A DNA stretch of 64,000 bases from Nitrosomonas eutropha (GTDB taxonomy: Bacteria > Pseudomonadota > Gammaproteobacteria > Burkholderiales > Nitrosomonadaceae). Shown one piece after another: positions 1 to 64,000 of this stretch. A program made the translations under genes and the position numbers. Below the pieces are notes generated by a model that was not told where the DNA came from, searched no databases, and saw only the letters and a list, made by a program, of their open reading frames with translations. The stretch is taken from NCBI RefSeq assembly GCF_003201195.1, contig NZ_QICQ01000011.1, positions 1-64,000 on the forward strand, written 5' to 3'. How positions within the stretch are numbered: position 1 is the first letter of the stretch; the number at the start of each line of letters is the position of its first letter.

Positions 1-160
1 TCGGTGCATCGTGGGTGAATTCCCGCTTCCGCCACTTCGCTACCGTTTTTGGATTAATCCCATGCCGCTTGGCCAGAACATTCAGACTCTCTTGACTATT
101 TTGTATCGCTCGACGTACCGCCGCTGTCGTGCGGGCGCTTCCGTGTAATATCTGTCCCAT
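1..160 (-). mobile_element. IS481-type transposase, N-terminal part (runs off the window)
   Basis: Reading the reverse strand from the ATG at 160 gives about 53 residues beginning MGQILHGSART, containing VLAKRHGINPKTVAKWRKR, the helix-turn-helix start typical of IS481-family transposases. A GGAGGGA ribosome site lies just upstream on the same strand. The rest lies beyond base 1, so I cannot say whether the element is intact. It points away from the siderophore operon. Confidence 0.75.
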
Positions 161-304
161 AAATCATCCCTCCGTAGCTGGTTATATGTTACACCAGCAC
201 ACCGTGGGACTAAACACCTAGGGAACAAGGTAAGTGGTAGTAGTTTTTGCTGTCAGCGTGTTGTGTCAGTAATAGCTAATGCTTGAATATGATAATAGAA
301 ATAG

Positions 305-340
305 TTATAATTTATATGATTATTATCATATAAATTATAA
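305..340. promoter_or_regulatory. 36-bp perfect palindrome upstream of the siderophore operon (candidate Fur-type operator)
   Basis: Two perfectly complementary 16-base arms (305-320 and 325-340) flank a 4-base centre (TATT). The core reads ATGAT-TATT-ATCAT, which resembles the GATAAT/ATTATC half-sites of Fur boxes. It ends 23 bases before the ATG at 364 and about 8 bases before the AAGGAG ribosome site. The position and AT richness fit an operator overlapping a promoter. The symmetry is directly seen; the link to Fur is an inference from the iron-uptake genes downstream. Confidence 0.6.
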
Positions 341-363
341 AAATAAAAAGGAGTTAACTAAGG

Positions 364-2175
364 ATGGATGATCGGGAAATTCTGCTTCAGGCACCAAACC
401 CCAATTATCTTGCTGCGCGTCGCCGGACTTTGCGACAGCTTCTTGAATCCATGCTGTTCGAGAACATTCTTGAGTATTCGGAGAGGTTGCTTTCGATAGG
501 TTGTTCCGAGTACGCCATTAAAGCGATAGATGCCAATGGAAAATCTGTCAGTTATTTAACCAAGGGAGTGAGGACTGTCAGTTACGGCAGAATCAGGTTA
601 CAAGATCCTGTCATCAGAATATCAGAACAATCGAGGGGTGAGGCGCTATCGATTGCCTTATTCCTTGGAGAGATCGCACCAGAAATTGATGGGGAAGAGA
701 ATAAATACAGCTTTTTTATCTCTGAATTGAACAATACAGTTGCAAAAAATGCGGAAGCATTAAGATTTAATTCAAATCTGAAGATTGCGGATTTGAATAC
801 ATCAGATTCTGTTTTTGATGCTTATGAAACGGCGGTATTCAATGGGCATCTATATCACCCTTGCTACAAATCCAGAATGGGATTCAATCTGGAGGAGAAT
901 CAGGAATACACCAATGATTTTGGTAGTCTGATTAATTTGACATGGCTGGCGATCCGTAGAGATCGGGCAAAAATCTATACACTTGATGGATTGAACATTG
1001 ACAAGTTGATTGCAGATGAATTGCAGCAAACATATCTGGATGAATTTGCCCGAATCATCATCAATGCTGGCAAGCGAGTAGAAGATTATATTTATCTACC
1101 AGTACATCCGTGGCAATGGAAGGAAAAGATTGTATTTGAATATGTAGATGATATTGCCAATGGAGATGTAATATTCCTGGGAAGTCATACAGATAAGTAC
1201 AGTCCACAACAATCCCTAAGATCTCTCTCCAATCAGACCAGGAAGAGTGCCCATACAGTCAAGATTGCATTATCAATCATTAATACATCTGCTGATCGTC
1301 TGCTTTCCCCGCATAACGTTGCCAATAGCGCAATAATTTCCCAATGGCTTGCTTCCATACTGCAAAGCGATCTCTATCTGAAGGATGAATTGAGGTTTAA
1401 TTTTATCAAAGAGGTGGCTGGTATTTATGATGACAAATCTCATCTGCCTGAAATAGTAGAAAGAAGAAAATTCGGGTTAATCGGTACGATATGGCGGGAA
1501 AGCATCCATACGTATCTCCAGCCGGAAGAATTTGCCATACCTGCTACGGCACTGTGTTTTCTGGATTCTCAGAACAAGTCCGTATCGGATGACTGGATTG
1601 CTGCATATGGATTGCAGGCATGGACAGAAAAGTTGCTCGATGTTTTGCTCAAGCCATTCATACATTTGCTGTATGCACACGGTATCGGGTTTGAGGCGCA
1701 TGCGCAAAATACTATTCTGTTCTTCCGGGATGGATTGCCTGTCAGGGTGGCAGTTAGGGATCTGCCGGGAGGAATCAGATTTGCGCGTGATTATCTTCAG
1801 AAGCCGGCATCCTGCCCCATGTTGCTGGATGCTCCGAAATATCGGTTGACTCCCGGTGAAAGATCCGTACTGGATGCCACTCCGCAGGAGTTGGTTTGGT
1901 ATCTGCATGATGCGATATTTTTTGTCCATCTGGCTGAAATTGCCCGTTTCCTGCATATGCATCAAGGGCTTGATGAATCCGAGTTCTGGAAAATGGCCTC
2001 TCGTGTCATTGAAGATTACCAGGACAAATTCCCTGAGTTGGATAAGCGATACAACGCGCTGGATTTATTTCAGACTCAAATCAGATTGAGCCAGTTTTCC
2101 AGAAAGAAAATATTTGCTGATACTAGCGAAAATGCTTATCAGCATGTGATGAATCCCCTGAAACGTAGCTTCTGA
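364..2175 (+). CDS. NIS siderophore synthetase (IucA/IucC family), first copy
   Basis: 603-residue ATP-dependent synthetase that would join a carboxylate such as citrate to an amine or amino-acid derivative in a non-ribosomal siderophore pathway in the cytoplasm. The family signature HPCYKSRMG lies at about residues 165-173, VHPWQW at about 247-252, and a C-terminal HAQN...VRDLPGG segment matches the ferric-reductase-like C-terminal region of the family. Length is usual. The start has an AAGGAG site at 349-354. It is the first gene of a same-strand run of two synthetases, exporter, decarboxylase, receptor and PepSY protein. I cannot assign the substrate class; with the second synthetase at 3400 it could make a two-step dicitrate siderophore. 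Confidence 0.93.
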   Translation: MDDREILLQAPNPNYLAARRRTLRQLLESMLFENILEYSERLLSIGCSEYAIKAIDANGKSVSYLTKGVRTVSYGRIRLQDPVIRISEQSRGEALSIALFLGEIAPEIDGEENKYSFFISELNNTVAKNAEALRFNSNLKIADLNTSDSVFDAYETAVFNGHLYHPCYKSRMGFNLEENQEYTNDFGSLINLTWLAIRRDRAKIYTLDGLNIDKLIADELQQTYLDEFARIIINAGKRVEDYIYLPVHPWQWKEKIVFEYVDDIANGDVIFLGSHTDKYSPQQSLRSLSNQTRKSAHTVKIALSIINTSADRLLSPHNVANSAIISQWLASILQSDLYLKDELRFNFIKEVAGIYDDKSHLPEIVERRKFGLIGTIWRESIHTYLQPEEFAIPATALCFLDSQNKSVSDDWIAAYGLQAWTEKLLDVLLKPFIHLLYAHGIGFEAHAQNTILFFRDGLPVRVAVRDLPGGIRFARDYLQKPASCPMLLDAPKYRLTPGERSVLDATPQELVWYLHDAIFFVHLAEIARFLHMHQGLDESEFWKMASRVIEDYQDKFPELDKRYNALDLFQTQIRLSQFSRKKIFADTSENAYQHVMNPLKRSF

Positions 2176-2217
2176 TTCCAGCCTGACAATTGATTTGTCA
2201 TGAAAGCAAGGAATGCT

Positions 2218-3390
2218 ATGCGACGTAACGGGTATTTCCTAAAACTGGTGACCGCAGGCCATTTCTCGGCCATGTTTGCTGCATTCAGCATTCCGCCATT
2301 CTTATCCACGATTCTGACAGGCAGTTTCCCGGATGGCCTGTCATATCTGGGGATATGCTATGCAGCGCCAGTGCTTGCAGCATTCCTTGGTTACCCGTTG
2401 CGTATGGTGCTGACTACAAGAATCGGGGAAAGGAAAGCCCTTATTGCGAGTCATATCGCATTGGCAGTCATCATGTCAGGAATGTCAGTGGCTGATAGTC
2501 CTGCCATGTTTTTGTGCGGACTGATTCTGCAAGGTTTCGTGGCACCGACATTTGCTACTTCCAGCAGCTATTTGGCGTGTCGACTCAATCAAGATGAGCT
2601 TGTGACGGGAATCAGAGCGTTGCAGCTAATTACCAGGGTTGCTGCAGTGCTTGGGCCTTCACTACTGGGAGGTGTCATTCTTTATTTCAGCAGGCCATTA
2701 CAGGTTTATCTGCTCTTGGCCCTTTTGCTGCTGATTACTGCTTTTCTGCTGACATTATCACTACCGAGCGAATCAGAAAATTCTCAAAAGAAAGCAACAG
2801 GAAAGGATCTGATGCGAAGTGGAAATGGATATCAGCTATGGAAGCCATATATTGCGCAGGTGCTGATTTTATTTTCAGCATCACTTTATGCACCCCATTT
2901 CATTACGTATTTGCAGACAGAAGTGAAGGTCATACCAGATTCGCTTTTGGGGACTGTGTTCTCAATACCCAGTATTGCGTATTTATGCAGCGTTCCTTTA
3001 TTGCAGCCTATCAGGAAACTAAGAAATGTGACTCTGTTATGCACTGGATTCATGCTGGTGATGCTCGGACTGATAGGGCAATGGCAATGCCAGCAATGGA
3101 TGATGGTGATTATTTGCCAAGCTGGCATCGGGATGGGCACTTTTATCTCTTTTACAGGAATCAATCTATATCTGGTCAGTGTGACGCAAATCCTGGGTGC
3201 TACCAAAACATTCTTTCGTTTCGAGTTGACTGGCCGGTGCGCCATGGCAGCAGGGGCGATTACAGGTGATTTTCTGGTAGGTATTGCAGGTATCAAAGCA
3301 CCATTTCTGGTATCGAGCGCTTTGATGATCTGTGCCTTAGTATTTTTCTTCTCAATCTGTTCACGATCTGAGACTCAACAATCATTTTAA
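2218..3390 (+). CDS. MFS transporter, probable siderophore exporter
   Basis: About 390-residue integral membrane protein of the major facilitator superfamily with around 12 hydrophobic segments and no signal peptide. Placed between two IucA/IucC-type genes, it most likely exports the finished siderophore, as SbnD, SfaA and FslB do in comparable clusters. An upstream in-frame ATG at 2200 exists, but only the ATG at 2218 has a ribosome site (AAGGA, 2208-2212), so I prefer 2218. The gap from the first synthetase is short and that to the next gene only 9 bases, supporting one transcript. The substrate is inferred from position. Confidence 0.85.
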   Translation: MRRNGYFLKLVTAGHFSAMFAAFSIPPFLSTILTGSFPDGLSYLGICYAAPVLAAFLGYPLRMVLTTRIGERKALIASHIALAVIMSGMSVADSPAMFLCGLILQGFVAPTFATSSSYLACRLNQDELVTGIRALQLITRVAAVLGPSLLGGVILYFSRPLQVYLLLALLLLITAFLLTLSLPSESENSQKKATGKDLMRSGNGYQLWKPYIAQVLILFSASLYAPHFITYLQTEVKVIPDSLLGTVFSIPSIAYLCSVPLLQPIRKLRNVTLLCTGFMLVMLGLIGQWQCQQWMMVIICQAGIGMGTFISFTGINLYLVSVTQILGATKTFFRFELTGRCAMAAGAITGDFLVGIAGIKAPFLVSSALMICALVFFFSICSRSETQQSF

Positions 3391-3399
3391 GGAGGCTTT

Positions 3400-5214
3400 A
3401 TGGCAGTGCCTGCATATAAATTACCGCAAGTATCCGCTTCTTATGTCATCGCAGGGCAGCGTTGTGCAGAAACGCTATTGAATTGTTATTGCAGGGAAGT
3501 TGGAATGCCAGAGAAGGCAACCCGAATATGTAATCTTAGAGATATTGGCAGTTGGCCGGTTTCAATCAGGCTGGCTCTGGCGGGTAAGCAGGTGCTGGAA
3601 ATATCCATGTCGAGAATAAAGGCTCGAATCATTGTGGCGGTCGAAAGATATTCTGATACGGCTAATTTTATATATCTTTCTTCGATATATTCCAAGAAAA
3701 CGGGGGAATCATGGATGCACCAAGATTGGAAAGGTCTGGCGCACCTGATTATTCATGATCTGGCGATCAAGCATAATGAAAGTTTTAATGAAGAATTGCT
3801 GGATCAGATTGAAGATAGCGTCAGTGTTACTGCCGAGATTCTTGAAGATGATCGAAGAGATACATTGCCAGAGAATCCTCTGGAAGCATATCTCTGTTCT
3901 GAGCAATCCTTGATCTACGGTCATCCTTTCCATCCTGCACCAAAAAGCAGACAAGGCTTCAGCCAAAATGATCTCAGGAAATATTCTCCCGAGTTCGGTC
4001 AGGGATTTCCTTTGCATTATTTTGCTGTCCATGAAAATTTTGTTTATCAGAAAACGACCATAGAATCTGATTGTGCGGAAATCATTGCTCAAATGGCACC
4101 TTCCGAAATCAGGCCAAATCTTCCTTATATTCTGGTTCCTTGTCACCCATGGCAAGCCAAATGGTTATTGGACAATCCTCTTGTCCGGTCGGCGATCAGT
4201 CAAGGGAAGTTGAAAAATATTGGCTCAGCCGGAAAACATTTTTATCCTACATCATCAATACGTACTCTGTATCAACCGGAAAACCCCTATTTCTACAAAT
4301 TCTCATTACACGTCAGATTGACCAACTGCATTCGCAAGAATGCAGTTTATGAGCTGGAGAGTGCGTTACAGATCAATAAAATCATGGCAGGGGTCATGGA
4401 GTCCATTTCTGAAAAATTCCCAGGCGTGTCTATTTTGGCAGAACCCGCATTCTTGTCTGTCGACTTGAAAGAGCCAGATGAGAATACGAGTAGGGAGGTT
4501 ACAGAGGGGTTCGGAGTGATATTGCGTAAGAACTTCGATAAGCGACATCTGGATAACGGAGTTACGCCCTTATTGGCAGGGGCGCTGTTTGGGAATCATA
4601 CACTTGGATGCGCTTATTTACGCGACATCATTTCCGCCCTGAGCGAGGCTGAGGGGCAGAATTCGGAAAGTACTCGTATCCGGTGGTTTTCTGCTTATGT
4701 ACAGAAAGTCATGTATCCGATCCTCGAATGCTATTTTGCGCATGGCATAGTTTTTGAGCCGCATTTGCAGAATGTAGTGATCGGACTTTCTGATAACAGA
4801 CCCACTCATGTCTATCTGAGGGATTTTGAAGGTGTCAAGCTGATTCTGGAATCATACCCGGAGGATAAGCTTTCCGGAGTCAGTGCGCGAACCCACGAAA
4901 GTCTTTGGTATTCCTCTGAACAAGGCTGGAATCGGATTTGTTATTGCCTATTCGTCAATAATTTTTGTGAGGCAATCCATCAGATCAGTCTGGGTGATGT
5001 GCATCTGGAACGCTTACTGTGGCAAGAGGTAAAGCATCATTTGAAGCATTATCAATCCCGTTACGGAACAGCGCTTTCAGAAGGGAGAATTGACGGGTTG
5101 ATCAATGGCCATGCATTCCCGAGCAAGGCGAATCTGAGCAACCGATTCAGGATGCAGGCTGACAAATTGGCCGGATATATGCCTCTGATTAACCCGATGG
5201 GGAGGTTGTCATGA
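3400..5214 (+). CDS. NIS siderophore synthetase (IucA/IucC family), second copy
   Basis: 604-residue paralogue of the first synthetase. It has the longer family signature HPFHPAPKSRQG at about residues 175-186, PCHPWQAKW near 247, and a C-terminal FEPHLQN plus YLRDFEG segment that matches the ATP and carboxylate-binding regions of IucA/IucC enzymes. A strong AAGGAGG site lies at 3390-3396. Its stop codon overlaps the next start (ATGA at 5211-5214). Two synthetases plus a PLP decarboxylase is the set used to build two-citrate siderophores such as staphyloferrins; which amine links the citrates cannot be read from sequence. Confidence 0.93.
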   Translation: MAVPAYKLPQVSASYVIAGQRCAETLLNCYCREVGMPEKATRICNLRDIGSWPVSIRLALAGKQVLEISMSRIKARIIVAVERYSDTANFIYLSSIYSKKTGESWMHQDWKGLAHLIIHDLAIKHNESFNEELLDQIEDSVSVTAEILEDDRRDTLPENPLEAYLCSEQSLIYGHPFHPAPKSRQGFSQNDLRKYSPEFGQGFPLHYFAVHENFVYQKTTIESDCAEIIAQMAPSEIRPNLPYILVPCHPWQAKWLLDNPLVRSAISQGKLKNIGSAGKHFYPTSSIRTLYQPENPYFYKFSLHVRLTNCIRKNAVYELESALQINKIMAGVMESISEKFPGVSILAEPAFLSVDLKEPDENTSREVTEGFGVILRKNFDKRHLDNGVTPLLAGALFGNHTLGCAYLRDIISALSEAEGQNSESTRIRWFSAYVQKVMYPILECYFAHGIVFEPHLQNVVIGLSDNRPTHVYLRDFEGVKLILESYPEDKLSGVSARTHESLWYSSEQGWNRICYCLFVNNFCEAIHQISLGDVHLERLLWQEVKHHLKHYQSRYGTALSEGRIDGLINGHAFPSKANLSNRFRMQADKLAGYMPLINPMGRLS

Positions 5215-6413
5215 TGTTTGATGCTGAAAAATTCATATCGGTCATCCATGATTTGGCTCATCCGGATAAATCGTTATGCGCCTATTTGTATGATCTTGGG
5301 GCACTTGCATCTCATGCGAGAAATATCAAGAGTAGCTTACCGGACAGAGTGAATTTCTTTTATGCGATCAAGGCTAATTCTGACCTGCCTATATTATCTG
5401 CGTTGGCAGAACATGTAGATGGTTTTGAAGCCTCTTCTGGGGGGGAGATTCAATGGGTGCGGCAGAATTTTCCAGATGTGCCTTTGATATTCAGCGGGCC
5501 TGGGAAGCTAGATACAGAACTCGAATTGGCCATCTTGAACAATGTGACTGTGCATATCGAGAGTCGGTTTGAATTAGAAAGATTGTTGCACATTGCAAGA
5601 CACTATCAACAGCCAGCGGAAATCTTGTTGCGGGTGAATCCTCATTTTGAAGATTTACGAGCAACTTCTCTCATGATGGGGGGGAAACCGACTCAATTTG
5701 GCATCAGTGTGGAGCATTTGTCAGATTGCCTGAAAATGGTGAGGGATAACAGTGATTGTCTGTATTTCCAGGGGTTCCATTTTCACTTACTTTCACATCA
5801 ATTAGATGCCGCTCAACATTTACGCCTGTTATCTGCCTATATCGAACAGGCAGTGAAATGGAAAGAGGAATTCAATCTTGTTATAGATCACATTAATGTA
5901 GGAGGTGGGATTGGTGTCAATTACAAAGACATCGATCAGCAGTTTGACTGGTGTCATTTTTCGCATGGCTTGAACAATCTGCTGATTGGAGCCGCTAAAA
6001 ACATTCCAAAAATCCGGTTTGAGATGGGTCGGTATGTTTCTGCTTTCTGCGGCGTATATGTAGCAGAAGTGATCGACATCAAAACATCGGGGAATGGAAC
6101 ATATGTCGTAGTGAAAGGAGGTACGCATCATTTTCGTACACCTTATGCCCAAAATCATAGCCATCCATTCAAAGTTATTCCTGTCTCGACCTGGAAGAAA
6201 CCATATTCCAGACCTGGTTTGAGGCATGGGAAGGTCAATATTGTGGGGCAATTGTGTACCCCTAAGGATTTATTGGCTTTTGATGAAATGGTGGGTGAAA
6301 TTCGAGTGGGAGATATTGTTCTGTTTTCGCATGCAGGAGCATATGCCTGGCATATATCCCACCATGATTTTCTGCGTCATGCTCATCCCCAGCATATCTA
6401 TTTGCCAGCTTAG
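5211..6413 (+). CDS. PLP-dependent decarboxylase, type III fold (SbnH/LysA/ornithine decarboxylase-like)
   Basis: 400-residue enzyme of the alanine-racemase-fold decarboxylase group. FYAIKAN (about residues 50-56) supplies the PLP lysine K54; GGGIGVNY and EMGRYV bind PLP phosphate and pyridine; a C-terminal CTPKD and GAYAWHISHHDF segment supplies the second-subunit active-site residues. In sbn-type clusters the homologue SbnH decarboxylates a citryl-diaminopropionate intermediate; in rhizoferrin clusters a related enzyme makes putrescine from ornithine; in staphyloferrin A clusters a racemase takes this place. The ISHHDF ending reminds me most of SbnH. The start overlaps the upstream stop by four bases and has GGAGG at 5201-5205. 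Confidence 0.88.
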   Translation: MMFDAEKFISVIHDLAHPDKSLCAYLYDLGALASHARNIKSSLPDRVNFFYAIKANSDLPILSALAEHVDGFEASSGGEIQWVRQNFPDVPLIFSGPGKLDTELELAILNNVTVHIESRFELERLLHIARHYQQPAEILLRVNPHFEDLRATSLMMGGKPTQFGISVEHLSDCLKMVRDNSDCLYFQGFHFHLLSHQLDAAQHLRLLSAYIEQAVKWKEEFNLVIDHINVGGGIGVNYKDIDQQFDWCHFSHGLNNLLIGAAKNIPKIRFEMGRYVSAFCGVYVAEVIDIKTSGNGTYVVVKGGTHHFRTPYAQNHSHPFKVIPVSTWKKPYSRPGLRHGKVNIVGQLCTPKDLLAFDEMVGEIRVGDIVLFSHAGAYAWHISHHDFLRHAHPQHIYLPA

Positions 6414-6468
6414 GCTGGCGTACCCCCCATTTATTTCATTATTTTTCAACACTATCAAAAATTATAAT

Positions 6469-8631
6469 ATGTCGAACAATAAAATGTATGGAGTCAGCGT
6501 CATGGTCGGTGCCTTGCTAGGTACTATGCCGATGGAGGGATTGGCTATAGAGGATGAGAGTGAAAAGGCAGGAGCAGTGACGGAGTTGCCCGTGATCGAG
6601 GTGCAGGGAAGTACCAGGAGGGGACCAGATGAATTGCCTAGTATGTATACGGGAGGACAGCAGGCACGAGGGGCGCGCGTAGGATTACTGGGTAACAAAG
6701 ATTTGATGGAAACCCCCTTCAGCATAACGAGTTATACGGCACAAACGATCAAAGATCAGCAAGCACGAACAGTGGCGGATGTGATGTTGAATGATGCTTC
6801 TGTCAGATCCGTCAATCCGTCTTCCGGGCGCTTTGAGCAATTCAGTATCCGTGGCTTTACGGTGCTCAATAGTGAGGTGGCATTTGGTGGATTGTATGGC
6901 ATTGTGCCGACTTATTCCATACCGGTGGAAGCGACAGAGCGTGTGGAAATCATTAAAGGACCGAATGCTTTACTAAATGGTATGGCGCCAAGCGGTGGGG
7001 TTGGCGGAACAATCAATGTCGTGCCTAAGCGAGCAGTTGACAGGCCAGTAATCCAGCTTACCGGTTCTTATCTCTCCGATAGTCAATTTGGCGGTCATGT
7101 GGATATTGGGCGGCGTTTTGGCAAGGACAATCGTCTAGGTATCCGGCTTAACAGTGTTTATCAGAATGGTGATACCCCATTCAGACATCAATCCATACGG
7201 CGTAACATCCATACTCTGGCACTGGATTTCCGTGGAGAAGCGTTACGTTTGTTCGCAGATGTTGCCTATCAGGATCGCCGTGTAGAGGCCCCATTGGAGC
7301 GGGTTGGGGTGGTTAGTGGAGTGAAGCCTCCGTCAGCTAGACGTGTTGATTCTGGTATGACGCCATCGTGGACTGATGCGAATGTTCAAGATATTTATGG
7401 CGTATTTAGAGTGGAATACGATATCTCTCCGGTTTTCAATGCCTATGCAGCCATTGGTGCGAGGCGGGGAGACAACGATTTTATGCGGGCTACAGTGAGC
7501 GTAAAGAATGCCGGTGGGGATTTCATGACGCAACCCTTCCAGTATTTGTATAAGGAAAATGCGCTGTCGGCAGAAGCTGGCCTGCATGCCATGTTTGAAA
7601 CTGGTGCTATCATGCATGCGATCAATTTGGGTATGAGTGATTTCCGATTGGAATATGGGAATGCGCGGCAGAGTTTTGACAGTATCCAATCCAATATTTT
7701 TAATCCAGTTGAACATCCTGAGCCAGTTACGGGCGGCTTGTCTCATCATTTACCAATTGTGAATAAAACGCATCTGTCGAGTATTGCGCTGACCGATACC
7801 CTATCCATACTGGATGAACAGATACAGTTGACTTTGGGAGCCCGCATACAGCAGGTGGAGGTGAATGGCTATAGTCCAGTCACCGGTGCCAGGACAAAAC
7901 ATTATAATAAAGATGCTGTAACACCTGCGGTGGGGCTGCTGGTCAAACCGTGGAAGAAAGTCTCGCTGTATGCCAACTACATCGAGGCGCTTACCCAAGG
8001 ACCAACGCCTGCCGCCGGGGCTGTCAATATCAATGATATTTTTCCACCGTCCAGAACCAAGCAGGTGGAAGCAGGTATCAAGATGGATTTCGGCAAGCTG
8101 ATGACGACGGTCAGCCTGTTCAAAATCAGGCAGCCCAGCGGATTCACCAATCCCGCAACCCTTATTTTTGCTGTGGATGGTAAGCAACAGAATCAAGGGG
8201 TGGAAATGAATGTGTTTGGTGAGCCATTTTCCGGTGTCCGTATCCAGGGAGGGGTAATGTATCTTGATGGTGAATTGACCAAGACAGCAGGGGGTCTCAA
8301 TGATGGAAACACTGCGCCAGGCGTACCCAAGGTAGCTGCTAATCTGGGTGGTGAATGGGATATCAGAGTTATTCCCGGGTTGACACTGACAGCGCGCTCC
8401 ATCTACACGAGTGCGCAATATCTGGATGCTGCGAATACCCAGAAAATTCCCTCATGGGTGCGGTTTGATCTGGGCGCGAGATATGCGATAAGGCATATTG
8501 CAACTCCTGTGACGATCCGTGCCAATATTCTGAATGCATTCGATAAACAATACTGGTCATCTGCAGCAGCCAGTGGTTTGACATTGGGAGATAGGCGCAC
8601 GTTGATGTTGTCGGCAACGGTGGATTTCTGA
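6469..8631 (+). CDS. TonB-dependent siderophore receptor (ferrichrome/FcuA-like class)
   Basis: 720-residue outer-membrane receptor. I start at the ATG at 6469 because the open frame continues upstream through the end of the decarboxylase with unlike sequence, whereas this start gives a short export signal (about residues 1-26, ending LAIED). A plug domain follows (METPFSITSYTAQTIKDQQ, then SIRGFTV and VEIIKGPNALL), then a long beta-barrel ending in ATVDF with a C-terminal aromatic residue. The ribosome site is weak. As the fifth gene of the operon it is the obvious importer for the ferric siderophore made by the same operon. Confidence 0.92.
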   Translation: MSNNKMYGVSVMVGALLGTMPMEGLAIEDESEKAGAVTELPVIEVQGSTRRGPDELPSMYTGGQQARGARVGLLGNKDLMETPFSITSYTAQTIKDQQARTVADVMLNDASVRSVNPSSGRFEQFSIRGFTVLNSEVAFGGLYGIVPTYSIPVEATERVEIIKGPNALLNGMAPSGGVGGTINVVPKRAVDRPVIQLTGSYLSDSQFGGHVDIGRRFGKDNRLGIRLNSVYQNGDTPFRHQSIRRNIHTLALDFRGEALRLFADVAYQDRRVEAPLERVGVVSGVKPPSARRVDSGMTPSWTDANVQDIYGVFRVEYDISPVFNAYAAIGARRGDNDFMRATVSVKNAGGDFMTQPFQYLYKENALSAEAGLHAMFETGAIMHAINLGMSDFRLEYGNARQSFDSIQSNIFNPVEHPEPVTGGLSHHLPIVNKTHLSSIALTDTLSILDEQIQLTLGARIQQVEVNGYSPVTGARTKHYNKDAVTPAVGLLVKPWKKVSLYANYIEALTQGPTPAAGAVNINDIFPPSRTKQVEAGIKMDFGKLMTTVSLFKIRQPSGFTNPATLIFAVDGKQQNQGVEMNVFGEPFSGVRIQGGVMYLDGELTKTAGGLNDGNTAPGVPKVAANLGGEWDIRVIPGLTLTARSIYTSAQYLDAANTQKIPSWVRFDLGARYAIRHIATPVTIRANILNAFDKQYWSSAAASGLTLGDRRTLMLSATVDF

Positions 8632-8636
8632 CTGCC

Positions 8637-9845
8637 ATGACATCTACTATTCGTTCAGGTGTGCGATCCAGATCATTTTGGGTAAGGTTACATCGTTATG
8701 TCGGGCTGGTCATTGCCGTTTTTCTAATTGCGCTGGGATTGACTGGCAGTGTGATTGCTTTTGAGCGCGAACTAGATGCCTGGTTAAACCCAGAGTTGTT
8801 TCATGTGCCAGAGCGTGCTGTGCCAGTGTTGTCGCTGGATACACTGGCCAGACATGCGCAGCAGTTTGATCCTGAGGCTGAGATTATCACGATACGGATC
8901 AAGCGTGACCATGGAGAAAGTATCAGGGTTGACCTGAAAACGGAGCAGGGCACGATGCGGGAGCTGTTTTTGAATCCGTTTAGTGGTGAGGCACTGGGAG
9001 CGAGGGTGCGCGGCGCGTTTGTCATGGATCGAGCACATGTTATTCCCATGGTGTATAGGTTGCATACTAATCTTTACCTGCCGGGGCGCTGGGGTGTTTG
9101 GTTGCTGGGCGGCATTGCCCTTATCTGGATGGTGGATTGTCTCGTTGGTTTTTATCTGACACTCCCTCCGCCATTGAGATCAAAGGAAAAGAACAATTCT
9201 TGCAGAAACTGGTTGTCGCGCTGGAAACCATCGTGGAGCATCAAGAGACAGGCTGGTCAGGTCAGATTCAATTTTGATCTGCACCGAGCAAGTGGCCTGT
9301 GGTTGTGGCCTGTGCTCTTCATGATGGCAATGAGCGGCACGTATTTCAACCTGAATGCGGAGGTATTCAGGCCAATCGTAGGATTGTTCGGGGATTTGAC
9401 ACCTGATCCACGTAAAACGCTGCCCGGGACGTTGCAATCAGGTGTTGACCCAGTATTGGGTTTTTCAGATGCGGTATTGGTGGTGCATCAGTGGTTGCCG
9501 GCTGGAAATGATAATCTGGAATTGTCGTTTGTGAGGTATATGCCTGCCCTGAATGTATATCGCGTGGCTTTTGATCAGAAGGGGAGGGGAAGCGAAGTGT
9601 TTGCGATCAAAACGGAGCAGGTGTTCATTGACGGTAACGCCGGTACATTGACAGGGCGCCGAGGGTATGACAGTGGTACCAGAGCGGATCGTTTTCTTGC
9701 TTGGCAATTCCCAATACATAGTGGACAGATATTAGGTATATATGGACGTGTACTGATATGCATCACGGGAATATTGACCGCAATGCTAACCATGACGGGT
9801 GTTGTTATCTGGCGCAAGAAATGCAAGAGCAGGAGGATCAAGTAA
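8637..9845 (+). CDS. PepSY-domain membrane protein (PepSY-associated TM), iron-uptake partner
   Basis: 402-residue inner-membrane protein with four hydrophobic segments: RSFWVRLHRYVGLVIAV near the N-terminus, one near 150-165, one after the FDLHRASGLWLW motif, and one close to the C-terminus. Proteins of this PiuB/PepSY_TM family accompany TonB-dependent receptors and are thought to help reduce ferric siderophores in the periplasm. It starts 5 bases after the receptor stop, so it is probably co-translated. A related 414-residue copy is at 21751-22995 in the second cluster. Confidence 0.9.
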   Translation: MTSTIRSGVRSRSFWVRLHRYVGLVIAVFLIALGLTGSVIAFERELDAWLNPELFHVPERAVPVLSLDTLARHAQQFDPEAEIITIRIKRDHGESIRVDLKTEQGTMRELFLNPFSGEALGARVRGAFVMDRAHVIPMVYRLHTNLYLPGRWGVWLLGGIALIWMVDCLVGFYLTLPPPLRSKEKNNSCRNWLSRWKPSWSIKRQAGQVRFNFDLHRASGLWLWPVLFMMAMSGTYFNLNAEVFRPIVGLFGDLTPDPRKTLPGTLQSGVDPVLGFSDAVLVVHQWLPAGNDNLELSFVRYMPALNVYRVAFDQKGRGSEVFAIKTEQVFIDGNAGTLTGRRGYDSGTRADRFLAWQFPIHSGQILGIYGRVLICITGILTAMLTMTGVVIWRKKCKSRRIK

Positions 9846-9848
9846 ATG

Positions 9849-10043
9849 CTATACAACCCGGGTTTTTCTGTCTGCATTCTCGGTAATATGGTTGGCAAGT
9901 TTAGCCAGGGTTTTAGTCGGGCTAATACCGATACAGGTGGACAGGCCCGTCCATTGTAGGATTTTAGCGCGAGTTTCACGCGCCCTGCGAGTCACATCAG
10001 GGTCCCCTGCAACCCGATAAAGCACTCTTCTGGGGCTTGCCAT
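9849..10043 (-). pseudogene. umuC (DNA polymerase V catalytic subunit) fragment
   Basis: The reverse strand encodes about 64 residues including RVLYRVAGDPDVTRRARETR and GISPTKTLAKLANHI, a hallmark stretch of Y-family UmuC polymerases (the substrate-holding little-finger side of the palm). Only this piece of the roughly 420-residue protein is present. It has no catalytic acidic motifs and cannot be functional. It lies immediately after the PepSY gene and marks the junction between the first siderophore operon and the accessory region. Confidence 0.75.
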
Positions 10044-10428
10044 CCGTTAGAATAGCTGTATTCTCTTTCTTATCTCCTTGAGACGAATAACAGAAAGAAG
10101 TTGGGGGAAAATAAAATCGATGGATAACTTTTTTGATACGTTGGTAGGAGATGGATTCGCCTATCTGCTCAGAAGCGTTAATGAATCACACTTAAGAAAG
10201 CCGTGGCTTCCAACCTCGTGCTGATAGTGAACAACTCGTTGATATGTTTTTTTGTTGGACTGAGTGTTAAGTTATTTCACATTGGTTCGAAGTTTTGAGG
10301 CGCTCGCGCAGAATATAGTGATGAGGGCGGTGATCTTATCATGTATCTTCTTGGATTGGATTAAAAAGGTATAGAGTCGTAATACTCAAGAATCAAGGCA
10401 TTTGATCTGCTTCATCAGATAAGAACCC
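10044..10428. other. Intergenic stretch without a recognisable gene
   Basis: This 385-base AT-rich gap separates the umuC fragment from the decayed recombinase. A short open frame from the ATG at 10120 (34 residues, MDNFFDTLVGDGF...) has a purine-rich stretch in front but no likeness I recognise. I see no clear repeat, tRNA or terminator. It is probably another remnant of mobile DNA. Confidence 0.4.
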
Positions 10429-11407
10429 ATGGAACTTATTTACTCTACCGAGTATTTCTTGCTCAAGGGGCAGCCCTATCCTGGATTCCCCATTCTTCTG
10501 TATGACTTGATGGAAAGCTGCGTCCATGCGAATAGCTTCATGCGGCATTACCTCCTGCGCGGTGCAATTGGATCAAGGCACTCATGGTTAAGTACTGGAA
10601 GGGCCATGTATGATTACTTCAGCTTTCTCCAGGCTCATGAATTGAATTGGTGTGATGTTCAACGTGGAGAAGCACACAGCCTCGTTGCAGCATATCGGGA
10701 CTACTGTCTGGATACGATTGGGTTCGCGCGCAGTACGGTGAACCAACGCTTGCTATATGTTTGTGAATTCTACAAATACGCCTTCAATGAGGATTGGGTA
10801 GATGCTCTTCCATTTGATTATGAAGAGCGCAACATCAATCGAACTGGTTATTTTGCCCACGCCGATGCCTCTGGCGGAAAAATCATGGTGAGGGATGTCA
10901 GCCTAAAAGAGCACCATACTCTTCCGAAATTTCTGTCCAAAGACGAGATTAAGACATTAATTAGTGCTGCAAACAGGTCTGCGTCGAGAAGAAATCGCTA
11001 CATTCCCACTGGTGTATGTAATGGTGCCCAATCTCTCTGCGAACGGTGAGGCCAACATTCGCATTCGACTCGACCCCCGAGATGGACATGGAATCCGAAC
11101 GAAGGGATCCAAACCTCGTGACATTTACGTCAGCCGAAGGTTTATGAGAGACCTGAATCACTACGCTATCCACGCGCGTGTCGACATCTAGGTTCATCCC
11201 CACATGCTGCGTCATACCTACGCCACTCATACACTTTGCGCCATGCAGCGGTCCAACTCGGGTATTGACCCATTGGTGTTTGTTCAACGTCAGCTTGGGC
11301 ACTCTTCGATTCAGACGACCATGATTTATCTGCACTTGATCAACGAATGCGCGGAAGAAGCGATGTTGGCCTACAACGATGAACTCAACGACTGGATGGA
11401 TGATTGA
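10429..11407 (+). pseudogene. Tyrosine recombinase/integrase, broken by a frameshift and a deletion
   Basis: Three consecutive pieces of one phage-integrase-type recombinase are visible. The N-terminal SAM-like core-binding part runs from 10429 to about 10965. The first catalytic arginine piece (MLQTGLRREEIATFPL) runs in another frame from 10964 to the TAG at 11189-11191. The C-terminal catalytic piece follows in the third segment (HMLRHTYATHT and LGHSSIQTTMIYLH, with HxxR and the tyrosine). The part between the stop and HMLRH is shorter than in intact enzymes. The gene is therefore inactive. It sits directly beside the left end of the second metallophore cluster and suggests that a mobile element brought this region in. 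Confidence 0.82.
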
Positions 11408-11516
11408 TGGGGATAAAGAAAATCTTTGTTAAAGCGAATTTAACTATCCCAATGGTTGAACAGGTTCGTGACCATGTTGGTCAGAATGTGATTGTGCTAA
11501 GCTCGTCTGCCGCGAC
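11407..11516 (+). pseudogene. Truncated start of the gene downstream of the recombinase
   Basis: The recombinase stop (11405-11407) overlaps an ATG at 11407 that opens a reading frame MGIKKIFVKANLTIPMVEQV, clearly unlike the sequence after about 11510, where the frame becomes antisense to the MFS gene. One-base overlap of stop and start suggests this was the next gene of the same mobile element. I do not recognise the protein. It is cut off where the reverse-strand cluster ends, so this point is a probable recombination junction. Confidence 0.4.
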
Positions 11517-13013
11517 TCAAGATGTGCGGCAGGAAATCAGCGCCGCCGCCAGTACGATCAGCATCGACGTTGCGGAAATGAATTGCATGCTGGCGGTAAA
11601 TGCGTGCCGTGAGGCAGTAAGCAACTCGATCCTTGCAGGTTCCAGTAATTTGTCAGCGATGGCGACCGCCGCGCTCAGGGAACCATTTGCATATGTGAGA
11701 GCATCTTCGGGCACGCCCGATAATGATTCAGGAGAAAACTCCATGCGGTAGATCAGGCTAGCGAGGCTGCCCAACAGGGCGATGCCCAGCGCACCACTGA
11801 GTTCGGAGCCTGTCTCGGACAATGCTGCCGCAGCCCCCGCCCGCTCCGAAGGGGCTTGAGCGATGATTAGCTCGACGCTGAAGGTGAACAGCGGTGTCAG
11901 CCCCAGCGCCAGCATCACTGTCCCGGTAATAATTACTTCCTTGTCAGACGAACCACCTACTTGCGTCAACAGGGCAAATCCCAATGCCGACAACAACAGG
12001 CCACAGGTGGTGATGCGGCAGGGATGCCAATAGCGTGCGATGCGCGGTGCCGTGGCGGAGCCAATCATGAAGGCACCCCCCCAGGGCGCAAGCCAGCAGG
12101 CGGCCTTGAATGGCGAAAGATCGAGCACTAGTTGCAGATACTGGGTCAGAAGGATTGAGAGTCCGAACAACACAAAGAAGCCGAATGCGTAGCTGAGCAT
12201 GGCCGCGGAAAAGCCTGGCCTGCTGAACAGCTGCAGATCCACCATGGGATAGGCCAGTCGCGTCTGACGATGCAGAAATACTCCGGCCAGCGCCACACCA
12301 ACGAGCAGCGATAAAACAGGCCACCAACTCAGCCCTTGTCCTGCCCCCTCTTTTATACCGTACACAACAGCCAATACGGCGCCTAGCGATAACAGTACGC
12401 TACACAGGTCGACACGGCCCGGGGCCGGATCGCGATATTCAGGCAGCAGCCAGGGACCCAGTGCCAACAACAGCAACATTGCAGGTACGGAGATGAGAAA
12501 TATCGAGCTCCAATGAAAATGCGTAATCAGTATCCCGCCCAGCAAGGGGCCGACTACTGCTCCGGCCGAGAAGCTAGCCATCCAGATGCCGATAGCTGTC
12601 GTCCGTTCGTTCTTGTTGTGAAACATATTGCGAATCAGTGAGAGCGTGGACGGCGCCAACGTTGCGCCGGCCACTCCGAGCAAGGCGCGAAGAAGAATCA
12701 AGGTGCCGGCACTTTTGACCAGTGCAGCGAGGACCGAGACAATGCCAAAAGCCGCTGCACCAATCAATAACAGTCGCCGTCGCCCGATGCGGTCGCCGAT
12801 AGTACCCATGGTGATCAGGAAGCCGGCAACCATGAAGCCATAGATATCCACCATCCATAACATCTGTGCGTTAGTGGCGTTCAGCGCTGCATTGATGGTC
12901 GGTAGTGCCAAGGTCATGATCGTCAGATCCATGGAGTACAGCAGACATGGCAGGGCGATTACTGCTAAGCCGATCCATTCGCGCCGCGTGGCCTTGGCCG
13001 CTATGCTGATCAC
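11517..13013 (-). CDS. DHA2-family MFS exporter of the second cluster
   Basis: 498-residue transporter with about 14 membrane segments. It carries the family motif DIYGFMVAGFLITMGTIGDRIGRRR (loop 2-3, motif A-like) and LGVAGATLAPSTLSLIRNMF plus WMASFSAGAVVGPLLGG (motif C of drug:H+ antiporters). Relatives such as SmvA export toxic organic cations; here, as the last gene of a receptor/biosynthesis cluster, it probably exports the product. It lies 169 bases after the asparagine-synthetase homologue. The C-terminus is short (ALISCRTS) and ends exactly where the recombinase remnant begins, so a few residues may have been lost and replaced. Confidence 0.85.
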   Translation of the reverse strand: MISIAAKATRREWIGLAVIALPCLLYSMDLTIMTLALPTINAALNATNAQMLWMVDIYGFMVAGFLITMGTIGDRIGRRRLLLIGAAAFGIVSVLAALVKSAGTLILLRALLGVAGATLAPSTLSLIRNMFHNKNERTTAIGIWMASFSAGAVVGPLLGGILITHFHWSSIFLISVPAMLLLLALGPWLLPEYRDPAPGRVDLCSVLLSLGAVLAVVYGIKEGAGQGLSWWPVLSLLVGVALAGVFLHRQTRLAYPMVDLQLFSRPGFSAAMLSYAFGFFVLFGLSILLTQYLQLVLDLSPFKAACWLAPWGGAFMIGSATAPRIARYWHPCRITTCGLLLSALGFALLTQVGGSSDKEVIITGTVMLALGLTPLFTFSVELIIAQAPSERAGAAAALSETGSELSGALGIALLGSLASLIYRMEFSPESLSGVPEDALTYANGSLSAAVAIADKLLEPARIELLTASRHAFTASMQFISATSMLIVLAAALISCRTS

Positions 13014-13182
13014 GGAATAGCCAGCCTAGGCAGCCGTCTCTGGTAAAGTTGGATCGCCAGAGGTTCAGCCTCGACCTGCCGTCGGTGTCGTAATCCGCAT
13101 AGGGATAACGTAGACATCACTGACATCAGATCGAGCTGGTCTTTCTGGGTGCCTCCATTTATGCTGAATTGAGCGGTATTTA

Positions 13183-15003
13183 TCACTGGTATGCCGTCGG
13201 ATCTTTGGGACTTAGGTAAGACGAGTGGCGGCGTGCGATGACATCCATACCGTGCAAGCGGTAGAAGATGTCATAGCCGCGGCTCCCTCGCTCGCGCCAA
13301 GCCCGTCGGAGATAGGCCATGTCAAACAGACCAAGCTTATCAAGGCCGCTATCCGGCTCCAGCGAACTCTCCATACGCGCCTCAAACTCGGGCGATGCAT
13401 ATACCATCTGCGGCACTGGAAAGCCAATCTTCTTTCGGCTCGAGATTGCGCTAGGGAGCCAGGGTGCCATCGCCTGCTTGAAGATCCATTTTTCTGAATC
13501 CTCATAGTGCTTGAGCCTCGGTAGAAAGGAAAACGCGCTTTGAATGACCTGCTGGTCGGCTAGTGGGATTCTGACTTCAATACTGTGCGCCATGCTGGCC
13601 ATGTCTATCTGACGATATTCAGAGACTACGCACTCGCCGTGATAATCGAGCAGGCAAGTGAGCTGTTGGCTGTCCTGCGTATCATGCGCGTACAGATCGA
13701 GATAGGGCTGCACGGCGGAAATGAAGGCGGCGCGAGCATCGACCTCAAGCATCAGTTGCCCGAGGTCGATATCCCCCACCGCATTGAAATAATCGAAATA
13801 GGCACCCGCTACCAGCCTCGAGGGGGTGATTTTCAGCCTGTGTCCATGACTGTAACCATCGAATACCTCGTCCGGCCCGCTGCCACAAAACGCTACGCGA
13901 TAACCGTCGGCGGCGATTTGCTCGAGCAGCAGGAACAGACAGACCGCCTCGGGTGCACCATTCGGTTCGCAGCACAGCGACCACCAACGGTCCATGGCCT
14001 CGCAATAGATCTGGCTCGTCACCTCAATTTCCCGGTGCTCCGTGCCGAAGGCTTCGGCCACCAGCCGAGAGTAGCTGAACTCGTTATGCATGATGGCACC
14101 TGCCCTCAACCCAGATTCGGGAAAACCGATAGCATAGGTGTGCAGTTCCAAGCCCTGGCTCCTAGCTCGGGCTACCACGCTGGACGAATCAATGCCGCCG
14201 CTTAATAAATAGGCATACGGAACCTCCAGGTCGAAACAGCGTGTGCAGCCTGCAGCCACTGCGTCCCGAATACGTTCGGTGATTGCGGTGACATCCTGTT
14301 GCAATTCATCACCGATGACGATCTTGTGATAGCGCCGATGACGCGGGCGTTCACCCTGTTCGACGACCAGGCAACATCCAGCCTCAAGCTTCTTGATCTC
14401 GCGGATATGAGTATGGGGGCCAAATACGAACATGATGCCCGCGGCCTGGGCCAAACCTTCGCGGTCCCAGCTGAAGTTGAGATGAGGGATACGCAAAATG
14501 GTCTCAATATCCGAGGCAAAATACAGTTCGTCCCCGTCCCCAAGCGTGTAGTACAGTGGCTTTTGTCCCGTTGGATCCACAGCCAGCAGCGTTCGTCTGG
14601 CCGACCGATCGTGCAGACAGAAGGCAAACATGCCCTCGAGCATGCTTAGCATGTCCAGGCCATGACGTTGGTAGATGGCAAGCAGGCTCTCGGTATCCGA
14701 TTTGGTACGGAAGTGATAGTCCGGACACAAGCGCCGCAGATCGAGATGATTGTAGATTTCACCGTTGAAGGTCAGGGTCAGCATGCCGTCGGCACTCTGC
14801 ATTGGCATGTCTGCCTCAGAATTGTGTATATCGGCCACGCGCAGACGAGTATTGCCCAGTACGACCCGTTCATCCGCGACCACCGTACCTCGGCTGTCCG
14901 GCCCGCGCCGTTGCATGGCATCGGTTCGCACCATGTCCTCGACTACCCTAATGCGCAAGGCCGCCGGAGTCTCGCGCCCAACGAACCCAGCGATTCCGCT
15001 CAT
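13183..15003 (-). CDS. Asparagine-synthetase (AsnB) homologue with Cys-to-Ser change at the glutaminase nucleophile
   Basis: 606 residues from the ATG at 15003 (MSGIAGFVGRE). An upstream ATG at 15063 overlaps the preceding gene and breaks the conserved start, so I reject it. The class II glutaminase domain is recognisable (RRGPDSRG, NTRLRVAD, FNGEIYNH at about 80-86), followed by the ATP-binding synthetase domain with SGGIDSSS at 268-275, GSGPDEVFDGY and a C-terminal RKKIGFPVP. The obligatory cysteine after the initiator Met (MCGIAGF in normal AsnB) is serine, so glutamine hydrolysis is unlikely. Beta-lactam synthetases and other AsnB-like ligases also lack this Cys and use amines as nucleophiles. 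The start lies one base after the stop of the fusion gene, so translation is probably coupled. I infer an adenylating amide ligase of the cluster product. Confidence 0.88.
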   Translation of the reverse strand: MSGIAGFVGRETPAALRIRVVEDMVRTDAMQRRGPDSRGTVVADERVVLGNTRLRVADIHNSEADMPMQSADGMLTLTFNGEIYNHLDLRRLCPDYHFRTKSDTESLLAIYQRHGLDMLSMLEGMFAFCLHDRSARRTLLAVDPTGQKPLYYTLGDGDELYFASDIETILRIPHLNFSWDREGLAQAAGIMFVFGPHTHIREIKKLEAGCCLVVEQGERPRHRRYHKIVIGDELQQDVTAITERIRDAVAAGCTRCFDLEVPYAYLLSGGIDSSSVVARARSQGLELHTYAIGFPESGLRAGAIMHNEFSYSRLVAEAFGTEHREIEVTSQIYCEAMDRWWSLCCEPNGAPEAVCLFLLLEQIAADGYRVAFCGSGPDEVFDGYSHGHRLKITPSRLVAGAYFDYFNAVGDIDLGQLMLEVDARAAFISAVQPYLDLYAHDTQDSQQLTCLLDYHGECVVSEYRQIDMASMAHSIEVRIPLADQQVIQSAFSFLPRLKHYEDSEKWIFKQAMAPWLPSAISSRKKIGFPVPQMVYASPEFEARMESSLEPDSGLDKLGLFDMAYLRRAWRERGSRGYDIFYRLHGMDVIARRHSSYLSPKDPTAYQ

Positions 15004-15004
15004 C

Positions 15005-16948
15005 TCAAGCCCCCAGTGTCGCAGAGGTTGCAACGGTGGCGTGCTCTGCCTCGGGTGTCTCATAATCCTCGAACAGCGCGGGACGCATCTGCTCGATCCA
15101 ACTCAGATACAGTTCCACCCGATCACAGACGATGATTACAGCGCTCTTGCGCTCTGTCTGTTTGGCATCAATGGCTCGCAGGTAGCGCAGTGCAGCTAGA
15201 TAGGTGGCGCCACTGGAAGGGCCTGCCATCACTCCATAGTCACGGATTAGGGCGAGCATGCCATCAAGTGCCTCGCTCGCCGTGATGCCAACTAACTGGT
15301 CATACTTTTGTTCCTCAAAGGGGCCGACGTAGAACATCTCATCCATGTGACGGATGCCGGGAATGGCGCTGTCCTTGGTCGAAACGATACCGGACACTTT
15401 CAATTTCTCGTTCGCTTCCCGAAGGCGCCGGCCGATACCGATACTGGAACCCGCAGTGCCGACTGGTGCAAAAAAGTAGTCGACCGGCCCGAGATCCTCC
15501 AGGATCTCCTGCGCCGTGGTGGCGTAGTGGGTGCAGTCATTGTTGGGATTGCGGTATTGATCGGTATAGAGATAACGATCGCGCTGCTCGTATGCGCGCG
15601 CATCGACGTACAGCAAGGCTGCCATGGCATCGGTGGGGTCGACGTCTCCCGCCATCGGTGAAACCTTGGCGCCCTGTACTACCAGCATGCGGCGCATCTC
15701 CTGAATACGGATACGGTTGGTAATGGTCTCAAGGGCGCTGCCATAGATAGATGCCACTGCCTGAAGTGCACGCGCTGCATTGCCGCTCGATAGCTCCAAC
15801 AACTGCTTGTTACTGGACTGCAGAGTACCCAAGTGCGGGCGTAGCATTGCCCATGCCGTCCGATCCTTGATCGAGCCAAACGGGTTGAGGTGCTCGAGCT
15901 TGGCATACAAGTCGATATTCGTCAGGCTAGTCTTGGCTGGATTCAATTTCAAGATCGGCGTATTACCGATCAGATCGGTGATCGAATCGACCACCAGTCG
16001 TTTCCTGCTAGTGGCCATCTTGGCTGGCTCGTCATCGGCACGACGGATGGTCTCTGTCGATTCGGTAGCTTCCGATTGACTCAGCAGGCTGAATATCAGC
16101 GAGATCAGGGAGAGGCCTGGTCGTTTCTCTGTCTGATATCGGAACCTGAAACCATGTTCGCACACACGATTGGGATCAATCATGTCATTGATAATGAAAC
16201 CCAAGCTATTACGGGGCGCGCTGCGGAATATGAAGTACTGGATATTGGTGAACTTCCGCAGATGGCGTAACAAAGGTTGCTTGTTGGCGATCCAGTTCGA
16301 CACGAATACCAAGTCGCAATCACTGAAATCGTACTTACTGCCATCGACACAAATCACACGGACCAGATGGTCCAACCCCACCTTGGCAATCAACTCCGTG
16401 GCAAAGGCGGCGGATCTGGTGTGAGGATCCAACACCACGACCTGATAGCCGAGTCGCTGCGCCAACAGCATGGCCGGAAGCGGCAGCGCGCCACCGCCTA
16501 TGTAGCCGATGCGACAGCATTGAGTGGCAGCGGACGGATAAGTAGATTCAGTACAGGAGCGCAGCTGACCTTCACGTTCGAGCCAGGTCAGCTCGTCCTC
16601 CATCAGGCCCTGATAGATCTGTCCATGGTAGGCGCGATAGATCTTGCCGAAGGTCAGGTTAGATTCCCCTAATAAATTTTCTGCAATCCGACATTCTTCG
16701 AGAACACCGGCGTCGCAGGAGATAGGAAAGACGTCGCGGGCTAGAGCAAGAACGTCCGCATCAGCGGCGATCACGCTCGCGTCGCTAACCGACACGTCGG
16801 AGCTAGCGATGGAGTACAACTTGTAGCGGGCTTGATGAAACTGCGCATTCTCCGGGCCACAAGCACCGAATGCGAGTATGCGTTCTCCAGCTTCCAGGAT
16901 GTGCCGTTTCAGATCGACGATGCTGTCAGATAGATAAATGTTTTTCAT
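15005..16948 (-). CDS. Fusion protein: nicotianamine-synthase-like domain plus cysteine-synthase/SbnA-like PLP domain
   Basis: 647 residues, two domains. Residues 1 to about 285 resemble nicotianamine synthase: RIGYIGGGALPLPAMLLAQ (147-163) matches the SAM-binding IGGGPLPLTGILLS motif of archaeal NAS, followed by VVLDPHTRSA, CDLVFVSNWIA and FIFRSAPRNSLG in the right order. Residues about 316-647 are a cysteine-synthase-fold enzyme: IGNTPILKL, NPFGSIKDR with the PLP lysine K361, SSGNAARAL (388-396), GTAGSSIG (497-504) and GPSSGATYLA. NAS enzymes move a 3-amino-3-carboxypropyl group from SAM to an amine; SbnA-type enzymes join O-phosphoserine to glutamate. I know of no described protein with this fusion. 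The gene is followed after one base by the AsnB homologue. The combined activity suggests an amino-acid-chain metallophore scaffold. Confidence 0.85.
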   Translation of the reverse strand: MKNIYLSDSIVDLKRHILEAGERILAFGACGPENAQFHQARYKLYSIASSDVSVSDASVIAADADVLALARDVFPISCDAGVLEECRIAENLLGESNLTFGKIYRAYHGQIYQGLMEDELTWLEREGQLRSCTESTYPSAATQCCRIGYIGGGALPLPAMLLAQRLGYQVVVLDPHTRSAAFATELIAKVGLDHLVRVICVDGSKYDFSDCDLVFVSNWIANKQPLLRHLRKFTNIQYFIFRSAPRNSLGFIINDMIDPNRVCEHGFRFRYQTEKRPGLSLISLIFSLLSQSEATESTETIRRADDEPAKMATSRKRLVVDSITDLIGNTPILKLNPAKTSLTNIDLYAKLEHLNPFGSIKDRTAWAMLRPHLGTLQSSNKQLLELSSGNAARALQAVASIYGSALETITNRIRIQEMRRMLVVQGAKVSPMAGDVDPTDAMAALLYVDARAYEQRDRYLYTDQYRNPNNDCTHYATTAQEILEDLGPVDYFFAPVGTAGSSIGIGRRLREANEKLKVSGIVSTKDSAIPGIRHMDEMFYVGPFEEQKYDQLVGITASEALDGMLALIRDYGVMAGPSSGATYLAALRYLRAIDAKQTERKSAVIIVCDRVELYLSWIEQMRPALFEDYETPEAEHATVATSATLGA

Positions 16949-17033
16949 AGTCGGAAACTCTCTAATCTTGTTTAAGATGATGGGAGTGAAAATGGCACAA
17001 GAAGGTGGTCACTAAAGACCTCCGCAGTCTCTT

Positions 17034-17711
17034 TCATCGTACCTTCTCACAGCGGAAGGCATAGTTGTGGACATACTCCGCGTCGACATGGTTAATAACC
17101 TTCTGGTACCATGCGCTCGGTTTTGAGAGCGAGGTGTAGCCCTTGGGCACGATGCGCTTGATGCTGGTCTTGAAGCCGACCCCGATGAAGGCATCAGCGA
17201 TATCATCCAAGGTGTGCTCCTTGACCTTGATGGCGGCGAAGCGATTGATTGCCGTTCGCAGTTCGGTACCAGCGTCGTCGTTCATGTAGTCCGGGTGTGT
17301 AGCGAAATAGATACCACCAGGCTTCAGTACTCGGTATATCTGCTGAGCATGGTCTCTCAGATCTTCTATCAGATAGATCACCGCCGTGCTGATGGCGATA
17401 TCGAACCGGTTCTCAAAATCGGCCATAGTGTCGGTGGCAATGTATTCGATCGGGCGATCACCACATCTCGAACGGGCGACTTCGATCGAACTGCGGGCTA
17501 AATCGACGCCAACGGCCTGGCGGAATTTGTGTTCGTCGTACAGCTTGCGCAGGAATCCACCTTGGTTGCAACCAAAATCCAGCAGGATTTTGTCCGTAAG
17601 GCTGACATCAAAGGTCTGCGAGGCAACTCGCTCCCAGAACTCACCATGCTCGTCCTCCATCGACTGGTCACCAGTATCGGGTTCGGTCCACCACTGTTCA
17701 ATCATTTTCAT
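17034..17711 (-). CDS. Class I SAM-dependent methyltransferase of the second cluster
   Basis: 225-residue cytosolic enzyme. Motif I (ILLDFGCNQGGFL, residues 42-54) binds SAM; an acidic residue follows in VGVDLAR, then AISTAVIYLIEDL and RVLKPGGIYFATHPDY, the standard order for a Rossmann-fold methyltransferase of the Methyltransf_11 type. A good ribosome site (GGAGG, 17718-17722) precedes the start. It is separated by 171 bases from the receptor gene upstream and 85 bases from the fusion gene downstream, on the same strand. Substrate unknown; methylation of an amine or carboxylate of the cluster product is an inference from position. Confidence 0.85.
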   Translation of the reverse strand: MKMIEQWWTEPDTGDQSMEDEHGEFWERVASQTFDVSLTDKILLDFGCNQGGFLRKLYDEHKFRQAVGVDLARSSIEVARSRCGDRPIEYIATDTMADFENRFDIAISTAVIYLIEDLRDHAQQIYRVLKPGGIYFATHPDYMNDDAGTELRTAINRFAAIKVKEHTLDDIADAFIGVGFKTSIKRIVPKGYTSLSKPSAWYQKVINHVDAEYVHNYAFRCEKVR

Positions 17712-17882
17712 GAGTTATGCCTCCTTTGGCAGTTTTTGTGTACTCACCTGCTGTACTAAAATCCGAATCAAGGGATCGACTTTGATTGAATCCACCATGC
17801 TATTTGCACCACGAGATGAATGTGGAAGCAGAGCGATGCTGGTTTCATTCAGATCGTAATCGAGTAAACACCAGCATCCGAC

Positions 17883-20183
17883 TCATAAGCGGTAAGATAG
17901 CGTTAGTAAAAATGTGCGCGGTGGATTGGGGATTAGGGTGTAGTTGTAGACACCACTCGCGCCGCCGTAGTAGTACTTGGTGTCGAACAGATTGTTGACG
18001 TTAAATTGGGCATGCCAGTTACCAGTGTCGTAGTAGGCGGTGGTATCCATGCGTACGTAGGCCCCCAGTTTGTGGGAATTCGGCAGAGTTGCCTGGCGCG
18101 ATGAGGCAGCATAGATGCCACCGCCCACACCGAGGCCTTGCAGAACACCACCGGGTTCGTAGGTCGTCCACAGATTGCCGCTGTGCCGAGGGACATCGGG
18201 CAGCTTATCGCCGACCGGGAAGAAGCCATCCGCTTTCACTTCGGCGTGGGTATAGGCATAGCTGGCAATTACCTTCCAGCGCCGTGTCAACTCACCACTG
18301 ACATCAAGTTCGAAGCCGTGGCTAGATTGACGTCCTGCAAGGATGTTTCGTAGAGGGTCGTTCGGATCGCTGGTAAGAATGTGACGACGGGTTAGCTTGT
18401 AGGCTGCTAGCGTAGCGTTCAGTCGCCGGTCAAAAAAGTTAAATTTGGCACCAATTTCTTTCTGGGTACCAACTTCGGCGTTAAACACGCTGGCATCGAT
18501 ACTGCGTGTAATATTTGGCGAGTGCGACCGACCCACACGGGTGAACAACGCAGCTGTCGGATTTAATTCCCACACCGCACCGACCTGCCAAGACAGCGCC
18601 ATCTGGTTCGCGCTATTCGTATAATCACTGCTCTTGGCTTCGTTATGGAAACGATCCAGTCGAAGACCAGCTAACAACTTCACCGCAGATGTCAGTGTCA
18701 ATAGGTCCTGTGCATAAATTCCAATATCGTCTCCCCGGCCCTCGTTATAACCTTCACCAGGAATGATGGGCTCGTGATGAGCAGAGCGCATGCCAGGATC
18801 AAACAGGTCGAGGACAAAACTCGTTTGGTCGGTATTGTTAAACCCGTTTACGATCTTTCTGTATTCCGTGCCGAACAGCAAGTTGTGCTCAAAGTTCCAG
18901 GTATAGACCTGTCCGCGCAACTCAGCTTGCACAGCGTGTCCGCGAGACCACTCATGGCCATTCATGTAATGGGTGAAGTGTAGCTTATTGTCGCCAGTGT
19001 ACAGGTAGTTGTCAGGAAAGGACTGGGTCGAATCCTGAGTGGCTCTATGGTACTGTGTGGCGATCCGAAGGCCCCAGGTCTGGCTCAGCTGGTGATGGAG
19101 AATAGCAGTACCCACGTAAGTCTCGTTGAGTCCGCTATCGCCTGGAAGGTCAGGGTAGTCTCCTTTGCGCAGCCCGAAGTAACGGGTACGGGAGAGGTGA
19201 CGGAAGTTCGGCAGATTAGGCAGGCCGAAGTCGAATAGATCCTGGTCGAAGCGATTGTATTCCGCTAATAACGTGACACTGGTTTTTTCCCCTTGCCAGG
19301 ATATTGCCGGGGCTAGGGAATATGATTCGAATCCACCACCATCACGAAAGGTACCGTTGTTCTCGTACGCACCGTTCAATCTCACGGAAAAACCCTTACC
19401 CAGGACACGGTTGATGTCAAAGGTCGGTCGCCATTGCTGGTAATTCCCCCACAGCAGATTGATTGCACCATAATTGTAGTAGAGCGGTCGTTTTGAAACC
19501 GTGTTAACTTGGCCACCTAGCGAACCAACGCCGCCGTAGAGCGTACCGGACGGCCCTTTCATCACTTCGATCCGTTCGATGTTCTGCACATCGCGGGTAA
19601 CCAGGTTGCCGTTGTATTGGAATCCATCGCGACTGCTGCTGTGGGTCGTGAAGCCACGTATATTGAAGAACATTCCGTGATTCCCACCGTAGCTGGCTTC
19701 GGTCTGCACACCGCTGACGTTTTCTAGCAGTTGGCCGGGCTGGGTCACTGCGCGGTCGCGCAACACTTCATGCGGTACCACCTGGATTGAGGCGGGGATG
19801 TCGCTCAGAGGCAGATCCGTCCTGGTGAGGCTGTTAGCGCGGTTAGTAGTGTAGCCACTCGATTCGGGATAAGCAGGGGCGCCAGTGACTGTCATCGCCG
19901 GCAACTGCGTGACATACCCAGTGGGTACTGCCACTTCTACATCACGAGCTACCTGCCCAGCATCCTTTCCCTCGGAACCATCTGCAGTCTCCTGTCCTTG
20001 CATTATGGAATCGGATCTCATCTTTATGCCCTGCGCCAGATGCGCCCGCCCTTGTTCTAAAGCAGACGTTTTCCTCATATCCTGCTCCTCTTTCACTACG
20101 CGGTTTTCTTCAGCCCCAAACAGTGGATTGCTTAGAGCCGTTCCTAAGAGAACCCACAGTAGGGTGATAGAGGATTCTTCCAT
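17883..20183 (-). CDS. TonB-dependent siderophore receptor of the second cluster
   Basis: 766 residues. The N-terminus has a hydrophobic export segment (about 8-23, ending LFGAEEN) followed by an unusually long polar stretch before the TonB-box-like QLPAMTVTG near residue 95. The plug domain contains DIPASIQVVPHEVLRDRA, FFNIRGFTT and ERIEVMKGPSGTLYGG; the barrel ends FLLTLSYRL. It belongs to the ferric-siderophore receptor class (FhuA/FpvA type). As first gene of the reverse-strand cluster it presumably imports the metal complex made by the enzymes that follow. The 5' region holds a palindromic site near 20387. Confidence 0.9.
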   Translation of the reverse strand: MEESSITLLWVLLGTALSNPLFGAEENRVVKEEQDMRKTSALEQGRAHLAQGIKMRSDSIMQGQETADGSEGKDAGQVARDVEVAVPTGYVTQLPAMTVTGAPAYPESSGYTTNRANSLTRTDLPLSDIPASIQVVPHEVLRDRAVTQPGQLLENVSGVQTEASYGGNHGMFFNIRGFTTHSSSRDGFQYNGNLVTRDVQNIERIEVMKGPSGTLYGGVGSLGGQVNTVSKRPLYYNYGAINLLWGNYQQWRPTFDINRVLGKGFSVRLNGAYENNGTFRDGGGFESYSLAPAISWQGEKTSVTLLAEYNRFDQDLFDFGLPNLPNFRHLSRTRYFGLRKGDYPDLPGDSGLNETYVGTAILHHQLSQTWGLRIATQYHRATQDSTQSFPDNYLYTGDNKLHFTHYMNGHEWSRGHAVQAELRGQVYTWNFEHNLLFGTEYRKIVNGFNNTDQTSFVLDLFDPGMRSAHHEPIIPGEGYNEGRGDDIGIYAQDLLTLTSAVKLLAGLRLDRFHNEAKSSDYTNSANQMALSWQVGAVWELNPTAALFTRVGRSHSPNITRSIDASVFNAEVGTQKEIGAKFNFFDRRLNATLAAYKLTRRHILTSDPNDPLRNILAGRQSSHGFELDVSGELTRRWKVIASYAYTHAEVKADGFFPVGDKLPDVPRHSGNLWTTYEPGGVLQGLGVGGGIYAASSRQATLPNSHKLGAYVRMDTTAYYDTGNWHAQFNVNNLFDTKYYYGGASGVYNYTLIPNPPRTFLLTLSYRL

Positions 20184-20583
20184 TCTTTTTTCTCCTGATC
20201 ATTTTGATTCCGGCTGGGTACTTACCTCGGTCGAGTCGGTCTGGATTTTAAGATCCGCTTTCGTCGTGATGTTGGCGATAAAATTGAGCACAATGTCGTG
20301 ACTGACATTCATAATGGATATCGGCGATGTACAGCTAGCTGTATACTTAATGCGGGGAAGTTATACAGAATAAAAACAGGATTTGGAATGTGACATAACG
20401 TCGCACTCGATTCGATCCGAGCCCACAAGCTGATTTTGCCAGTTTGTCCGGTGTATCAGCCAGAACAGCTTGCAGGATTGAACAAAATCACTATCACCAG
20501 ACGATACGGTCATGCTGGGTTTCGTATGATCATATACGCGGGTGTTCACAATGAGGCGTTTGCTGAGGATGGTTGTCGATCGT
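20184..20583. other. Upstream region of the second-cluster receptor
   Basis: About 400 bases without a credible gene. It contains a perfect 14-base palindrome TACAGCTAGCTGTA at 20330-20343 and, at 20387-20407, a 21-base imperfect palindrome that matches at 16 of 21 positions the site at 23095-23115. I see no classical Fur box. Promoter and control of the cluster must lie here. The remaining bases show no feature I can name. Confidence 0.5.
20387..20407. promoter_or_regulatory. Imperfect palindromic operator candidate upstream of the receptor
   Basis: AATGTGACATAACGTCGCACT. Seven of ten arm positions pair. By hand alignment it agrees at 16 of 21 positions with the perfect palindrome at 23095-23115 upstream of the second PepSY gene. 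It lies about 205 bases before the receptor start. Shared binding by one regulator is an inference. Confidence 0.4.
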
Positions 20584-21745
20584 TCAAAAGCCGCCTTCCA
20601 GCGTCAGATAAAGAGTGATGCAGTTGTTGAGCAGTTGGCGTTGAACTGCCAGATTGGCGCTTTGTGCATTGAATGTACTGCGGTAACTGTCCAGCAATGT
20701 CAGGATCTGAATAAATCCCTGCCGATAGGCATACAGCGCTAGTTGTCAGCTATAGTTTCCGTCTGCTGCACAGCGGCGCGCAATTGGGTTTCCTGCGTAC
20801 GCAGTCATTCTTCTGCTGCCAACGCCTGTTCAACTTCACGAACGCATTGAGCACAGTTTCCTTATAACGGTGCAGGGTTTCGGTTGCCCGTGCCTGAGCC
20901 AATGCGATGCCGCCGCGAACATGTCCACCGGTGAATAGCGGCTGGAACGCGCCGGCAAACAAATTCCAGACGAGCGAGTTCGGGTCAATCAGATTGGTCA
21001 GTGCCTGGTCGCGTGTGCCTCCAGCAGCAGTGAACATGATGGGAGGTAACGCGCTGTCCAGACAGGCATCGGTCGCGCGCAGTCGTGCAAATGAAGCCAG
21101 TAGATCAGGGCGCGGGGTCAGTAGTTCGGAAGGCAGTCCGGCCGGTAGTTGTGGCGGGAGTACGGGAAGCATCTGCTAGACAGTTGAAGCGGATAAGGTT
21201 ACCACCGCCGTGTCGATGGCAGGAATCGCGCCTTCCGGATAACACCCAGCAGAATCTCCGGCTGACGGATAATAAGCTGCACCTGATTTTGAACCTGTGC
21301 CAGTTGTGAGCATGCCTGCGTCAGATCGGTCAGCACCAACCGTACATCCAGTACGCATGCAGCTCCCGTTCAAACCAGTCTCGCACCAGGCTGGCAATGG
21401 TGCCGCAATCGCTGACAGATTGCTCGGCCACCCGAATCTGCAGTCTGGCTTCCAGCAAGATGAAGTAATGCTGCGCCATCGCTGCTTCAACCCGTGCCGC
21501 AGCCGCTTTCAGGTCAAAATTATCCGTCAGTGCCTGATCGATGAGCTTGTGTAAACCGGTCATCAAAGGATCACGCCCAGCCCGATTACATGGCTTGATC
21601 GGATTCGTCCGCTGCAACCTGGGCGAACCATTGATCCGAAATGGACAAATCAATGTCGCTGAGCTCACGCGGCGGCGGTGTGGTGCAGCCATGAATGAAC
21701 AACAGCAGACACAACACGATAACCGGCCACAATTACTTATGTTGG
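20584..21745 (-). pseudogene. NodT/TolC-family outer-membrane efflux lipoprotein, multiply broken
   Basis: Fragments in several reverse-strand frames reconstruct an RND-system outer-membrane factor. They are a lipoprotein signal with LLLFIHGCTTPPP near 21700, then DLKAAAARVEAA near 21500, then LPAGLPSELLTPRPDLL...ALTNLIDPNSLVWNLFAGAFQPLFTGG near 21000-21150, then ALYAYRQGFIQILTLLDSYR and NLAVQRQLLNN near 20620-20730, with the stop at 20584-20586. Numerous frameshifts and stops mean it is not functional. I see no RND pump or adaptor gene beside it. Confidence 0.78.
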
Positions 21746-21750
21746 TGAAT

Positions 21751-22995
21751 TCAATAAGACGATTCCTGTTGACGACTGCTCACACTGAAACGAGCCTGCC
21801 GCTTTTTCATCCAGATAATAATGCCGGTCACCGATAGCAGGACAATGACCAGACCGAGCACACAGACAAAAATCCGATAAGGCAGCCCAAATACATTGGC
21901 CATGTGCAGGGCTTTGAGCCAGGTGGTCACGGTGTTGCCGCTGTATTGGCCGCTTGGCAGCAGTGCCAGTTTGAGCTCACCTGAATTGGCATCGAAATAT
22001 ATACTCGTCCTTCCCTGCTTATCCTGTATCTCTTTGGAGCTGCGCACGGTGTAGACATACACCCCATTCATACGATTCAATGCCAGGGCAACCACCCGTT
22101 CAACCGCGAAATCATGTTGATCTGCCTGTTCAGCCATCAGTTTCTCTGCGATGGATTGTGCTTCCCGCCAGTTGATCTTGGGCGCAGCCAGCGGAATCTC
22201 CCGCTTTTCCAGTTCAGTCCAGGGAGCTTTGAATTCAAGCACTGCACGCGTCGTCCAGGTATAAACCGTATCCCACATATTCATGTAAACGCTGGACCAG
22301 GCGAAAGTCAGCAAAATCAGCCATAGCCACAGGCCGCTGGCACGATGCAGATCGAAATTGAGTTTGTAAGGGCTTGATCGCCAGCGGATTTTCCAGGCAG
22401 GCTGCCAGCGTTGCCACCAGGAAGAGTGAACAGAAGCCATTGACGTGGATTGGCGGCGGCGCTGCGGCAGGGTCAGATAAAACCCGACAAAACAGTCCAG
22501 CGTCCAGATCAGGGCACAAATGCCCAGCACCCACATGCCAAATGAACCCAACGCAAGGGCGTAATGTAGCTGGTAAATGAATGACATGAAATTGGTCATT
22601 CCTTCCGAAATTGCGCCGAATTGGCGCCGCACCAGTTCTTCACCGGTATAAGGATCAAGAATGATCTGATCGAATCCTAGTTCACCTGGCTGACCAGTTT
22701 TGTCCAGGCGTGTGCTCACGCCAGCCAGTGTGGCGCCCTGATTGCCTTCCAGTGCAATAACATCAACCTGGCCATGAGAAGCAATGCGCTGCTCGGTTAG
22801 TTCAGCCAGTGTGGCGACATCCAACTTGTGCGCCAGCGTTTGTTTGGGATAAAACTGGGGATTGATCAGCTGTTCCAGCTCAGGGTAAAACGCCAGCAGA
22901 CTGCCGGTAATACCCACGATGATCAGAAAAGAGGCCATGACCAACCCCGCCCAGCGGTGCAGCCAAACCCAAAAAGAGCGTTTTAATGTCATCAT
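21751..22995 (-). CDS. PepSY-domain membrane protein, second copy
   Basis: 414 residues, same architecture as the protein at 8637-9845: RSFWVWLHRWAGLVMASFLIIVGITGS near the N-terminus, a middle helix, FDLHRASGLWLW before the third helix, and a last helix before a basic tail (MKKRQARF). Family members accompany TonB-dependent receptors and probably act on ferric siderophores in the periplasm. It is transcribed toward the broken efflux gene and the receptor. About 100 bases upstream lies the perfect palindrome at 23095-23115, so it probably has its own promoter. Confidence 0.9.
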   Translation of the reverse strand: MMTLKRSFWVWLHRWAGLVMASFLIIVGITGSLLAFYPELEQLINPQFYPKQTLAHKLDVATLAELTEQRIASHGQVDVIALEGNQGATLAGVSTRLDKTGQPGELGFDQIILDPYTGEELVRRQFGAISEGMTNFMSFIYQLHYALALGSFGMWVLGICALIWTLDCFVGFYLTLPQRRRQSTSMASVHSSWWQRWQPAWKIRWRSSPYKLNFDLHRASGLWLWLILLTFAWSSVYMNMWDTVYTWTTRAVLEFKAPWTELEKREIPLAAPKINWREAQSIAEKLMAEQADQHDFAVERVVALALNRMNGVYVYTVRSSKEIQDKQGRTSIYFDANSGELKLALLPSGQYSGNTVTTWLKALHMANVFGLPYRIFVCVLGLVIVLLSVTGIIIWMKKRQARFSVSSRQQESSY

Positions 22996-23094
22996 GTATG
23001 ATTAATTATTTAACTAACTTTAATTACAATGGTGCCCAAACACAGCACCAGTGTTTGTTATATACCGATTATCCTTTCAAATCCGTTAATTTAG

Positions 23095-23115
23095 AATGCG
23101 ACAAATTGTCGCATT
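23095..23115. promoter_or_regulatory. Perfect 21-bp palindrome upstream of the second PepSY gene
   Basis: AATGCGACAA-A-TTGTCGCATT: two perfectly complementary 10-base arms around one central base, 100 bases before the PepSY start codon. The size and single central base fit a dimeric repressor site. A diverged copy is at 20387-20407. I cannot name the regulator. Confidence 0.55.
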
Positions 23116-23339
23116 AGTGACTAATATTGACCTGTCTGGGCCTTTCGATTCAGGGTACCTTCAGACAACAGCTTCTTCGATAGCGAGAAGCAAACGAAGA
23201 AGACGTGATAGGGGTCGCCTAAGAAAATGGAAATAAAGCACGCTAAGGCCGGCATGCTACCTGCAGCACCCGCGCTGCTGTATCGGCGGACATGGCACCG
23301 ATCCGAACGAGCAGAGCACGCGGCAGTAATAGTACGTTT

Positions 23340-23781
23340 CCACTTCAAGCAATTAGCTTTGATCTGGTTAGGTGTGTAACCAGGAGGGAAGGTATCATAT
23401 TGCGGTAAAGAATCCGTAATCTCGTACCACGGTGCTTCTGAGTGAACAAACAGGTGGCAAGTAGGCCTGTTACCCGGATCATGATCAAGTATTCCAAGTG
23501 CAAGGCCTGGTTCTTATCGCTGTGAGGAATATTTGGTGAAGATATTCGAACCACAGACTGAGCAGAAGCCCCTGTGTTCACCTGGAAATGATTCGTAGAA
23601 GCGCAATCAGTTCCTCGCCTCGTACCCATCGAAGATTCGCTGTTTTTACTCGTCCTCGTGCTCTGAAGGCTGCTCCATGAGCTTTACGGCACATGGAACA
23701 GTGACAAAACAGCATGTCGTGAACAGGACCATCGATTTCAAGGATGATGCTTTGACATAGACAACTTGCACGAAGAATCAC
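23340..23781 (-). pseudogene. GFA-family (glutathione-dependent formaldehyde-activating enzyme-like) protein, frameshifted
   Basis: The reverse strand from 23781 reads MILRASCLCQSIILEIDGP then FCHCSMCRKAHGAAFRAR, the zinc-binding CxC...CxxC pattern of the GFA/CENP-V family. After about 23590 the frame is lost. In another frame the continuation GEHRGFCSVCGSNIF is visible, but a TAA follows after FTKYSSQR, and then the C-terminal half (LFVHSEAPWYEITDSLPQYD). One frameshift and one in-frame stop make this a pseudogene of a roughly 140-residue protein. It has no obvious link to its neighbours. Confidence 0.75.
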
Positions 23782-24210
23782 CGCGCCTCCTCGGATACTT
23801 AATAAGTTGCATATTGCGCGACGTCCTGAAACCGTTTAGCTGTCAGTCGCAGTTATTCCTGGTTTAGAAAGATTAAATGCAGGCTCGTTTGCAGTTATCT
23901 CTGGGTTGCGGGGGTGAATAGATGCGGCTATTGCTGGCTGAAAATTGCGCTGAATGCTAGTTTGACCCTGTTTCAAATGCAGGCTGTTACAGCTAGTTAT
24001 GGCACATCGAGAAGGGATTTAACTTGTCCGACAGATGCGTTGGACAAATGACCACAAGTTCTTCAAAAAAGTTCGGAATTGTTAGTTACTGTAACTTATT
24101 GATTATACTGATAAATTTTAAAAATAACCGTTATAAAAGCCCCGGAAACGCTCATCAATGGAGTAGTGATTCCTGTGTGGTTCCCATCATGCCACGCGAG
24201 CCAGGCATGA
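23782..24210. other. Intergenic stretch, nothing recognised
   Basis: Roughly 430 bases with no open frame that I recognise. The start is AT-moderate and the part around 24060-24140 is AT-rich. Near the right end a hairpin (arms 24185-24193 and 24204-24212) begins; it is listed separately. Confidence 0.35.
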
Positions 24211-24226
24211 TGTCCGGCACCGGACA
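24185..24226 (-). terminator. Two adjoining stem-loops downstream of a remnant gene
   Basis: CATCATGCC (24185-24193) pairs with GGCATGATG (24204-24212), and TGTCCGG (24211-24217) pairs with CCGGACA (24220-24226). Both lie just past the stop of the reverse-strand frame ending at 24235. No U-run follows, so a Rho-independent terminator is only a possibility; alternative pairing is possible because the two arms share two bases. Confidence 0.3.
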
Positions 24227-24234
24227 CAATTATG

Positions 24235-24600
24235 TTAAACAAGCCTAACAGCAGTAGACAATATACCGTTTACATTACCGATCGACTGCACGTAGCGTAA
24301 TTTGATGTTATCTGGAACGGTGAATGCAAAGGTCTGGTCAGACGCCAGCCCGTTAAGAAATGTCAGTGCTGCAGCAGAGAAGAACAGAGGATTATGCTCG
24401 TAGCCTCCTGGCATCAGTTGTAAAGGGATCGCAGGTGAATTAAAAGAGGCCGGCGTTGCCCTGACTGCAAGATCGTACAGCAGATTATTGGTGAGATTAA
24501 GCAGCACGATTTGATCAGTACCGACCAGATCGGATGGTCGGGTAAATTTTCGACACGCAGCAGCGTGGCCAATGCGCCATCTGGTGCCTGACTGTGCAAA
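24235..24600 (-). pseudogene. Remnant of an unrecognised protein gene
   Basis: Two overlapping reverse-strand frames read like one protein split by a frameshift near 24510: LHSQAPDGALATLLRVENLPDHPIW, then TDQIVLLNLTNNLLYDLAVRAT, then QLMPGGYEHNPLFFSAAALTFLNGLASDQTF and VPDNIKLRYVQSIGNV. The composition is protein-like rather than random, and the frame ends with a stop at 24235. I cannot name the family. The upstream part beyond 24600 is not open. Confidence 0.35.
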
Positions 24601-24981
24601 GTATCAACATGACATCAGCAAGCACTGGACCGGTAACAATCTCAAACATATCTGGCTCGGTAAGGTCGATTATTGGAGCGGTAATCCTCGTTCATAGGTG
24701 CGCCAGGAGTAAAATCGGCCAAACTATCGGGAACATAATTATAGGGATTATGGATCCATGGACCGTCAGATTTTAATGGAGCAAAAGCTCTGCTGAAAAA
24801 ATCTGAATTTCAGCATAAAATCATTGCCGAGAAGATGAAGAGTGATCTTAAAACTGAACGTAAACATGCTCGAATTAGAGAGCAACAACCCGTTTAGCTT
24901 CAACAAGAAAGGCAGGCGCGTAAAGGTTACGGCGTACTTTTAAACTGTCACCAAGCCCCGTTTGGCTTTTTACGGCAGCTT
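24601..24981. other. Intergenic stretch with a short coding remnant
   Basis: Between the remnant above and the copper ATPase I see only a short forward frame around 24750-24898 (FNGAKALLKKSEFQHKIIAEKMKSD...ARIREQQPV, then TAG). It is rich in Lys and Glu, has no start or ribosome site, and may be the tail of a lost gene. Confidence 0.3.
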
Positions 24982-27366
24982 CTAATCTGAATTACGGAGA
25001 CGAAGCGCGTTAAAGACTACTGAAGCAGAGCTCAAGCTCATCGCCAATGCGGCAAACATGGGGGAGAGTAAAAGGCCGACAAACGGGTACAGCACTCCAG
25101 CTGCCAACGGCACGCCCAGAGCGTTGTAGATAAACGCGAAGCCTAGGTTCTGCTTCATATTGGCAACTGTTTGCTCGGATAGGTGACGTGCAATCGAGAT
25201 GCCGCGCAAATCTCCTTTGACCAGTGTTACCTGCGCACTGTTCATGGCTACATCCGTCCCAGTGCCCATCGCAATGCCCACGTTGGCTTTTGCTAGTGCC
25301 GGAGCATCGTTAATACCATCGCCAGCCATAGCAACAACCCGACCTTCAGACTGAAGTTTTGTCACCAGGTCAAGCTTGTCAGCTGGTTTGACCTCGCCAT
25401 GCACCTCATCAATCCCTAATTGCTGCGCAACGGTTTTGGCCGTAGCCACGCCGTCTCCTGTTGCCATGATGATACGAATTCCGGCATCTTTGAGGTCTTG
25501 CACAGCCTCCGGTGTGCTCTGTTTAATCGGATCTGAGACGGCCAGTAAGCCTGCCAGTTGACCGTCTGTTGCCAAATACATGACGCTTGCCCCCTTTTCG
25601 CGCAAGGACTGGGCCGTACCGGCCATTGCTGTGACATCAACGTTTTCTTGCTGCATCAGCGCAGTATTGCCCAATACAAGGTGTTTTCCTTCGACTTGAC
25701 CTCGAACGCCAATGCCGCTACTTGATTCAAAATCATTAGCGGTACTGAGTGCAAGATCCTTCTCGCGAGCAGCATTCACAATGGCATGTGCAAGCGGATG
25801 CTCGCTGCCCTGGTCCAAGCTCGCAGCGAGTCGCAACACTTCATCGGCTGTCGTATGACTGGCGGGTACAGCCTGCTCGAAAGTCGGCCGACCTTCTGTT
25901 AACGTGCCGGTTTTGTCGACAATCAAGGTATCGATCTTGCGGAAGTTCTCAATGGCAGCTGCGTCGCGAAACAGCACGCCTTGTGTCGCGCCCCGTCCGG
26001 TTGCTACCATAACGGACATTGGCGTGGCGAGTCCCAGTGCGCATGGACAAGCGATAATCAGCACGGAGACAGCATTGATCAAGCCATACACCCAGCTTGG
26101 CTGAGGGCCGAACAAACCCCAAATAATCAGCGTGGCCACGGCAATAACCACTACAGCCACCACAAAATAGCCGGCAACGAGATCAGCCATGCGTTGCATT
26201 GGCGCACGTGAACGTTGTGCCTGCGCAACGAGCTGCACAATTTGCGACAGCACAGTGGCAGAACCCACCTTCTCTGCGCGAATGACCAGAGCGCCAGAGG
26301 TGTTCATTGTCGCGCCAATCACCTTGTCACCGGCGCGTTTGCTCACGGGAAGTGATTCGCCCGTCAGCATGGACTCATCCAGAGAACTGCTGCCCTCTTC
26401 GACTATACCATCGACCGGTACTTTTTCGCCGGGACGCACCCGTAAACGGTCGCCCTCATGAACGTGGGTTAATGGCACATCTTCCTCTGTGCCGTTCGGG
26501 TTAATGCGCCGCGCCGTCTTCGGCGCCAAACCGAGTAGCGATTTGATTGCTGCTGACGTTTGTGATCGAGCCTGTAGCTCAAGGAGCTGACCCAGAAGCG
26601 TCAACGAAATAATCACTACCGCTGCTTCAAAATAAACGGCGATTCGCCCCATGGACATGAAGGTTTCAGGGAAAATTCCTGGCGCTAGCGTTGCCACAGT
26701 ACTATAGACAAATGCAGCCGCCGTACCGAGACCAATCAGCGTCCACATATTGGGGCTGCGGTTGACAACCGATTGCCAGCCCCGTACAAAGAACGGCTGC
26801 CCTGCCCACAATACCACCGGGAGCGATAACACCAGCTCTACCCATGTTTGCGTAACCATGTTGAACCACCCTAGCTGGTGACCGAACATCGCAAGCACCG
26901 CGACGATGATAGTAAAGGGCAGCGTCCACCAGAATCTGCGCGTAAAGTCTTTTAGCTCGGGGTTGTCGTCTTCAAGGCTGGGCATCAAGGGTTCGAGCGC
27001 CATGCCACACTTCGGACAGCTCCCCGGATGATCCTGTTGTATTTCCGGATGCATGGGGCAGGTATATATCGCTCCTGCCGCTGGAAGCTCTGCTGCAGTA
27101 TGAATTTCGAGTGGACCTAAATAGGTTTCGGGAGTGACCTTGAATTTTTCCATGCACTGGGTGCTACAAAAGAAGTAATCCTTGCCCTTATACTCCACGG
27201 TTTTTTGTGGATTGGTTTGTGACACCTCCATTCCACACACAGGGTCCGTAAATGGTTTTTCTGAGTTATCTTCGTGTGCTGTAGTGTCTGTGAATACGGC
27301 ATGGGAACAGTGATCATCATGTTGATGGTCATGATGCTCGTGTTGAGGGGGGGTATCGGTACGCAT
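24982..27366 (-). CDS. Copper-translocating P1B-type ATPase with YHS and heavy-metal-binding N-terminal domains
   Basis: 794-residue inner-membrane pump exporting Cu(I), or possibly Ag(I). The N-terminus is unusual: a His-rich tail ([14 protein letters not shown], about 9-22), then a YHS domain (DPVCGMEV...[11 protein letters not shown], about 41-76), then a YTCPMHPEI...[11 protein letters not shown] metal-binding segment (101-127), and no classical CxxC HMA domain. The core has the transmembrane CPC motif ([13 protein letters not shown]), the phosphorylated aspartate in DKTGTLTEG, the P1[10 protein letters not shown] motif and [11 protein letters not shown]. This layout matches SilP/CopA-like pumps. 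Immediately upstream, at 27384, is a decayed IS, so the natural promoter was probably replaced or lost. Confidence 0.93.
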
Positions 27367-27383
27367 ATGCGACTCCTTATTTA

Positions 27384-28053
27384 GGGTCTGTTCCCATCAC
27401 ATGGGTAACCACAGAAAGGCACAGGCCATAGCCACGAGGCTTTCGTAGTTTTTTGAGTTTACCAAAGCGCGAGGCCACCGCCCAGAACTGATTCAATTGT
27501 GCAGAAAATATTTTCTACCAGGTGTCGGTATCGGTACAGTCCTCGGGCCGGATCTGCATTACCTGTTTTGGAGTTCCACTTCTCTGGAATGACTGTCTTG
27601 GCACCTTGTTGTTCGATTTGATCACGTATGGCCTGATTGTCATAGTCTTTGTCTGCAACAATGGATTGAGCTGCACCCACACTGGTGAGCCTTGATATCG
27701 CTACCATCGATGAAAACCCACTCCGTGTCCACCAGAGCCTGAAATACCTTGAGCCATTTTCCACTGGCAGATCAGGCGGTGAATCGTTTATAAACCTTGT
27801 TCCAGCTCCCGAATGCCTTGGGTAAATCTCTCCAGGAACAACCAGTGCGCATGCGGTACAGCATGCCTTCGACAGTCGTACGCAAATCTTGCTTGTTGTA
27901 GAGGTTATTGTGAAGCAAAATGGTCAGTGGCTTCGACCAGAACTCAGCATTGATCAGTAATTGGGGCATTGCAAGCTCGTATTACCGGTGAGAGCTACAA
28001 CGACACGAGCTTGCTTCTTTAAATCAATATTGAGATTAAACAGGAATAGACCC
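27384..28053 (-). mobile_element. Decayed IS5-family (IS427-like) insertion sequence
   Basis: Terminal inverted repeats GGGTCTGTTCC (27384-27394) and GGAATAGACCC (28043-28053) differ at one position, and TA flanks both sides, fitting a TA target duplication. Inside, the reverse strand encodes a split DDE transposase: 27969-27772 (LRTTVEGMLYRMRTGCSWRDLPKAFG) and 27764-27459 (SIVADKDYDNQAIRDQIEQQGAKTVIPEK, RHLVENIFCTIE). The element is about 670 bases, shorter than intact relatives, so a central part including the first catalytic Asp has been lost. Confidence 0.82.
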
Positions 28054-28145
28054 TAGTGATTGGTCAAGTAATTTCAAACACTCAGGAGTGCCAAGATGCG
28101 AGGTTTTTTCGTAATGGTATTTTTATGCCAGCAAGTGACGACGAA

Positions 28146-28203
28146 GATTTTCTGAATTTAGCTCATTTTCTTCCTCTTTCACATCGACTAAATTCAGAAA
28201 ATC
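28146..28203. repeat. 15-bp perfect inverted repeat downstream of the cytosine deaminase gene
   Basis: GATTTTCTGAATTTA (28146-28160) and TAAATTCAGAAAATC (28189-28203) are exact reverse complements with a 28-base spacer. A third partial copy, GATTTTCTG, occurs at about 28252. The site is 70 bases past the stop of the cytosine deaminase gene, so it may be a transcript-end hairpin, although no U-run follows. Confidence 0.45.
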
Positions 28204-28272
28204 TCCCTTCCAGAAAAAATCCGCAACTTATTATTTCTTAATGCCAAGTTAGATTTTCTGTCAAGTATTTAT

Positions 28273-29562
28273 TTAGCTAATCTTTTCAAAGGCATCGAAT
28301 TCAACCTCGTAGCGAGGTTCAGGACGCTTAAATAGATATTCGCCGTTGCGGATAGATGCCAATACGTCAGCCCGTTGGCGTACGGCCTCAAATGGCGATT
28401 TTGCATTCAAGACGATAAAGTTAGCCGGTTTACCCACCTCGATGCCATACTGATCTTCAACATTCAGCGTTTTGGCACCGTTGGATGTAATTAGATTGAG
28501 GCATCGATCTAATTCATCGAACGACATTGTCTGTGCCAGATGAATACCGTTATCCAGGATATTCATCATATTTCCATTACCTACCGGGTACCAAGGATCA
28601 TTGATGGAATCCTGGCCAAAACAGACATTGATACCGCTCTCCCATAATTCTTTCACGCGGGTGAGACCACGACGCTTTGGGTAGGTATCTTGTCGGCCTT
28701 GCAGATAAGCATTTTCGGTTGGTAAAGAGATGAAATTCAGCCCTGACTTTTGGAATAATCTCATCATACGAAAAGCATAAGCATTATCTGCGGAGCCAAA
28801 AGAGCAAGTATGGCTGGCCGCTGTGCGGGAGCCAATACCTTCAGACATCACCAGTGCGTTGAGCAACTCAACAAAACGGCTCATAACATCATCGGTTTCA
28901 TCGCAGTGAACATCGATCAGTTTGTTATATTTAACGGCTAACTCTACGGTTCGGTGGATGGATTTTTCGCCGATCTCGCGCGCCCATTCGAAATGCGGGA
29001 TGGCCCCGACGCAGTCTGCGCCCATTTTCAACGCTTCTTCAACCATTTCTTCGCCGCCCTTATAGGCATACATCCCTTCTTGCGGAAAAGCTACAATCTG
29101 GATGGTAATACTGTCTTTGAGTTGCTCGCGTATTTCCAGCATAGCTTTCAAACCTGTCAGCTTGGGGTCATCTACGTCAATATGCGTGCGGATAAACTGG
29201 ACACCCTTGGAGACCTCTTCATTAATACCTTTCAACGCGCGTTCCTTGGCCGCTTCGAAGGTTTGAGTTTTTTTCACATCATGCCAGCGTGCAATACCTT
29301 CAAACAGTGTGCCGCTTGAGTTCATGGCCCCATCGTTTTTGCCAGTGTATACATAATCCAAATGCAAATGGGCATCCACATAGGGCGGGATTACGAGTCG
29401 ACCCTGAAGATCAATCTCCTCGTCGGCCTTGGGCAGGTTTTTTCCGATCTGCTTGATCACCCCTTTATCGACTGAAATCTCACTTGTTTCATCGTGCTGT
29501 CTATAGTGGACCCCTCCGTCAAGACAATAATGTATCGAGTTTAAGAGGGTAACCTTCTTCAT
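28273..29562 (-). CDS. codA: Cytosine deaminase-like amidohydrolase with an IS-derived N-terminus
   Basis: 429-residue metal-dependent deaminase. VDAHLHLDY (63-71) gives the HxH metal ligands, VHCDETDD and a later SHTCSFGS supply further His ligands and the catalytic Glu, and FGQDSINDPWYP the conserved Asp; this set is typical of CodA, which converts cytosine to uracil. The first 19 residues (MKKVTLLNSIHYCLDGGVH) are encoded by the end of the IS3 element that starts at 29506; family-like sequence starts only afterwards (EISVDKGVIKQIG). The native start codon is therefore lost, and the IS supplies an in-frame ATG. The next internal Met is far inside, so expression depends on this fusion. Confidence 0.85.
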   Translation of the reverse strand: MKKVTLLNSIHYCLDGGVHYRQHDETSEISVDKGVIKQIGKNLPKADEEIDLQGRLVIPPYVDAHLHLDYVYTGKNDGAMNSSGTLFEGIARWHDVKKTQTFEAAKERALKGINEEVSKGVQFIRTHIDVDDPKLTGLKAMLEIREQLKDSITIQIVAFPQEGMYAYKGGEEMVEEALKMGADCVGAIPHFEWAREIGEKSIHRTVELAVKYNKLIDVHCDETDDVMSRFVELLNALVMSEGIGSRTAASHTCSFGSADNAYAFRMMRLFQKSGLNFISLPTENAYLQGRQDTYPKRRGLTRVKELWESGINVCFGQDSINDPWYPVGNGNMMNILDNGIHLAQTMSFDELDRCLNLITSNGAKTLNVEDQYGIEVGKPANFIVLNAKSPFEAVRQRADVLASIRNGEYLFKRPEPRYEVEFDAFEKIS

Positions 29563-30519
29563 GCAGCGGAACGGCGCTGCCCCGGTTTTCGGTTTCTTTT
29601 TTTGTTTCTACTTCTGTGTGAGATTTTTCTTTCTCACTATATTTGTCCACAATCCTTGCTCCGCCACCACTCGCTGTACGGTATACCTGATCTGGCGTGT
29701 CGTAGCCCAGCGATTGGTGCGGTCTTTCTGTGTTGTAAAGCACAAAGTATTCTGTCAGACCTATCAGCAATTCAGGCATCGTGACGTAACCTTTCAGATA
29801 CACGTCCTCGTGTTTGACGCTGCGCCAGAGCCGTTCCACAAAGATGTTATCCAGGCCCGGCCACGCCCGTCCATGCTGATGGCGATTTCTTTTTTTAACA
29901 GCACGCCAGTAAAAGCTTCGCTGGTGAACTGGCAGCCCTGATCGGTGTTGAATATCTCGGGCGTTCCATATGTCTGCAATGCCTGCTCCAGGCAGTCCAC
30001 ACAGAATCCGCTATCCAGCGTATTCGATAACCGCCACGACAGCACTTTACGCGAGTACCAGTCGATCACGGCCACCAAGTACACGAACCCGCGTGCCAAG
30101 CGGATGTATGTGATGTCCGTACTCCATACCTGATTGGGGCGGATCACATTCACGCCTCTGAGCAGGTACGGATAAACTTTGTGCTGCGGGTGCGGGCGGC
30201 TGGTATTCGGCCCCGGCGCCATGCCGGCAAGGCCCAGTATGCCCATCAACCTCTGTACGCGCTTGCGGTTGATCTTGTAACCTAAACCACGCAGATAATG
30301 CTTGATCTTGCGGCTGCCGTAAAACGGATGACGTGTGTATTCGGCGTCAATCAGTCCCAGCAGTGCCAATTCCTGCTCGTCCGGTTTTGCGGCCATGTGC
30401 GGCGCATAGACCGTGGAGCGGTTAACTCCCGCCAGTTCGCATTGCCGGGTCAGCGCCAGTGGTTCGATGGCGCTGACCCATTGCTTGCGGTTTTCTACTG
30501 GCTGATCCCGGACTTTTTT
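29519..30519 (-). pseudogene. IS3-family orfB transposase with a one-base deletion
   Basis: DDE transposase: RHPFYGSRKIKHYLRGLG and KINRKRVQRLMG near the start, [12 protein letters not shown] with the first Asp, [11 protein letters not shown] with the second, and in another frame VERLWRSVKHEDVYLKGY, then FVLYNTERPHQSLGY. The frame breaks near 29850, where GCCTGGATAACATC has one G fewer than the expected GCCTGGGATAACATC coding for AWDNIF. The protein is thus truncated before the last catalytic Glu. Confidence 0.85.
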
Positions 30520-30788
30520 TTGAGCCAGTCCAGTTCCATCTTCAACCGCCCGATCTCGGAATACAGGCGCTCCGGGCTAGCTGACGGGTCGGCAGGCTTT
30601 GGGCCGCGCTTGGAATCAAACAGGCTGGATGCCTGCTCTTGCAGCTCCTTCTTCCACATACCAACCTGTGTCGGATGAACCCCAAACTCCTGGCCAATTT
30701 CGTTAACCGTCTTGATGCCACGGACCGCTTCAAGTGCTACCTTGGCCTTGAACTCGCCACTAAAATTCTTGCGCTTCGTTTCGCTCAT
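30495..30788 (-). CDS. IS3-family orfA transposase subunit
   Basis: 97-residue helix-turn-helix protein (KRKNFSGEFKAKVALEAVRG, then VNEIGQEFGVHPTQVGMWKKELQ) with a leucine-zipper-like end (RLYSEIGRLKMELDWLKKKSG). A run of eight A (T on the top strand, 30513-30520) near its end is a likely slippage site for the -1 frameshift that makes the OrfAB fusion transposase in this family. Intact. Confidence 0.9.
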   Translation of the reverse strand: MSETKRKNFSGEFKAKVALEAVRGIKTVNEIGQEFGVHPTQVGMWKKELQEQASSLFDSKRGPKPADPSASPERLYSEIGRLKMELDWLKKKSGISQ

Positions 30789-30850
30789 AACCTGCTCCTC
30801 AGTTGCAGCAGGTTACCACCTTAATTTATTGTCTGAAAATCGGGGGCCAC

Positions 30851-30994
30851 TATACGGTGTGGGTGAATTGTTACCAGGTTTTTGACGTCGCAACTCCGTT
30901 TGGCGGGTTTAAACAATCTGGAATCGGCCGTGAATTGGGATCTTATGCCCTTGATAACTACACAGAAGTCAAAAGTGTTTATGTCTCGTTAGAA
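30851..30994 (+). pseudogene. C-terminal tail of an aldehyde dehydrogenase
   Basis: In the forward frame the bases after the IS3 end read [11 protein letters not shown], then [28 protein letters not shown] and a stop, the conserved C-terminus of betaine-aldehyde-type NAD dehydrogenases. Only about 45 of some 490 residues remain. The missing part should lie to the left, where the cytosine deaminase gene now is, so a deletion or rearrangement has occurred at or before the IS insertion. Confidence 0.85.
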
Positions 30995-31063
30995 TAACGA
31001 GCTGAGACTGTAAAATCTATTGTGTAAGCGTCCGAGCCTTCATCCCCTGTGAAGAAATTTTCC

Positions 31064-32014
31064 ATGACTACTGACAAATGAATTAACTCGGCCTGAACCA
31101 GTTGCAAGTCCATATTGGCCGCTTGGCAAAAAATATCAAATCTGAAGCAGATCTGGGTAGCCTGCCCAGCAGCTAGTTAAAATGACCGTTGAAGCAGTCC
31201 TTGGAGCCGAGCTGGACGAGCATCTTGGGTTATGCCAGGCATGATCCTGCCGGGCGTGGTTCAGATAACCGCCGCAACGGCACATCATCCAAGCAACTGA
31301 AGGGCGCTCATGGCAAGGTTGGTATTGAGGTGCCCCGTGACCGGGCTGGTACTTTTGAGCCACAGATCGTGCGCAAGGGCCAGACGCGTCTAACGCAGAT
31401 GGATGACCAGATTCTGGCGCTTTACGCCAAGGGCATGAGCACGCGCGACATCGTTGATGCGTTCAGGGAAATGTACGACGCTGATGTGTCGCCTACCCTG
31501 GTCTCCAAAGTGACAGAGCGCGTACTGGATGCTGTGACTGAGTGGCAGAATCGCGGGCTGCAAGATATCCTGATTGCCTGCGTGGACGGACTCAAGGGTT
31601 TCCCCGATGCTATCGCTGCTGAATACCCGCAGACACGCGTTCAACTGTGCATTGTGCAGCATGTGGTGCGCAACTCACTGAAATACGTATCCTGGAAGGA
31701 TTACAAGGCCGTTACGACCGCTCTGAAGGAGGTTTGCCAGGAGCGCGCCCACCGAAGGGGCAGCGCAGCTTGCTCTGGAGCGTTTTGCCGAGTAGTGGGA
31801 CAAGCAGTACCCGCAAATCAGAAAATCGTGGAACACCCACTGGCCCAACCTGATTGCCCTGTTTGATTATCCGCCTGAGATTCGTAAGGTGATCTATACG
31901 ATCAATGCCATCGAGTCGCTCAACAGCGTCATCCGCAAGGCAACCAAACAGCGCAAGGTGTTTACACAAAAAGCTTTACAGGCTCTGCTTAACCGGGTTG
32001 TCCGGTTTTGCTTG
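31064..32014 (+). pseudogene. IS256-family transposase, internally deleted and frameshifted
   Basis: The ATG at 31064 opens MTTDK then TGA; other frames give LAKNIKSEADLGSLPSS, MTVEAVLGAELDEHLG, KVGIEVPRDRAGTFEPQIV, MSTRDIVDAFREMYDADVSPTLVSKVTERVL, then directly NRGLQDILIACVDGLKGFPDAI. About 45 residues that normally lie between, including the first catalytic Asp, are missing. Further frameshifts follow, and the end (YTINAIESLNSVIRKATKQRKVF) is cut short. Not functional. Confidence 0.85.
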
Positions 32015-32206
32015 ACCAGGTCAAACTCGTTTCTTTCATCTGGATTTTGTTAATAAATTTTACAAGAGAGAAATCACCAATTTAAAAAACTAAACGCTAC
32101 TGAGTTATACTTACAAGATGAACTATAAATAAGGCATCTGGGTCAATATAGCCTGCTATAACAAAAACAGCAGTAATTTGTATACTTATATTTGGAGATC
32201 ATTAAA

Positions 32207-32878
32207 ATGAATCGAAGCTATTCAACAGTTGCTCATAGCGCATCATCTGCTTTAACGACTAACAAGGTATTGCGTAACACTTACATGCTGTTATCGTTAA
32301 CGCTATTGTTCAGCAGTCTAACTGCAGGGCTTTCAATGTTCTTAAATATGCCACCGATGACATATTTAATTTCTGTGATAGGTGCCATGCTGATTGCAAT
32401 GTTTGTATTACCTCGTTTTGCCCAATCTGTAGCAGGAATCGGAATTGTTTTTCTGATTACAGGTTTATTGGGATTTGGATTAGGTCCCATGTTAACCATG
32501 TATGCTTCTCTGCCTAATGGTGGCGATATCATTACATTGTCACTAGCGGGCACGGGCACGATATTTATAGGATTATCTGCCTATGCTCTTTTCACACGAA
32601 AAGATTTTAGTTTCCTGGGTGGGTTTTTGATGGTAGGTTTTTTGTTAGTTTTACTTGCTGCTCTGGCAAATATTTTCTTACAAATACCTGCAATGTCATT
32701 AGCGATATCAACTGTAGTTATTCTCATCATGAGTGGTTTCATTTTATATGACACGAGTCGTATTATTCATGGTGGCGAAACTAATTATGTGTTAGCAACA
32801 ATCGGGTTATATATGACCATTTTCAATATCTTTATCAGCTTGATGCAAATTTTAGGGATTATGGGTAATGATGATTAG
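32207..32878 (+). CDS. BAX inhibitor-1/YccA family membrane protein
   Basis: 223-residue protein with seven hydrophobic segments of the Bax-inhibitor-1 (TMBIM) family (for example TYMLLSLTLLFSSLTAGLSM near the N-terminus, and ILYDTSRIIHGGETNYVLATIGLYMTIFNIF near the C-terminus with the conserved Asp/Glu ion-gating region). In E. coli YccA modulates the FtsH protease; other members leak calcium. The frame is open from a TTG at 32192, but the ATG at 32207 has GGAG at 32194-32197 and matches the family start. A strong terminator follows at 32897. Confidence 0.92.
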   Translation: MNRSYSTVAHSASSALTTNKVLRNTYMLLSLTLLFSSLTAGLSMFLNMPPMTYLISVIGAMLIAMFVLPRFAQSVAGIGIVFLITGLLGFGLGPMLTMYASLPNGGDIITLSLAGTGTIFIGLSAYALFTRKDFSFLGGFLMVGFLLVLLAALANIFLQIPAMSLAISTVVILIMSGFILYDTSRIIHGGETNYVLATIGLYMTIFNIFISLMQILGIMGNDD

Positions 32879-32896
32879 TTGTCAGCTACTTTAGCT

Positions 32897-32935
32897 AAAC
32901 AAAGCCCCGGTCAAGCCGGGGCTTTGTTTTTAGAG
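32897..32935 (+). terminator. Rho-independent terminator after the BAX-inhibitor gene
   Basis: AAACAAAGCCCCGG (32897-32910) pairs perfectly with CCGGGGCTTTGTTT (32916-32929) around a five-base loop, followed by a T-rich tail. It is the clearest intrinsic terminator in the window. Confidence 0.9.
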
Positions 32936-32966
32936 TGGAATAAGTGGAAGGAACAGAGGTTTGGGT

Positions 32967-33146
32967 ATGGATTGGATGCAAATTGGCTCTGCGTTAGCGT
33001 TAATAATGTTCTTAATAATTTTATTTCCTAAAGCGCTGGAAATGATGAAGAACAGCCCTAAAGCGACTTCTTCGGATTGGAAGGCTGTTATCGTTCCTCT
33101 GATAATAATTATTTTATTTATTATGTTGTTAATTAAGTTAGTTTAA
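32967..33146 (+). CDS. Small two-helix membrane protein
   Basis: 59 residues from the ATG at 32967 (MDWMQIGSALALIMFL...), which has GAGG at 32956-32959; an in-frame TTG at 32961 is less likely. Two hydrophobic segments (about 6-20 and 38-57) flank a short polar loop with KNSPKATSSDWK. I do not recognise a family, but similar tiny proteins are annotated as hypothetical in proteobacteria. It is cut off from the BAX-inhibitor gene by a terminator and ends 20 bases before an IS5-type element. Confidence 0.65.
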   Translation: MDWMQIGSALALIMFLIILFPKALEMMKNSPKATSSDWKAVIVPLIIIILFIMLLIKLV

Positions 33147-33166
33147 GTTAAGTTTTTCTGGTACTG

Positions 33167-33990
33167 GATAGTGTAGTCATGAGGCTAAAGATATGAAATC
33201 CTTTTATTTTTTAAAAGGATTTCATATGACGCCAGCCCATCGTAGGCATGATATTTCAGGTAAGGCATGGTCGCTACTTGAGGAGCATTTACCAGGTAGA
33301 GAAGGGGCATGGGGAGGGATAGCTACAGATAATCACCGGTTTATCAATGCTGTTTTATGGATTATGCGAACAGGAGCCCCATGGCGGGATTTACCCGGAC
33401 TACGGGGGATGGAGCAATACCCACCGCCGTTTTATTCGCTGGCGTGACAAGGGTATCTGGGAAAAACTGCTGGAAATCCTGATGGATGATCCGGATTATG
33501 AATGGCTGATGATAGATACCAGTCACGGCAAGGTTCACCCACATGCCAGCGGGGCCAGAGGGGATAATCAGGAGATGAATCGGGCGAAAGGGGGCTCAAC
33601 ACCAAGATACATCTGGCCGTGGATGCGCATGGTATGCCGGTCAGAATCCTTGTTACACAAGGTACCACTGCTGATTGCCCGCAAGTTGGCCGCTTGATCG
33701 AAGGGATGGATGCAGATCATCTGTTGGCAGATCGTGGCATGACAGTAATGCCATTATTGAACAGGCGGAAAAACGGGGAGTGGAGGTTGTTATTCCTCCA
33801 AAGAAGAACCGGAGGACGCAAAGGCATTATGATCAAGTGCTGTATAAGCTGAGGTATTTCGCCGAAAATACTTTCCTTCATCTCAAAAAGTAGCGTTGCT
33901 ACAGACACACCCAAAATACCTCTTCTTTCCTTGCCGCCGTACAAATTAGATGTCCGCCCTCTGGGCAGATATCTTGTGACTACATTATCT
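33167..33990 (+). mobile_element. IS5-family insertion sequence with decayed transposase
   Basis: The ends GATAGTGTAGTCA (33167) and TGACTACATTATC (33977-33989) are inverted repeats with one mismatch. Just inside the left end a perfect 15-base hairpin (33191-33205 with 33213-33227) contains the AAGGA ribosome site and the transposase ATG at 33226. A diverged solo copy of the left end occurs at 62057-62110. Length, about 824 bases, is normal for the group. Confidence 0.85.
33226..33975 (+). pseudogene. IS5-family transposase with at least two frameshifts
   Basis: Pieces in three forward frames make up a DDE transposase: RHDISGKAWSLLEEHLPGR and VLWIMRTGAPWRDLPG (to about 33400), then DYGGWSNTHRRFIRWRDKGIWEKLL and YEWLMIDTSHGKVHPHASG (to about 33595), then LAVDAHGMPVRILVTQGTTADC and EKRGVEVVIPPKKNRR, and YFAENTFLHLKK followed by TAG. 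Frameshifts near 33400 and 33595 and the stop near 33892 inactivate it. Confidence 0.88.
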
Positions 33991-34042
33991 AATATATTTG
34001 TAACGCAGTAACATAAAGTATATTTACATTCAGGAGAATCAC

Positions 34043-35053
34043 ATGATCACTTTAATAATTCCTTTTATTTTTTCCTTGCGGCAACTGTATTGGATTGTTT
34101 TCCGTTGCGTAACAGGGTTGGTTTTTGCCGCCTTGATGATCAATACGGCCGATGCGGTTGAGCCTCATTCACTATTTCCCACTCCGGTTTACGTCACCTT
34201 GCAGACAGATGGTGTGGTGGAAAACCTACAGACAGGAACCACCTGGAGCGTGCCTGGCGCCCATTACCACGCTGTCAGTTCTGATGGCCGCCACCTGCTG
34301 GTCAGCGAAGCAGGTTCATCCAATGTTTATCTGCTGGATACAACCAGTGGCAAACTCCTGTCAACTTTTGACGTTGGTCCAATTGCACAGGGAGTGGCGG
34401 TTAGTCCGGATAACCAACAGGGCTTGGCTGTCGGAGCCGGAGATGGAACGGTCACTGTCATTGAGCTTGCCACGCAAAAAGTGGGTAAGGTCATTCCTGT
34501 TGGCAAAGCACCTCACAACGTACGTTTCACGCCCGATGGCACACGGGCGTATGTCACCCTGCAAGGCAGTGGCAGCATTGCTGTACTCGATATGCGGACC
34601 TTGGAAAAAACAGATGAATTTTCGCTACCTGGCATTGATCAGCCGCATAATCTTGATCTATCGGACGACGGGAAGACACTTTGGATTCGTGATTTCACTG
34701 GTCAAGTCGCCGCTGTTGATCTCTTGACGCAAAAAATACTGGCGGTAATTCCTGTTGGCCGGGGGCATGCCGGTATAGATGCCGTGACTGCCAGCCAGTA
34801 TGTTTTTACCGGTGCAACGGCTGACCCTATGGTCGATGTCATTGATGCTATAACGTTCAAAGTTGTCAAACGGATTGATGTCGGACAGGGGTCACATGGC
34901 GTGCGTGCCAGCCATGACGGACGTCTGATTTATGTCGGCGTCACGAACCCCAGCCAGGTCGTAGTGATAGATACACAAACACTGGAAGTCGTGAAACAAC
35001 TGCCGACGCAAGGCCAATCCCCATTTTGGCTTGCTGTATCCAGCAATCCATAA
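34043..35053 (+). CDS. Secreted YVTN-repeat beta-propeller protein
   Basis: 336 residues. An N-terminal hydrophobic stretch (about 14-37, ending NTADAVEP) looks like an export signal, so the protein is probably periplasmic. The body is a row of roughly 42-residue YVTN-type blades: VYLLDTTSGKLLSTFDVG, VTVIELATQKVGKVIPVGKAPHNV, RAYVTLQGSGSIAVLDMRTL, VAAVDLLTQKILAVIPVG, and VVVIDTQTLEVVKQLP. Such seven-blade propellers bind proteins or cofactors; relatives occur near nitrogen-oxide enzymes, but nothing here shows a ligand. The start has AGGAG at 34031-34035. It stands alone next to an IS. Confidence 0.85.
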   Translation: MITLIIPFIFSLRQLYWIVFRCVTGLVFAALMINTADAVEPHSLFPTPVYVTLQTDGVVENLQTGTTWSVPGAHYHAVSSDGRHLLVSEAGSSNVYLLDTTSGKLLSTFDVGPIAQGVAVSPDNQQGLAVGAGDGTVTVIELATQKVGKVIPVGKAPHNVRFTPDGTRAYVTLQGSGSIAVLDMRTLEKTDEFSLPGIDQPHNLDLSDDGKTLWIRDFTGQVAAVDLLTQKILAVIPVGRGHAGIDAVTASQYVFTGATADPMVDVIDAITFKVVKRIDVGQGSHGVRASHDGRLIYVGVTNPSQVVVIDTQTLEVVKQLPTQGQSPFWLAVSSNP

Positions 35054-35072
35054 ACGGCACACACTGTTTTTG

Positions 35073-35570
35073 CTATTCCGAGGGACGATGTGTGCGATGA
35101 AAGCGGCGAATATGCAGCGCATGCATCTGCTCAGCGAGCTCTGTTACAGGCCCTTCGACGATCAGACCCGGTACAATTTCCTGAATTGGAAACAGGCTGA
35201 CAGGAGGCAGTGGTGCACCAAGCGCTGCCAACCAATCTGATAACTGTCGGGCTGAGCTGGCATACACAATCCGCCCCAATCCAACCCAGCCATGCGCGGC
35301 GGAACACATCGGACAATGTTCGCTAGAAGTGTAGACTGTCGCTTTGTTTCTTTCTTCCGGCGTCATATGTGTCGCTGCCCAGCGGCTAATTTCAAATTCC
35401 GGATGACGTGTCTGGTCTCCGCTACTTACCTGATTACGGGCTTCCAGGAGTACGACACCTTCACCGGAAACCAGCACAGAACCAAACGGCTCATCGCCGG
35501 CCTCAAGCGCTTCTTCCGCCAGTGCAATGCAGCGCCGTAAAAAATGTAAATCTGCTTCTTTTATTGCCAT
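35073..35570 (-). CDS. CMP/dCMP-type zinc deaminase (nucleoside/guanine deaminase-like)
   Basis: 165 residues with the deaminase fold: EPFGSVLV near 27-34, HPEFE (56-60) in place of the usual HAE, and SEHCPMCSAAHGW (84-96) giving the two zinc cysteines. The HPEFE variant occurs in a subgroup annotated as nucleoside or guanine deaminases, so I would not call it a tRNA adenosine deaminase. It converges with the beta-propeller gene and lies just downstream of an IS481 fragment. The substrate cannot be read from sequence. Confidence 0.85.
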   Translation of the reverse strand: MAIKEADLHFLRRCIALAEEALEAGDEPFGSVLVSGEGVVLLEARNQVSSGDQTRHPEFEISRWAATHMTPEERNKATVYTSSEHCPMCSAAHGWVGLGRIVYASSARQLSDWLAALGAPLPPVSLFPIQEIVPGLIVEGPVTELAEQMHALHIRRFHRTHRPSE

Positions 35571-35885
35571 TAAGTATTATTTCTTTGTTTCGTCACAGCT
35601 GGCTTATCCAATCCGAACAACAATTTCACTTGCGTCTGCGCCACCAGCGTAACGAAGCATAAACCCGCTATGCTGATTTGGTATACAGCACCACAGCAAA
35701 GTCAACGCTTGCGGTAATTTCAGCCCGTATCGCTGGTGTAGTACGAGCATTCTTATGCAAAACTATTATCATTTCATGGCTCTCTCGGATGGTTTGAGGA
35801 AATCAGCGCTCTCGTGACAGCTCGCGCCATGAACAGCGGATAACAAGTTTTATCTATACAATCATCCGGGACTGAACACGCAGTT
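35571..35885. other. Gap holding an IS481 remnant
   Basis: The 315 bases between the deaminase gene and the end of ffh contain the transposase N-terminus listed next and no other recognisable gene. The segment 35800-35885 shows no terminator that I can support. Confidence 0.4.
35668..35772 (-). pseudogene. IS481-type transposase N-terminal remnant
   Basis: From the ATG at 35772 the reverse strand reads MIIVLHKNARTTPAIRAEI, the conserved start of one IS481-family transposase subgroup, then diverges and ends at a TAG after 34 codons. It is a different IS481 subgroup from the copy at 1-160, whose start reads MGQILHGSART. Only this scrap is left. Confidence 0.65.
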
Positions 35886-37235
35886 CTACCGCATACCGGG
35901 GAGCATTCCCTTGACTGCTCTCATCATTTTTGCCATTCCTCCCTTATTCATCATTTTCATCATCTTGCGTGCCTGCTCAAACTGCGTAAGTAAACGATTG
36001 ACTTCCTGTACAGAAGCACCGGAACCTGCAGCAATACGGCGTTTACGGGAGGCTTTGATGATTTCCGGTTTGGCTCGTTCCTGAGGCGTCATGGAGTTGA
36101 TAATGCCTTCGGTACGATTGATAACTTTCTCATCCACATTCATGTTCTGGGCGGCTTGACTGAGTTGGTGCGGCAATTTATCCAGCATGGCACTCATGCC
36201 CCCCATTTTTTTCATTTGCTGAAATTGCTGCTGGAAATCATTCAGATCGAAGCCTTTGCCTGATTTCATTTTTTTCATCAAGCGTTCTGCTTCTTGCTGA
36301 TCAGTGGTGCGTTGTGCTTCCTCGATTAATCCGAGCACATCCCCCATGCCCAGGATACGCGAGGCCATGCGATCAGGATAAAACGGCTCCAATCCGGTAA
36401 GTTTTTCAGCAACACCAGCAAATTTAATCGGCTTACCAGTGATGTGCCGGACGGACAGTGCCGCCCCTCCGCGTGCGTCACCATCAAGTTTGGTAAGAAT
36501 CACCCCGGTCAGTGGCAACACTTCCGCAAAAGCCCGGGCGGTATTGACTGCATCCTGTCCCTGCATGGCATCGACAACAAACAGTGTCTCAACCGGATTC
36601 AGCAATTGTTCCAGCTGGCTGATTTCTTGCATCATGGCTTCGTCGATACCCAGTCGCCCAGCGGTATCAACGATTACTACATCATGATGATGCTTGCGTG
36701 CGAAGTCTAGAGCAGCAGTACTGATTTCGGCTGGTTGCTGGCCGGTTTTTACCGGAAAAAAATCAGCTCCAGTTTGCTCGGCCAGAAGTGCCAGTTGTTC
36801 AATTGCGGCTGGGCGGTAAATGTCACAGGATACCAGCAGCACTTTCTTTTTTTTCTGTTCCATCAGCCACTTTGCCAGCTTGCCGCTGCTGGTGGTCTTG
36901 CCGGCACCCTGTAGGCCTGCCATTAAAATGACGGCAGGTGGAGCAACATTTAGATTGATATCCGCTTTGTCTCCACCCATGATGGCCATCAGCTCTTCAT
37001 GGACAACGCCGATGAAAGCCTGTCCGGGAGAGAGTTTACCCAGTACTTCGTGACCAATGGCGCGTTGTTTGACCTGTTCAATAAATACTTTAATTGCAGG
37101 CAGGGCGACATCGGCCTCAATCAGGGCTATGCGCACCTCACGCAGGGCTTCCTGAATATTGCTTTCGGTCAGGCGTGCTTCACCACGCAGAGTTTTGATG
37201 ACGCCGGAAAGTCGTTCGGTTAAATTGTTAAACAT
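35886..37235 (-). CDS. ffh: Signal recognition particle GTPase Ffh
   Basis: 449 residues. It binds 4.5S RNA and directs signal-anchored nascent proteins to the membrane receptor FtsY. The N domain is followed by the G domain with GLQGAGKTTSSGKLA (G1), DTAGRLG (G3) and TKLDGDARGG (G4), then a methionine-rich M domain (MKKMGGMSAM, MMKMMNKGGMAKMM) that binds signal peptides and RNA. Length is normal. It is divergent from the YpjD-like gene at 37378, an arrangement common in proteobacteria. Confidence 0.97.
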   Translation of the reverse strand: MFNNLTERLSGVIKTLRGEARLTESNIQEALREVRIALIEADVALPAIKVFIEQVKQRAIGHEVLGKLSPGQAFIGVVHEELMAIMGGDKADINLNVAPPAVILMAGLQGAGKTTSSGKLAKWLMEQKKKKVLLVSCDIYRPAAIEQLALLAEQTGADFFPVKTGQQPAEISTAALDFARKHHHDVVIVDTAGRLGIDEAMMQEISQLEQLLNPVETLFVVDAMQGQDAVNTARAFAEVLPLTGVILTKLDGDARGGAALSVRHITGKPIKFAGVAEKLTGLEPFYPDRMASRILGMGDVLGLIEEAQRTTDQQEAERLMKKMKSGKGFDLNDFQQQFQQMKKMGGMSAMLDKLPHQLSQAAQNMNVDEKVINRTEGIINSMTPQERAKPEIIKASRKRRIAAGSGASVQEVNRLLTQFEQARKMMKMMNKGGMAKMMRAVKGMLPGMR

Positions 37236-37377
37236 GTAGGCTCCTGTTGAAACGGTATCCGCCGGTGAGAGTTGTTCCCTATGCTAAACTTCATGGAAAC
37301 TGTCAAACAGCACTTCAGCTTTATCCGGACGAAGGGTAGACTGGTTGTTTTCCACCAATTGTTCAGATAGATTGCCA

Positions 37378-38223
37378 ATGCCCAGTATTCTAACTTATCT
37401 CAGTACTTCATTGCTTTACGGGATTGCCGGATGGTATTTCTGGCAAACCTTGCGTACAGTTGCGCCAGTGTTGCAGGCGAATGCTGCAGGAACGGTTCCG
37501 AATGTGAAGTTACAGCAGTTTATGATGCTCATTCCTCTGGTAATGCATGGCGTGGTGCTTTACCGTTCGGTATTTATGGATGATATGCTGAGCTTTGGTG
37601 TCGGCAATGCCATTTCAGCTATTGTATGGCTGACTGCCTTGATTTATTGGGTATCAGGTTTTTTATCCTCGCTGCAGGGATTACAAAATCTCATCGCGCC
37701 GATTTCTGCCATAGCGGCGATCGCTGTTCTGATTCCGCTGTTACTGCCCTCCGTCCATCCGCTAGCACATGCCGGGATGACGGCTTTCAAGGCGCATTTG
37801 CTGACAGCAATGCTCGCTTACAGTCTGTTCACGATTGCTGCCCTGCATGCAGCTCTTATGACGCTTCTTGAGCGTCGCCTGCATCATTCTGTTGTGTCCT
37901 CGCTCTTTGTACAGTTGCCACCGCTGCTGGTGATGGATAAAATGCTTTTCCGCCTGGTATGGATCGGGTTTATTCTACTTAGTCTCACTTTGCTTAGCGG
38001 TATCGTGTTTTCAGAGGAGCTGTTTGGCAAATCGGTACCGTTTACGCACAAGTCATTATTTGGTTTCATTTCCTGGGGAATATTCGCAGCCCTGCTCGCT
38101 GGTAGACATCTGTACGGATGGCGTGGACGTACTGCCATCCGCTGGATGCTGGCTGGATTTGTTGCGCTTGTTCTATCCTATATTGGTAGCAAGTTTGTAC
38201 TGGAAATTATCCTCAATCGCTGA
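37378..38223 (+). CDS. Cytochrome c assembly-type inner-membrane protein (YpjD/HemX/CcsA-like)
   Basis: 281 residues from the ATG at 37378 (MPSILTYLSTS); the frame is open from a TTG at 37345, but the extra residues are not family-like. Eight or so hydrophobic segments, with the conserved C-terminal block HKSLFGFISWGIFAALLAGR and GWRGRTAIRW, then YIGSKFV, which is the signature of the YpjD subgroup of the CcsA/HemX family. Its exact role is uncertain; relatives handle haem or are needed for cytochrome c maturation. Its position back-to-back with ffh is conserved. Confidence 0.88.
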   Translation: MPSILTYLSTSLLYGIAGWYFWQTLRTVAPVLQANAAGTVPNVKLQQFMMLIPLVMHGVVLYRSVFMDDMLSFGVGNAISAIVWLTALIYWVSGFLSSLQGLQNLIAPISAIAAIAVLIPLLLPSVHPLAHAGMTAFKAHLLTAMLAYSLFTIAALHAALMTLLERRLHHSVVSSLFVQLPPLLVMDKMLFRLVWIGFILLSLTLLSGIVFSEELFGKSVPFTHKSLFGFISWGIFAALLAGRHLYGWRGRTAIRWMLAGFVALVLSYIGSKFVLEIILNR

Positions 38224-38344
38224 TCGGATTTGTGGAATAGTTTGAAAATTCCTGCTCTGCCATTATTGATAGGAATTATCAATTAACCGAACTTGCTCGT
38301 ACCCATAACTATGGGTTTCCTGTCAATAAAACACCTTGTAATTG

Positions 38345-39262
38345 ATGAATACCTTTGAAGCCAATATCCGGATGCTGGATGAGTTTACGGATGTCTTGTG
38401 GCTGGAAGATGGTTTGTCCCGTAATACACTAGCCAGTTATCGGGCTGATCTGATGCAGCTGGTTGAATGGCTCAGTCGGCGGGAACAGACAAATGGGTTA
38501 TTGAATGACGTAACGCAGGCTGATTTATTGGCATTTCTGTCCGACAGGATTGCGCAAGGGGCGAAAGCAAGCACTGCCAGCAGGGCATTAGCCTGTATCA
38601 GACGGTTTTACCGGTATCTGCTGCGCCAGGGAAAGATTCTTATCGATCCTGCTGTAAATATAGATAGCCCGAAAGTTTCTCGTCATCTCCCCGTGAGCCT
38701 GGCTGAATCTGAAGTAGAAGCGCTATTGGCAGTCTCGGATATCAAGCAACCACTCGGATTGCGAGATCGTGCCATGCTGGAGATACTTTATGCTGCAGGG
38801 TTGCGTGTTTCCGAGCTGGTTAGTTTGGCCATTTCTCAAGTCCGCCAGGATATGGGGGTGGTGCGTATTTTGGGTAAAGGCAACAAGGAACGCCTGATTC
38901 CTTTGGGAGATGAGGCACTGTACTGGCTGGATTTATATCTGCGAGAAGCGCGTCCGATACTGCTGGCTGGTAAGCACAGCAATATGTTGTTTGTTACAAC
39001 CCGGGGAGATGCCATGACTCGCCAGGCGTTCTGGTATCTGATCAAGCGCCATGCGCGACAGGCAGGGATTGTAAAACAACTGTCGCCACATACGTTGCGT
39101 CATGCATTTGCTACCCATTTACTGAATCATGGTGCTGATTTGCGAGTGGTCCAGCTGTTGTTAGGTCACAGCGATATTTCTACTACACAAATTTATACGC
39201 ATGTTGCACGTGAACGACTCAGGCAATTGCATGCCCGCCATCATCCAAGGGGAAAATTGTAG
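38345..39262 (+). CDS. xerD: Tyrosine recombinase XerD
   Basis: 305 residues from the ATG at 38345 (MNTFEANIRMLDEF); a TTG three bases upstream is the alternative. The N-terminal core-binding domain (DVLWLEDGLSRNTLASYRADL) is followed by the catalytic domain with LRVSELVSL (first Arg), GKGNKERLIPLG (Lys), HTLRHAFATHLL (HxxR), LGHSDISTTQIYTHV (His and nucleophilic Tyr). XerD with XerC resolves chromosome dimers at dif. The gene is complete, unlike the broken recombinase at 10429. Confidence 0.95.
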   Translation: MNTFEANIRMLDEFTDVLWLEDGLSRNTLASYRADLMQLVEWLSRREQTNGLLNDVTQADLLAFLSDRIAQGAKASTASRALACIRRFYRYLLRQGKILIDPAVNIDSPKVSRHLPVSLAESEVEALLAVSDIKQPLGLRDRAMLEILYAAGLRVSELVSLAISQVRQDMGVVRILGKGNKERLIPLGDEALYWLDLYLREARPILLAGKHSNMLFVTTRGDAMTRQAFWYLIKRHARQAGIVKQLSPHTLRHAFATHLLNHGADLRVVQLLLGHSDISTTQIYTHVARERLRQLHARHHPRGKL

Positions 39263-39393
39263 CGGCAACGGCGCCCTACAGTGGACCCATCAGTCTTATG
39301 GGCCGCACAATGACGGACACGCTAACTATTACAGTCGGCGCGTTCGTCATCATAGACACACTTATTTTAAAAGTGCCATTTAGCTGTTGCGTA

Positions 39394-41943
39394 TCAATCT
39401 CTGGTTTCTATTTGTACCAGAGGTTCAGAACTTGTTGTATCCGGTTCCGCTAAGTAGCTGGGTCTGATACGCGGCCTTTTGACTGGTGCCAAGGCTTCCT
39501 CTGGTACTTCGGCTATTTTATCCGGGGCTGTTTCTATCATGACCAGTCCACTTTGGGTGAGATCAGGTAGTTCGATTGGCTGACGGGATTCCGAAGCAGC
39601 CTGTGATCCAGTATTTGATTCAGCATCGGTATTTATTGGCTCGATTACCTTGGCAGAGGCCACTTCCTGCTCTGCTGTAATATCGTCGACTGATGCTATC
39701 GACGTAATATGCTGAGTCGGTTCTGTGGGGGGCAGGAATGAAAGCTCCCTATCTTCCTTGCCATCAGCAGAAGGTACAACTGGCTCATTATTTTCACTGC
39801 TTGTAATCTGGGTTACCTCTCCCTGTTCAGTGGTTTTATTTGCATCTGTCCGCTCTTCCCGATCACGATGCAGACCTCCACGACGACGGCGTGAACGGCC
39901 TCTCCTATCTGTTTTTCTTTCACTGACAGAATCCCCTGCAGGCGTTGTGCCTTCTCCGGTTGTCGTTGCATCAGGCAGATTACTTTCCGCTCCCGATTCT
40001 TGTAACTGATCTTGCCCTTGCCGGCTGGCTTTATGATGATGATCATCGTTGCTCGTGCTTTCAACGGGATGTCCAGTTGATTGTTCAAGTGACGGCAGAT
40101 TGCCTGCCTCCTGTAATGTCTCGCTTGCTGTTGTTCCCGGAATATTGTTTTTTGTACGCTTGTTGCGACCTCGATCGCGCCTGTTTCGGCCTCGTTCGCT
40201 ACGGAGAGGTCTAGCTTGGGACTCCTCTGCTGTCTGTTCAGGTTCTACCCGACTGCTGCTTGCCGGTCTGAACAGACTGAAAAATTTGTCCAGGAATGAA
40301 AGTTGTTCCCGGGGTTTTTCTTCTGGGACTGGTGCGGGTTGTTCGGGTTTGATACCAGTTACGGCAGCTTTTGGCCGGATTGCCTTGAGTTCTTGTGAAG
40401 TAGATGGCAGTGTGATTTCTTCAGTGGTTTTCTCCACCATTCCATAGCTTGGCGGCAATTCTGTTGATTTGACATCCTCATGACGCAGCCGGTTAATCGT
40501 GTAGTTGGGTGTCTCCATGTAGATATTGGGGATCAGGATGATGCCAACTTTCAGGCGTGCTTCAAGCCGGTATATTTCTGATCGTTTTTCATTCAGCAGG
40601 AATGTGGCGACATCAACCGGCAACTGCACCTGCAGCATGCTAGTCTGCTCCTTCATGGCTTCTTCTTGGATAATTCTGAGTATGTGCAGCGCAGATGAAT
40701 CTGTTCCCCGGATATGGCCGGTACCATGACAGCGAGGGCAGGGGATGTAGTTGCCTTCCCCGAGAGAAGGCCGCAGACGCTGACGGGATAATTCCAGCAA
40801 TCCGAAACGGGAAATTTTGCCGATCTGGACGCGCGCACGATCCAGGCGCAATGCCTTCAGCAGGTTGGTTTCCACTTCCCGCTGATTGCGGGTGACTTCC
40901 ATATCGATAAAATCAACGACCACCAAGCCTCCCAGGTCGCGCAAACGCAATTGCCGGGCGATTTCGTCAGCAGCCTCCAGATTGGTGTTGAGTGCAGTGT
41001 TTTCTATATCAGAGCCACGTATGGCGCGCGCCGAGTTAACGTCAATTGAAACCAGTGCCTCGGTATGATCAATCACAATCGAGCCACCGGAAGGCAGTGT
41101 GACCTGGCGAGAATAGGCTGTTTCAATCTGGTGCTCAATCTGAAAACGAGAAAACAGAGGAATATCGTCCTGGTAGAGCTTTAGCCGGTCAACGTTTGCC
41201 GGCATGACATTGGCCATGAACTGGTATGCCTGCTCATATATTTCAGGGTTATCAATCAGAATTTCGCCGATTTCCGCATGGAAATAATCACGAATGGCGC
41301 GAATTACGAGACTGCTTTCCTGATAAATCAGAAAGACACCACGCTCACTACTGGCTGCTCCCTCGATTGCACGCCAGAGTTGCACCAGATAGTTCAAATC
41401 CCACTGCAATTCCTCTTCGTTGCGCCCAATACCAGCGGTACGCGCAATGATACTCATGCCATCGGGCACCTGAAGATGGTTGATTACTTCACGCAGTTCT
41501 GCCCGTTCTTCCGCACTGACACGGCGTGAAATACCTCCCCCTTGCGGGTTGTTGGGCATCAGAACAAGGTAACGACCAGCCAGTGAGATATAGGTGGTGA
41601 GCGCAGCACCTTTATTTCCGCGTTCATCCTTGTCAACCTGTACAATCAGCTCCTGGCCTTCGCGCAGTAGTTCACCGATACGGTGACTGGATCGTTCGGT
41701 ATTTTTGTCAAAACAGGTGGGAGCGATCTCCTTATAGGGTAAAAAACCATGGCGCCCGGCGCCATAATCAACAAAAGCCGCTTCAAGGCTTGGTTCAAGG
41801 CGGGTAACAGCAGCTTTATAAATATTGCTTTTGCGTTGTTCCTTGCCCAGGGTTTCAATATCAATATCAATGAGCTTCTGCCCATCTACAATAGCAACAC
41901 GCAGCTCTTCGGGCTGGGTCGCGTTGAATAACATGCGTTTCAT
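39394..41943 (-). CDS. rne: Ribonuclease E
   Basis: 849 residues; the endonuclease that initiates mRNA decay and processes rRNA and tRNA. The N-terminal catalytic half has the S1 RNA-binding domain ([19 protein letters not shown]), the 5' sensor region, the DNase-I-like site with [10 protein letters not shown] and VVVDFIDME (magnesium Asp residues), and the Zn-link CPRCHGTGH near residue 405. The C-terminal half is low in complexity and rich in Arg, Glu and Ser ([26 protein letters not shown]), as expected for the disordered degradosome scaffold. Convergent with xerD, divergent from the RluC-like gene. Confidence 0.96.
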
Positions 41944-42429
41944 TTAGTGTCTCCCGCGCTCGGTGTACGGGTAAACCTTTCGTTCACTGTCAGTGTGGCA
42001 TCCTGGTATTTTTGCACAGATTTGTCTGTGGCCAGAGTGTTGGACATGGTACAGATAATGGTTTCGATATCCTGTTGAAATAGATCAATCGATAACTGTC
42101 ACTCGGCATTTTGATCCCCGGCTGGCCGGGTCAAAAATGAGTGAGACACAGGGCCGGCAGAGAACATACCTTGTATGGTTGGGTATGGGATCAGGAACTT
42201 GAATCTATGTATATGTCGAGCGCGTAAATTAATTACCATCGCTACTTTTAAATATGGTGAGCGACATTAACCAGCCGGAAACTGGATTCATCCAGCGTAT
42301 GAAAACGAAACTCCGGGTATATGACTTCTTAATAGACCACGCAATCGCTTCATGGTGAAAAAACAGATTTACAGGAATTTGAGTTTGAAAAGTATAGGTA
42401 AAAGTGGGGCGCCCGGTAAAGAGAAAATT
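41944..42429. other. rne/rluC divergent intergenic region
   Basis: Nearly 490 bases between the two divergent starts. It must hold both promoters and the long leader of rne; in other bacteria the rne leader is the target of autoregulation by RNase E. I see no clear stem-loop that I would assign. The forward frame open from 42352 continues into rluC but is not family-like before 42430. Confidence 0.4.
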
Positions 42430-43416
42430 ATGCCGGGCATTATATCGGAACATGCGGTTGTTAAACAGGTTGATGAAACAGCCGAAGGCCAACGTATTGA
42501 CAATTTTCTCATCAAAGCTCTCAAGGATATACCCAGACGTCATATTTATCAATTGCTGCGCAGCGGGCAGGTGCGTGTTAACAGCAAGCGCATTGATGCA
42601 GGCTATCGTTTGCTGCTGAATGACAAGGTGCGCATTCCACCCGTTCTCAAGCTGGCAAAGCCAATATCCCGGCAGGCGCCTTACCGGGCAGAACAATTTG
42701 ATACTCTGTATCAGGATGATTATCTGCTAGTGATCAATAAACCGGCCGGAACCGCAGTTCATGGAGGCAGTGGCATCAGCTATGGTGTGATCGAGCAGTT
42801 GCGCAAACAGCGCCCGGACTGGAAATTTCTGGAACTGGTACACCGCCTTGATCGTGAAACGTCAGGTGTGCTGTTGCTTGCCCGGAAACGGCAAACTTTG
42901 CTGGAGCTGCATAAACAGATCCGCGAAGGGACAGTCCGTAAACATTACCTGACACTGGTTCGTGGGAAATGGAAAAATTCGCTACAAAATGTCCGCTTAC
43001 CTTTGTATAAATATTTGACTGCAGAAGGAGAGCGGCGTGTGGCAATAGCTACCGGCAGGAATGATCATGACAAAGTGCAGCAGGCTTATACGCTATTTGC
43101 TCTACAAAAAAACTGGGAAGCTTTCAGTCTGCTGGATGCCGAACTTAAAACCGGACGCACCCACCAGATTCGGGTGCATCTGGCGCATCTCGGTTTTCCC
43201 ATCGCCGGGGATGATAAATATGGTGATTTCGGGTTGAACAGGCAATTACAGAAGGATGATGGAAGCGGTCTGGTATTAAAGCGTATGTTTCTGCATGCTT
43301 CGGTATTTGTCTGCACACACCCGGTAACCGGCGAACTTTTGCGCCTGGAAGCACCCCTTCCGGATGAGTTACGGGTATTTTTGAGAAATCTGGATCCGTA
43401 TTTCAAGATACCTTGA
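42430..43416 (+). CDS. rluC: 23S rRNA pseudouridine synthase, RluC-like
   Basis: About 328 residues from the ATG at 42430 (MPGIISEHAVVKQ), preferred because family-like sequence begins here and a purine-rich AAAGAGA precedes it; an upstream start at 42352 would add 26 unlike residues. An S4 RNA-binding domain (GQRIDNFLIKAL...RHIYQLLRSGQVRVNSKR) precedes the catalytic domain with the active-site Asp in VHRLDRETSGVLLLAR and the GRTHQIRVHLAHLGFPIAGD motif. RluC modifies uridines 955, 2504 and 2580 in E. coli 23S rRNA. RluD is excluded by sequence style only, so moderate certainty on the symbol. Confidence 0.9.
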   Translation: MPGIISEHAVVKQVDETAEGQRIDNFLIKALKDIPRRHIYQLLRSGQVRVNSKRIDAGYRLLLNDKVRIPPVLKLAKPISRQAPYRAEQFDTLYQDDYLLVINKPAGTAVHGGSGISYGVIEQLRKQRPDWKFLELVHRLDRETSGVLLLARKRQTLLELHKQIREGTVRKHYLTLVRGKWKNSLQNVRLPLYKYLTAEGERRVAIATGRNDHDKVQQAYTLFALQKNWEAFSLLDAELKTGRTHQIRVHLAHLGFPIAGDDKYGDFGLNRQLQKDDGSGLVLKRMFLHASVFVCTHPVTGELLRLEAPLPDELRVFLRNLDPYFKIP

Positions 43417-43455
43417 TGTTTTTATCAAGAAATTGGGGGTTATCTCTATACAAAT

Positions 43456-44151
43456 TTAGTGCAGCAATCCGGTTGTTGTATCAGTTCCATCAATCAGATT
43501 TTTGCTGGCAGTGGATGTCTGTGTTTGTTGTGACTTCAACACGGAAACCAGTGCAGGCCAGATATTATCAAGCATTTTTTCCTGCGCCTGGGCAGTGGGG
43601 TGTATGCCGTCCGCCTGAAAAAATCCGGTTTGATCGCCAAAACCTTCCATCAGGAATGGAGCCAGTTGTAATTGCTGATTCTTTGCCAGGCGCGGGTAGA
43701 TATCACGAAACTTTTGCGTATAACTTATGCCATAATTGGGCGGTAATTGCATGCTGATCAAGAGTGGGGTGGCGTTGTACTGTTTGCAGGTCAGGATAAT
43801 CGCTTCCAGATTCTCGTAAATGGATGAGATTGAACGGCCTTGCAAACCGTCATTTGCTCCCAGTGCAACGATGACGATATCCGGTTTATTGTTTTTAAGT
43901 GCCTGTTCTATCCGTTTGCGCCCGCCTAAGGTGATTTCCCCGCTGATACTGGCGTTTATCACCTTGTAACCAGCGGATTGGCTTTGTAATCGCCGTTCCA
44001 GCAGATTTACCCATCCGGATTGCGGTGGCAGCCCATATCCTGCGGACAGGCTGTCCCCCAGCACCATGATTTTGGTGTTTGTTCCCGACCAGGCTGAATT
44101 GAATGGAAAGGTACCGAATAAACATAATATGACAAACAATAGTTTTTTCAT
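43456..44151 (-). CDS. tesA: Periplasmic SGNH-family esterase/thioesterase TesA
   Basis: 231 residues. A signal peptide (about 1-22, ending SAWSG) is followed by the SGNH hydrolase blocks: GDSLSAGYG (32-40, nucleophilic Ser), a Gly-containing block II in ASISGEITLGG, GANDGLQG (block III Asn), and DGIHPTAQAQ (catalytic Asp and His). TesA hydrolyses acyl-CoA, lysophospholipids and aryl esters in the periplasm. The start codon overlaps, on the opposite strand, the start of the ABC gene; tesA divergent from ybbA-ybbP is conserved in gamma- and betaproteobacteria. Confidence 0.93.
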   Translation of the reverse strand: MKKLLFVILCLFGTFPFNSAWSGTNTKIMVLGDSLSAGYGLPPQSGWVNLLERRLQSQSAGYKVINASISGEITLGGRKRIEQALKNNKPDIVIVALGANDGLQGRSISSIYENLEAIILTCKQYNATPLLISMQLPPNYGISYTQKFRDIYPRLAKNQQLQLAPFLMEGFGDQTGFFQADGIHPTAQAQEKMLDNIWPALVSVLKSQQTQTSTASKNLIDGTDTTTGLLH

Positions 44152-44866
44152 GGCTAGAAAGTTGATTGTTGAACAATTGGTTCCTGTAAATGGTAATAAT
44201 CAGCCTATCATACAGGCTAGCAATTTAACTAAAGAGGTTGAAACAGGGGGAGAGCGGCTGATTATTCTGCAGGATATCAATCTGCAAGTCAGTGCGGGAG
44301 AATCAATTGCTGTGGTTGGCGCTTCCGGCTCGGGAAAGTCGACCTTGCTGGGTTTGCTGGCAGGGCTGGATGTACCAACCCATGGTACTGTTTTTCTGGA
44401 TGGAGAAGATATTTTCAAGCTGGACGAAGATGAACGCGCCAGTTTGCGTGGCAGGCTACTGGGATTCATGTTTCAATCATTCCAGTTGCTGCCGTCACTG
44501 ATTGCGCTTGAAAATGTCATGTTGCCACTGGAGCTATCAGGTGCTGACAATGCCCGTGATATCGCACATGACTGGCTGGTGCGGGTAGGGTTGGAAGAAA
44601 GAGTTGGCCATTATCCCAGACAGCTTTCTGGAGGGGAGCAACAACGTGTGGCGATTGCACGGGCTTTTGTCACTCATCCTAAAATGTTGTTTGCCGATGA
44701 GCCGACTGGTAATCTGGATGTGGCAACTGGAGCCCAGATTATTGATCTGATGTTCCAGATTAATCGAGAACAGGGAACCACACTTGTTCTGGTGACGCAT
44801 GACAAAAATCTCTCTGCCCGGTGCTCCCGGGTTATCGAACTGGTCGCCGGTCGGGCAGTTGATTGA
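44150..44866 (+). CDS. ybbA: ABC transporter ATPase, YbbA/LolD-like
   Basis: 238 residues from the ATG at 44150. Walker A is GASGSGKST, the Q-loop lies in FMFQSFQLLPSLIALENVMLP, the signature is LSGGEQQRVAIARAF and Walker B is MLFADEPTGNLD, followed by the H-loop in VLVTHD. MacB/LolD-type ATPases pair with FtsX-like permeases, here the YbbP-like gene 124 bases downstream. The start shares two bases with the divergent tesA start, and no good ribosome site is visible, so the exact start is less certain. Function is unknown; a lipid or lipoprotein role is likely. Confidence 0.88.
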   Translation: MARKLIVEQLVPVNGNNQPIIQASNLTKEVETGGERLIILQDINLQVSAGESIAVVGASGSGKSTLLGLLAGLDVPTHGTVFLDGEDIFKLDEDERASLRGRLLGFMFQSFQLLPSLIALENVMLPLELSGADNARDIAHDWLVRVGLEERVGHYPRQLSGGEQQRVAIARAFVTHPKMLFADEPTGNLDVATGAQIIDLMFQINREQGTTLVLVTHDKNLSARCSRVIELVAGRAVD

Positions 44867-44989
44867 TGGGTACCATGCAACACCACGATTTTCCTGAAAG
44901 ACTGCTTTTTAGAAGTATCCTGATGTGAATCAGCTACCCTGGCTTCCAGTCATTCTTGTTTTGAATTATCTGTCCGAGGTCACCCTGAA

Positions 44990-47494
44990 ATGAACATGAT
45001 CAGGCTTTCTTTGCGCATGCTGCTGCGGGACTGGCGAGCGGGAGAGTTGTATATCCTTACGCTTGCACTCGTTATAGCGGTGAGCAGTGTAGCAACCGTC
45101 AGTTTTTTTTCAGATCGGGTGCAAAAAGCACTGGTGCTGGAAAGTAATCAGTTATTGGGCGGAGATCTGTTGGTAACTTCCGATAGTCCTGTACCACCCT
45201 CTTATGCTGAGCACGCAAAGCAGATCGGGTTAAGGACTACTCATCTGGTCAGATTCCCCAGTATGGTCAGTTTTGGTGACAATAGCCTTCTGACAAGTAT
45301 CAAGGCAGTCGCGCCAGGTTATCCGCTGCGGGGGGAACTGAAGCTGGCCAATCCACCGACAGAAGAAAATATTGCCCAATCCATCAGGATTGCCCAGGGA
45401 ATCCCTAAACCTGGAACAGTTTGGGTGGATGAGAAGGTGGTTAATGCATTAAAAGTGACTTTGGGTGACAAGATTGAGGTAGGGGCTGCTGAAATGACAG
45501 TGATGTCCATGGTAGAAAGTGAGCCGGATCATTCTGTCGGTTTTGTCAGCATGAATCCCAGATTGCTGATGAATGAGAAAGATCTGGCTATCACCCAGCT
45601 GATCCAGCCTGGTAGCCGGATTAACTATCAGCTTTTAGTAGCAGGAGATGAGACGCAGGTAAGAGAATTCAGGCACTGGGTCAAAGACAGGTTGTCTCCA
45701 GGCGAACGTATAGTGAGTATTCAGGAAGCGCGTCCAGAAATCCGTTCGGCGCTTGATCGCGCTGGCAAATTTCTCAATTTGGCAGCCCTGGCCAGCGTGG
45801 TAGTAGCAGCAGCTGCTATTGCCCTGGCTATTCGCCGTTTCATTCAACGTCATCTGGATGGCTGTGCGGTCATGCGTTGTCTGGGTGCGACTGAATCTGA
45901 TCTGCTACGCTTGTATTCTTACTACTTCATTATGCTGGGTTTGGCTGCAAGCCTGTTGGGATGCATATTTGCCGTGCTTACCCAGGAATTTTTGTCATAC
46001 TGGTTGGAGGAGTTGATCGGGGTTACATTGCCATTACCGAGTACGTTGCCTGCTATCCAGGGGATGTTGACTGGTATGGTGTTGTTGCTGGGTTTTGCTT
46101 TACCGCCACTCCTGAATTTGCGACAAGTACCTGCATTACGCGTGATCCGGCGTGATCTGGAACTGGCCAATATGCACAGTCTGGCTGGCTATGGGTTCGG
46201 GATAGTCATACTGTCCATATTGTTCATCTGGAAGGCTGGATCATTCAAGCTGGGAATCATGATCATGCTGGGCTTCCTGCTGGCGGTCATATTCTTTGGC
46301 CTGTTCGGCTGGCTACTGATCAGACTGTTTCTGCTGACCCGCCCGCCGGGTTCTAGCCCGTGGAGTTACGGGCTGGCCAATATTCGAAGGCGGGCTATTC
46401 CCAGTCTGGTACAAGCTACTGCACTGGGGCTGGGGCTAATGGCATTACTGACATTGACGCTAACGCGCAATGATCTACTCCAGGACTGGCAAGCACGTCT
46501 GCCAGAGAATGCACCCAATCGGTTCTTGGTTAATGTTCAGCCGGATCAGCAGGAGAGGTTGATGGTATTTTTCGATGAACATGCTATTCCACGACCGAAA
46601 GTTTTTCCGATGGTACGTGGTCGGTTGTTAGAGATCAATGATCGAGCAGTAAATCTCGAAGATTATCCTGATCCACGGGCAAAGCAGCTAATCAATCGTG
46701 AATTCAATTTATCCTGGACAGATACGTTGCAACCGGATAATGAAATTGTGGCTGGACACTGGTGGAGCGAGGAAGTGATCCCTTCTGAACACGAGTTATC
46801 AATGGAGGAAGGGTTTGCCGAGACACTTGGCCTCAAACTGGGAGATCGTCTGAGTTTTTATACGGGGGGCGGGGATTTCTCGGCAACAATTACGAGTTTG
46901 CGCAAGGTGGACTGGGATACATTCCAGGTGAATTTTTTTGCTGTAGTTCGTCCGGGATTGCTCGACAATTACCCTGCAAGTTACGTCACCAGTTTTTATT
47001 TGCCCCCTGATAAGATCCAAATCATGCAGGAGCTGACTCGTATTTTTCCAAATTTCCTGATTATTGATGTGGCAAGTGTGATTGAACGAGTACAAAATAT
47101 GATTGGGCAAGTAACGCACGCAATTGAATTTGTATTTCTATTTACTCTGCTAGCGGGGTTTGCTGTGATGTATGCTGCGATTGCTTCAACTCAGGATGAA
47201 AGAATTTATGAAGCCGCAATTTTTCGCACACTCGGAGCAAGAAAGCAGCAGCTTGCGCGTGCGTGGGCAGTGGAATTTGCAGTACTCGGGGCGCTGGCAG
47301 GTTTTTTTGCGGCAGCAGGGGCTAGTGTACTTGGTTACCTGATTGGCAAATATGCATTACACATTACTTATTCACCCAGCCCATGGATTTGGGTAATCGG
47401 CGTACTGGTCAGTATAATCAGCGTGACAGCATTTGGCGTGATTGGAACACGTACAACCTTATCCCAGCCACCGTTACAGGTCCTGAGAAAATAG
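44990..47494 (+). CDS. ybbP: FtsX-like ABC transporter permease, YbbP-like
   Basis: 834-residue inner-membrane protein with ten or so hydrophobic segments: one at the N-terminus (ILTLALVIAVSSVATVSFF), a large periplasmic domain, two FtsX domains (ALASVVVAAAAIALAIRRF...; FVFLFTLLAGFAVMYAAIASTQDERIYEAAIFRTLGARKQQL) and a C-terminal helix pair. It belongs to the MacB/YbbP group, partner of the ATPase at 44150. The second FtsX block carries the typical RTLGA coupling motif. The cargo is not established for this family. Confidence 0.9.
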   Translation: MNMIRLSLRMLLRDWRAGELYILTLALVIAVSSVATVSFFSDRVQKALVLESNQLLGGDLLVTSDSPVPPSYAEHAKQIGLRTTHLVRFPSMVSFGDNSLLTSIKAVAPGYPLRGELKLANPPTEENIAQSIRIAQGIPKPGTVWVDEKVVNALKVTLGDKIEVGAAEMTVMSMVESEPDHSVGFVSMNPRLLMNEKDLAITQLIQPGSRINYQLLVAGDETQVREFRHWVKDRLSPGERIVSIQEARPEIRSALDRAGKFLNLAALASVVVAAAAIALAIRRFIQRHLDGCAVMRCLGATESDLLRLYSYYFIMLGLAASLLGCIFAVLTQEFLSYWLEELIGVTLPLPSTLPAIQGMLTGMVLLLGFALPPLLNLRQVPALRVIRRDLELANMHSLAGYGFGIVILSILFIWKAGSFKLGIMIMLGFLLAVIFFGLFGWLLIRLFLLTRPPGSSPWSYGLANIRRRAIPSLVQATALGLGLMALLTLTLTRNDLLQDWQARLPENAPNRFLVNVQPDQQERLMVFFDEHAIPRPKVFPMVRGRLLEINDRAVNLEDYPDPRAKQLINREFNLSWTDTLQPDNEIVAGHWWSEEVIPSEHELSMEEGFAETLGLKLGDRLSFYTGGGDFSATITSLRKVDWDTFQVNFFAVVRPGLLDNYPASYVTSFYLPPDKIQIMQELTRIFPNFLIIDVASVIERVQNMIGQVTHAIEFVFLFTLLAGFAVMYAAIASTQDERIYEAAIFRTLGARKQQLARAWAVEFAVLGALAGFFAAAGASVLGYLIGKYALHITYSPSPWIWVIGVLVSIISVTAFGVIGTRTTLSQPPLQVLRK

Positions 47495-47651
47495 TGTAGT
47501 TATTCGACATCTGGATTTTGAATTGGGTAGTGGCTGCCAAAGTCAGAGGACGTAACGAAGCTTCTATTCTATAAAAAGAGCCAAGAGCAGCCTATGCAAA
47601 TAACCCGCACAAAACTCCCGTAACAAATCGATGGAAAGCGGTATTGCGTAA

Positions 47652-48077
47652 TTACTTCTCTATGGTGTGAGTGTTATTGTGAGAATCAGCTGATTCTTTC
47701 TCCGTGCTTGATACTTCGGATGGATTATTGGGTGGTTCCAGGAGGGGAATATCAGGACCGTTTTCTGCACGATCGCGATACAGTGCGGCGCGGCTCAGTA
47801 ATATAAGCGTTACCGGCGTAGTTACGGTTACAAATGCGCCGATCAGCAGGTGGTGCAGAATGAGCCGTGATTCCACTACACTGAAATAGACAATCGAAGC
47901 GATAACAATACCAGCTGTCCCCCAGCTTGTTCCCAGTGTGGGCGCATGAATACGGTCGTAGAAGCTGCGCAAACGATAGAGCCCGAAAGAACCAATCAGA
48001 GTTAATCCGGCGCCAATAAGCAGAAAGATGGCAATGAGTAACGCGGCCCATAGGGGCAAATCGCTGGCTTGATTCAT
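47652..48077 (-). CDS. mrpG: Mrp Na+/H+ antiporter subunit G
   Basis: 141 residues; three hydrophobic segments with the conserved RLRSFYDRIHAPTLGTSWGTA block of MnhG/MrpG, then a hydrophilic C-terminal tail (DIPLLEPPNNPSEVSSTEKES) longer than usual. Last gene of a six-gene run in which every start overlaps the previous stop. The complex exports Na+ in exchange for several H+. Confidence 0.93.
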   Translation of the reverse strand: MNQASDLPLWAALLIAIFLLIGAGLTLIGSFGLYRLRSFYDRIHAPTLGTSWGTAGIVIASIVYFSVVESRLILHHLLIGAFVTVTTPVTLILLSRAALYRDRAENGPDIPLLEPPNNPSEVSSTEKESADSHNNTHTIEK

Positions 48078-48355
48078 TCAATTACCTCTCCGCGCATTAT
48101 GAATTTAGCAAGTGCCACTGTTGCCACAAAACCCAGAGTTCCGATAATCAGTGAAATTTCAAAATATAGTGGATTTCCAGTACGTATGCTAAAAACGAGC
48201 AGCAGCAACATCGAGTTGCTATAGAGTGCATCCAATCCCAGTACGCGATCCTGGGCACGCGGCCCTCTGATCATGCGAACTGATGCTAGCACCATGGCAA
48301 TTGCCAGCGCGATCTGTGCGATAGTGGCGGCCCAGAAGAGTATAGTGGCACTCAT
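48074..48355 (-). CDS. mrpF: Mrp Na+/H+ antiporter subunit F
   Basis: 93 residues, three helices, with the MrpF signature RMIRGPRAQDRVLGLDALYSNSMLLLL. Its stop overlaps the mrpG start by four bases. Small membrane subunit needed for assembly of the Mrp complex. Confidence 0.93.
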   Translation of the reverse strand: MSATILFWAATIAQIALAIAMVLASVRMIRGPRAQDRVLGLDALYSNSMLLLLVFSIRTGNPLYFEISLIIGTLGFVATVALAKFIMRGEVIE

Positions 48356-48837
48356 TCAAATATCTCCCGTAACAGGTATTCATAGCGATTTTTGATCAGA
48401 TTTAACCAGGCGGTTTTATCGACCAGATCAAAGATGTGCAGTATCAGGATGCTGCGCGTGGAGTTGTAGTCGATCCAGGCTGTGCCGGGGGTGCTTGTTA
48501 TAATGACAGCCAGGATAGCCAATCCGGTAGGGTCGCGCAGATCAAGCGGAATAGCCATGAAACTTGATTTCCCGATCCGTTTACCACCATGCAGAATAAT
48601 GCCGGCGACAGCAATATTGGAACGCACAATATCATAAAACACAATTGCAAATAGCTTGGGGAGTAGATCCCATCGCCTGAATCGTGGTTTTACTGGGCTC
48701 AGTGCCGCCAACCCCAGCGCAGCAATAAGGGCGGTTATCAAACCCAGTAAAAACTGATTGAGTGAGAAGCCAGCCAGCATCAGCCATGTGATAACCAACG
48801 AAACAACAAGCAGTGGATAAGGGAATAGTCTGCTCAT
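48352..48837 (-). CDS. mrpE: Mrp Na+/H+ antiporter subunit E
   Basis: 161 residues; two N-terminal helices followed by a cytosolic domain with IVRSNIAVAGIILHGGKRIGKSSFMAIPLDL and ITSTPGTAWIDYN, the MrpE/MnhE signature. Overlaps both neighbours by four bases. Sits between the D and F subunits in the usual order. Confidence 0.93.
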   Translation of the reverse strand: MSRLFPYPLLVVSLVITWLMLAGFSLNQFLLGLITALIAALGLAALSPVKPRFRRWDLLPKLFAIVFYDIVRSNIAVAGIILHGGKRIGKSSFMAIPLDLRDPTGLAILAVIITSTPGTAWIDYNSTRSILILHIFDLVDKTAWLNLIKNRYEYLLREIFE

Positions 48838-50480
48838 TCTACTACCTCCATTGGCGGTGGCAGCATGGTTGGCGCATTCATTACACCTTCAATATAAGGC
48901 TGAGGTGCATGCAGGCTGATTGCTGTTGCTTCCATGAAACGCATTACCGGCCCTGCTTGTATAGTCAATACAAGCGTTGTACATAGCAACACAGCAACCG
49001 GTATGATTTCGATAAACAGTACCCGTGGCAGCGTGGTGTCGACCGAGGGTGCCCAGAAAGCATGGATGCCAGAGCGACTCATGGCAATCAGTGTAGCTAA
49101 TCCGGAAAGAATCAGTAGTGCCATGAACCACCAGGACGTTGCCGGGATAATATCTATCTGGCTTGCTATATCAGGGCTAAATATAGCGGAGAGGATGACG
49201 AATTTGGCAATGAAACCCGAAAGAGGGGGGAGGCCAACTAGCAAAATGGCACAAGCTGCAAAGCAAGTGCCGAGAACAGCTATCGTTCGAGGGATAGCCA
49301 CTCCTACAATTTCCTCATTCTCTATTTCCTCATCCTGATAACCGAAAGCTTCCATGGTAACGGCCAGCACGCTAGCTGCCAGGTTTTGCCCTCTTTCAAC
49401 CAGTTCGATGAGCATGAATAATGCGCTGATTGCCAACGTGGAGCTCACGAGATAAAACAGAGCGCCGGCAGTCACCTCGGCTTGTACCAGACCCATGCTT
49501 GCTAGCAATGTGCCAGATGAGATCAGCACTGAGAAACCAGCAAATCGTCCCAGAGTCTGTGAAGCGAGGACACCGACGGTGCCAAAGCCAATGGTTGCTA
49601 GACCACCATACAAAAGTATCTGTGCTCCTGGCCCTTCTGAAAAACCGGGATCACTTCCAAAAAAAAGTAGTGCCAAGCGTAACAACACATAAATACCAAC
49701 TTTACTCATGATGGCAAAGATGGCAGCTGATGGTGCCGGCGCTACGGCGTAGGTTTCGGGCAACCAGAAACTCAATGGCCACATGCCCGCTTTAATCAGG
49801 AAGGCCACACTCAGAATGGCTGCCCCGGATTCCAGCATCGTTTGGTTTGTTTCATTGATCTGTGGGATGCGTATGGCGAGATCAGCCATGTTGAGGGTGC
49901 CGGTAACACCATAAATCAGAGCGACCCCGATCAGGAACAGGAGTGAAGCGACGAGGTTGATGGCGATGTAGTGTAACCCCGCCTTTACCCGGAGCAAGCC
50001 CGATCCATGTAATACTAATCCGTAGGATGCAGCCAGCATGACTTCAAAAAATACAAAGAGATTGAACAAGTCCCCGGTCAGGAATGCACCATTCAACCCC
50101 ATCAACAGTAATAGGAACAACGTATGAAAATGCACTCCAGCCTTGTGCCAACGCCCCATTGAAAATATTAAAGTGGGCAGAGCAAGCGTGGCAGTCAGGG
50201 CCAGCATCATGGCGGACAAGCGATCCAGTACCAGATTGATAGCGAATGGAGGCGGCCAGTTACCGAGCAGATAGACAGCAATTTTACCCCCACTTGCTTC
50301 ATCATCCGTGTGAGTAAAACGTAGCAGCAGAACCGAGATTGCCAGCAGAGCAACAGTTGACAGAATGGATAGGGAAGCCTTCAGCTTACGTCCGCGATCA
50401 TCAAGAAAAAGTTGTAATGCACCAGCGATGAGTGGAATCAGAATAGGTGCGATAACAAGATGTTCTGGAGACAGTTTCAT
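48834..50480 (-). CDS. mrpD: Mrp Na+/H+ antiporter subunit D
   Basis: 548 residues with about 14 helices, related to the NuoN proton-pumping subunit of complex I. Conserved charged residues sit in FEVMLAASYGLVLHG (Glu of helix 5) and VAFLIKAGMWPLSFWLPETYAVAPAPSAAIFAIMSKVGIYVLLRL (Lys and antiporter signature). An insertion with EDEEIENEEI around residues 385-395 is a polar loop that I have not seen described. Overlaps mrpC by four bases. Confidence 0.93.
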   Translation of the reverse strand: MKLSPEHLVIAPILIPLIAGALQLFLDDRGRKLKASLSILSTVALLAISVLLLRFTHTDDEASGGKIAVYLLGNWPPPFAINLVLDRLSAMMLALTATLALPTLIFSMGRWHKAGVHFHTLFLLLLMGLNGAFLTGDLFNLFVFFEVMLAASYGLVLHGSGLLRVKAGLHYIAINLVASLLFLIGVALIYGVTGTLNMADLAIRIPQINETNQTMLESGAAILSVAFLIKAGMWPLSFWLPETYAVAPAPSAAIFAIMSKVGIYVLLRLALLFFGSDPGFSEGPGAQILLYGGLATIGFGTVGVLASQTLGRFAGFSVLISSGTLLASMGLVQAEVTAGALFYLVSSTLAISALFMLIELVERGQNLAASVLAVTMEAFGYQDEEIENEEIVGVAIPRTIAVLGTCFAACAILLVGLPPLSGFIAKFVILSAIFSPDIASQIDIIPATSWWFMALLILSGLATLIAMSRSGIHAFWAPSVDTTLPRVLFIEIIPVAVLLCTTLVLTIQAGPVMRFMEATAISLHAPQPYIEGVMNAPTMLPPPMEVVE

Positions 50481-50821
50481 CGGTCCGATTCCTCGCCATC
50501 TACATGATCGGTACCTGTCAGGCCGCGCGAAGCTAGCAGAATAACCAGAAACAGCGCTGTTGTAGCAAAGCCAATGACAATCGCCGTCAAAATCAGTGCT
50601 TGGGGCACTGGATCAGCGAAGGTGGCCGGATCAACCCGGACACCGGTCTGTGTAACGGGTGGCCTGCCCACTATCAGCCGACCGGCGCTGAAAATGAACA
50701 GATTGACGGCATAAGAGAGCAATCCTAGCCCGATAATGATCTGATAAGTGCGCGGACGCAGCAGTAGCCAGACACCTGATCCAACCAGTATTCCGATACC
50801 AAGCGATAGAATTAGCTCCAT
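50477..50821 (-). CDS. mrpC: Mrp Na+/H+ antiporter subunit C
   Basis: 114 residues, three helices, NuoK-like, with GLLSYAVNLFIFSAGRL and DPVPQALILTAIVIGFATTALFLVI, the MrpC signature. Its start shares one base with the mrpA stop. Standard small membrane subunit. Confidence 0.93.
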   Translation of the reverse strand: MELILSLGIGILVGSGVWLLLRPRTYQIIIGLGLLSYAVNLFIFSAGRLIVGRPPVTQTGVRVDPATFADPVPQALILTAIVIGFATTALFLVILLASRGLTGTDHVDGEESDR

Positions 50822-53739
50822 CAGTTGTCCTCTCCGGTTTTGGCAGATTCAATGGCACGCGCACGGTAACTACGGATCGACTGGTGTGCAATAGCGATTA
50901 ACATCAGGGCGGTTGCGCCGACCACCAGCAAAAGAACACCCAGATCAAAGAACAATGCAGTAGCAATAGGTATTTTGCCGATCAGTGGTATCTCCAGATA
51001 AGTGGAATGAGAAGTCAGAAAGGGGAATCCAAACAACCAGGATCCCATCCCAGTCAATGCCGCCAGCAGCAAGCCAAGGCCAATCCAGCGGATTGGCAGG
51101 ATGTGCAAACGATCTTCCACCCAGCGGGTACCACTGGCGAGATATTGCAGCAGGAGACCGATAGCTAGGGTGATGCCAGCGGCGAACCCACCTCCCGGCA
51201 GATCATGGCCACGCAGAAATAAATAGATAGCCAGCAGGATAATGAACGGGAACATCCATTGCATGAGCACGGTGGGTACCATCAGGTAATCGTACACAGT
51301 CTCACCAACCTTGCGATCAGGCTGACGATCATCAAAGTCATTTTGCATACGTTGTTGCTCCGGAATTTCAATACTGTCCGGTGCAGGGCGGAAGCGCCGC
51401 AGCAGCGCATAAACAGTAAGTGCCACAATACCTAGTACCGTAATTTCTCCAAACGTATCAAAGCCACGAAAATCAACCAGAATAACATTGACAACATTGT
51501 TGCCGCCGCCTTCTGAATAGGCCCGTTCCAGAAAGAATCCAGCAATGGTTTCCGGCAGTTCGACGTTGGTCGTTATTTTATAGGCAATTAGTGTCATTCC
51601 TCCTCCACAGCTGGCGGCGAGTACAAAATCACGCAATCTGCGTGTCCGCGCAATCAGTGTTGTCGCATTGTCAATTTGTTCCATCCTTTTTGGTAGCCAG
51701 CGTAAGCCAAGCAGGATCAGCACAGTGGTAACGATTTCAACCAGCAGTTGAGTAACCGCCAGATCAGGTGCGGAAAACCAGACAAAAGTGATACAGGTGG
51801 CAAGGCCCGCCCCCCCCATCAGGATCAGTGCAGCCAGCCGGTGATATTTGGCCTGATACGCGGCTCCGAGTGCACAAGCGATTCCAATTCCCCAGAGTAT
51901 TGCAAAAGCGGGATCAATCCCGGCAACCGCTATCAGGCTGAAATCAGGATCTGTTTCGAGGAATGGCCAGCATCCCGCAATTAACGCGATGAAAATAACC
52001 AGAAACAGTTGTGGCTGCAAACGTTGTGTGCCGAATGTTTCCTCCATCCAGCGTGCCCAACGCCAGGAGAGTGCAACCAGTGATCGCTCAAAAATTCGCT
52101 GGCCCTTGAATTGCCGTATGCCAGGCGGGCCATCTTCGCTTTGGGCGAGGTAATTTTGTAGAGCCCGGTAGAGCAGTGTGCCACTGACAAGCGCCGTTAT
52201 GCTCATGATCAGAGGCGTGTTGATACCGTGCCACACGGCGAGGCTATAGAGTGGCGTGTATTCGCGCAATACCGAAGTCACAGCGGTATGCAGATAAGGG
52301 CCGATGGCTATGCTAGGGATTATGCCAATAATGAGACAGGCGAGTACCAGAAATTCAATTGGTCGCCGCATCCAGTGGGGAGGTTCATGAGGTTCTCGGG
52401 GAAGCTCCGAAGGTTTGGGACCAAAGAAGACAGTATGAATAAAGCGTACGGAATAGGTGACCGAAAAGGCACCGGCAATCGTGGCTGCATAGGGGAGTAC
52501 GCTATCCAGTACAGAGCCGGAATGTTGCCCGAGTGTTGCAGAAAAAAACATTTCCTTCGATAAAAAACCATTGAGAAGTGGTACTCCTGCCATGGCTGCA
52601 CTGGCCACCATAGCGAGCGTAGCTGTAATCGGCATGTAGCTGAAAAGCCCATTCAGTTTGCGCATATCACGCGTGCCCGCTTCATGATCAATGATGCCGG
52701 CAGCCATAAACAGAGAAGCCTTGAAAATAGCATGGTTCATCATATGAAAAATTGCAGCCACCGCAGCCAACGGGCTGCCAAAACTGAGCAAGGCCGTAAT
52801 CAGGCCGAGATGACTGATGGTCGAATAGGCAAGCAACCCTTTGAGATCTTGCTGGAAGATAGCGAAGTAGGCGCCGAGCAGAAACGAACCCATACCAGCC
52901 AGCCCCAGTATAAAAAACCATTCATCGGTGCCGGATAATACCGGCCATAACCGAGTAAGCAAAAACACACCCGCTTTTACCATGGTTGCTGAATGCAGGT
53001 AGGCGGATACTGGTGTTGGTGCTGCCATTGCATTAGGTAGCCAGAAATGAAATGGGAACTGTGCACTTTTGGTCAGTGCACCCAGCAGGATGAGTACCAA
53101 CACAGGAACATAGAGCGTATGCTCCCGGATTGTGTTGCCAGAGGCCAGTACATTGTCGAGATCGTGACTGCCAGTGATGTAACCGATGAGAATCAGCCCG
53201 GCAAGCAGACAGAGCCCGCCGGTTCCGGTGATGATCAGTGACATGCGTGCGCCATCACGCGCTGCTGCATTGTGATGCCAATAACCGATCAGTAGAAATG
53301 AAAAAATACTGGTGAGTTCCCAGAAGATCGCCAACAGGATTAAATTTCCCGCGATGACGATCCCCTGCATGGCACCGGCAAAAGCCAGTAGAAAGGAGAA
53401 AAAACGCGGAACCGGATCTTCGGGAGACATGTAATAGCGTGCGTAGAGCACCACGAGAAAACCAATACCAGTAATTAGAATCGAAAACATCCAGGCGAAA
53501 CCATCCATCCTGAGTGTGAAATTCAGATCCGATCCGGGCAGCCATTCGATTTCGTTACGGAGTATTTCTCCCGTTGAAATAGATGGATAGAGGTAAGCAA
53601 CGATTGCAAATGAGGCGATCGTTACGCACCCTGATAACCATGCTTCCGTATTACGGGCATTGGCTGGCAACAGGGCTGCCAGAGCGCTTCCGGCAAAGGG
53701 CAACAGTATCAGGAGAAAAAGGAGGTTCTCGCTGTTCAT
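50821..53739 (-). CDS. mrpA: Mrp Na+/H+ antiporter fused subunits A and B
   Basis: 972 residues. The N-terminal two thirds are MrpA, a NuoL-like channel: WELTSIFSFLLIGYWHHNAAARDGARMS (Glu of helix 5), TKSAQFPFHFWLPNAMAAPTPVSAYLHSATMVKAGVFLL (Lys and His of the proton path) and the DLAVTQLLVEIVTTVLILLGLRWLP block. The last part, from about residue 800 (VPTVLMQWMFPFIILLAIYLFLRGHDLPGGGFAAG), is MrpB. There is no separate mrpB gene, so this is the fused A/B (group 2-type) layout A'-C-D-E-F-G. It is first in the operon; the promoter must lie in 53740-54150. Confidence 0.94.
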   Translation of the reverse strand: MNSENLLFLLILLPFAGSALAALLPANARNTEAWLSGCVTIASFAIVAYLYPSISTGEILRNEIEWLPGSDLNFTLRMDGFAWMFSILITGIGFLVVLYARYYMSPEDPVPRFFSFLLAFAGAMQGIVIAGNLILLAIFWELTSIFSFLLIGYWHHNAAARDGARMSLIITGTGGLCLLAGLILIGYITGSHDLDNVLASGNTIREHTLYVPVLVLILLGALTKSAQFPFHFWLPNAMAAPTPVSAYLHSATMVKAGVFLLTRLWPVLSGTDEWFFILGLAGMGSFLLGAYFAIFQQDLKGLLAYSTISHLGLITALLSFGSPLAAVAAIFHMMNHAIFKASLFMAAGIIDHEAGTRDMRKLNGLFSYMPITATLAMVASAAMAGVPLLNGFLSKEMFFSATLGQHSGSVLDSVLPYAATIAGAFSVTYSVRFIHTVFFGPKPSELPREPHEPPHWMRRPIEFLVLACLIIGIIPSIAIGPYLHTAVTSVLREYTPLYSLAVWHGINTPLIMSITALVSGTLLYRALQNYLAQSEDGPPGIRQFKGQRIFERSLVALSWRWARWMEETFGTQRLQPQLFLVIFIALIAGCWPFLETDPDFSLIAVAGIDPAFAILWGIGIACALGAAYQAKYHRLAALILMGGAGLATCITFVWFSAPDLAVTQLLVEIVTTVLILLGLRWLPKRMEQIDNATTLIARTRRLRDFVLAASCGGGMTLIAYKITTNVELPETIAGFFLERAYSEGGGNNVVNVILVDFRGFDTFGEITVLGIVALTVYALLRRFRPAPDSIEIPEQQRMQNDFDDRQPDRKVGETVYDYLMVPTVLMQWMFPFIILLAIYLFLRGHDLPGGGFAAGITLAIGLLLQYLASGTRWVEDRLHILPIRWIGLGLLLAALTGMGSWLFGFPFLTSHSTYLEIPLIGKIPIATALFFDLGVLLLVVGATALMLIAIAHQSIRSYRARAIESAKTGEDN

Positions 53740-54154
53740 CTTTAGGTAAACAATGTAAATGGCACTGCCGGGAATACTAGCAGAATTAAATATGGCTATC
53801 AGTTACCGCATGGTGCATAGAGCGGTATCCAATAAAACAACCGTATGTAGCAACCGGAACAAACATCAGACATGCTGGAAATTGTTAGCAGTATCGCAGA
53901 TAGAGACTTCGTGATGGCTACAAATTTCCGGAAATTATACTAATGATAATCTGATAACAGCTGCCAGATTAAAAATAACTTCCCGATTCAGTTTTATTTT
54001 TATCTGGCCAGTTTATGCAGAAAGCATCAATGCTGTGGCACAAAAAATAAAATTGGAAGGTGAACTACAAGTAGAAAGACTCCTGCACCACCTCCCCACG
54101 TTAGCCAAATAAACAACTAAAATGGCGAAAGGTAAAAGGTGAGAGGAATAGAAG
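53740..54154. other. Upstream region of the mrp operon
   Basis: About 410 bases between the mrpA start and the transposase remnant. It must hold the mrp promoter on the reverse strand. I see no strong operator, repeat or terminator. The right end probably belongs to the IS5-family element. Confidence 0.35.
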
Positions 54155-55162
54155 ATGCAGATGAGTTTTGGATTCCTGAAACTGGCGTAACGTCTGAAAC
54201 AAAACAACGTGCTGATGAAGATTGGCGCGTTGACTGACTGGGGAGCGTTACGTCCGATGCTTACTGGTTTATACAAGCGCGAGCTATCAAATGGTGGAGG
54301 GCAGAAACCATTTGGCATGCTGATGATGTTGAAGGCGATTCTGCTTGGTCAGTGGCATAGTTTGTCGGATGCGATACCGGATGAAACCGCTCTGTGTCGG
54401 TTTCGCAACCGCCTGGTGGTCAACGACAGGCTGGATGGTCTTCTGGCCTCTATCAATGAACAGATTCAATCACACGGTTTGATGGTCGTTTGATGGTCAA
54501 GGGTACGACGGGTGCGGTGATTGATGCCACACTCATTGAGTCAGCGGCGGGTCCTAAAAAGATCATCACAATCACACTGGAGGTGGATGCCGAAGGTAAG
54601 ACTGTTCAGTTTGAGGATGGTAGCCAGCCGGAAATCACCTATATCGAAGAACAGAGTGCGGATGCGACCTGGCTCAAAAAAGGTAAAAAATCGCATTTTG
54701 GCTACCGCAGTTACATGGTGGTGCTACGTGCGCGGGGTGCATACCGCTCCTGCCAACCAGAGCGAAATGGTACATTTCGAAACAATCATCGTTGGCGCGC
54801 ACATCGAGGCGAATCGAGTGTATGTGGATAAAGGTTCAGTAAGCCAACGCCAATCGGCAGTTTCTGAAAGAATACAAAATCAAAAGCGCGATTATGCACT
54901 GGGCATACAAGAACAAACCACTCTCGGCACGACAGAAGCTGGTAAACAAATTGATCAGTAAAAAAACGCTATATCGTCAAACAGTGTTTTGGCACAGCCA
55001 AACGCCTATTTGGAATGGGGGCGCGCCAGCTACTTCGGCACGATAAAAGTCAATGCCCAAGTCGTGCTGAAAAGCATCTGCATGAATCTGAAAAAAGCTG
55101 CCAACAAAATTTTTGTGGATGAGCCATTCAAAAGGGGAGTAGTCCGCCTCAATGCAGCATAA
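54155..55162 (+). pseudogene. IS5-family transposase, multiply frameshifted
   Basis: The ATG at 54155 reads MQMSFGFLKLA then TAA, and the frame continues past it: RLKQNNVLMKIGALTDWGALRPMLTGLYKRE, DETALCRFRNRLVVNDRLDGLL, then in other frames GAVIDATLIESAAGPKK and KKGKKSHFGYRSYM, HTAPANQSEMVHFETIIVGAHIEANRVYVDKG, and finally MGRASYFGTIKVNAQVVLKSICMNLKKAANKIF ending at 55162. One stop and at least three frameshifts inactivate this DDE transposase (DUF772-type, IS5 family). Confidence 0.85.
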
Positions 55163-55757
55163 GGGTGAAAAACTCCTTTGAAGAATGAATAAAACTTCAT
55201 TTTTCTGTTAAAAGCGCACAAGAGTATCATTTGGAAATCCCCTTCGCTACTACAACAAAATTATCAGAGTTATGCAGAGGTCTTGAGATGTAAATGAGCA
55301 GAACCCGCGTGCAGCAGCATTTTATTTATCCAATGGGTCTGTTATCTGGTTGCTCACTAACTGATTCTCAAGGAATGCCTTTCCCGCTGCTACATTTGAG
55401 TGAGGGTAGCCAGAGTGCAGCCTAATAATTCGGTCAACGGGGTTCTATCCCGATTTTACGGACACTTCAGAATAGCCTTTTCGAACTCGGTACGGGGTAC
55501 GGCCTTCATGTTTTTCTTGAGGGGAGTGATGAGTTGAAGGTCTTGTTGGGCCAGTGTTTCAGTGAGCTAAATTTCAGTGTACCATCTCCCACAGCTAATT
55601 CAGGTGCATTCTGCAGACCCCGCTGTGCGAGGCCTCAGATTATTGAGTCATGGTGCACACAAGCAGAATAGTTATGTTCGCGTAGCGCACTGTTGGGCGG
55701 AGATGTTCTTGCGGATACTCTCCCAAATCAGGTCTTTCTTTTGGTCAACATTCCAGG
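55163..55757. other. Gap with further transposase scraps
   Basis: No intact gene. In the reverse strand around 55455-55640 two short pieces can be read in different frames: TLAQQDLQLITPLKKNMKAV, which reminds me of the C-terminal half of IS982-type transposases, and LQNAPELAVGDGTL, which looks like an IS256-type piece. The rest (55163-55440 and 55640-55757) shows nothing I recognise. The assignments are weak. Confidence 0.35.
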
Positions 55758-56768
55758 TTAATCAATATTTCTAGTGAAGGACTTGGATGAAGATGAATTC
55801 CGGGATTCTGTTGTGGCTGCGGTCTCGGGACCCTGCCAGAGCGCATGAATGAAAATTACTAAATAGCTTTTATCAATCAGTGCCCCGGCTCGCTCAATTT
55901 CAGGAAGCAGCAATGCGTGTAATTTTTGCAAGTTGTACCAAGGTACACCAGGGCGGGCATGATGTCCGATGTGATAATTGATGTTATTCCAAAAAAATGA
56001 ATTCAATTGATTACTGATGATCGTCCGAGTTCCTACCAATGGTCCAGCATCCCAAGGACAGCCATAATGTTCAGCGATGAATCGCATGCTGTTAAAAAAA
56101 CCAAAAAAAATAAGTGGCCAAAACCACACATTAAATACTTGATTTGTAATACTTTGGGAGGCTGCCCAATCAAATACGGCCCACATTACAACTATGTGAA
56201 GCGCTATCTCACTCCAATGGATCAACGCTTTCTTCCCACGCAAAATCTTTAGTGGAAAAATTAATGTAAACTGAATTGCAGTCAAGAACACACCAATGAT
56301 TGCGTAAGCATAGAAAAGTATGAAATCGCCTACTCCACGTTTTCCCATCGTGAATGCATCCGGATCTTTCGAAGTGCGATTATGTCTATGATGAATAAGA
56401 TGGTCTTCCTTAAAGGAAGTAAATGAAATAATGAGTGGAATCATTGCGAAAATTCCGAATGCCTGATTTTTCCAGCGAACTTTAAACAAAGTGCTGTGTG
56501 TACAGTCGTGCATAAAAGTCACAATCCCCATCTGTATGTAGCCCATTCCCAAGTAGCATACCCAGGTCGACGCCCAATAGCTTGAATTCCAGGCGATGAT
56601 TCCTAGTGCAATCCAAATCCCGTAGAAAAGAGGAATTTTCAGATTTGGTACCCAACGATGCAGATAGAGTTGCTTTAATTCCACGGAATTATTGAAAGTG
56701 AGTGGGAGCTTATTTTGCTCATGCGAGGGTCTAAATATTTCTGACCTTTTTGTTTTGTGGGCTGGCAC
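55758..56768 (-). CDS. Membrane fatty-acid-desaturase-like di-iron protein
   Basis: 336 residues with four or so membrane segments and the three histidine boxes of the desaturase/hydroxylase family: HDCTH (87-91), HLIHHRH (123-129) and HIGHH in the C-terminal third, plus the additional AEHYG. These bind two irons for O2-dependent oxidation of a lipid or carotenoid chain. The His-box spacing fits an acyl-lipid desaturase or a ketolase/hydroxylase; the substrate is open. It is flanked by IS remnants on both sides and has no operon partners, so it may have been acquired or left isolated by IS activity. Confidence 0.87.
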   Translation of the reverse strand: MPAHKTKRSEIFRPSHEQNKLPLTFNNSVELKQLYLHRWVPNLKIPLFYGIWIALGIIAWNSSYWASTWVCYLGMGYIQMGIVTFMHDCTHSTLFKVRWKNQAFGIFAMIPLIISFTSFKEDHLIHHRHNRTSKDPDAFTMGKRGVGDFILFYAYAIIGVFLTAIQFTLIFPLKILRGKKALIHWSEIALHIVVMWAVFDWAASQSITNQVFNVWFWPLIFFGFFNSMRFIAEHYGCPWDAGPLVGTRTIISNQLNSFFWNNINYHIGHHARPGVPWYNLQKLHALLLPEIERAGALIDKSYLVIFIHALWQGPETAATTESRNSSSSKSFTRNID

Positions 56769-57034
56769 GGGTGCTCTCTTGGAGGTGAAATTCCTCCCGT
56801 AAGTTGACTACAACGAAGCTACGAGGATAGATTCGACTGTGGAAACTGAGCCGCTCCGGGCACTCGGTAGTTTGAGTCAGTCAATTCTGACTGACCTTTC
56901 CAGTTGATGATAATACGCTTTTCCTAATTCAGCTGGGAACTATGATCAAATCTGGTGTATGACAAAGAAAAAGGAAGTGGTGTAACCTGTTGGTAAAGAT
57001 CTGGCGGATCAACTACTGGAAAGGAAACACCATA

Positions 57035-57186
57035 ATGACAGATGATACTGTTTTAGAACTGAACGATCCAGAACAAAATGACTCGCTGCGGGTAGTTTTG
57101 CGGGAAGGCGCGCGCAAGTTGCTGGCAGCAATGATTGAATCGGAAGTGGCTGCTTTTATCAAACAGCAGGGTGGTTTAGATCTGCC
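57035..57186 (+). pseudogene. IS256-family transposase N-terminal fragment
   Basis: From the ATG at 57035: MTDDTVLELNDPEQNDSLRV, then VVLREGARKLLAAMIESEVAAFIKQQ, the conserved start of one IS256-family group. After about residue 50 the sequence changes to an IS3-type fragment on the other strand, so this copy was cut by another insertion or deletion. Confidence 0.8.
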
Positions 57187-57329
57187 TGATACTGCGCGAC
57201 CCAACGACGAATCGCCGTTTCCCCCACCCCCATCGTTTTGGAGACCTCGCTCACACTAAGGTTGTGATCCTTGATCATGTGAACAACTTTCAATTTAAAT
57301 TGAGTGTCAAATTTCCTGCGTGCTTTCAT
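57187..57329 (-). pseudogene. IS3-family orfA N-terminal fragment
   Basis: From the ATG at 57329 the reverse strand reads MKARRKFDTQFKLKVVHMIK, then DHNLSVSEVSKTMGVGETAIRRWVAQYQ, the helix-turn-helix start of an IS3-family OrfA. It runs into the IS256-type fragment near 57187. This orfA is a different IS3 subgroup from the copy at 30495-30788. Confidence 0.78.
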
Positions 57330-57607
57330 TAGTATGTCCTCTTAAAGTGAATTTTATCCACCTATCGAGGTGTCTGTTTAAATTAGATCACTACAAATTA
57401 ACTTAGATTAAGCTTGTCATGCAGCGTATTAGGCTGGATCAGCCGGTCTGTCCGGGGGAGGTGTTATCGCATCTGACTAAACCGGGAGGAGATGATTAAG
57501 TCGAGATGAGAGATTTTCTGATGGCGGCGCTTGCGGCACGGACAGGCATTATCAATTTATCTTACTGTTGAAAAATACCCATTATCAATCAAGGATAGAA
57601 AATAAGG

Positions 57608-58888
57608 ATGCAAAACTTTACCGATGTTTTTTCTAATTGCATGCAGCATGTTCGCTGTTTCCAGGTTGCGGTAACGATGGCGATATTTTTTTCTGTGCAG
57701 GTTTATGCACAGGAAACCGGCCCTTCATCTTTGCTACTGTACGCTGCGCGGGTTTTTGACGGAAATGAAATGCACAGTGGTTTATCGGTGCTGGTAAAAG
57801 ATGGGCGCATTGCAAGAATCGGGCCGCGTCATTCATTCAAGGCGGGTGATGCATCAACTGAGATTGATCTGGGTGATGCAACCTTATTACCAGGGTTTAT
57901 CGAATTACACGCGCACTTGACCTTTCAGAAAGTGCCGGTAGATATCGTGTTGAGGCATGGGGTGACCACGGTGCGAGATGTGGGTGGTCCTGTGCACCAG
58001 CCTTATGGGGGAGATGGCAGTTTGCGTGTGCTTACTTCAGGACAGATTATCACCGCGCCGCACGGATACCCGATCATTACGATGGGCGCCAGGGGTTTGG
58101 CGATTCCTGTTACCAGCGAAGCAGAAGCACGGGAAGCCGTACGCCATCTGATTGGTGAGGGTGCAGTGGTCATTAAGATTGCACTTGAACCCGGCGGGGA
58201 AACAGGTGCGCCCTGGTCTCCACATCATGGTCACGCACACCATGATACTGCGCATACCGTGCAGGCCGACTCTCATCATCACGCATATGCCGCTTCGCAT
58301 GGCCAGTCGGCATGGCCCATGTTGTCAGAGCCCGTTGTCAGGGCTATTGTCGATGAAGCTCACCGGCATCAGCGTAAGGTATCGGCTCATGTGGCGGAGT
58401 CATCGGGTGTACAGGTAGCGTTGAATGCCGGAGTCGATGAATGGGCGCACATGCCTTGTGATCTAATTCCTGAGCCGTTGCTGAAACAAGCCAGAGCACA
58501 GAATGTTACGATCATCGGTACGCTCGATACCCTCTCAAAATGTGACGGGATCGCGCACAATGCAGCAATTTGGGCAGAACTTGGTGGTGAATTGCTGTAC
58601 GGAGCGGAAATTGCTCACCCTGATATTCCCTGGGGAATCGATGTACAAGAGTTGATGTATCTGATGCATCTGGCAAAAATGAAGCTGCCGGATGCATTGC
58701 GGGCAGCCACGGCAAAAGCCGGTCAGTATCTGGGTATTCCCCTGCTGGGGACAATACAACCTGGCGCCCCGGCTGATTTGATCGCAATTCGCGGCAATCT
58801 TGAGCAGCAGTTGAAGCGGCTGGAATATCCCGATCTGGTGATTTCCGGTGGACAAGTTATCGTTAACCATTTTGGCCCACAGCAGTAG
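57608..58888 (+). CDS. Exported amidohydrolase (imidazolonepropionase-like) with a His-rich insertion
   Basis: 426 residues. Residues about 15-35 form an export signal (VTMAIFFSVQVYAQE), so the enzyme probably acts in the periplasm. The metal site is formed by ELHAHL (HxH), a likely carbamylated Lys in VVIKIAL, then HVAESSG and later His and Asp residues; LPGFIELHAHLTF and GAPADLIAI are standard for the amidohydrolase superfamily. Between the Lys and the next His is a His-rich loop (HHGHAHHDTAH...SHHHAYAASH, about residues 203-231) with more than ten histidines, which is not part of the catalytic core and could bind metal. The substrate is unknown; related exported enzymes are prolidases or dipeptidases. 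Confidence 0.85.
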   Translation: MQNFTDVFSNCMQHVRCFQVAVTMAIFFSVQVYAQETGPSSLLLYAARVFDGNEMHSGLSVLVKDGRIARIGPRHSFKAGDASTEIDLGDATLLPGFIELHAHLTFQKVPVDIVLRHGVTTVRDVGGPVHQPYGGDGSLRVLTSGQIITAPHGYPIITMGARGLAIPVTSEAEAREAVRHLIGEGAVVIKIALEPGGETGAPWSPHHGHAHHDTAHTVQADSHHHAYAASHGQSAWPMLSEPVVRAIVDEAHRHQRKVSAHVAESSGVQVALNAGVDEWAHMPCDLIPEPLLKQARAQNVTIIGTLDTLSKCDGIAHNAAIWAELGGELLYGAEIAHPDIPWGIDVQELMYLMHLAKMKLPDALRAATAKAGQYLGIPLLGTIQPGAPADLIAIRGNLEQQLKRLEYPDLVISGGQVIVNHFGPQQ

Positions 58889-58991
58889 GGTGCTCCGGGT
58901 GAGTCATCTGTTATGCGCATTGTCTTTGTTGCGAGGAGACTATCGGGGGATGCAGGTTGCAGCGGCGGACAGCCTGCCAGAGATGCTGTGT

Positions 58992-59966
58992 TTAGCCTGC
59001 AGCCTGACCTGGTTGCCTGAGGGTCTGTTCCAGCCAGATTTCAAGTCCCTGTGCATTGAGTCTGATGTCGGTCTGCAATATCGAGAGGACAGCATCCCGG
59101 GTGAGGGTGCACCCATGGGTGATTAGTCGTTCCCAGAGCAAGTCCTGCAATGCTTTTACAATGAAAGGTTGCCGATCTGGAATTTCTGCGGCTTGTTGTA
59201 CGATGCCGACAAAGGCATCGATGAGTGCGTGCATCTGTGATGCATGGTGCGGAAGGTTGCGGATGCGCCCATAATGAGTAAGAAATGCCTGTTCCGGGCG
59301 CAACGCCATGAGTCGGTTAATGGAGGCATGTGCGGCTTCAGGGTCAAACTGCACTGGTGAAGTGGTCGGAAAAACGAATTCCAGTCCGTTGGCATCGAAT
59401 TCACGATACGACACACCAAAGGTGTCACCAGTGAAGATGGAGGCGCTGCCGGCATCGTGAATGCAATAGTGGTGCCGCGCATGTCCGGGTGTATCCAGCA
59501 ATCGCAATGGGCGGCCGTTCAGTTTGATTAGCGTATCGTCAGGTGCTTCGATGATACGCTCTGCAGAAATCGGTTGGATTTCACCGTAGATACGCCGGAA
59601 TTCTGATTCACCGTACACGGCCATGACACCAGCAATCAGTTTCATAGGATTGACCATATGCGATGCGCCACGCGGGTGTACCACCAGTCTGGCATTGGGC
59701 AGCTGCTGCATGAATTCACCAGCACCACCGGCATGATCAAGGTGGATATGGGTGAGAAAGATATAGTCGATCTGTTCAGGAGCAATTTGCTTGTGTGCCA
59801 GCACTGCCATAATGCCGGGAACCGAAAAACGGGTACCAGTATCCACCAGAGCGGCTTTATTTCCTTCCGTGATCAGATGGATGGCAGCACGGCCCGGCCG
59901 GTGGTAGCGAGCATCAATGACGCTGATACCATCCGGATAATCGATGATGGCTGGGAGTTGTTCCAT
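58992..59966 (-). CDS. Metallo-beta-lactamase-fold hydrolase
   Basis: 324 residues with the MBL metal motif THIHLDHAGG (72-81), a further His in DTPGHARHHYCIHD, FTGDTFGVS with a metal Asp, and a C-terminal TH(YGR) His near residue 235. No signal peptide, so cytosolic. The family includes glyoxalase II, lactonases and many uncharacterised hydrolases; nothing here fixes the substrate. It converges with the amidohydrolase and ends close upstream of acs on the same strand, so it might be in a transcript with acs. Confidence 0.88.
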   Translation of the reverse strand: MEQLPAIIDYPDGISVIDARYHRPGRAAIHLITEGNKAALVDTGTRFSVPGIMAVLAHKQIAPEQIDYIFLTHIHLDHAGGAGEFMQQLPNARLVVHPRGASHMVNPMKLIAGVMAVYGESEFRRIYGEIQPISAERIIEAPDDTLIKLNGRPLRLLDTPGHARHHYCIHDAGSASIFTGDTFGVSYREFDANGLEFVFPTTSPVQFDPEAAHASINRLMALRPEQAFLTHYGRIRNLPHHASQMHALIDAFVGIVQQAAEIPDRQPFIVKALQDLLWERLITHGCTLTRDAVLSILQTDIRLNAQGLEIWLEQTLRQPGQAAG

Positions 59967-59983
59967 AAGTTGACAGGTTCCGG

Positions 59984-61951
59984 TTATATCGTCTGACTAA
60001 ATTGTTCGAGAATCACCGGATTTTCCAGTGTTGAAATATCCTGAGTAATGGTTTCGCCTCTTGCCAGGGAGCGCAGGAGGCGCCGCATGAGCTTACCAGA
60101 ACGCGTTTTGGGCAGATTTTCACCAAATCGGATTTCTTCGGGGCGAGCAATTGCGCCAATTTCGCTGGAAACCCATTCGCGCAAAGTTTCAGCAATTTCG
60201 GCAGCCTGCTGGTCATCAGGCAACTTTCCCCTGAGGACAACGAATGCCACAATCACTTCTCCCCTGATTTCGTGCGGTTTCCCGACAACAGCTGCTTCTG
60301 CAACCAGAGGATGCGCTACCAGTGCGGACTCGATTTCCATGGTGCCCAGGCGGTGCCCGGAGACATTTAAAACGTCATCAATTCGTCCCATGATCCAGAA
60401 GTAGCCGTCTTGATCACGATGAGCCGAATCCCCCGCAAGATAATAATGGCCGCCGGCAATATCTGCCGGAAAATAGGTATTCCTGAAACGTTCAGGATCA
60501 TTCCACAAGGTACGCAACATTGAGGGGAAGGGACGTTTGATAACCAAAAATCCGCCTTTTCCCTGTTCTGCCGGGAGCCCCGTTTCATCCACTACTGCAG
60601 CATCGATACCGGGTAGTGGAAGAGTACAAGAACCTGGTTTGGCTGGTATTGCGCCAGGAATAGGGGCAATCATGTGACTGCCGGTTTCAGTCTGCCACCA
60701 GGTATCGACAACCGGGCAGCGTGACTGGCCAATGACTGTGTAATACCACATCCATGCTTCCGGGTTAATCGGCTCACCAACCGATCCAAGCAAACGCAAT
60801 GAAGAGAGATCATATTTCTCAGGTAAGTCAGGACCTAGCTTGATCAGTGAGCGGATAGCGGTGGGTGCGGTATAAAAGGTTGTGACCCTGTGTTTCTGGA
60901 TGATTTCCCAGAACCGCCCGGCATGGGGATAGGTCGGAGTTCCCTCGAAAATTACCTGGGTTGCCCCAATGGCAAGCGGTCCGTAAGTAACGTAGCTATG
61001 TCCGGTAACCCAGCCCACGTCAGCTGTACACCAGAATATATCTTCCGAATGATAATCGAATACCCACTGCATGCTGACTATCGCTCCAAGCAGATAGCCG
61101 GCCGAGGAATGCTGTACCCCTTTCGGTTTTCCGGTTGATCCCGAGGTGTAGAGTGTAAACAAAGGGTGTTCGGCATTGACCCATATCGGCTCGCATTCAT
61201 CAGATTGGCTGGCGGTGAGGTTGTGCCACCAGCGGTCTCGTTCCGGCTGCCAGGGGATATCAGTGCCGGTATGCCGAAAAACGATAACACTATGTACTGA
61301 AGTTGTATCGCCCATCGCCAATGCTTCGTCTACAGTTGCTTTCAGTGCATGGCGCTTTCCTCCGCGAGTTTGTTCATCTGCAGTGATTACAGCAGATGCA
61401 CCGGCATCGATGATACGTTCATATACACTTTTCGCCGAGAAGCCGCCAAATACTACTGAGTGAATTACGCCAATACGCGCACATGCCTGCATGGCAACCA
61501 CGGCTTCAATCCGCATGGGCATGTAAATGACGATGCGATCACCTTGACGGATGCCGAGCGCTTTTAATCCGTTGGCAAAACGGCATACTCGCTGGTGTAA
61601 TTCACGGTAGCTGCAACGTATTACTTCGCCTTCATCAGATTCAAAAATGATTGCAGTTTTGTTGGCCTGTGTTGTCAGGTGCCGATCAAGACAGTTCCAC
61701 GAGATATTCAGTTCACCATCGTCAAACCATTTGTAAAAGGGCGGATTGGTGTCATCAAGAATACGAGTGAAAGGTTTGTGCCAGGTAATGTACTGTTTTG
61801 CAAGTTTTGCCCAGAAGCCAGCGTAATCGCGCTCAGCTTCCTGGCGCAGGGCCTCATAGGTTTTCATCCCAGTAATATTGGCATGCCTGACAAATTCATT
61901 GGCAGGGGGAAATATCCGATTTTCACGCAAAATAGATTCAATTGTAGCCAT
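59984..61951 (-). CDS. acs: Acetyl-CoA synthetase
   Basis: 655 residues from the ATG at 61951 ([12 protein letters not shown]), which has an AGGGA ribosome site; the open frame extends to 62008, but the first 19 residues are not family-like. Domains: N-terminal acetyl-CoA synthetase segment ([19 protein letters not shown]), the AMP-binding motif [28 protein letters not shown], and the C-terminal [13 protein letters not shown] with the regulatory Lys that is acetylated in many bacteria. It activates acetate to acetyl-CoA via acetyl-AMP. Length is normal for Acs rather than for propionyl-CoA synthetase. Confidence 0.95.
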
Positions 61952-62056
61952 ATTACTCCCTGTTTGGCAGACTAACGCTCCAGTAAGAAAAGTGTTTAAT
62001 TGTATCATTCGCCCCTTTTATTCGTATATCTTACGGAAAGAGGATTCGAGAGTTAG

Positions 62057-62110
62057 ATAGTGTAGTTATGAGATTAAAAATATAAGATTCTTCTGTCTTT
62101 TAAAAAAATC
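62057..62110. repeat. Diverged solo copy of the IS5-type left end
   Basis: GATAGTGTAGTTATGAG (62057-62073) and the following bases match the left end of the IS at 33167 over about 57 positions with roughly 43 identities by hand alignment, and a weaker version of its start-proximal hairpin is still visible. No transposase follows. It lies upstream of the UbiH-like gene and divergent from acs. Confidence 0.6.
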
Positions 62111-62181
62111 TTGTGGGTTTGTTTTCTGCTACGCGCTTGAAAACAATGATCTGGGTGGGGGTTCCTTAGTATAATCCGACA

Positions 62182-63348
62182 ATGAAATTCGATATTGTAG
62201 TGATTGGGGGTGGGCTGGTAGGTGCCAGCTTGCTGGCTGCTTTGAAGGATAGCGGGCTGAGGTTGGCGTTGATTGAATCACGGCCGCCAGCACCTTTGCC
62301 AGCTGATGACAGCTGGGATGGGCGTGTGTATGCGATCAGCCCCGGCAGTGTAGCATTCTTGCATGCTTGTGGGGTCTGGCAGCAGATGGATGCGGCGCGG
62401 GTGACGCCTGTCCATGAAATGCGGGTGCATGGTGACGACAGTGCAGCCAGGATTGATTTCAGTGCGTATGAAAGTGGTGTGCCGGAGCTTGCCTACATCA
62501 TCGAGAATCGCCAGCTGCAGCATGCTGTCTGGGAGACGTTGTCGGAGGCAGAAAATGTGCAGCTGTTTTGTCCGGCGCAATATGACTCACTTACTTGGCA
62601 TGAATCCTACGTTGAGCTGGCCTTGTCTGATGGCACGGTTTTGCAGACGGCGCTGCTGGTCGGGGCGGATGGTGTCAATTCCCGCGTGCGTGAACAAGCG
62701 GGAATTACGATGGATCGTCATAGCTATTATCAAACCGGGGTGGTCGCCAATTTTGAGGTGGAGCGGCCTCATCATCACATTGCCTATCAGTGGTTCCGCC
62801 GTGATGGCGTTCTTGCACTGCTGCCGTTGCCGGGAAAACGGGTTTCGATGGTGTGGTCAGCGAATACAGTGCTGGCTGATGAATTGCTTACTTTATCTCC
62901 CGAGGTGTTATGCGAACAGGTTGGACGGGCGGCAGAGCATGAGTTGGGAATGATGCAACTGGTTACGTCGCAACGTGGATTTCCGCTGAACTTTGTACAA
63001 GCCAAATCACTCGTCAAACCGAGGCTGGCTTTGATTGGTGATGCTGCGCATGGGATTCATCCACTGGCGGGCCAGGGAGTTAATCTGGGATTGCGCGATG
63101 CCCGTGAGTTGGCCGATGTTCTTTTGCAGTTTGACGAACTGGGAGATTGTGGTGAGTTTTCTTTGCTGCGCTGTTACGAACGTAATCGCAAGGAAGATAT
63201 TCTTGCTATGCAATGGGTGACAGATGGGCTGCAGAAACTGTTTGGCAGCGAGGATGCGGCCATTATGCGCATCAGGAATCTGGGGCTCGGGATGACCAAT
63301 CGCTTTCCACTTCTGAAAAACAGATTGATGCGTCATGCGCTGAGCTGA
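62182..63348 (+). CDS. FAD-dependent monooxygenase of the UbiH/UbiF/COQ6 family
   Basis: 388 residues. The FAD-binding GxGxxG is VVIGGGLVGASLLAAL at the N-terminus, a DG motif lies in LVGADGVNSRVRE, and the second FAD motif is LIGDAAHGIHPLAGQGVNLGLRDARELADVL near residue 285. These enzymes hydroxylate the ubiquinone ring; this one could be UbiH, UbiF or UbiI-like. There is no obvious ribosome site, and an IS5-end remnant sits in the promoter region. It is followed after 45 bases by dsbC, presumably the same transcript. Confidence 0.92.
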   Translation: MKFDIVVIGGGLVGASLLAALKDSGLRLALIESRPPAPLPADDSWDGRVYAISPGSVAFLHACGVWQQMDAARVTPVHEMRVHGDDSAARIDFSAYESGVPELAYIIENRQLQHAVWETLSEAENVQLFCPAQYDSLTWHESYVELALSDGTVLQTALLVGADGVNSRVREQAGITMDRHSYYQTGVVANFEVERPHHHIAYQWFRRDGVLALLPLPGKRVSMVWSANTVLADELLTLSPEVLCEQVGRAAEHELGMMQLVTSQRGFPLNFVQAKSLVKPRLALIGDAAHGIHPLAGQGVNLGLRDARELADVLLQFDELGDCGEFSLLRCYERNRKEDILAMQWVTDGLQKLFGSEDAAIMRIRNLGLGMTNRFPLLKNRLMRHALS

Positions 63349-63393
63349 ATTCGGCTTTTTACGGTTACTGGATTTTTATACTGGAGAAATGGT

Positions 63394-64000
63394 ATGCGTT
63401 TGTTTTTATATTCATTCGGCCTGCTGGGATTGTTATTTACTGGAATTGCTCAGGCGAATGAGGCTGATCTGAAAGAGGCGATTCAGGCTCATTTCCCGGG
63501 GAGCAAGATAGAAAGCCTGACGCAGACGCCTTATCTGGGGTTGTATGAGGCCGTGATCGACGGGGAAATTTTTTATACGGACGAGAAGGCTGAATATTTT
63601 TTCATGGGGCATATCGTGGATGCTAAGAAGCGGGCAAGCTTGACCAGTGAGCGCATGCAGCAGATCCGGGATTCACGGCGGATTGCAATTGACACTTTAC
63701 CGCTGGAACATGCGCTGAAAATGGTCAAAGGGAACGGAAAACGTACGCTGATTGTATACTCCGATCCAAATTGCCCTTATTGTAAAAGGCTGGAGAAGGA
63801 GCTGGTTAATGTGACGGATATCACTATTTATACCTTGCTTTATCCTGTTCTTAACGGCTCCATGACAACAGCCGAAGCCATTTGGTGCTCTGAAGACCGG
63901 GTCAAAGCATGGGATGATTTTATGCTGAAATCAGTCGTTCCTACTGGTAAGAATTGTGATGCACCGCTGCAGATACTGCTGGAATCAGGCCGTCAGAACA
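63394..64000 (+). CDS. dsbC: Thiol:disulfide interchange protein DsbC (C-terminus beyond the window)
   Basis: 202 residues are visible. A signal peptide (RLFLYSFGLLGLLFTGIAQA) precedes the dimerisation domain (ADLKEAIQAHFPGSKIESLTQTPYLGLYEAVIDGEIFYTDEK), then the thioredoxin domain with the redox site CPYC (SDPNCPYCKRL). A GGAG site precedes the ATG at 63394. DsbC isomerises wrong disulfides in periplasmic proteins. The last part is outside the window, so I cannot check the C-terminus. Confidence 0.93.
   Translation, partial: MRLFLYSFGLLGLLFTGIAQANEADLKEAIQAHFPGSKIESLTQTPYLGLYEAVIDGEIFYTDEKAEYFFMGHIVDAKKRASLTSERMQQIRDSRRIAIDTLPLEHALKMVKGNGKRTLIVYSDPNCPYCKRLEKELVNVTDITIYTLLYPVLNGSMTTAEAIWCSEDRVKAWDDFMLKSVVPTGKNCDAPLQILLESGRQN

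Follow-up and report, generated by a model that had tools for sequence, protein, structure and literature searches.

Positions 364 to 9845 of the window, a 64,000-nucleotide stretch of Nitrosomonas eutropha DNA that begins at the start of contig C11, hold a real and intact citrate-type NIS siderophore operon with its own receptor and a putative product. Its gene set differs from those of the characterised pathways with which it was compared. We think it somewhat probable that the operon makes, exports and re-imports a citrate-based siderophore, in which citrate is joined to serine, the adduct is decarboxylated to O-citryl-ethanolamine, and NIS1, a type C synthetase whose loop is altered, completes the molecule. 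Searches of an open-licence library brought up no description of an operon that pairs a type A synthetase with an LPGG type C synthetase, and a text search of PMC5960693 did not find the word "siderophore". The features at this end of the window are as follows.

1 to 221, minus strand: IS-like dispersed repeat fragment at the contig start, outside the system (near-identical copies, 98-100%, on two further contigs of the genome and also in G013 and G015; less similar ones elsewhere)
222 to 363, plus strand: probable promoter region, a stretch kept in the scars of G015 and G087
364 to 2175, plus strand: NIS1, type C IucA/IucC synthetase with an LPGG loop (PF04183 218 bits, PF06276 111 bits)
2200 to 3390, plus strand: MFS exporter in the PvsC position (PF07690, MFS_1, 72 bits)
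3400 to 5214, plus strand: NIS2, type A synthetase of the PvsD/AcsD clade (PF04183 213 bits, PF06276; best PDB match AcsD, 274 bits)
5211 to 6413, plus strand: PLP decarboxylase of the SbnH/AcsE/PvsE kind (PF02784, Orn_Arg_deC_N, 111 bits)
6469 to 8631, plus strand: TonB-dependent siderophore receptor (TIGR01783 363 bits against a cut-off of 223.5)
8637 to 9845, plus strand: PepSY inner-membrane protein (PF03929, PepSY_TM, 205 bits)

All six genes are on the plus strand and every frame is open. The distances between them are, in order, 24 bp, 9 bp, a 4-bp overlap, 55 bp and 5 bp. A profile search of the 2.67-Mb genome (PF04183 cut-off 25 bits) found exactly two PF04183 proteins, NIS1 and NIS2. 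The MFS exporter scores 77-112 bits against six PvsC-position genes (phmmer). The decarboxylase matches structure 6knh, which we take to be SbnH, at 319 bits and the FslC structure 7kh2 at 31 bits; it also matches PF01168 (31 bits) and is 57% identical to the gene of the C. necator pHG1 operon. The receptor, whose frame was listed from 6226 and whose ATG was set at 6469 by its orthologue in G015 (L106), has barrel (127 bits) and plug (69 bits) matches and is close to a receptor beside a Methylocystis SB-type operon (569 bits). The operon therefore carries the set that marks a NIS siderophore operon, namely at least one IucA/IucC synthetase, an exporter and a receptor. The preliminary description of one run of citrate-type genes with an exporter, an SbnH-like decarboxylase, a receptor and a PepSY partner is borne out, with family matches far above chance.

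Upstream of NIS1, an AGGAG-like ribosome site precedes 364, and positions 305-340 form a near-palindrome (self-inverted match, 94%) that is a possible regulator site. The best Fur-box match upstream of 364 has 13 of 19 positions, and 8.1% of 2000 random sequences do as well; since this is not significant, Fur control is not claimed. With an IS-like repeat at 1-221 and promoter-like sequence at 222-363, there is no sign that the contig start truncates an operon gene. A short frame at 2-163 on the minus strand looks transposase-like by eye.

NIS2 belongs to the PvsD/AcsD clade (support 100/98; 100/100 in the type A tree) and falls outside the SbnE-type group. The type A tree has 26 rows; two over-long frames in it, Mcys_SB2 and Ox_L224_A, were shortened by their first 380 and 240 residues. 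NIS2 is identical to AcsD at 13 of the 14 positions compared, including E442, R501, K563 and R305, and SbnE-type enzymes retain the compared residues too. AcsD joins citrate and L-serine. It is reported to use L-diaminopropionate about twice as readily as serine, and its activity with 2,4-diaminobutyrate is only just above background (PMC3323832), which makes ornithine an unlikely substrate of a close relative such as NIS2. Because AcsD prefers diaminopropionate and the tested residues are shared with SbnE-type enzymes, serine is assigned as the predicted NIS2 substrate on its clade and on the missing SbnA and SbnB.

NIS1 is a type C enzyme. It scores 470 bits with the SbnF model, below the cut-off of 900, its best PDB match is AsbB (354 bits), and it stands outside the AcsA branch. 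It forms one clade with the type C enzymes of L116, L126 and L143, the three loci whose layout matches this operon (support 100/99), and a wider clade of eight rows has the same support. NIS1 is a long branch in these trees, from which the long branches G009_aero1 and Ens_2 were omitted; L222, L232 and L233 are in none of the trees. NIS1 carries the loop LPGG (in AVRDLPGGIRF), and NIS1 and its relatives have LxGG in place of xHDG. In the columns checked, the R, K, E, H, N and D are kept. Near the C-terminus, 20 of the 21 type C rows compared, among them the other members of its clade, have a glutamate; NIS1 has a serine there, next to KK in place of RR. An AlphaFold model of NIS1 from a four-row alignment had a mean pLDDT of 55 and was not used.

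Dedicated precursor genes are missing beside the operon. Genome-wide searches covered SbnB and PF04183, and the other precursor genes were searched in the 64-kb window. There, SbnB, SbnG-like, PvsA, diaminobutyrate transaminase and lysine monooxygenase queries had no tblastn match at 1e-6, and no SbnB over cut-off was found in the genome. The only SbnA-like match in the window (tblastn) is a neighbouring domain at 15.1-16.0 kb; this domain, part of a fusion gene at 15005-16948, reaches 145 bits with the SbnA model against a cut-off of 350. The earlier statement that SbnA, SbnB and a dedicated citrate synthase are absent from the operon therefore holds. Its suggestion that the neighbouring domain supplies the amine does not fare as well: the domain lies within a stretch that is absent from G087 at the same flank, and SbnA has no match in the stretches examined of ten other LxGG-class loci. 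The domain is probably irrelevant to the operon.

The arrangement recurs elsewhere. Among 80 named PvsD-type loci, PvsA is found in 71 and the layout of this operon in three, with at most four candidates scored per genome, so that genomes may be missed. The three loci are from Pseudoduganella, a Methylobacter MAG and a gammaproteobacterial MAG. Each has a strong type C gene in place of PvsA, and each of the three genomes encodes exactly two PF04183 proteins, as does the window genome. Their type A enzymes do not form a single clade apart from PvsD. The four biosynthetic genes occur together in L116, L126, L143 and L233. The type A enzyme of L143 groups with the PvsD of C. necator and Nitrosomonas (93/94). 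L126 matches NIS2 in two pieces, so its NIS2 gene may carry a frameshift or an assembly error; its type A row is a 527-residue frame, left out of the residue comparison. L116 is flanked by genes that look housekeeping-like by eye.

Loop and precursor genes were compared in 28 loci, hand-chosen rather than drawn. SbnA, SbnB, transaminase, monooxygenase and strong type B matches are absent from all 11 LxGG loci in the stretches examined, whose flanks are limited (L222 stops at a contig end). Each of the 15 xHDG loci carries one or more precursor genes, although the queries came from L035, L036 and L113, so that these three match themselves. L225 (LHGG) was counted as LxGG and L113 (LHDG) as xHDG; L114 and L115 fit neither pattern and are in neither count, and eight further FHDG loci (L208-L214, L216) are in none of the counts. 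The count of 11 of 11 does not stand for 11 separate events, since all LxGG loci fall in a single clade. Four of them (L221, L223-L225) lack the decarboxylase and L232 is interrupted by IS21-like genes after NIS2, so the LxGG class does not depend on decarboxylation.

The proposed pathway draws on the open genes, the clades, the kept AcsD substrate residues and the recurring gene set; every chemical step and the product are predicted from sequence. NIS2 would adenylate citrate and join it to L-serine, giving O-citryl-serine. The decarboxylase would then remove the serine carboxylate to give O-citryl-ethanolamine. NIS1 would activate the primary carboxylate that remains on this intermediate and couple it with a nucleophile for which no gene of its own is required. 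This could be the free amine of another citryl-ethanolamine molecule or an amine that is common in the cell. With a second citryl-ethanolamine, the product would be a dimer or oligomer with at least two alpha-hydroxycarboxylates. The MFS protein would carry the product out and the TonB receptor would bring the ferric form back in. The PepSY protein is presumably a membrane partner in iron release or reduction. A bolder reading, which we hold to be rather unlikely, is that LxGG type C enzymes are a separate class that uses O-citryl-ethanolamine (or O-citryl-serine, where the decarboxylase is missing) as both donor and acceptor. They would build an oligomer, either linear or closed into a ring, as an all-citrate siderophore whose only building blocks are citrate and serine. 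Nitrosomonas lineages would have turned from producers to users by excising the synthesis genes.

Other readings differ in what NIS1 or NIS2 would use. NIS1 could join O-citryl-ethanolamine to a free diamine or polyamine, such as putrescine or spermidine, with no second citryl unit involved. AsbB, its best PDB match, is reported to couple citryl-spermidine to spermidine (PMC6836290), and no amine gene would be needed; by general chemistry, a single citrate carrying simple amine arms would give few iron ligands, and the LxGG loop differs from the xHDG of loci with precursor genes. We regard this reading as unlikely. We consider it very unlikely that the pathway is staphyloferrin B-like, with L-2,3-diaminopropionate from the neighbouring SbnA-like domain or elsewhere as the first amine. 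The SbnF-model score of NIS1, the SbnH-like decarboxylase, the SbnA-like domain at 15-16 kb and the reported acceptance of diaminopropionate by AcsD would fit. Against it are the score of that domain, the lack of an SbnB over cut-off in the genome, the position of NIS2 outside the SbnE-type group and the ten other loci of the class without an SbnA match in the stretches examined. The genome also has no third synthetase and hence no type B enzyme.

An operon in decay, or one with a weakened NIS1 that yields no useful siderophore, is a shade less probable again. It is deleted in close relatives, NIS1 lacks the glutamate of 20 of 21 type C rows and one member of the class is interrupted by IS21-like genes. 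Yet six frames are open, the same four biosynthetic genes persist in L116, L126, L143 and L233, NIS1 keeps its R, K, E, H, N and D, and NIS2 keeps 13 of 14 AcsD positions. The faintest prospect is a dicitrate resembling rhizoferrin or staphyloferrin A, in which ornithine or putrescine links the citrates; this was the first option of the preliminary description. Two synthetases, a decarboxylase and an exporter without precursor genes would suit it, and two citrates supply enough iron ligands by general chemistry. However, the synthetases reach only 109 and 72 bits with the FslA model (cut-off 1000) and the FslC score is 39 (cut-off 500), and the poor use of 2,4-diaminobutyrate by AcsD also speaks against it. 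A published report (PMC10700112) places FslA, Rfs, SfaB and SfaD in type A', whereas the operon has a PvsD-clade type A and a type C enzyme. The same reported status of SfaB and SfaD weakens an SfaB-like addition of a second citrate by NIS1. A plain vibrioferrin operon, suggested by the PvsB-C-D-E-like order, was rejected because NIS1 proved to be type C.

The synthesis genes have been lost in close relatives. G015, whose Ffh is 99% identical to that of the window genome, has one deletion (junction 784|6194) that took out 5.4 kb of biosynthetic genes and left the receptor and PepSY genes. Its receptor is an 85% orthologue (dN/dS 0.11) and its PepSY protein has 87% amino acid identity (dN/dS 0.18), values that indicate purifying selection on both. 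G087 keeps only a promoter-NIS1 scar, with its junction at 581|9823. N. europaea is reported to be siderophore-negative (PMC3050691), as the preliminary description had it. That the operon would be notable for this reason stands only in part, since IucA/IucC genes are present in 17 of 125 family genomes, the window genome included, and published work reports siderophore genes in N. communis (PMC4714114) and, in a review, in N. eutropha (PMC9693385). If the proposed pathway is true, it is a compact, self-sufficient route to a citrate siderophore that has no precursor gene of its own alongside, and it recurs in beta- and gammaproteobacteria that include an ammonia oxidiser and a methane oxidiser. 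One short loop, LxGG against xHDG, would be a testable candidate switch in the choice of nucleophile. In Nitrosomonas, an intact copy can be set against two deletion scars, and a species pair would contain one predicted producer of the compound and one predicted user of it. Whether ammonia oxidisers like N. europaea rely on siderophores from other organisms thus becomes testable in that pair.

Among known systems, whose reference loci were assigned a siderophore by gene content, vibrioferrin (pvsABCDE; C. necator pHG1 L031 and Nitrosomonas aestuarii L117) shares the PvsC-PvsD-PvsE order and the pairing of a PvsD-type synthetase with a PvsE-type decarboxylase. NIS2 is 47% and 50% and the decarboxylase 57% and 55% identical to the L031 and L117 proteins, and the MFS protein is 28% identical to that of L117. 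PvsA (ATP-grasp) is missing from the window and a type B PvsB from the genome; their place is taken by NIS1. Achromobactin loci (L036, L108, L226, L227, L234) also have an AcsD-like type A enzyme, an AcsE-like decarboxylase and a type C enzyme. In contrast, the operon has no diaminobutyrate transaminase or SbnG-like gene in the window and no type B AcsC in the genome, and the achromobactin type C loop is FHDG. Staphyloferrin B loci (L035, L039-L041, L109-L112, L235) combine an SbnF-like type C enzyme with an SbnH-like decarboxylase. NIS1 resembles the former at a score below the SbnF cut-off (470 against 900 bits), and the decarboxylase of the operon resembles the latter by its match to 6knh. 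The operon lacks SbnA, SbnB, SbnG and the type B SbnC, and its type A enzyme is of the PvsD/AcsD clade, not SbnE-type. The type A' synthetase that marks rhizoferrin loci (FslA/LbtA/Rfs) is not found here, by the FslA and FslC scores given above. Staphyloferrin A loci combine SfaB and SfaD with an amino acid racemase; the operon has no separate racemase gene, though its decarboxylase has the PF01168 match noted above.

The pattern of loss resembles that of the Staphylococcus lugdunensis sfa locus, where a biosynthetic deletion of about 3.3 kb is reported with the transporter kept and functional (PMC3996567). That case concerns another siderophore in another phylum and was assayed by growth, whereas the loss described here is read from genomes. 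The Oxalobacteraceae-family two-synthetase loci L221-L225 share the LxGG type C enzyme, the MFS protein and a type A enzyme on the PvsD/AcsD side. Four of the five have a TonB receptor match, and a PepSY gene lies beside L221. Unlike the operon, the four whose sequence continues past the type A gene lack a decarboxylase (L222 stops at that gene), and the type A enzymes of these loci are a branch of their own, 34-37% identical to NIS2; we know of no characterised product for these loci. The all-citrate oligomer of the bolder reading would parallel, with carboxylates, the hydroxamate oligomers that DesD-type enzymes produce.

The operon at 364-9845 on the forward strand comprises six open frames with successive gaps of 24, 9, -4, 55 and 5 bp, in this order:

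364-2175, + strand, NIS1, type C IucA/IucC synthetase
2200-3390, + strand, MFS protein
3400-5214, + strand, NIS2, type A IucA/IucC synthetase
5211-6413, + strand, decarboxylase
from the ATG at 6469, + strand, TonB receptor
last gene of the operon, + strand, PepSY protein

All of these genes were matched unambiguously by family profiles, and the window genome encodes exactly two IucA/IucC proteins. The open frames and family matches bear out the preliminary description of a citrate-type siderophore operon with short gaps or overlap, a receptor and a PepSY protein; the operon is real, open and of a known kind. The decarboxylase scores 319 bits to 6knh versus 31 bits to 7kh2, an N-citrylornithine decarboxylase structure, and by this comparison belongs to the SbnH/AcsE kind.

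By phylogeny, NIS2 is of the serine kind. Its closest solved structure is AcsD (274 bits). In a 53-row tree, NIS2 and the PvsD enzymes from C. necator pHG1 and two Nitrosomonas genomes form one group (100/100), within a PvsD/AcsD clade (100/98) separate from SbnE-type enzymes; the reference loci were labelled Pvs, Acs or Sbn according to gene content and the known pathways, their records mostly reading 'IucA/IucC family protein'. In a 26-row tree, PvsD, AcsD and an Oxalobacteraceae branch are a single clade (100/100), and a seven-row group (90/95) holds NIS2, the C. necator and two Nitrosomonas enzymes, and the type A enzymes of three loci of the same layout, L116, L126 and L143. Because the L143 enzyme falls among the PvsD rows (93/94), these three loci do not have a separate type A clade. 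NIS2 is identical to AcsD at 13 of 14 compared positions, the exception being V304 (I in NIS2), and E442, R501, K563 and R305 are all kept. In AcsD, E442, R501 and K563 recognise L-serine, and L-Dap is used about twice as readily as L-Ser (PMC3323832). Because SbnE-type rows likewise retain these three residues, they cannot tell serine from Dap; what separates the two is the place of NIS2 in the tree together with the lack of Dap genes. Ornithine, one of the amines considered earlier, is disfavoured since AcsD hardly uses 2,4-diaminobutyrate (PMC3323832).

Judged by sequence, NIS1 represents a class of its own among type C synthetases. When named genomes were scanned for relatives of PvsD, 211 places were confirmed and the best 80 retained. 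Among these 80 loci, 71 have a PvsA match of at least 100 bits, and a strong type C gene replaces PvsA in three: L116 (Pseudoduganella ginsengisoli), L126 (a Candidatus Methylobacter oryzae MAG) and L143 (a groundwater gammaproteobacterial MAG). Also among the 80, the contig ends on the PvsA side at L122, L130 and L134, and L182, L185 and L192 show a weak second synthetase but no PvsA or decarboxylase, L192 lying on a contig of 5.2 kb. The gene order at L116, L126 and L143 is type C, MFS, NIS2, decarboxylase, TonB receptor, with a PepSY protein additionally present in L126 (48%). Each assembly, two of the three being MAGs, encodes no PF04183 proteins besides the two of its locus. NIS1 and their type C enzymes form a single clade (100/99) in a 17-row tree, in which the NIS1 branch is long.

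The loop that follows the E-x-H-x-Q-N motif reads KDFHDG in SbnF/AcsA-type enzymes and (K/R)DLPGG in NIS1 and its three relatives. At E 1e-100 or better, a four-row profile matched 16 of 294 genomes of L116's family (6 LxGG, 10 FHDG) and 5 of 301 of L126's order (3 LPGG, 2 FHDG), counting the L116 and L126 genomes. Further LxGG loci are L233 (genome G1193), which has the full layout, L232 (G1282) and L221-L225 in L116's family; L221 and L223-L225 lack a decarboxylase, the L222 contig stops after the type A gene, and the L225 loop reads LHGG. At L232 (2508-4866, loop LPGG), frames that by eye are IS21-like istA/istB follow NIS2 in the decarboxylase's expected place. The eight LxGG rows in the tree are one clade (100/99); trees of the synthetases, a check proposed in the preliminary description, set NIS1 here and NIS2 with PvsD/AcsD. 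Among 28 tabulated loci, taken as stretches around the synthetases (the window as 1-10400), all 11 LxGG loci are without SbnA, SbnB, diaminobutyrate transaminase and lysine monooxygenase; scores for type B there are 0-87 bits, the background level between synthetase types. All 15 xHDG loci, three of which supplied queries, carry at least one of these genes, and two loci fit neither pattern. The LxGG loci make up a single clade, so the correlation effectively counts as one origin. Across the whole 64-kb window, the only precursor-gene match is an SbnA-like domain at 15.1-16.0 kb (110 bits). We infer that the loop contacts the nucleophile.

On balance we lean towards a pathway in which NIS2 would join citrate to L-serine, decarboxylation would yield O-citryl-ethanolamine, and NIS1 would activate the second primary carboxylate for coupling to a nucleophile. 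Type C substrates are described as citrate monoamide or monoester derivatives or succinate monohydroxamates (PMC10700112). Since these loci show no gene that would supply a further iron-binding arm, we favour a second citryl unit as the nucleophile, but it may instead be a cellular amine. A glutamate near the C-terminus (as in VEQLxKRR) is kept in 20 of 21 other type C rows, and NIS1 has serine in its place and KK for RR. The missing glutamate may mean a different substrate or a weakened enzyme, and both substitutions weigh slightly against the pathway above and for the alternative that the operon is decaying or NIS1 weakened, to which we still give a slim chance.

A DNA search with window 1-10400 over 85 Nitrosomonas genomes found two deletion scars, in G015 and G087. 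In G015, 784 is fused directly to 6194, with GAAGA common to both sides of the junction and 84% identity beyond; about 5.4 kb is lost (the remainder of NIS1, the MFS gene, NIS2 and most of the decarboxylase), and the truncated NIS1 also has an in-frame TGA. Compared with the window, its receptor (85% identity, dN/dS 0.11, 713 codons) and PepSY gene (87%, 0.18, 402 codons) are open and, by these ratios, constrained. In S. lugdunensis, synthesis is likewise deleted and the uptake system retained (PMC3996567). In G087, 581 is fused to 9823, and what remains is the promoter, the beginning of NIS1 and the final bases of PepSY; the right flank runs into window 24146-24774, so the scar occupies the position that the operon has in the window. 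Identity of Ffh, a one-protein measure of relatedness, to the window genome is 99% for G015, 95% for G016 and G048, 93% for G014 and 91% for G087. The same search showed no operon remnant in G016 (80% complete), G048 or G014 except IS-like or short PepSY-like matches; as these are intermediate, the two deletions would belong to separate lineages if Ffh mirrors the species tree. Receptor relatives at E 1e-60 occur in 5 of the 85 genomes including the window's, at 85% in G015 and at most 50% in G014, G031 and G086. G014 (L199; contigs C27, C39 and C46) has several, at 37-50% identity, yet no PF04183 protein, and is possibly a user of foreign siderophores. A fragment at 9846-10040 on the reverse strand, which by eye we take to resemble a Y-family polymerase (UmuC), also adjoins the G015 and G087 loci and is matched in other relatives.

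About 14 kb (10027-24146) is missing from G087 at the same flank. It looks like a second metallophore cluster:

10429-11049, integrase-like ORF (by eye)
11517-13013, DHA2 MFS
13183-15063, asparagine synthase
15005-16948, CysM/SbnA-like domain fused to a part of ~310 residues that has no Pfam match
17034-17711, methyltransferase
17883-20183, TonB receptor
21751-22995, PepSY

Either the window genome carries the 10.03-24.15 kb stretch as additional DNA, or G087 has lost it.

The earlier view that N. europaea is without siderophore biosynthesis agrees with PMC3050691, which reports no production by genome and CAS assay; that such genes would be notable in a relative is weakened, since 17 of 125 genomes of the family carry PF04183. 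The literature mentions siderophore genes for N. communis (PMC4714114) and, in a review (PMC9693385), aerobactin genes for N. eutropha. Operons of the staphyloferrin B type, with SbnA, SbnB, three synthetases, a decarboxylase and a receptor, stand at L039-L041; of the genomes that carry them, G031 is another Nitrosomonas and the other two come from a different genus of the same family. On a Bacillus badius plasmid, L035 (2276-11160) has SbnA, SbnB, one type A and two type C synthetases and no type B, by gene content another unusual NIS combination. No description of the window operon's gene set and synthetase class was found in the open-licence literature searched, and a relative of the operon may be noted in the N. 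eutropha genome paper. Operons resembling pvsA-E (PvsA, PvsB, MFS, PvsD, decarboxylase, SbnG-like) lie at L117, L123-L125, L127, L133, L160, L141, L152 and L194, in Nitrosomonas aestuarii, several Candidatus Nitrotoga (nitrite oxidisers) and Methylobacter; judged by gene content, vibrioferrin-type sets occur in nitrifiers and methanotrophs. Vibrioferrin operons have PvsA-PvsB in the slot where the window operon has NIS1.
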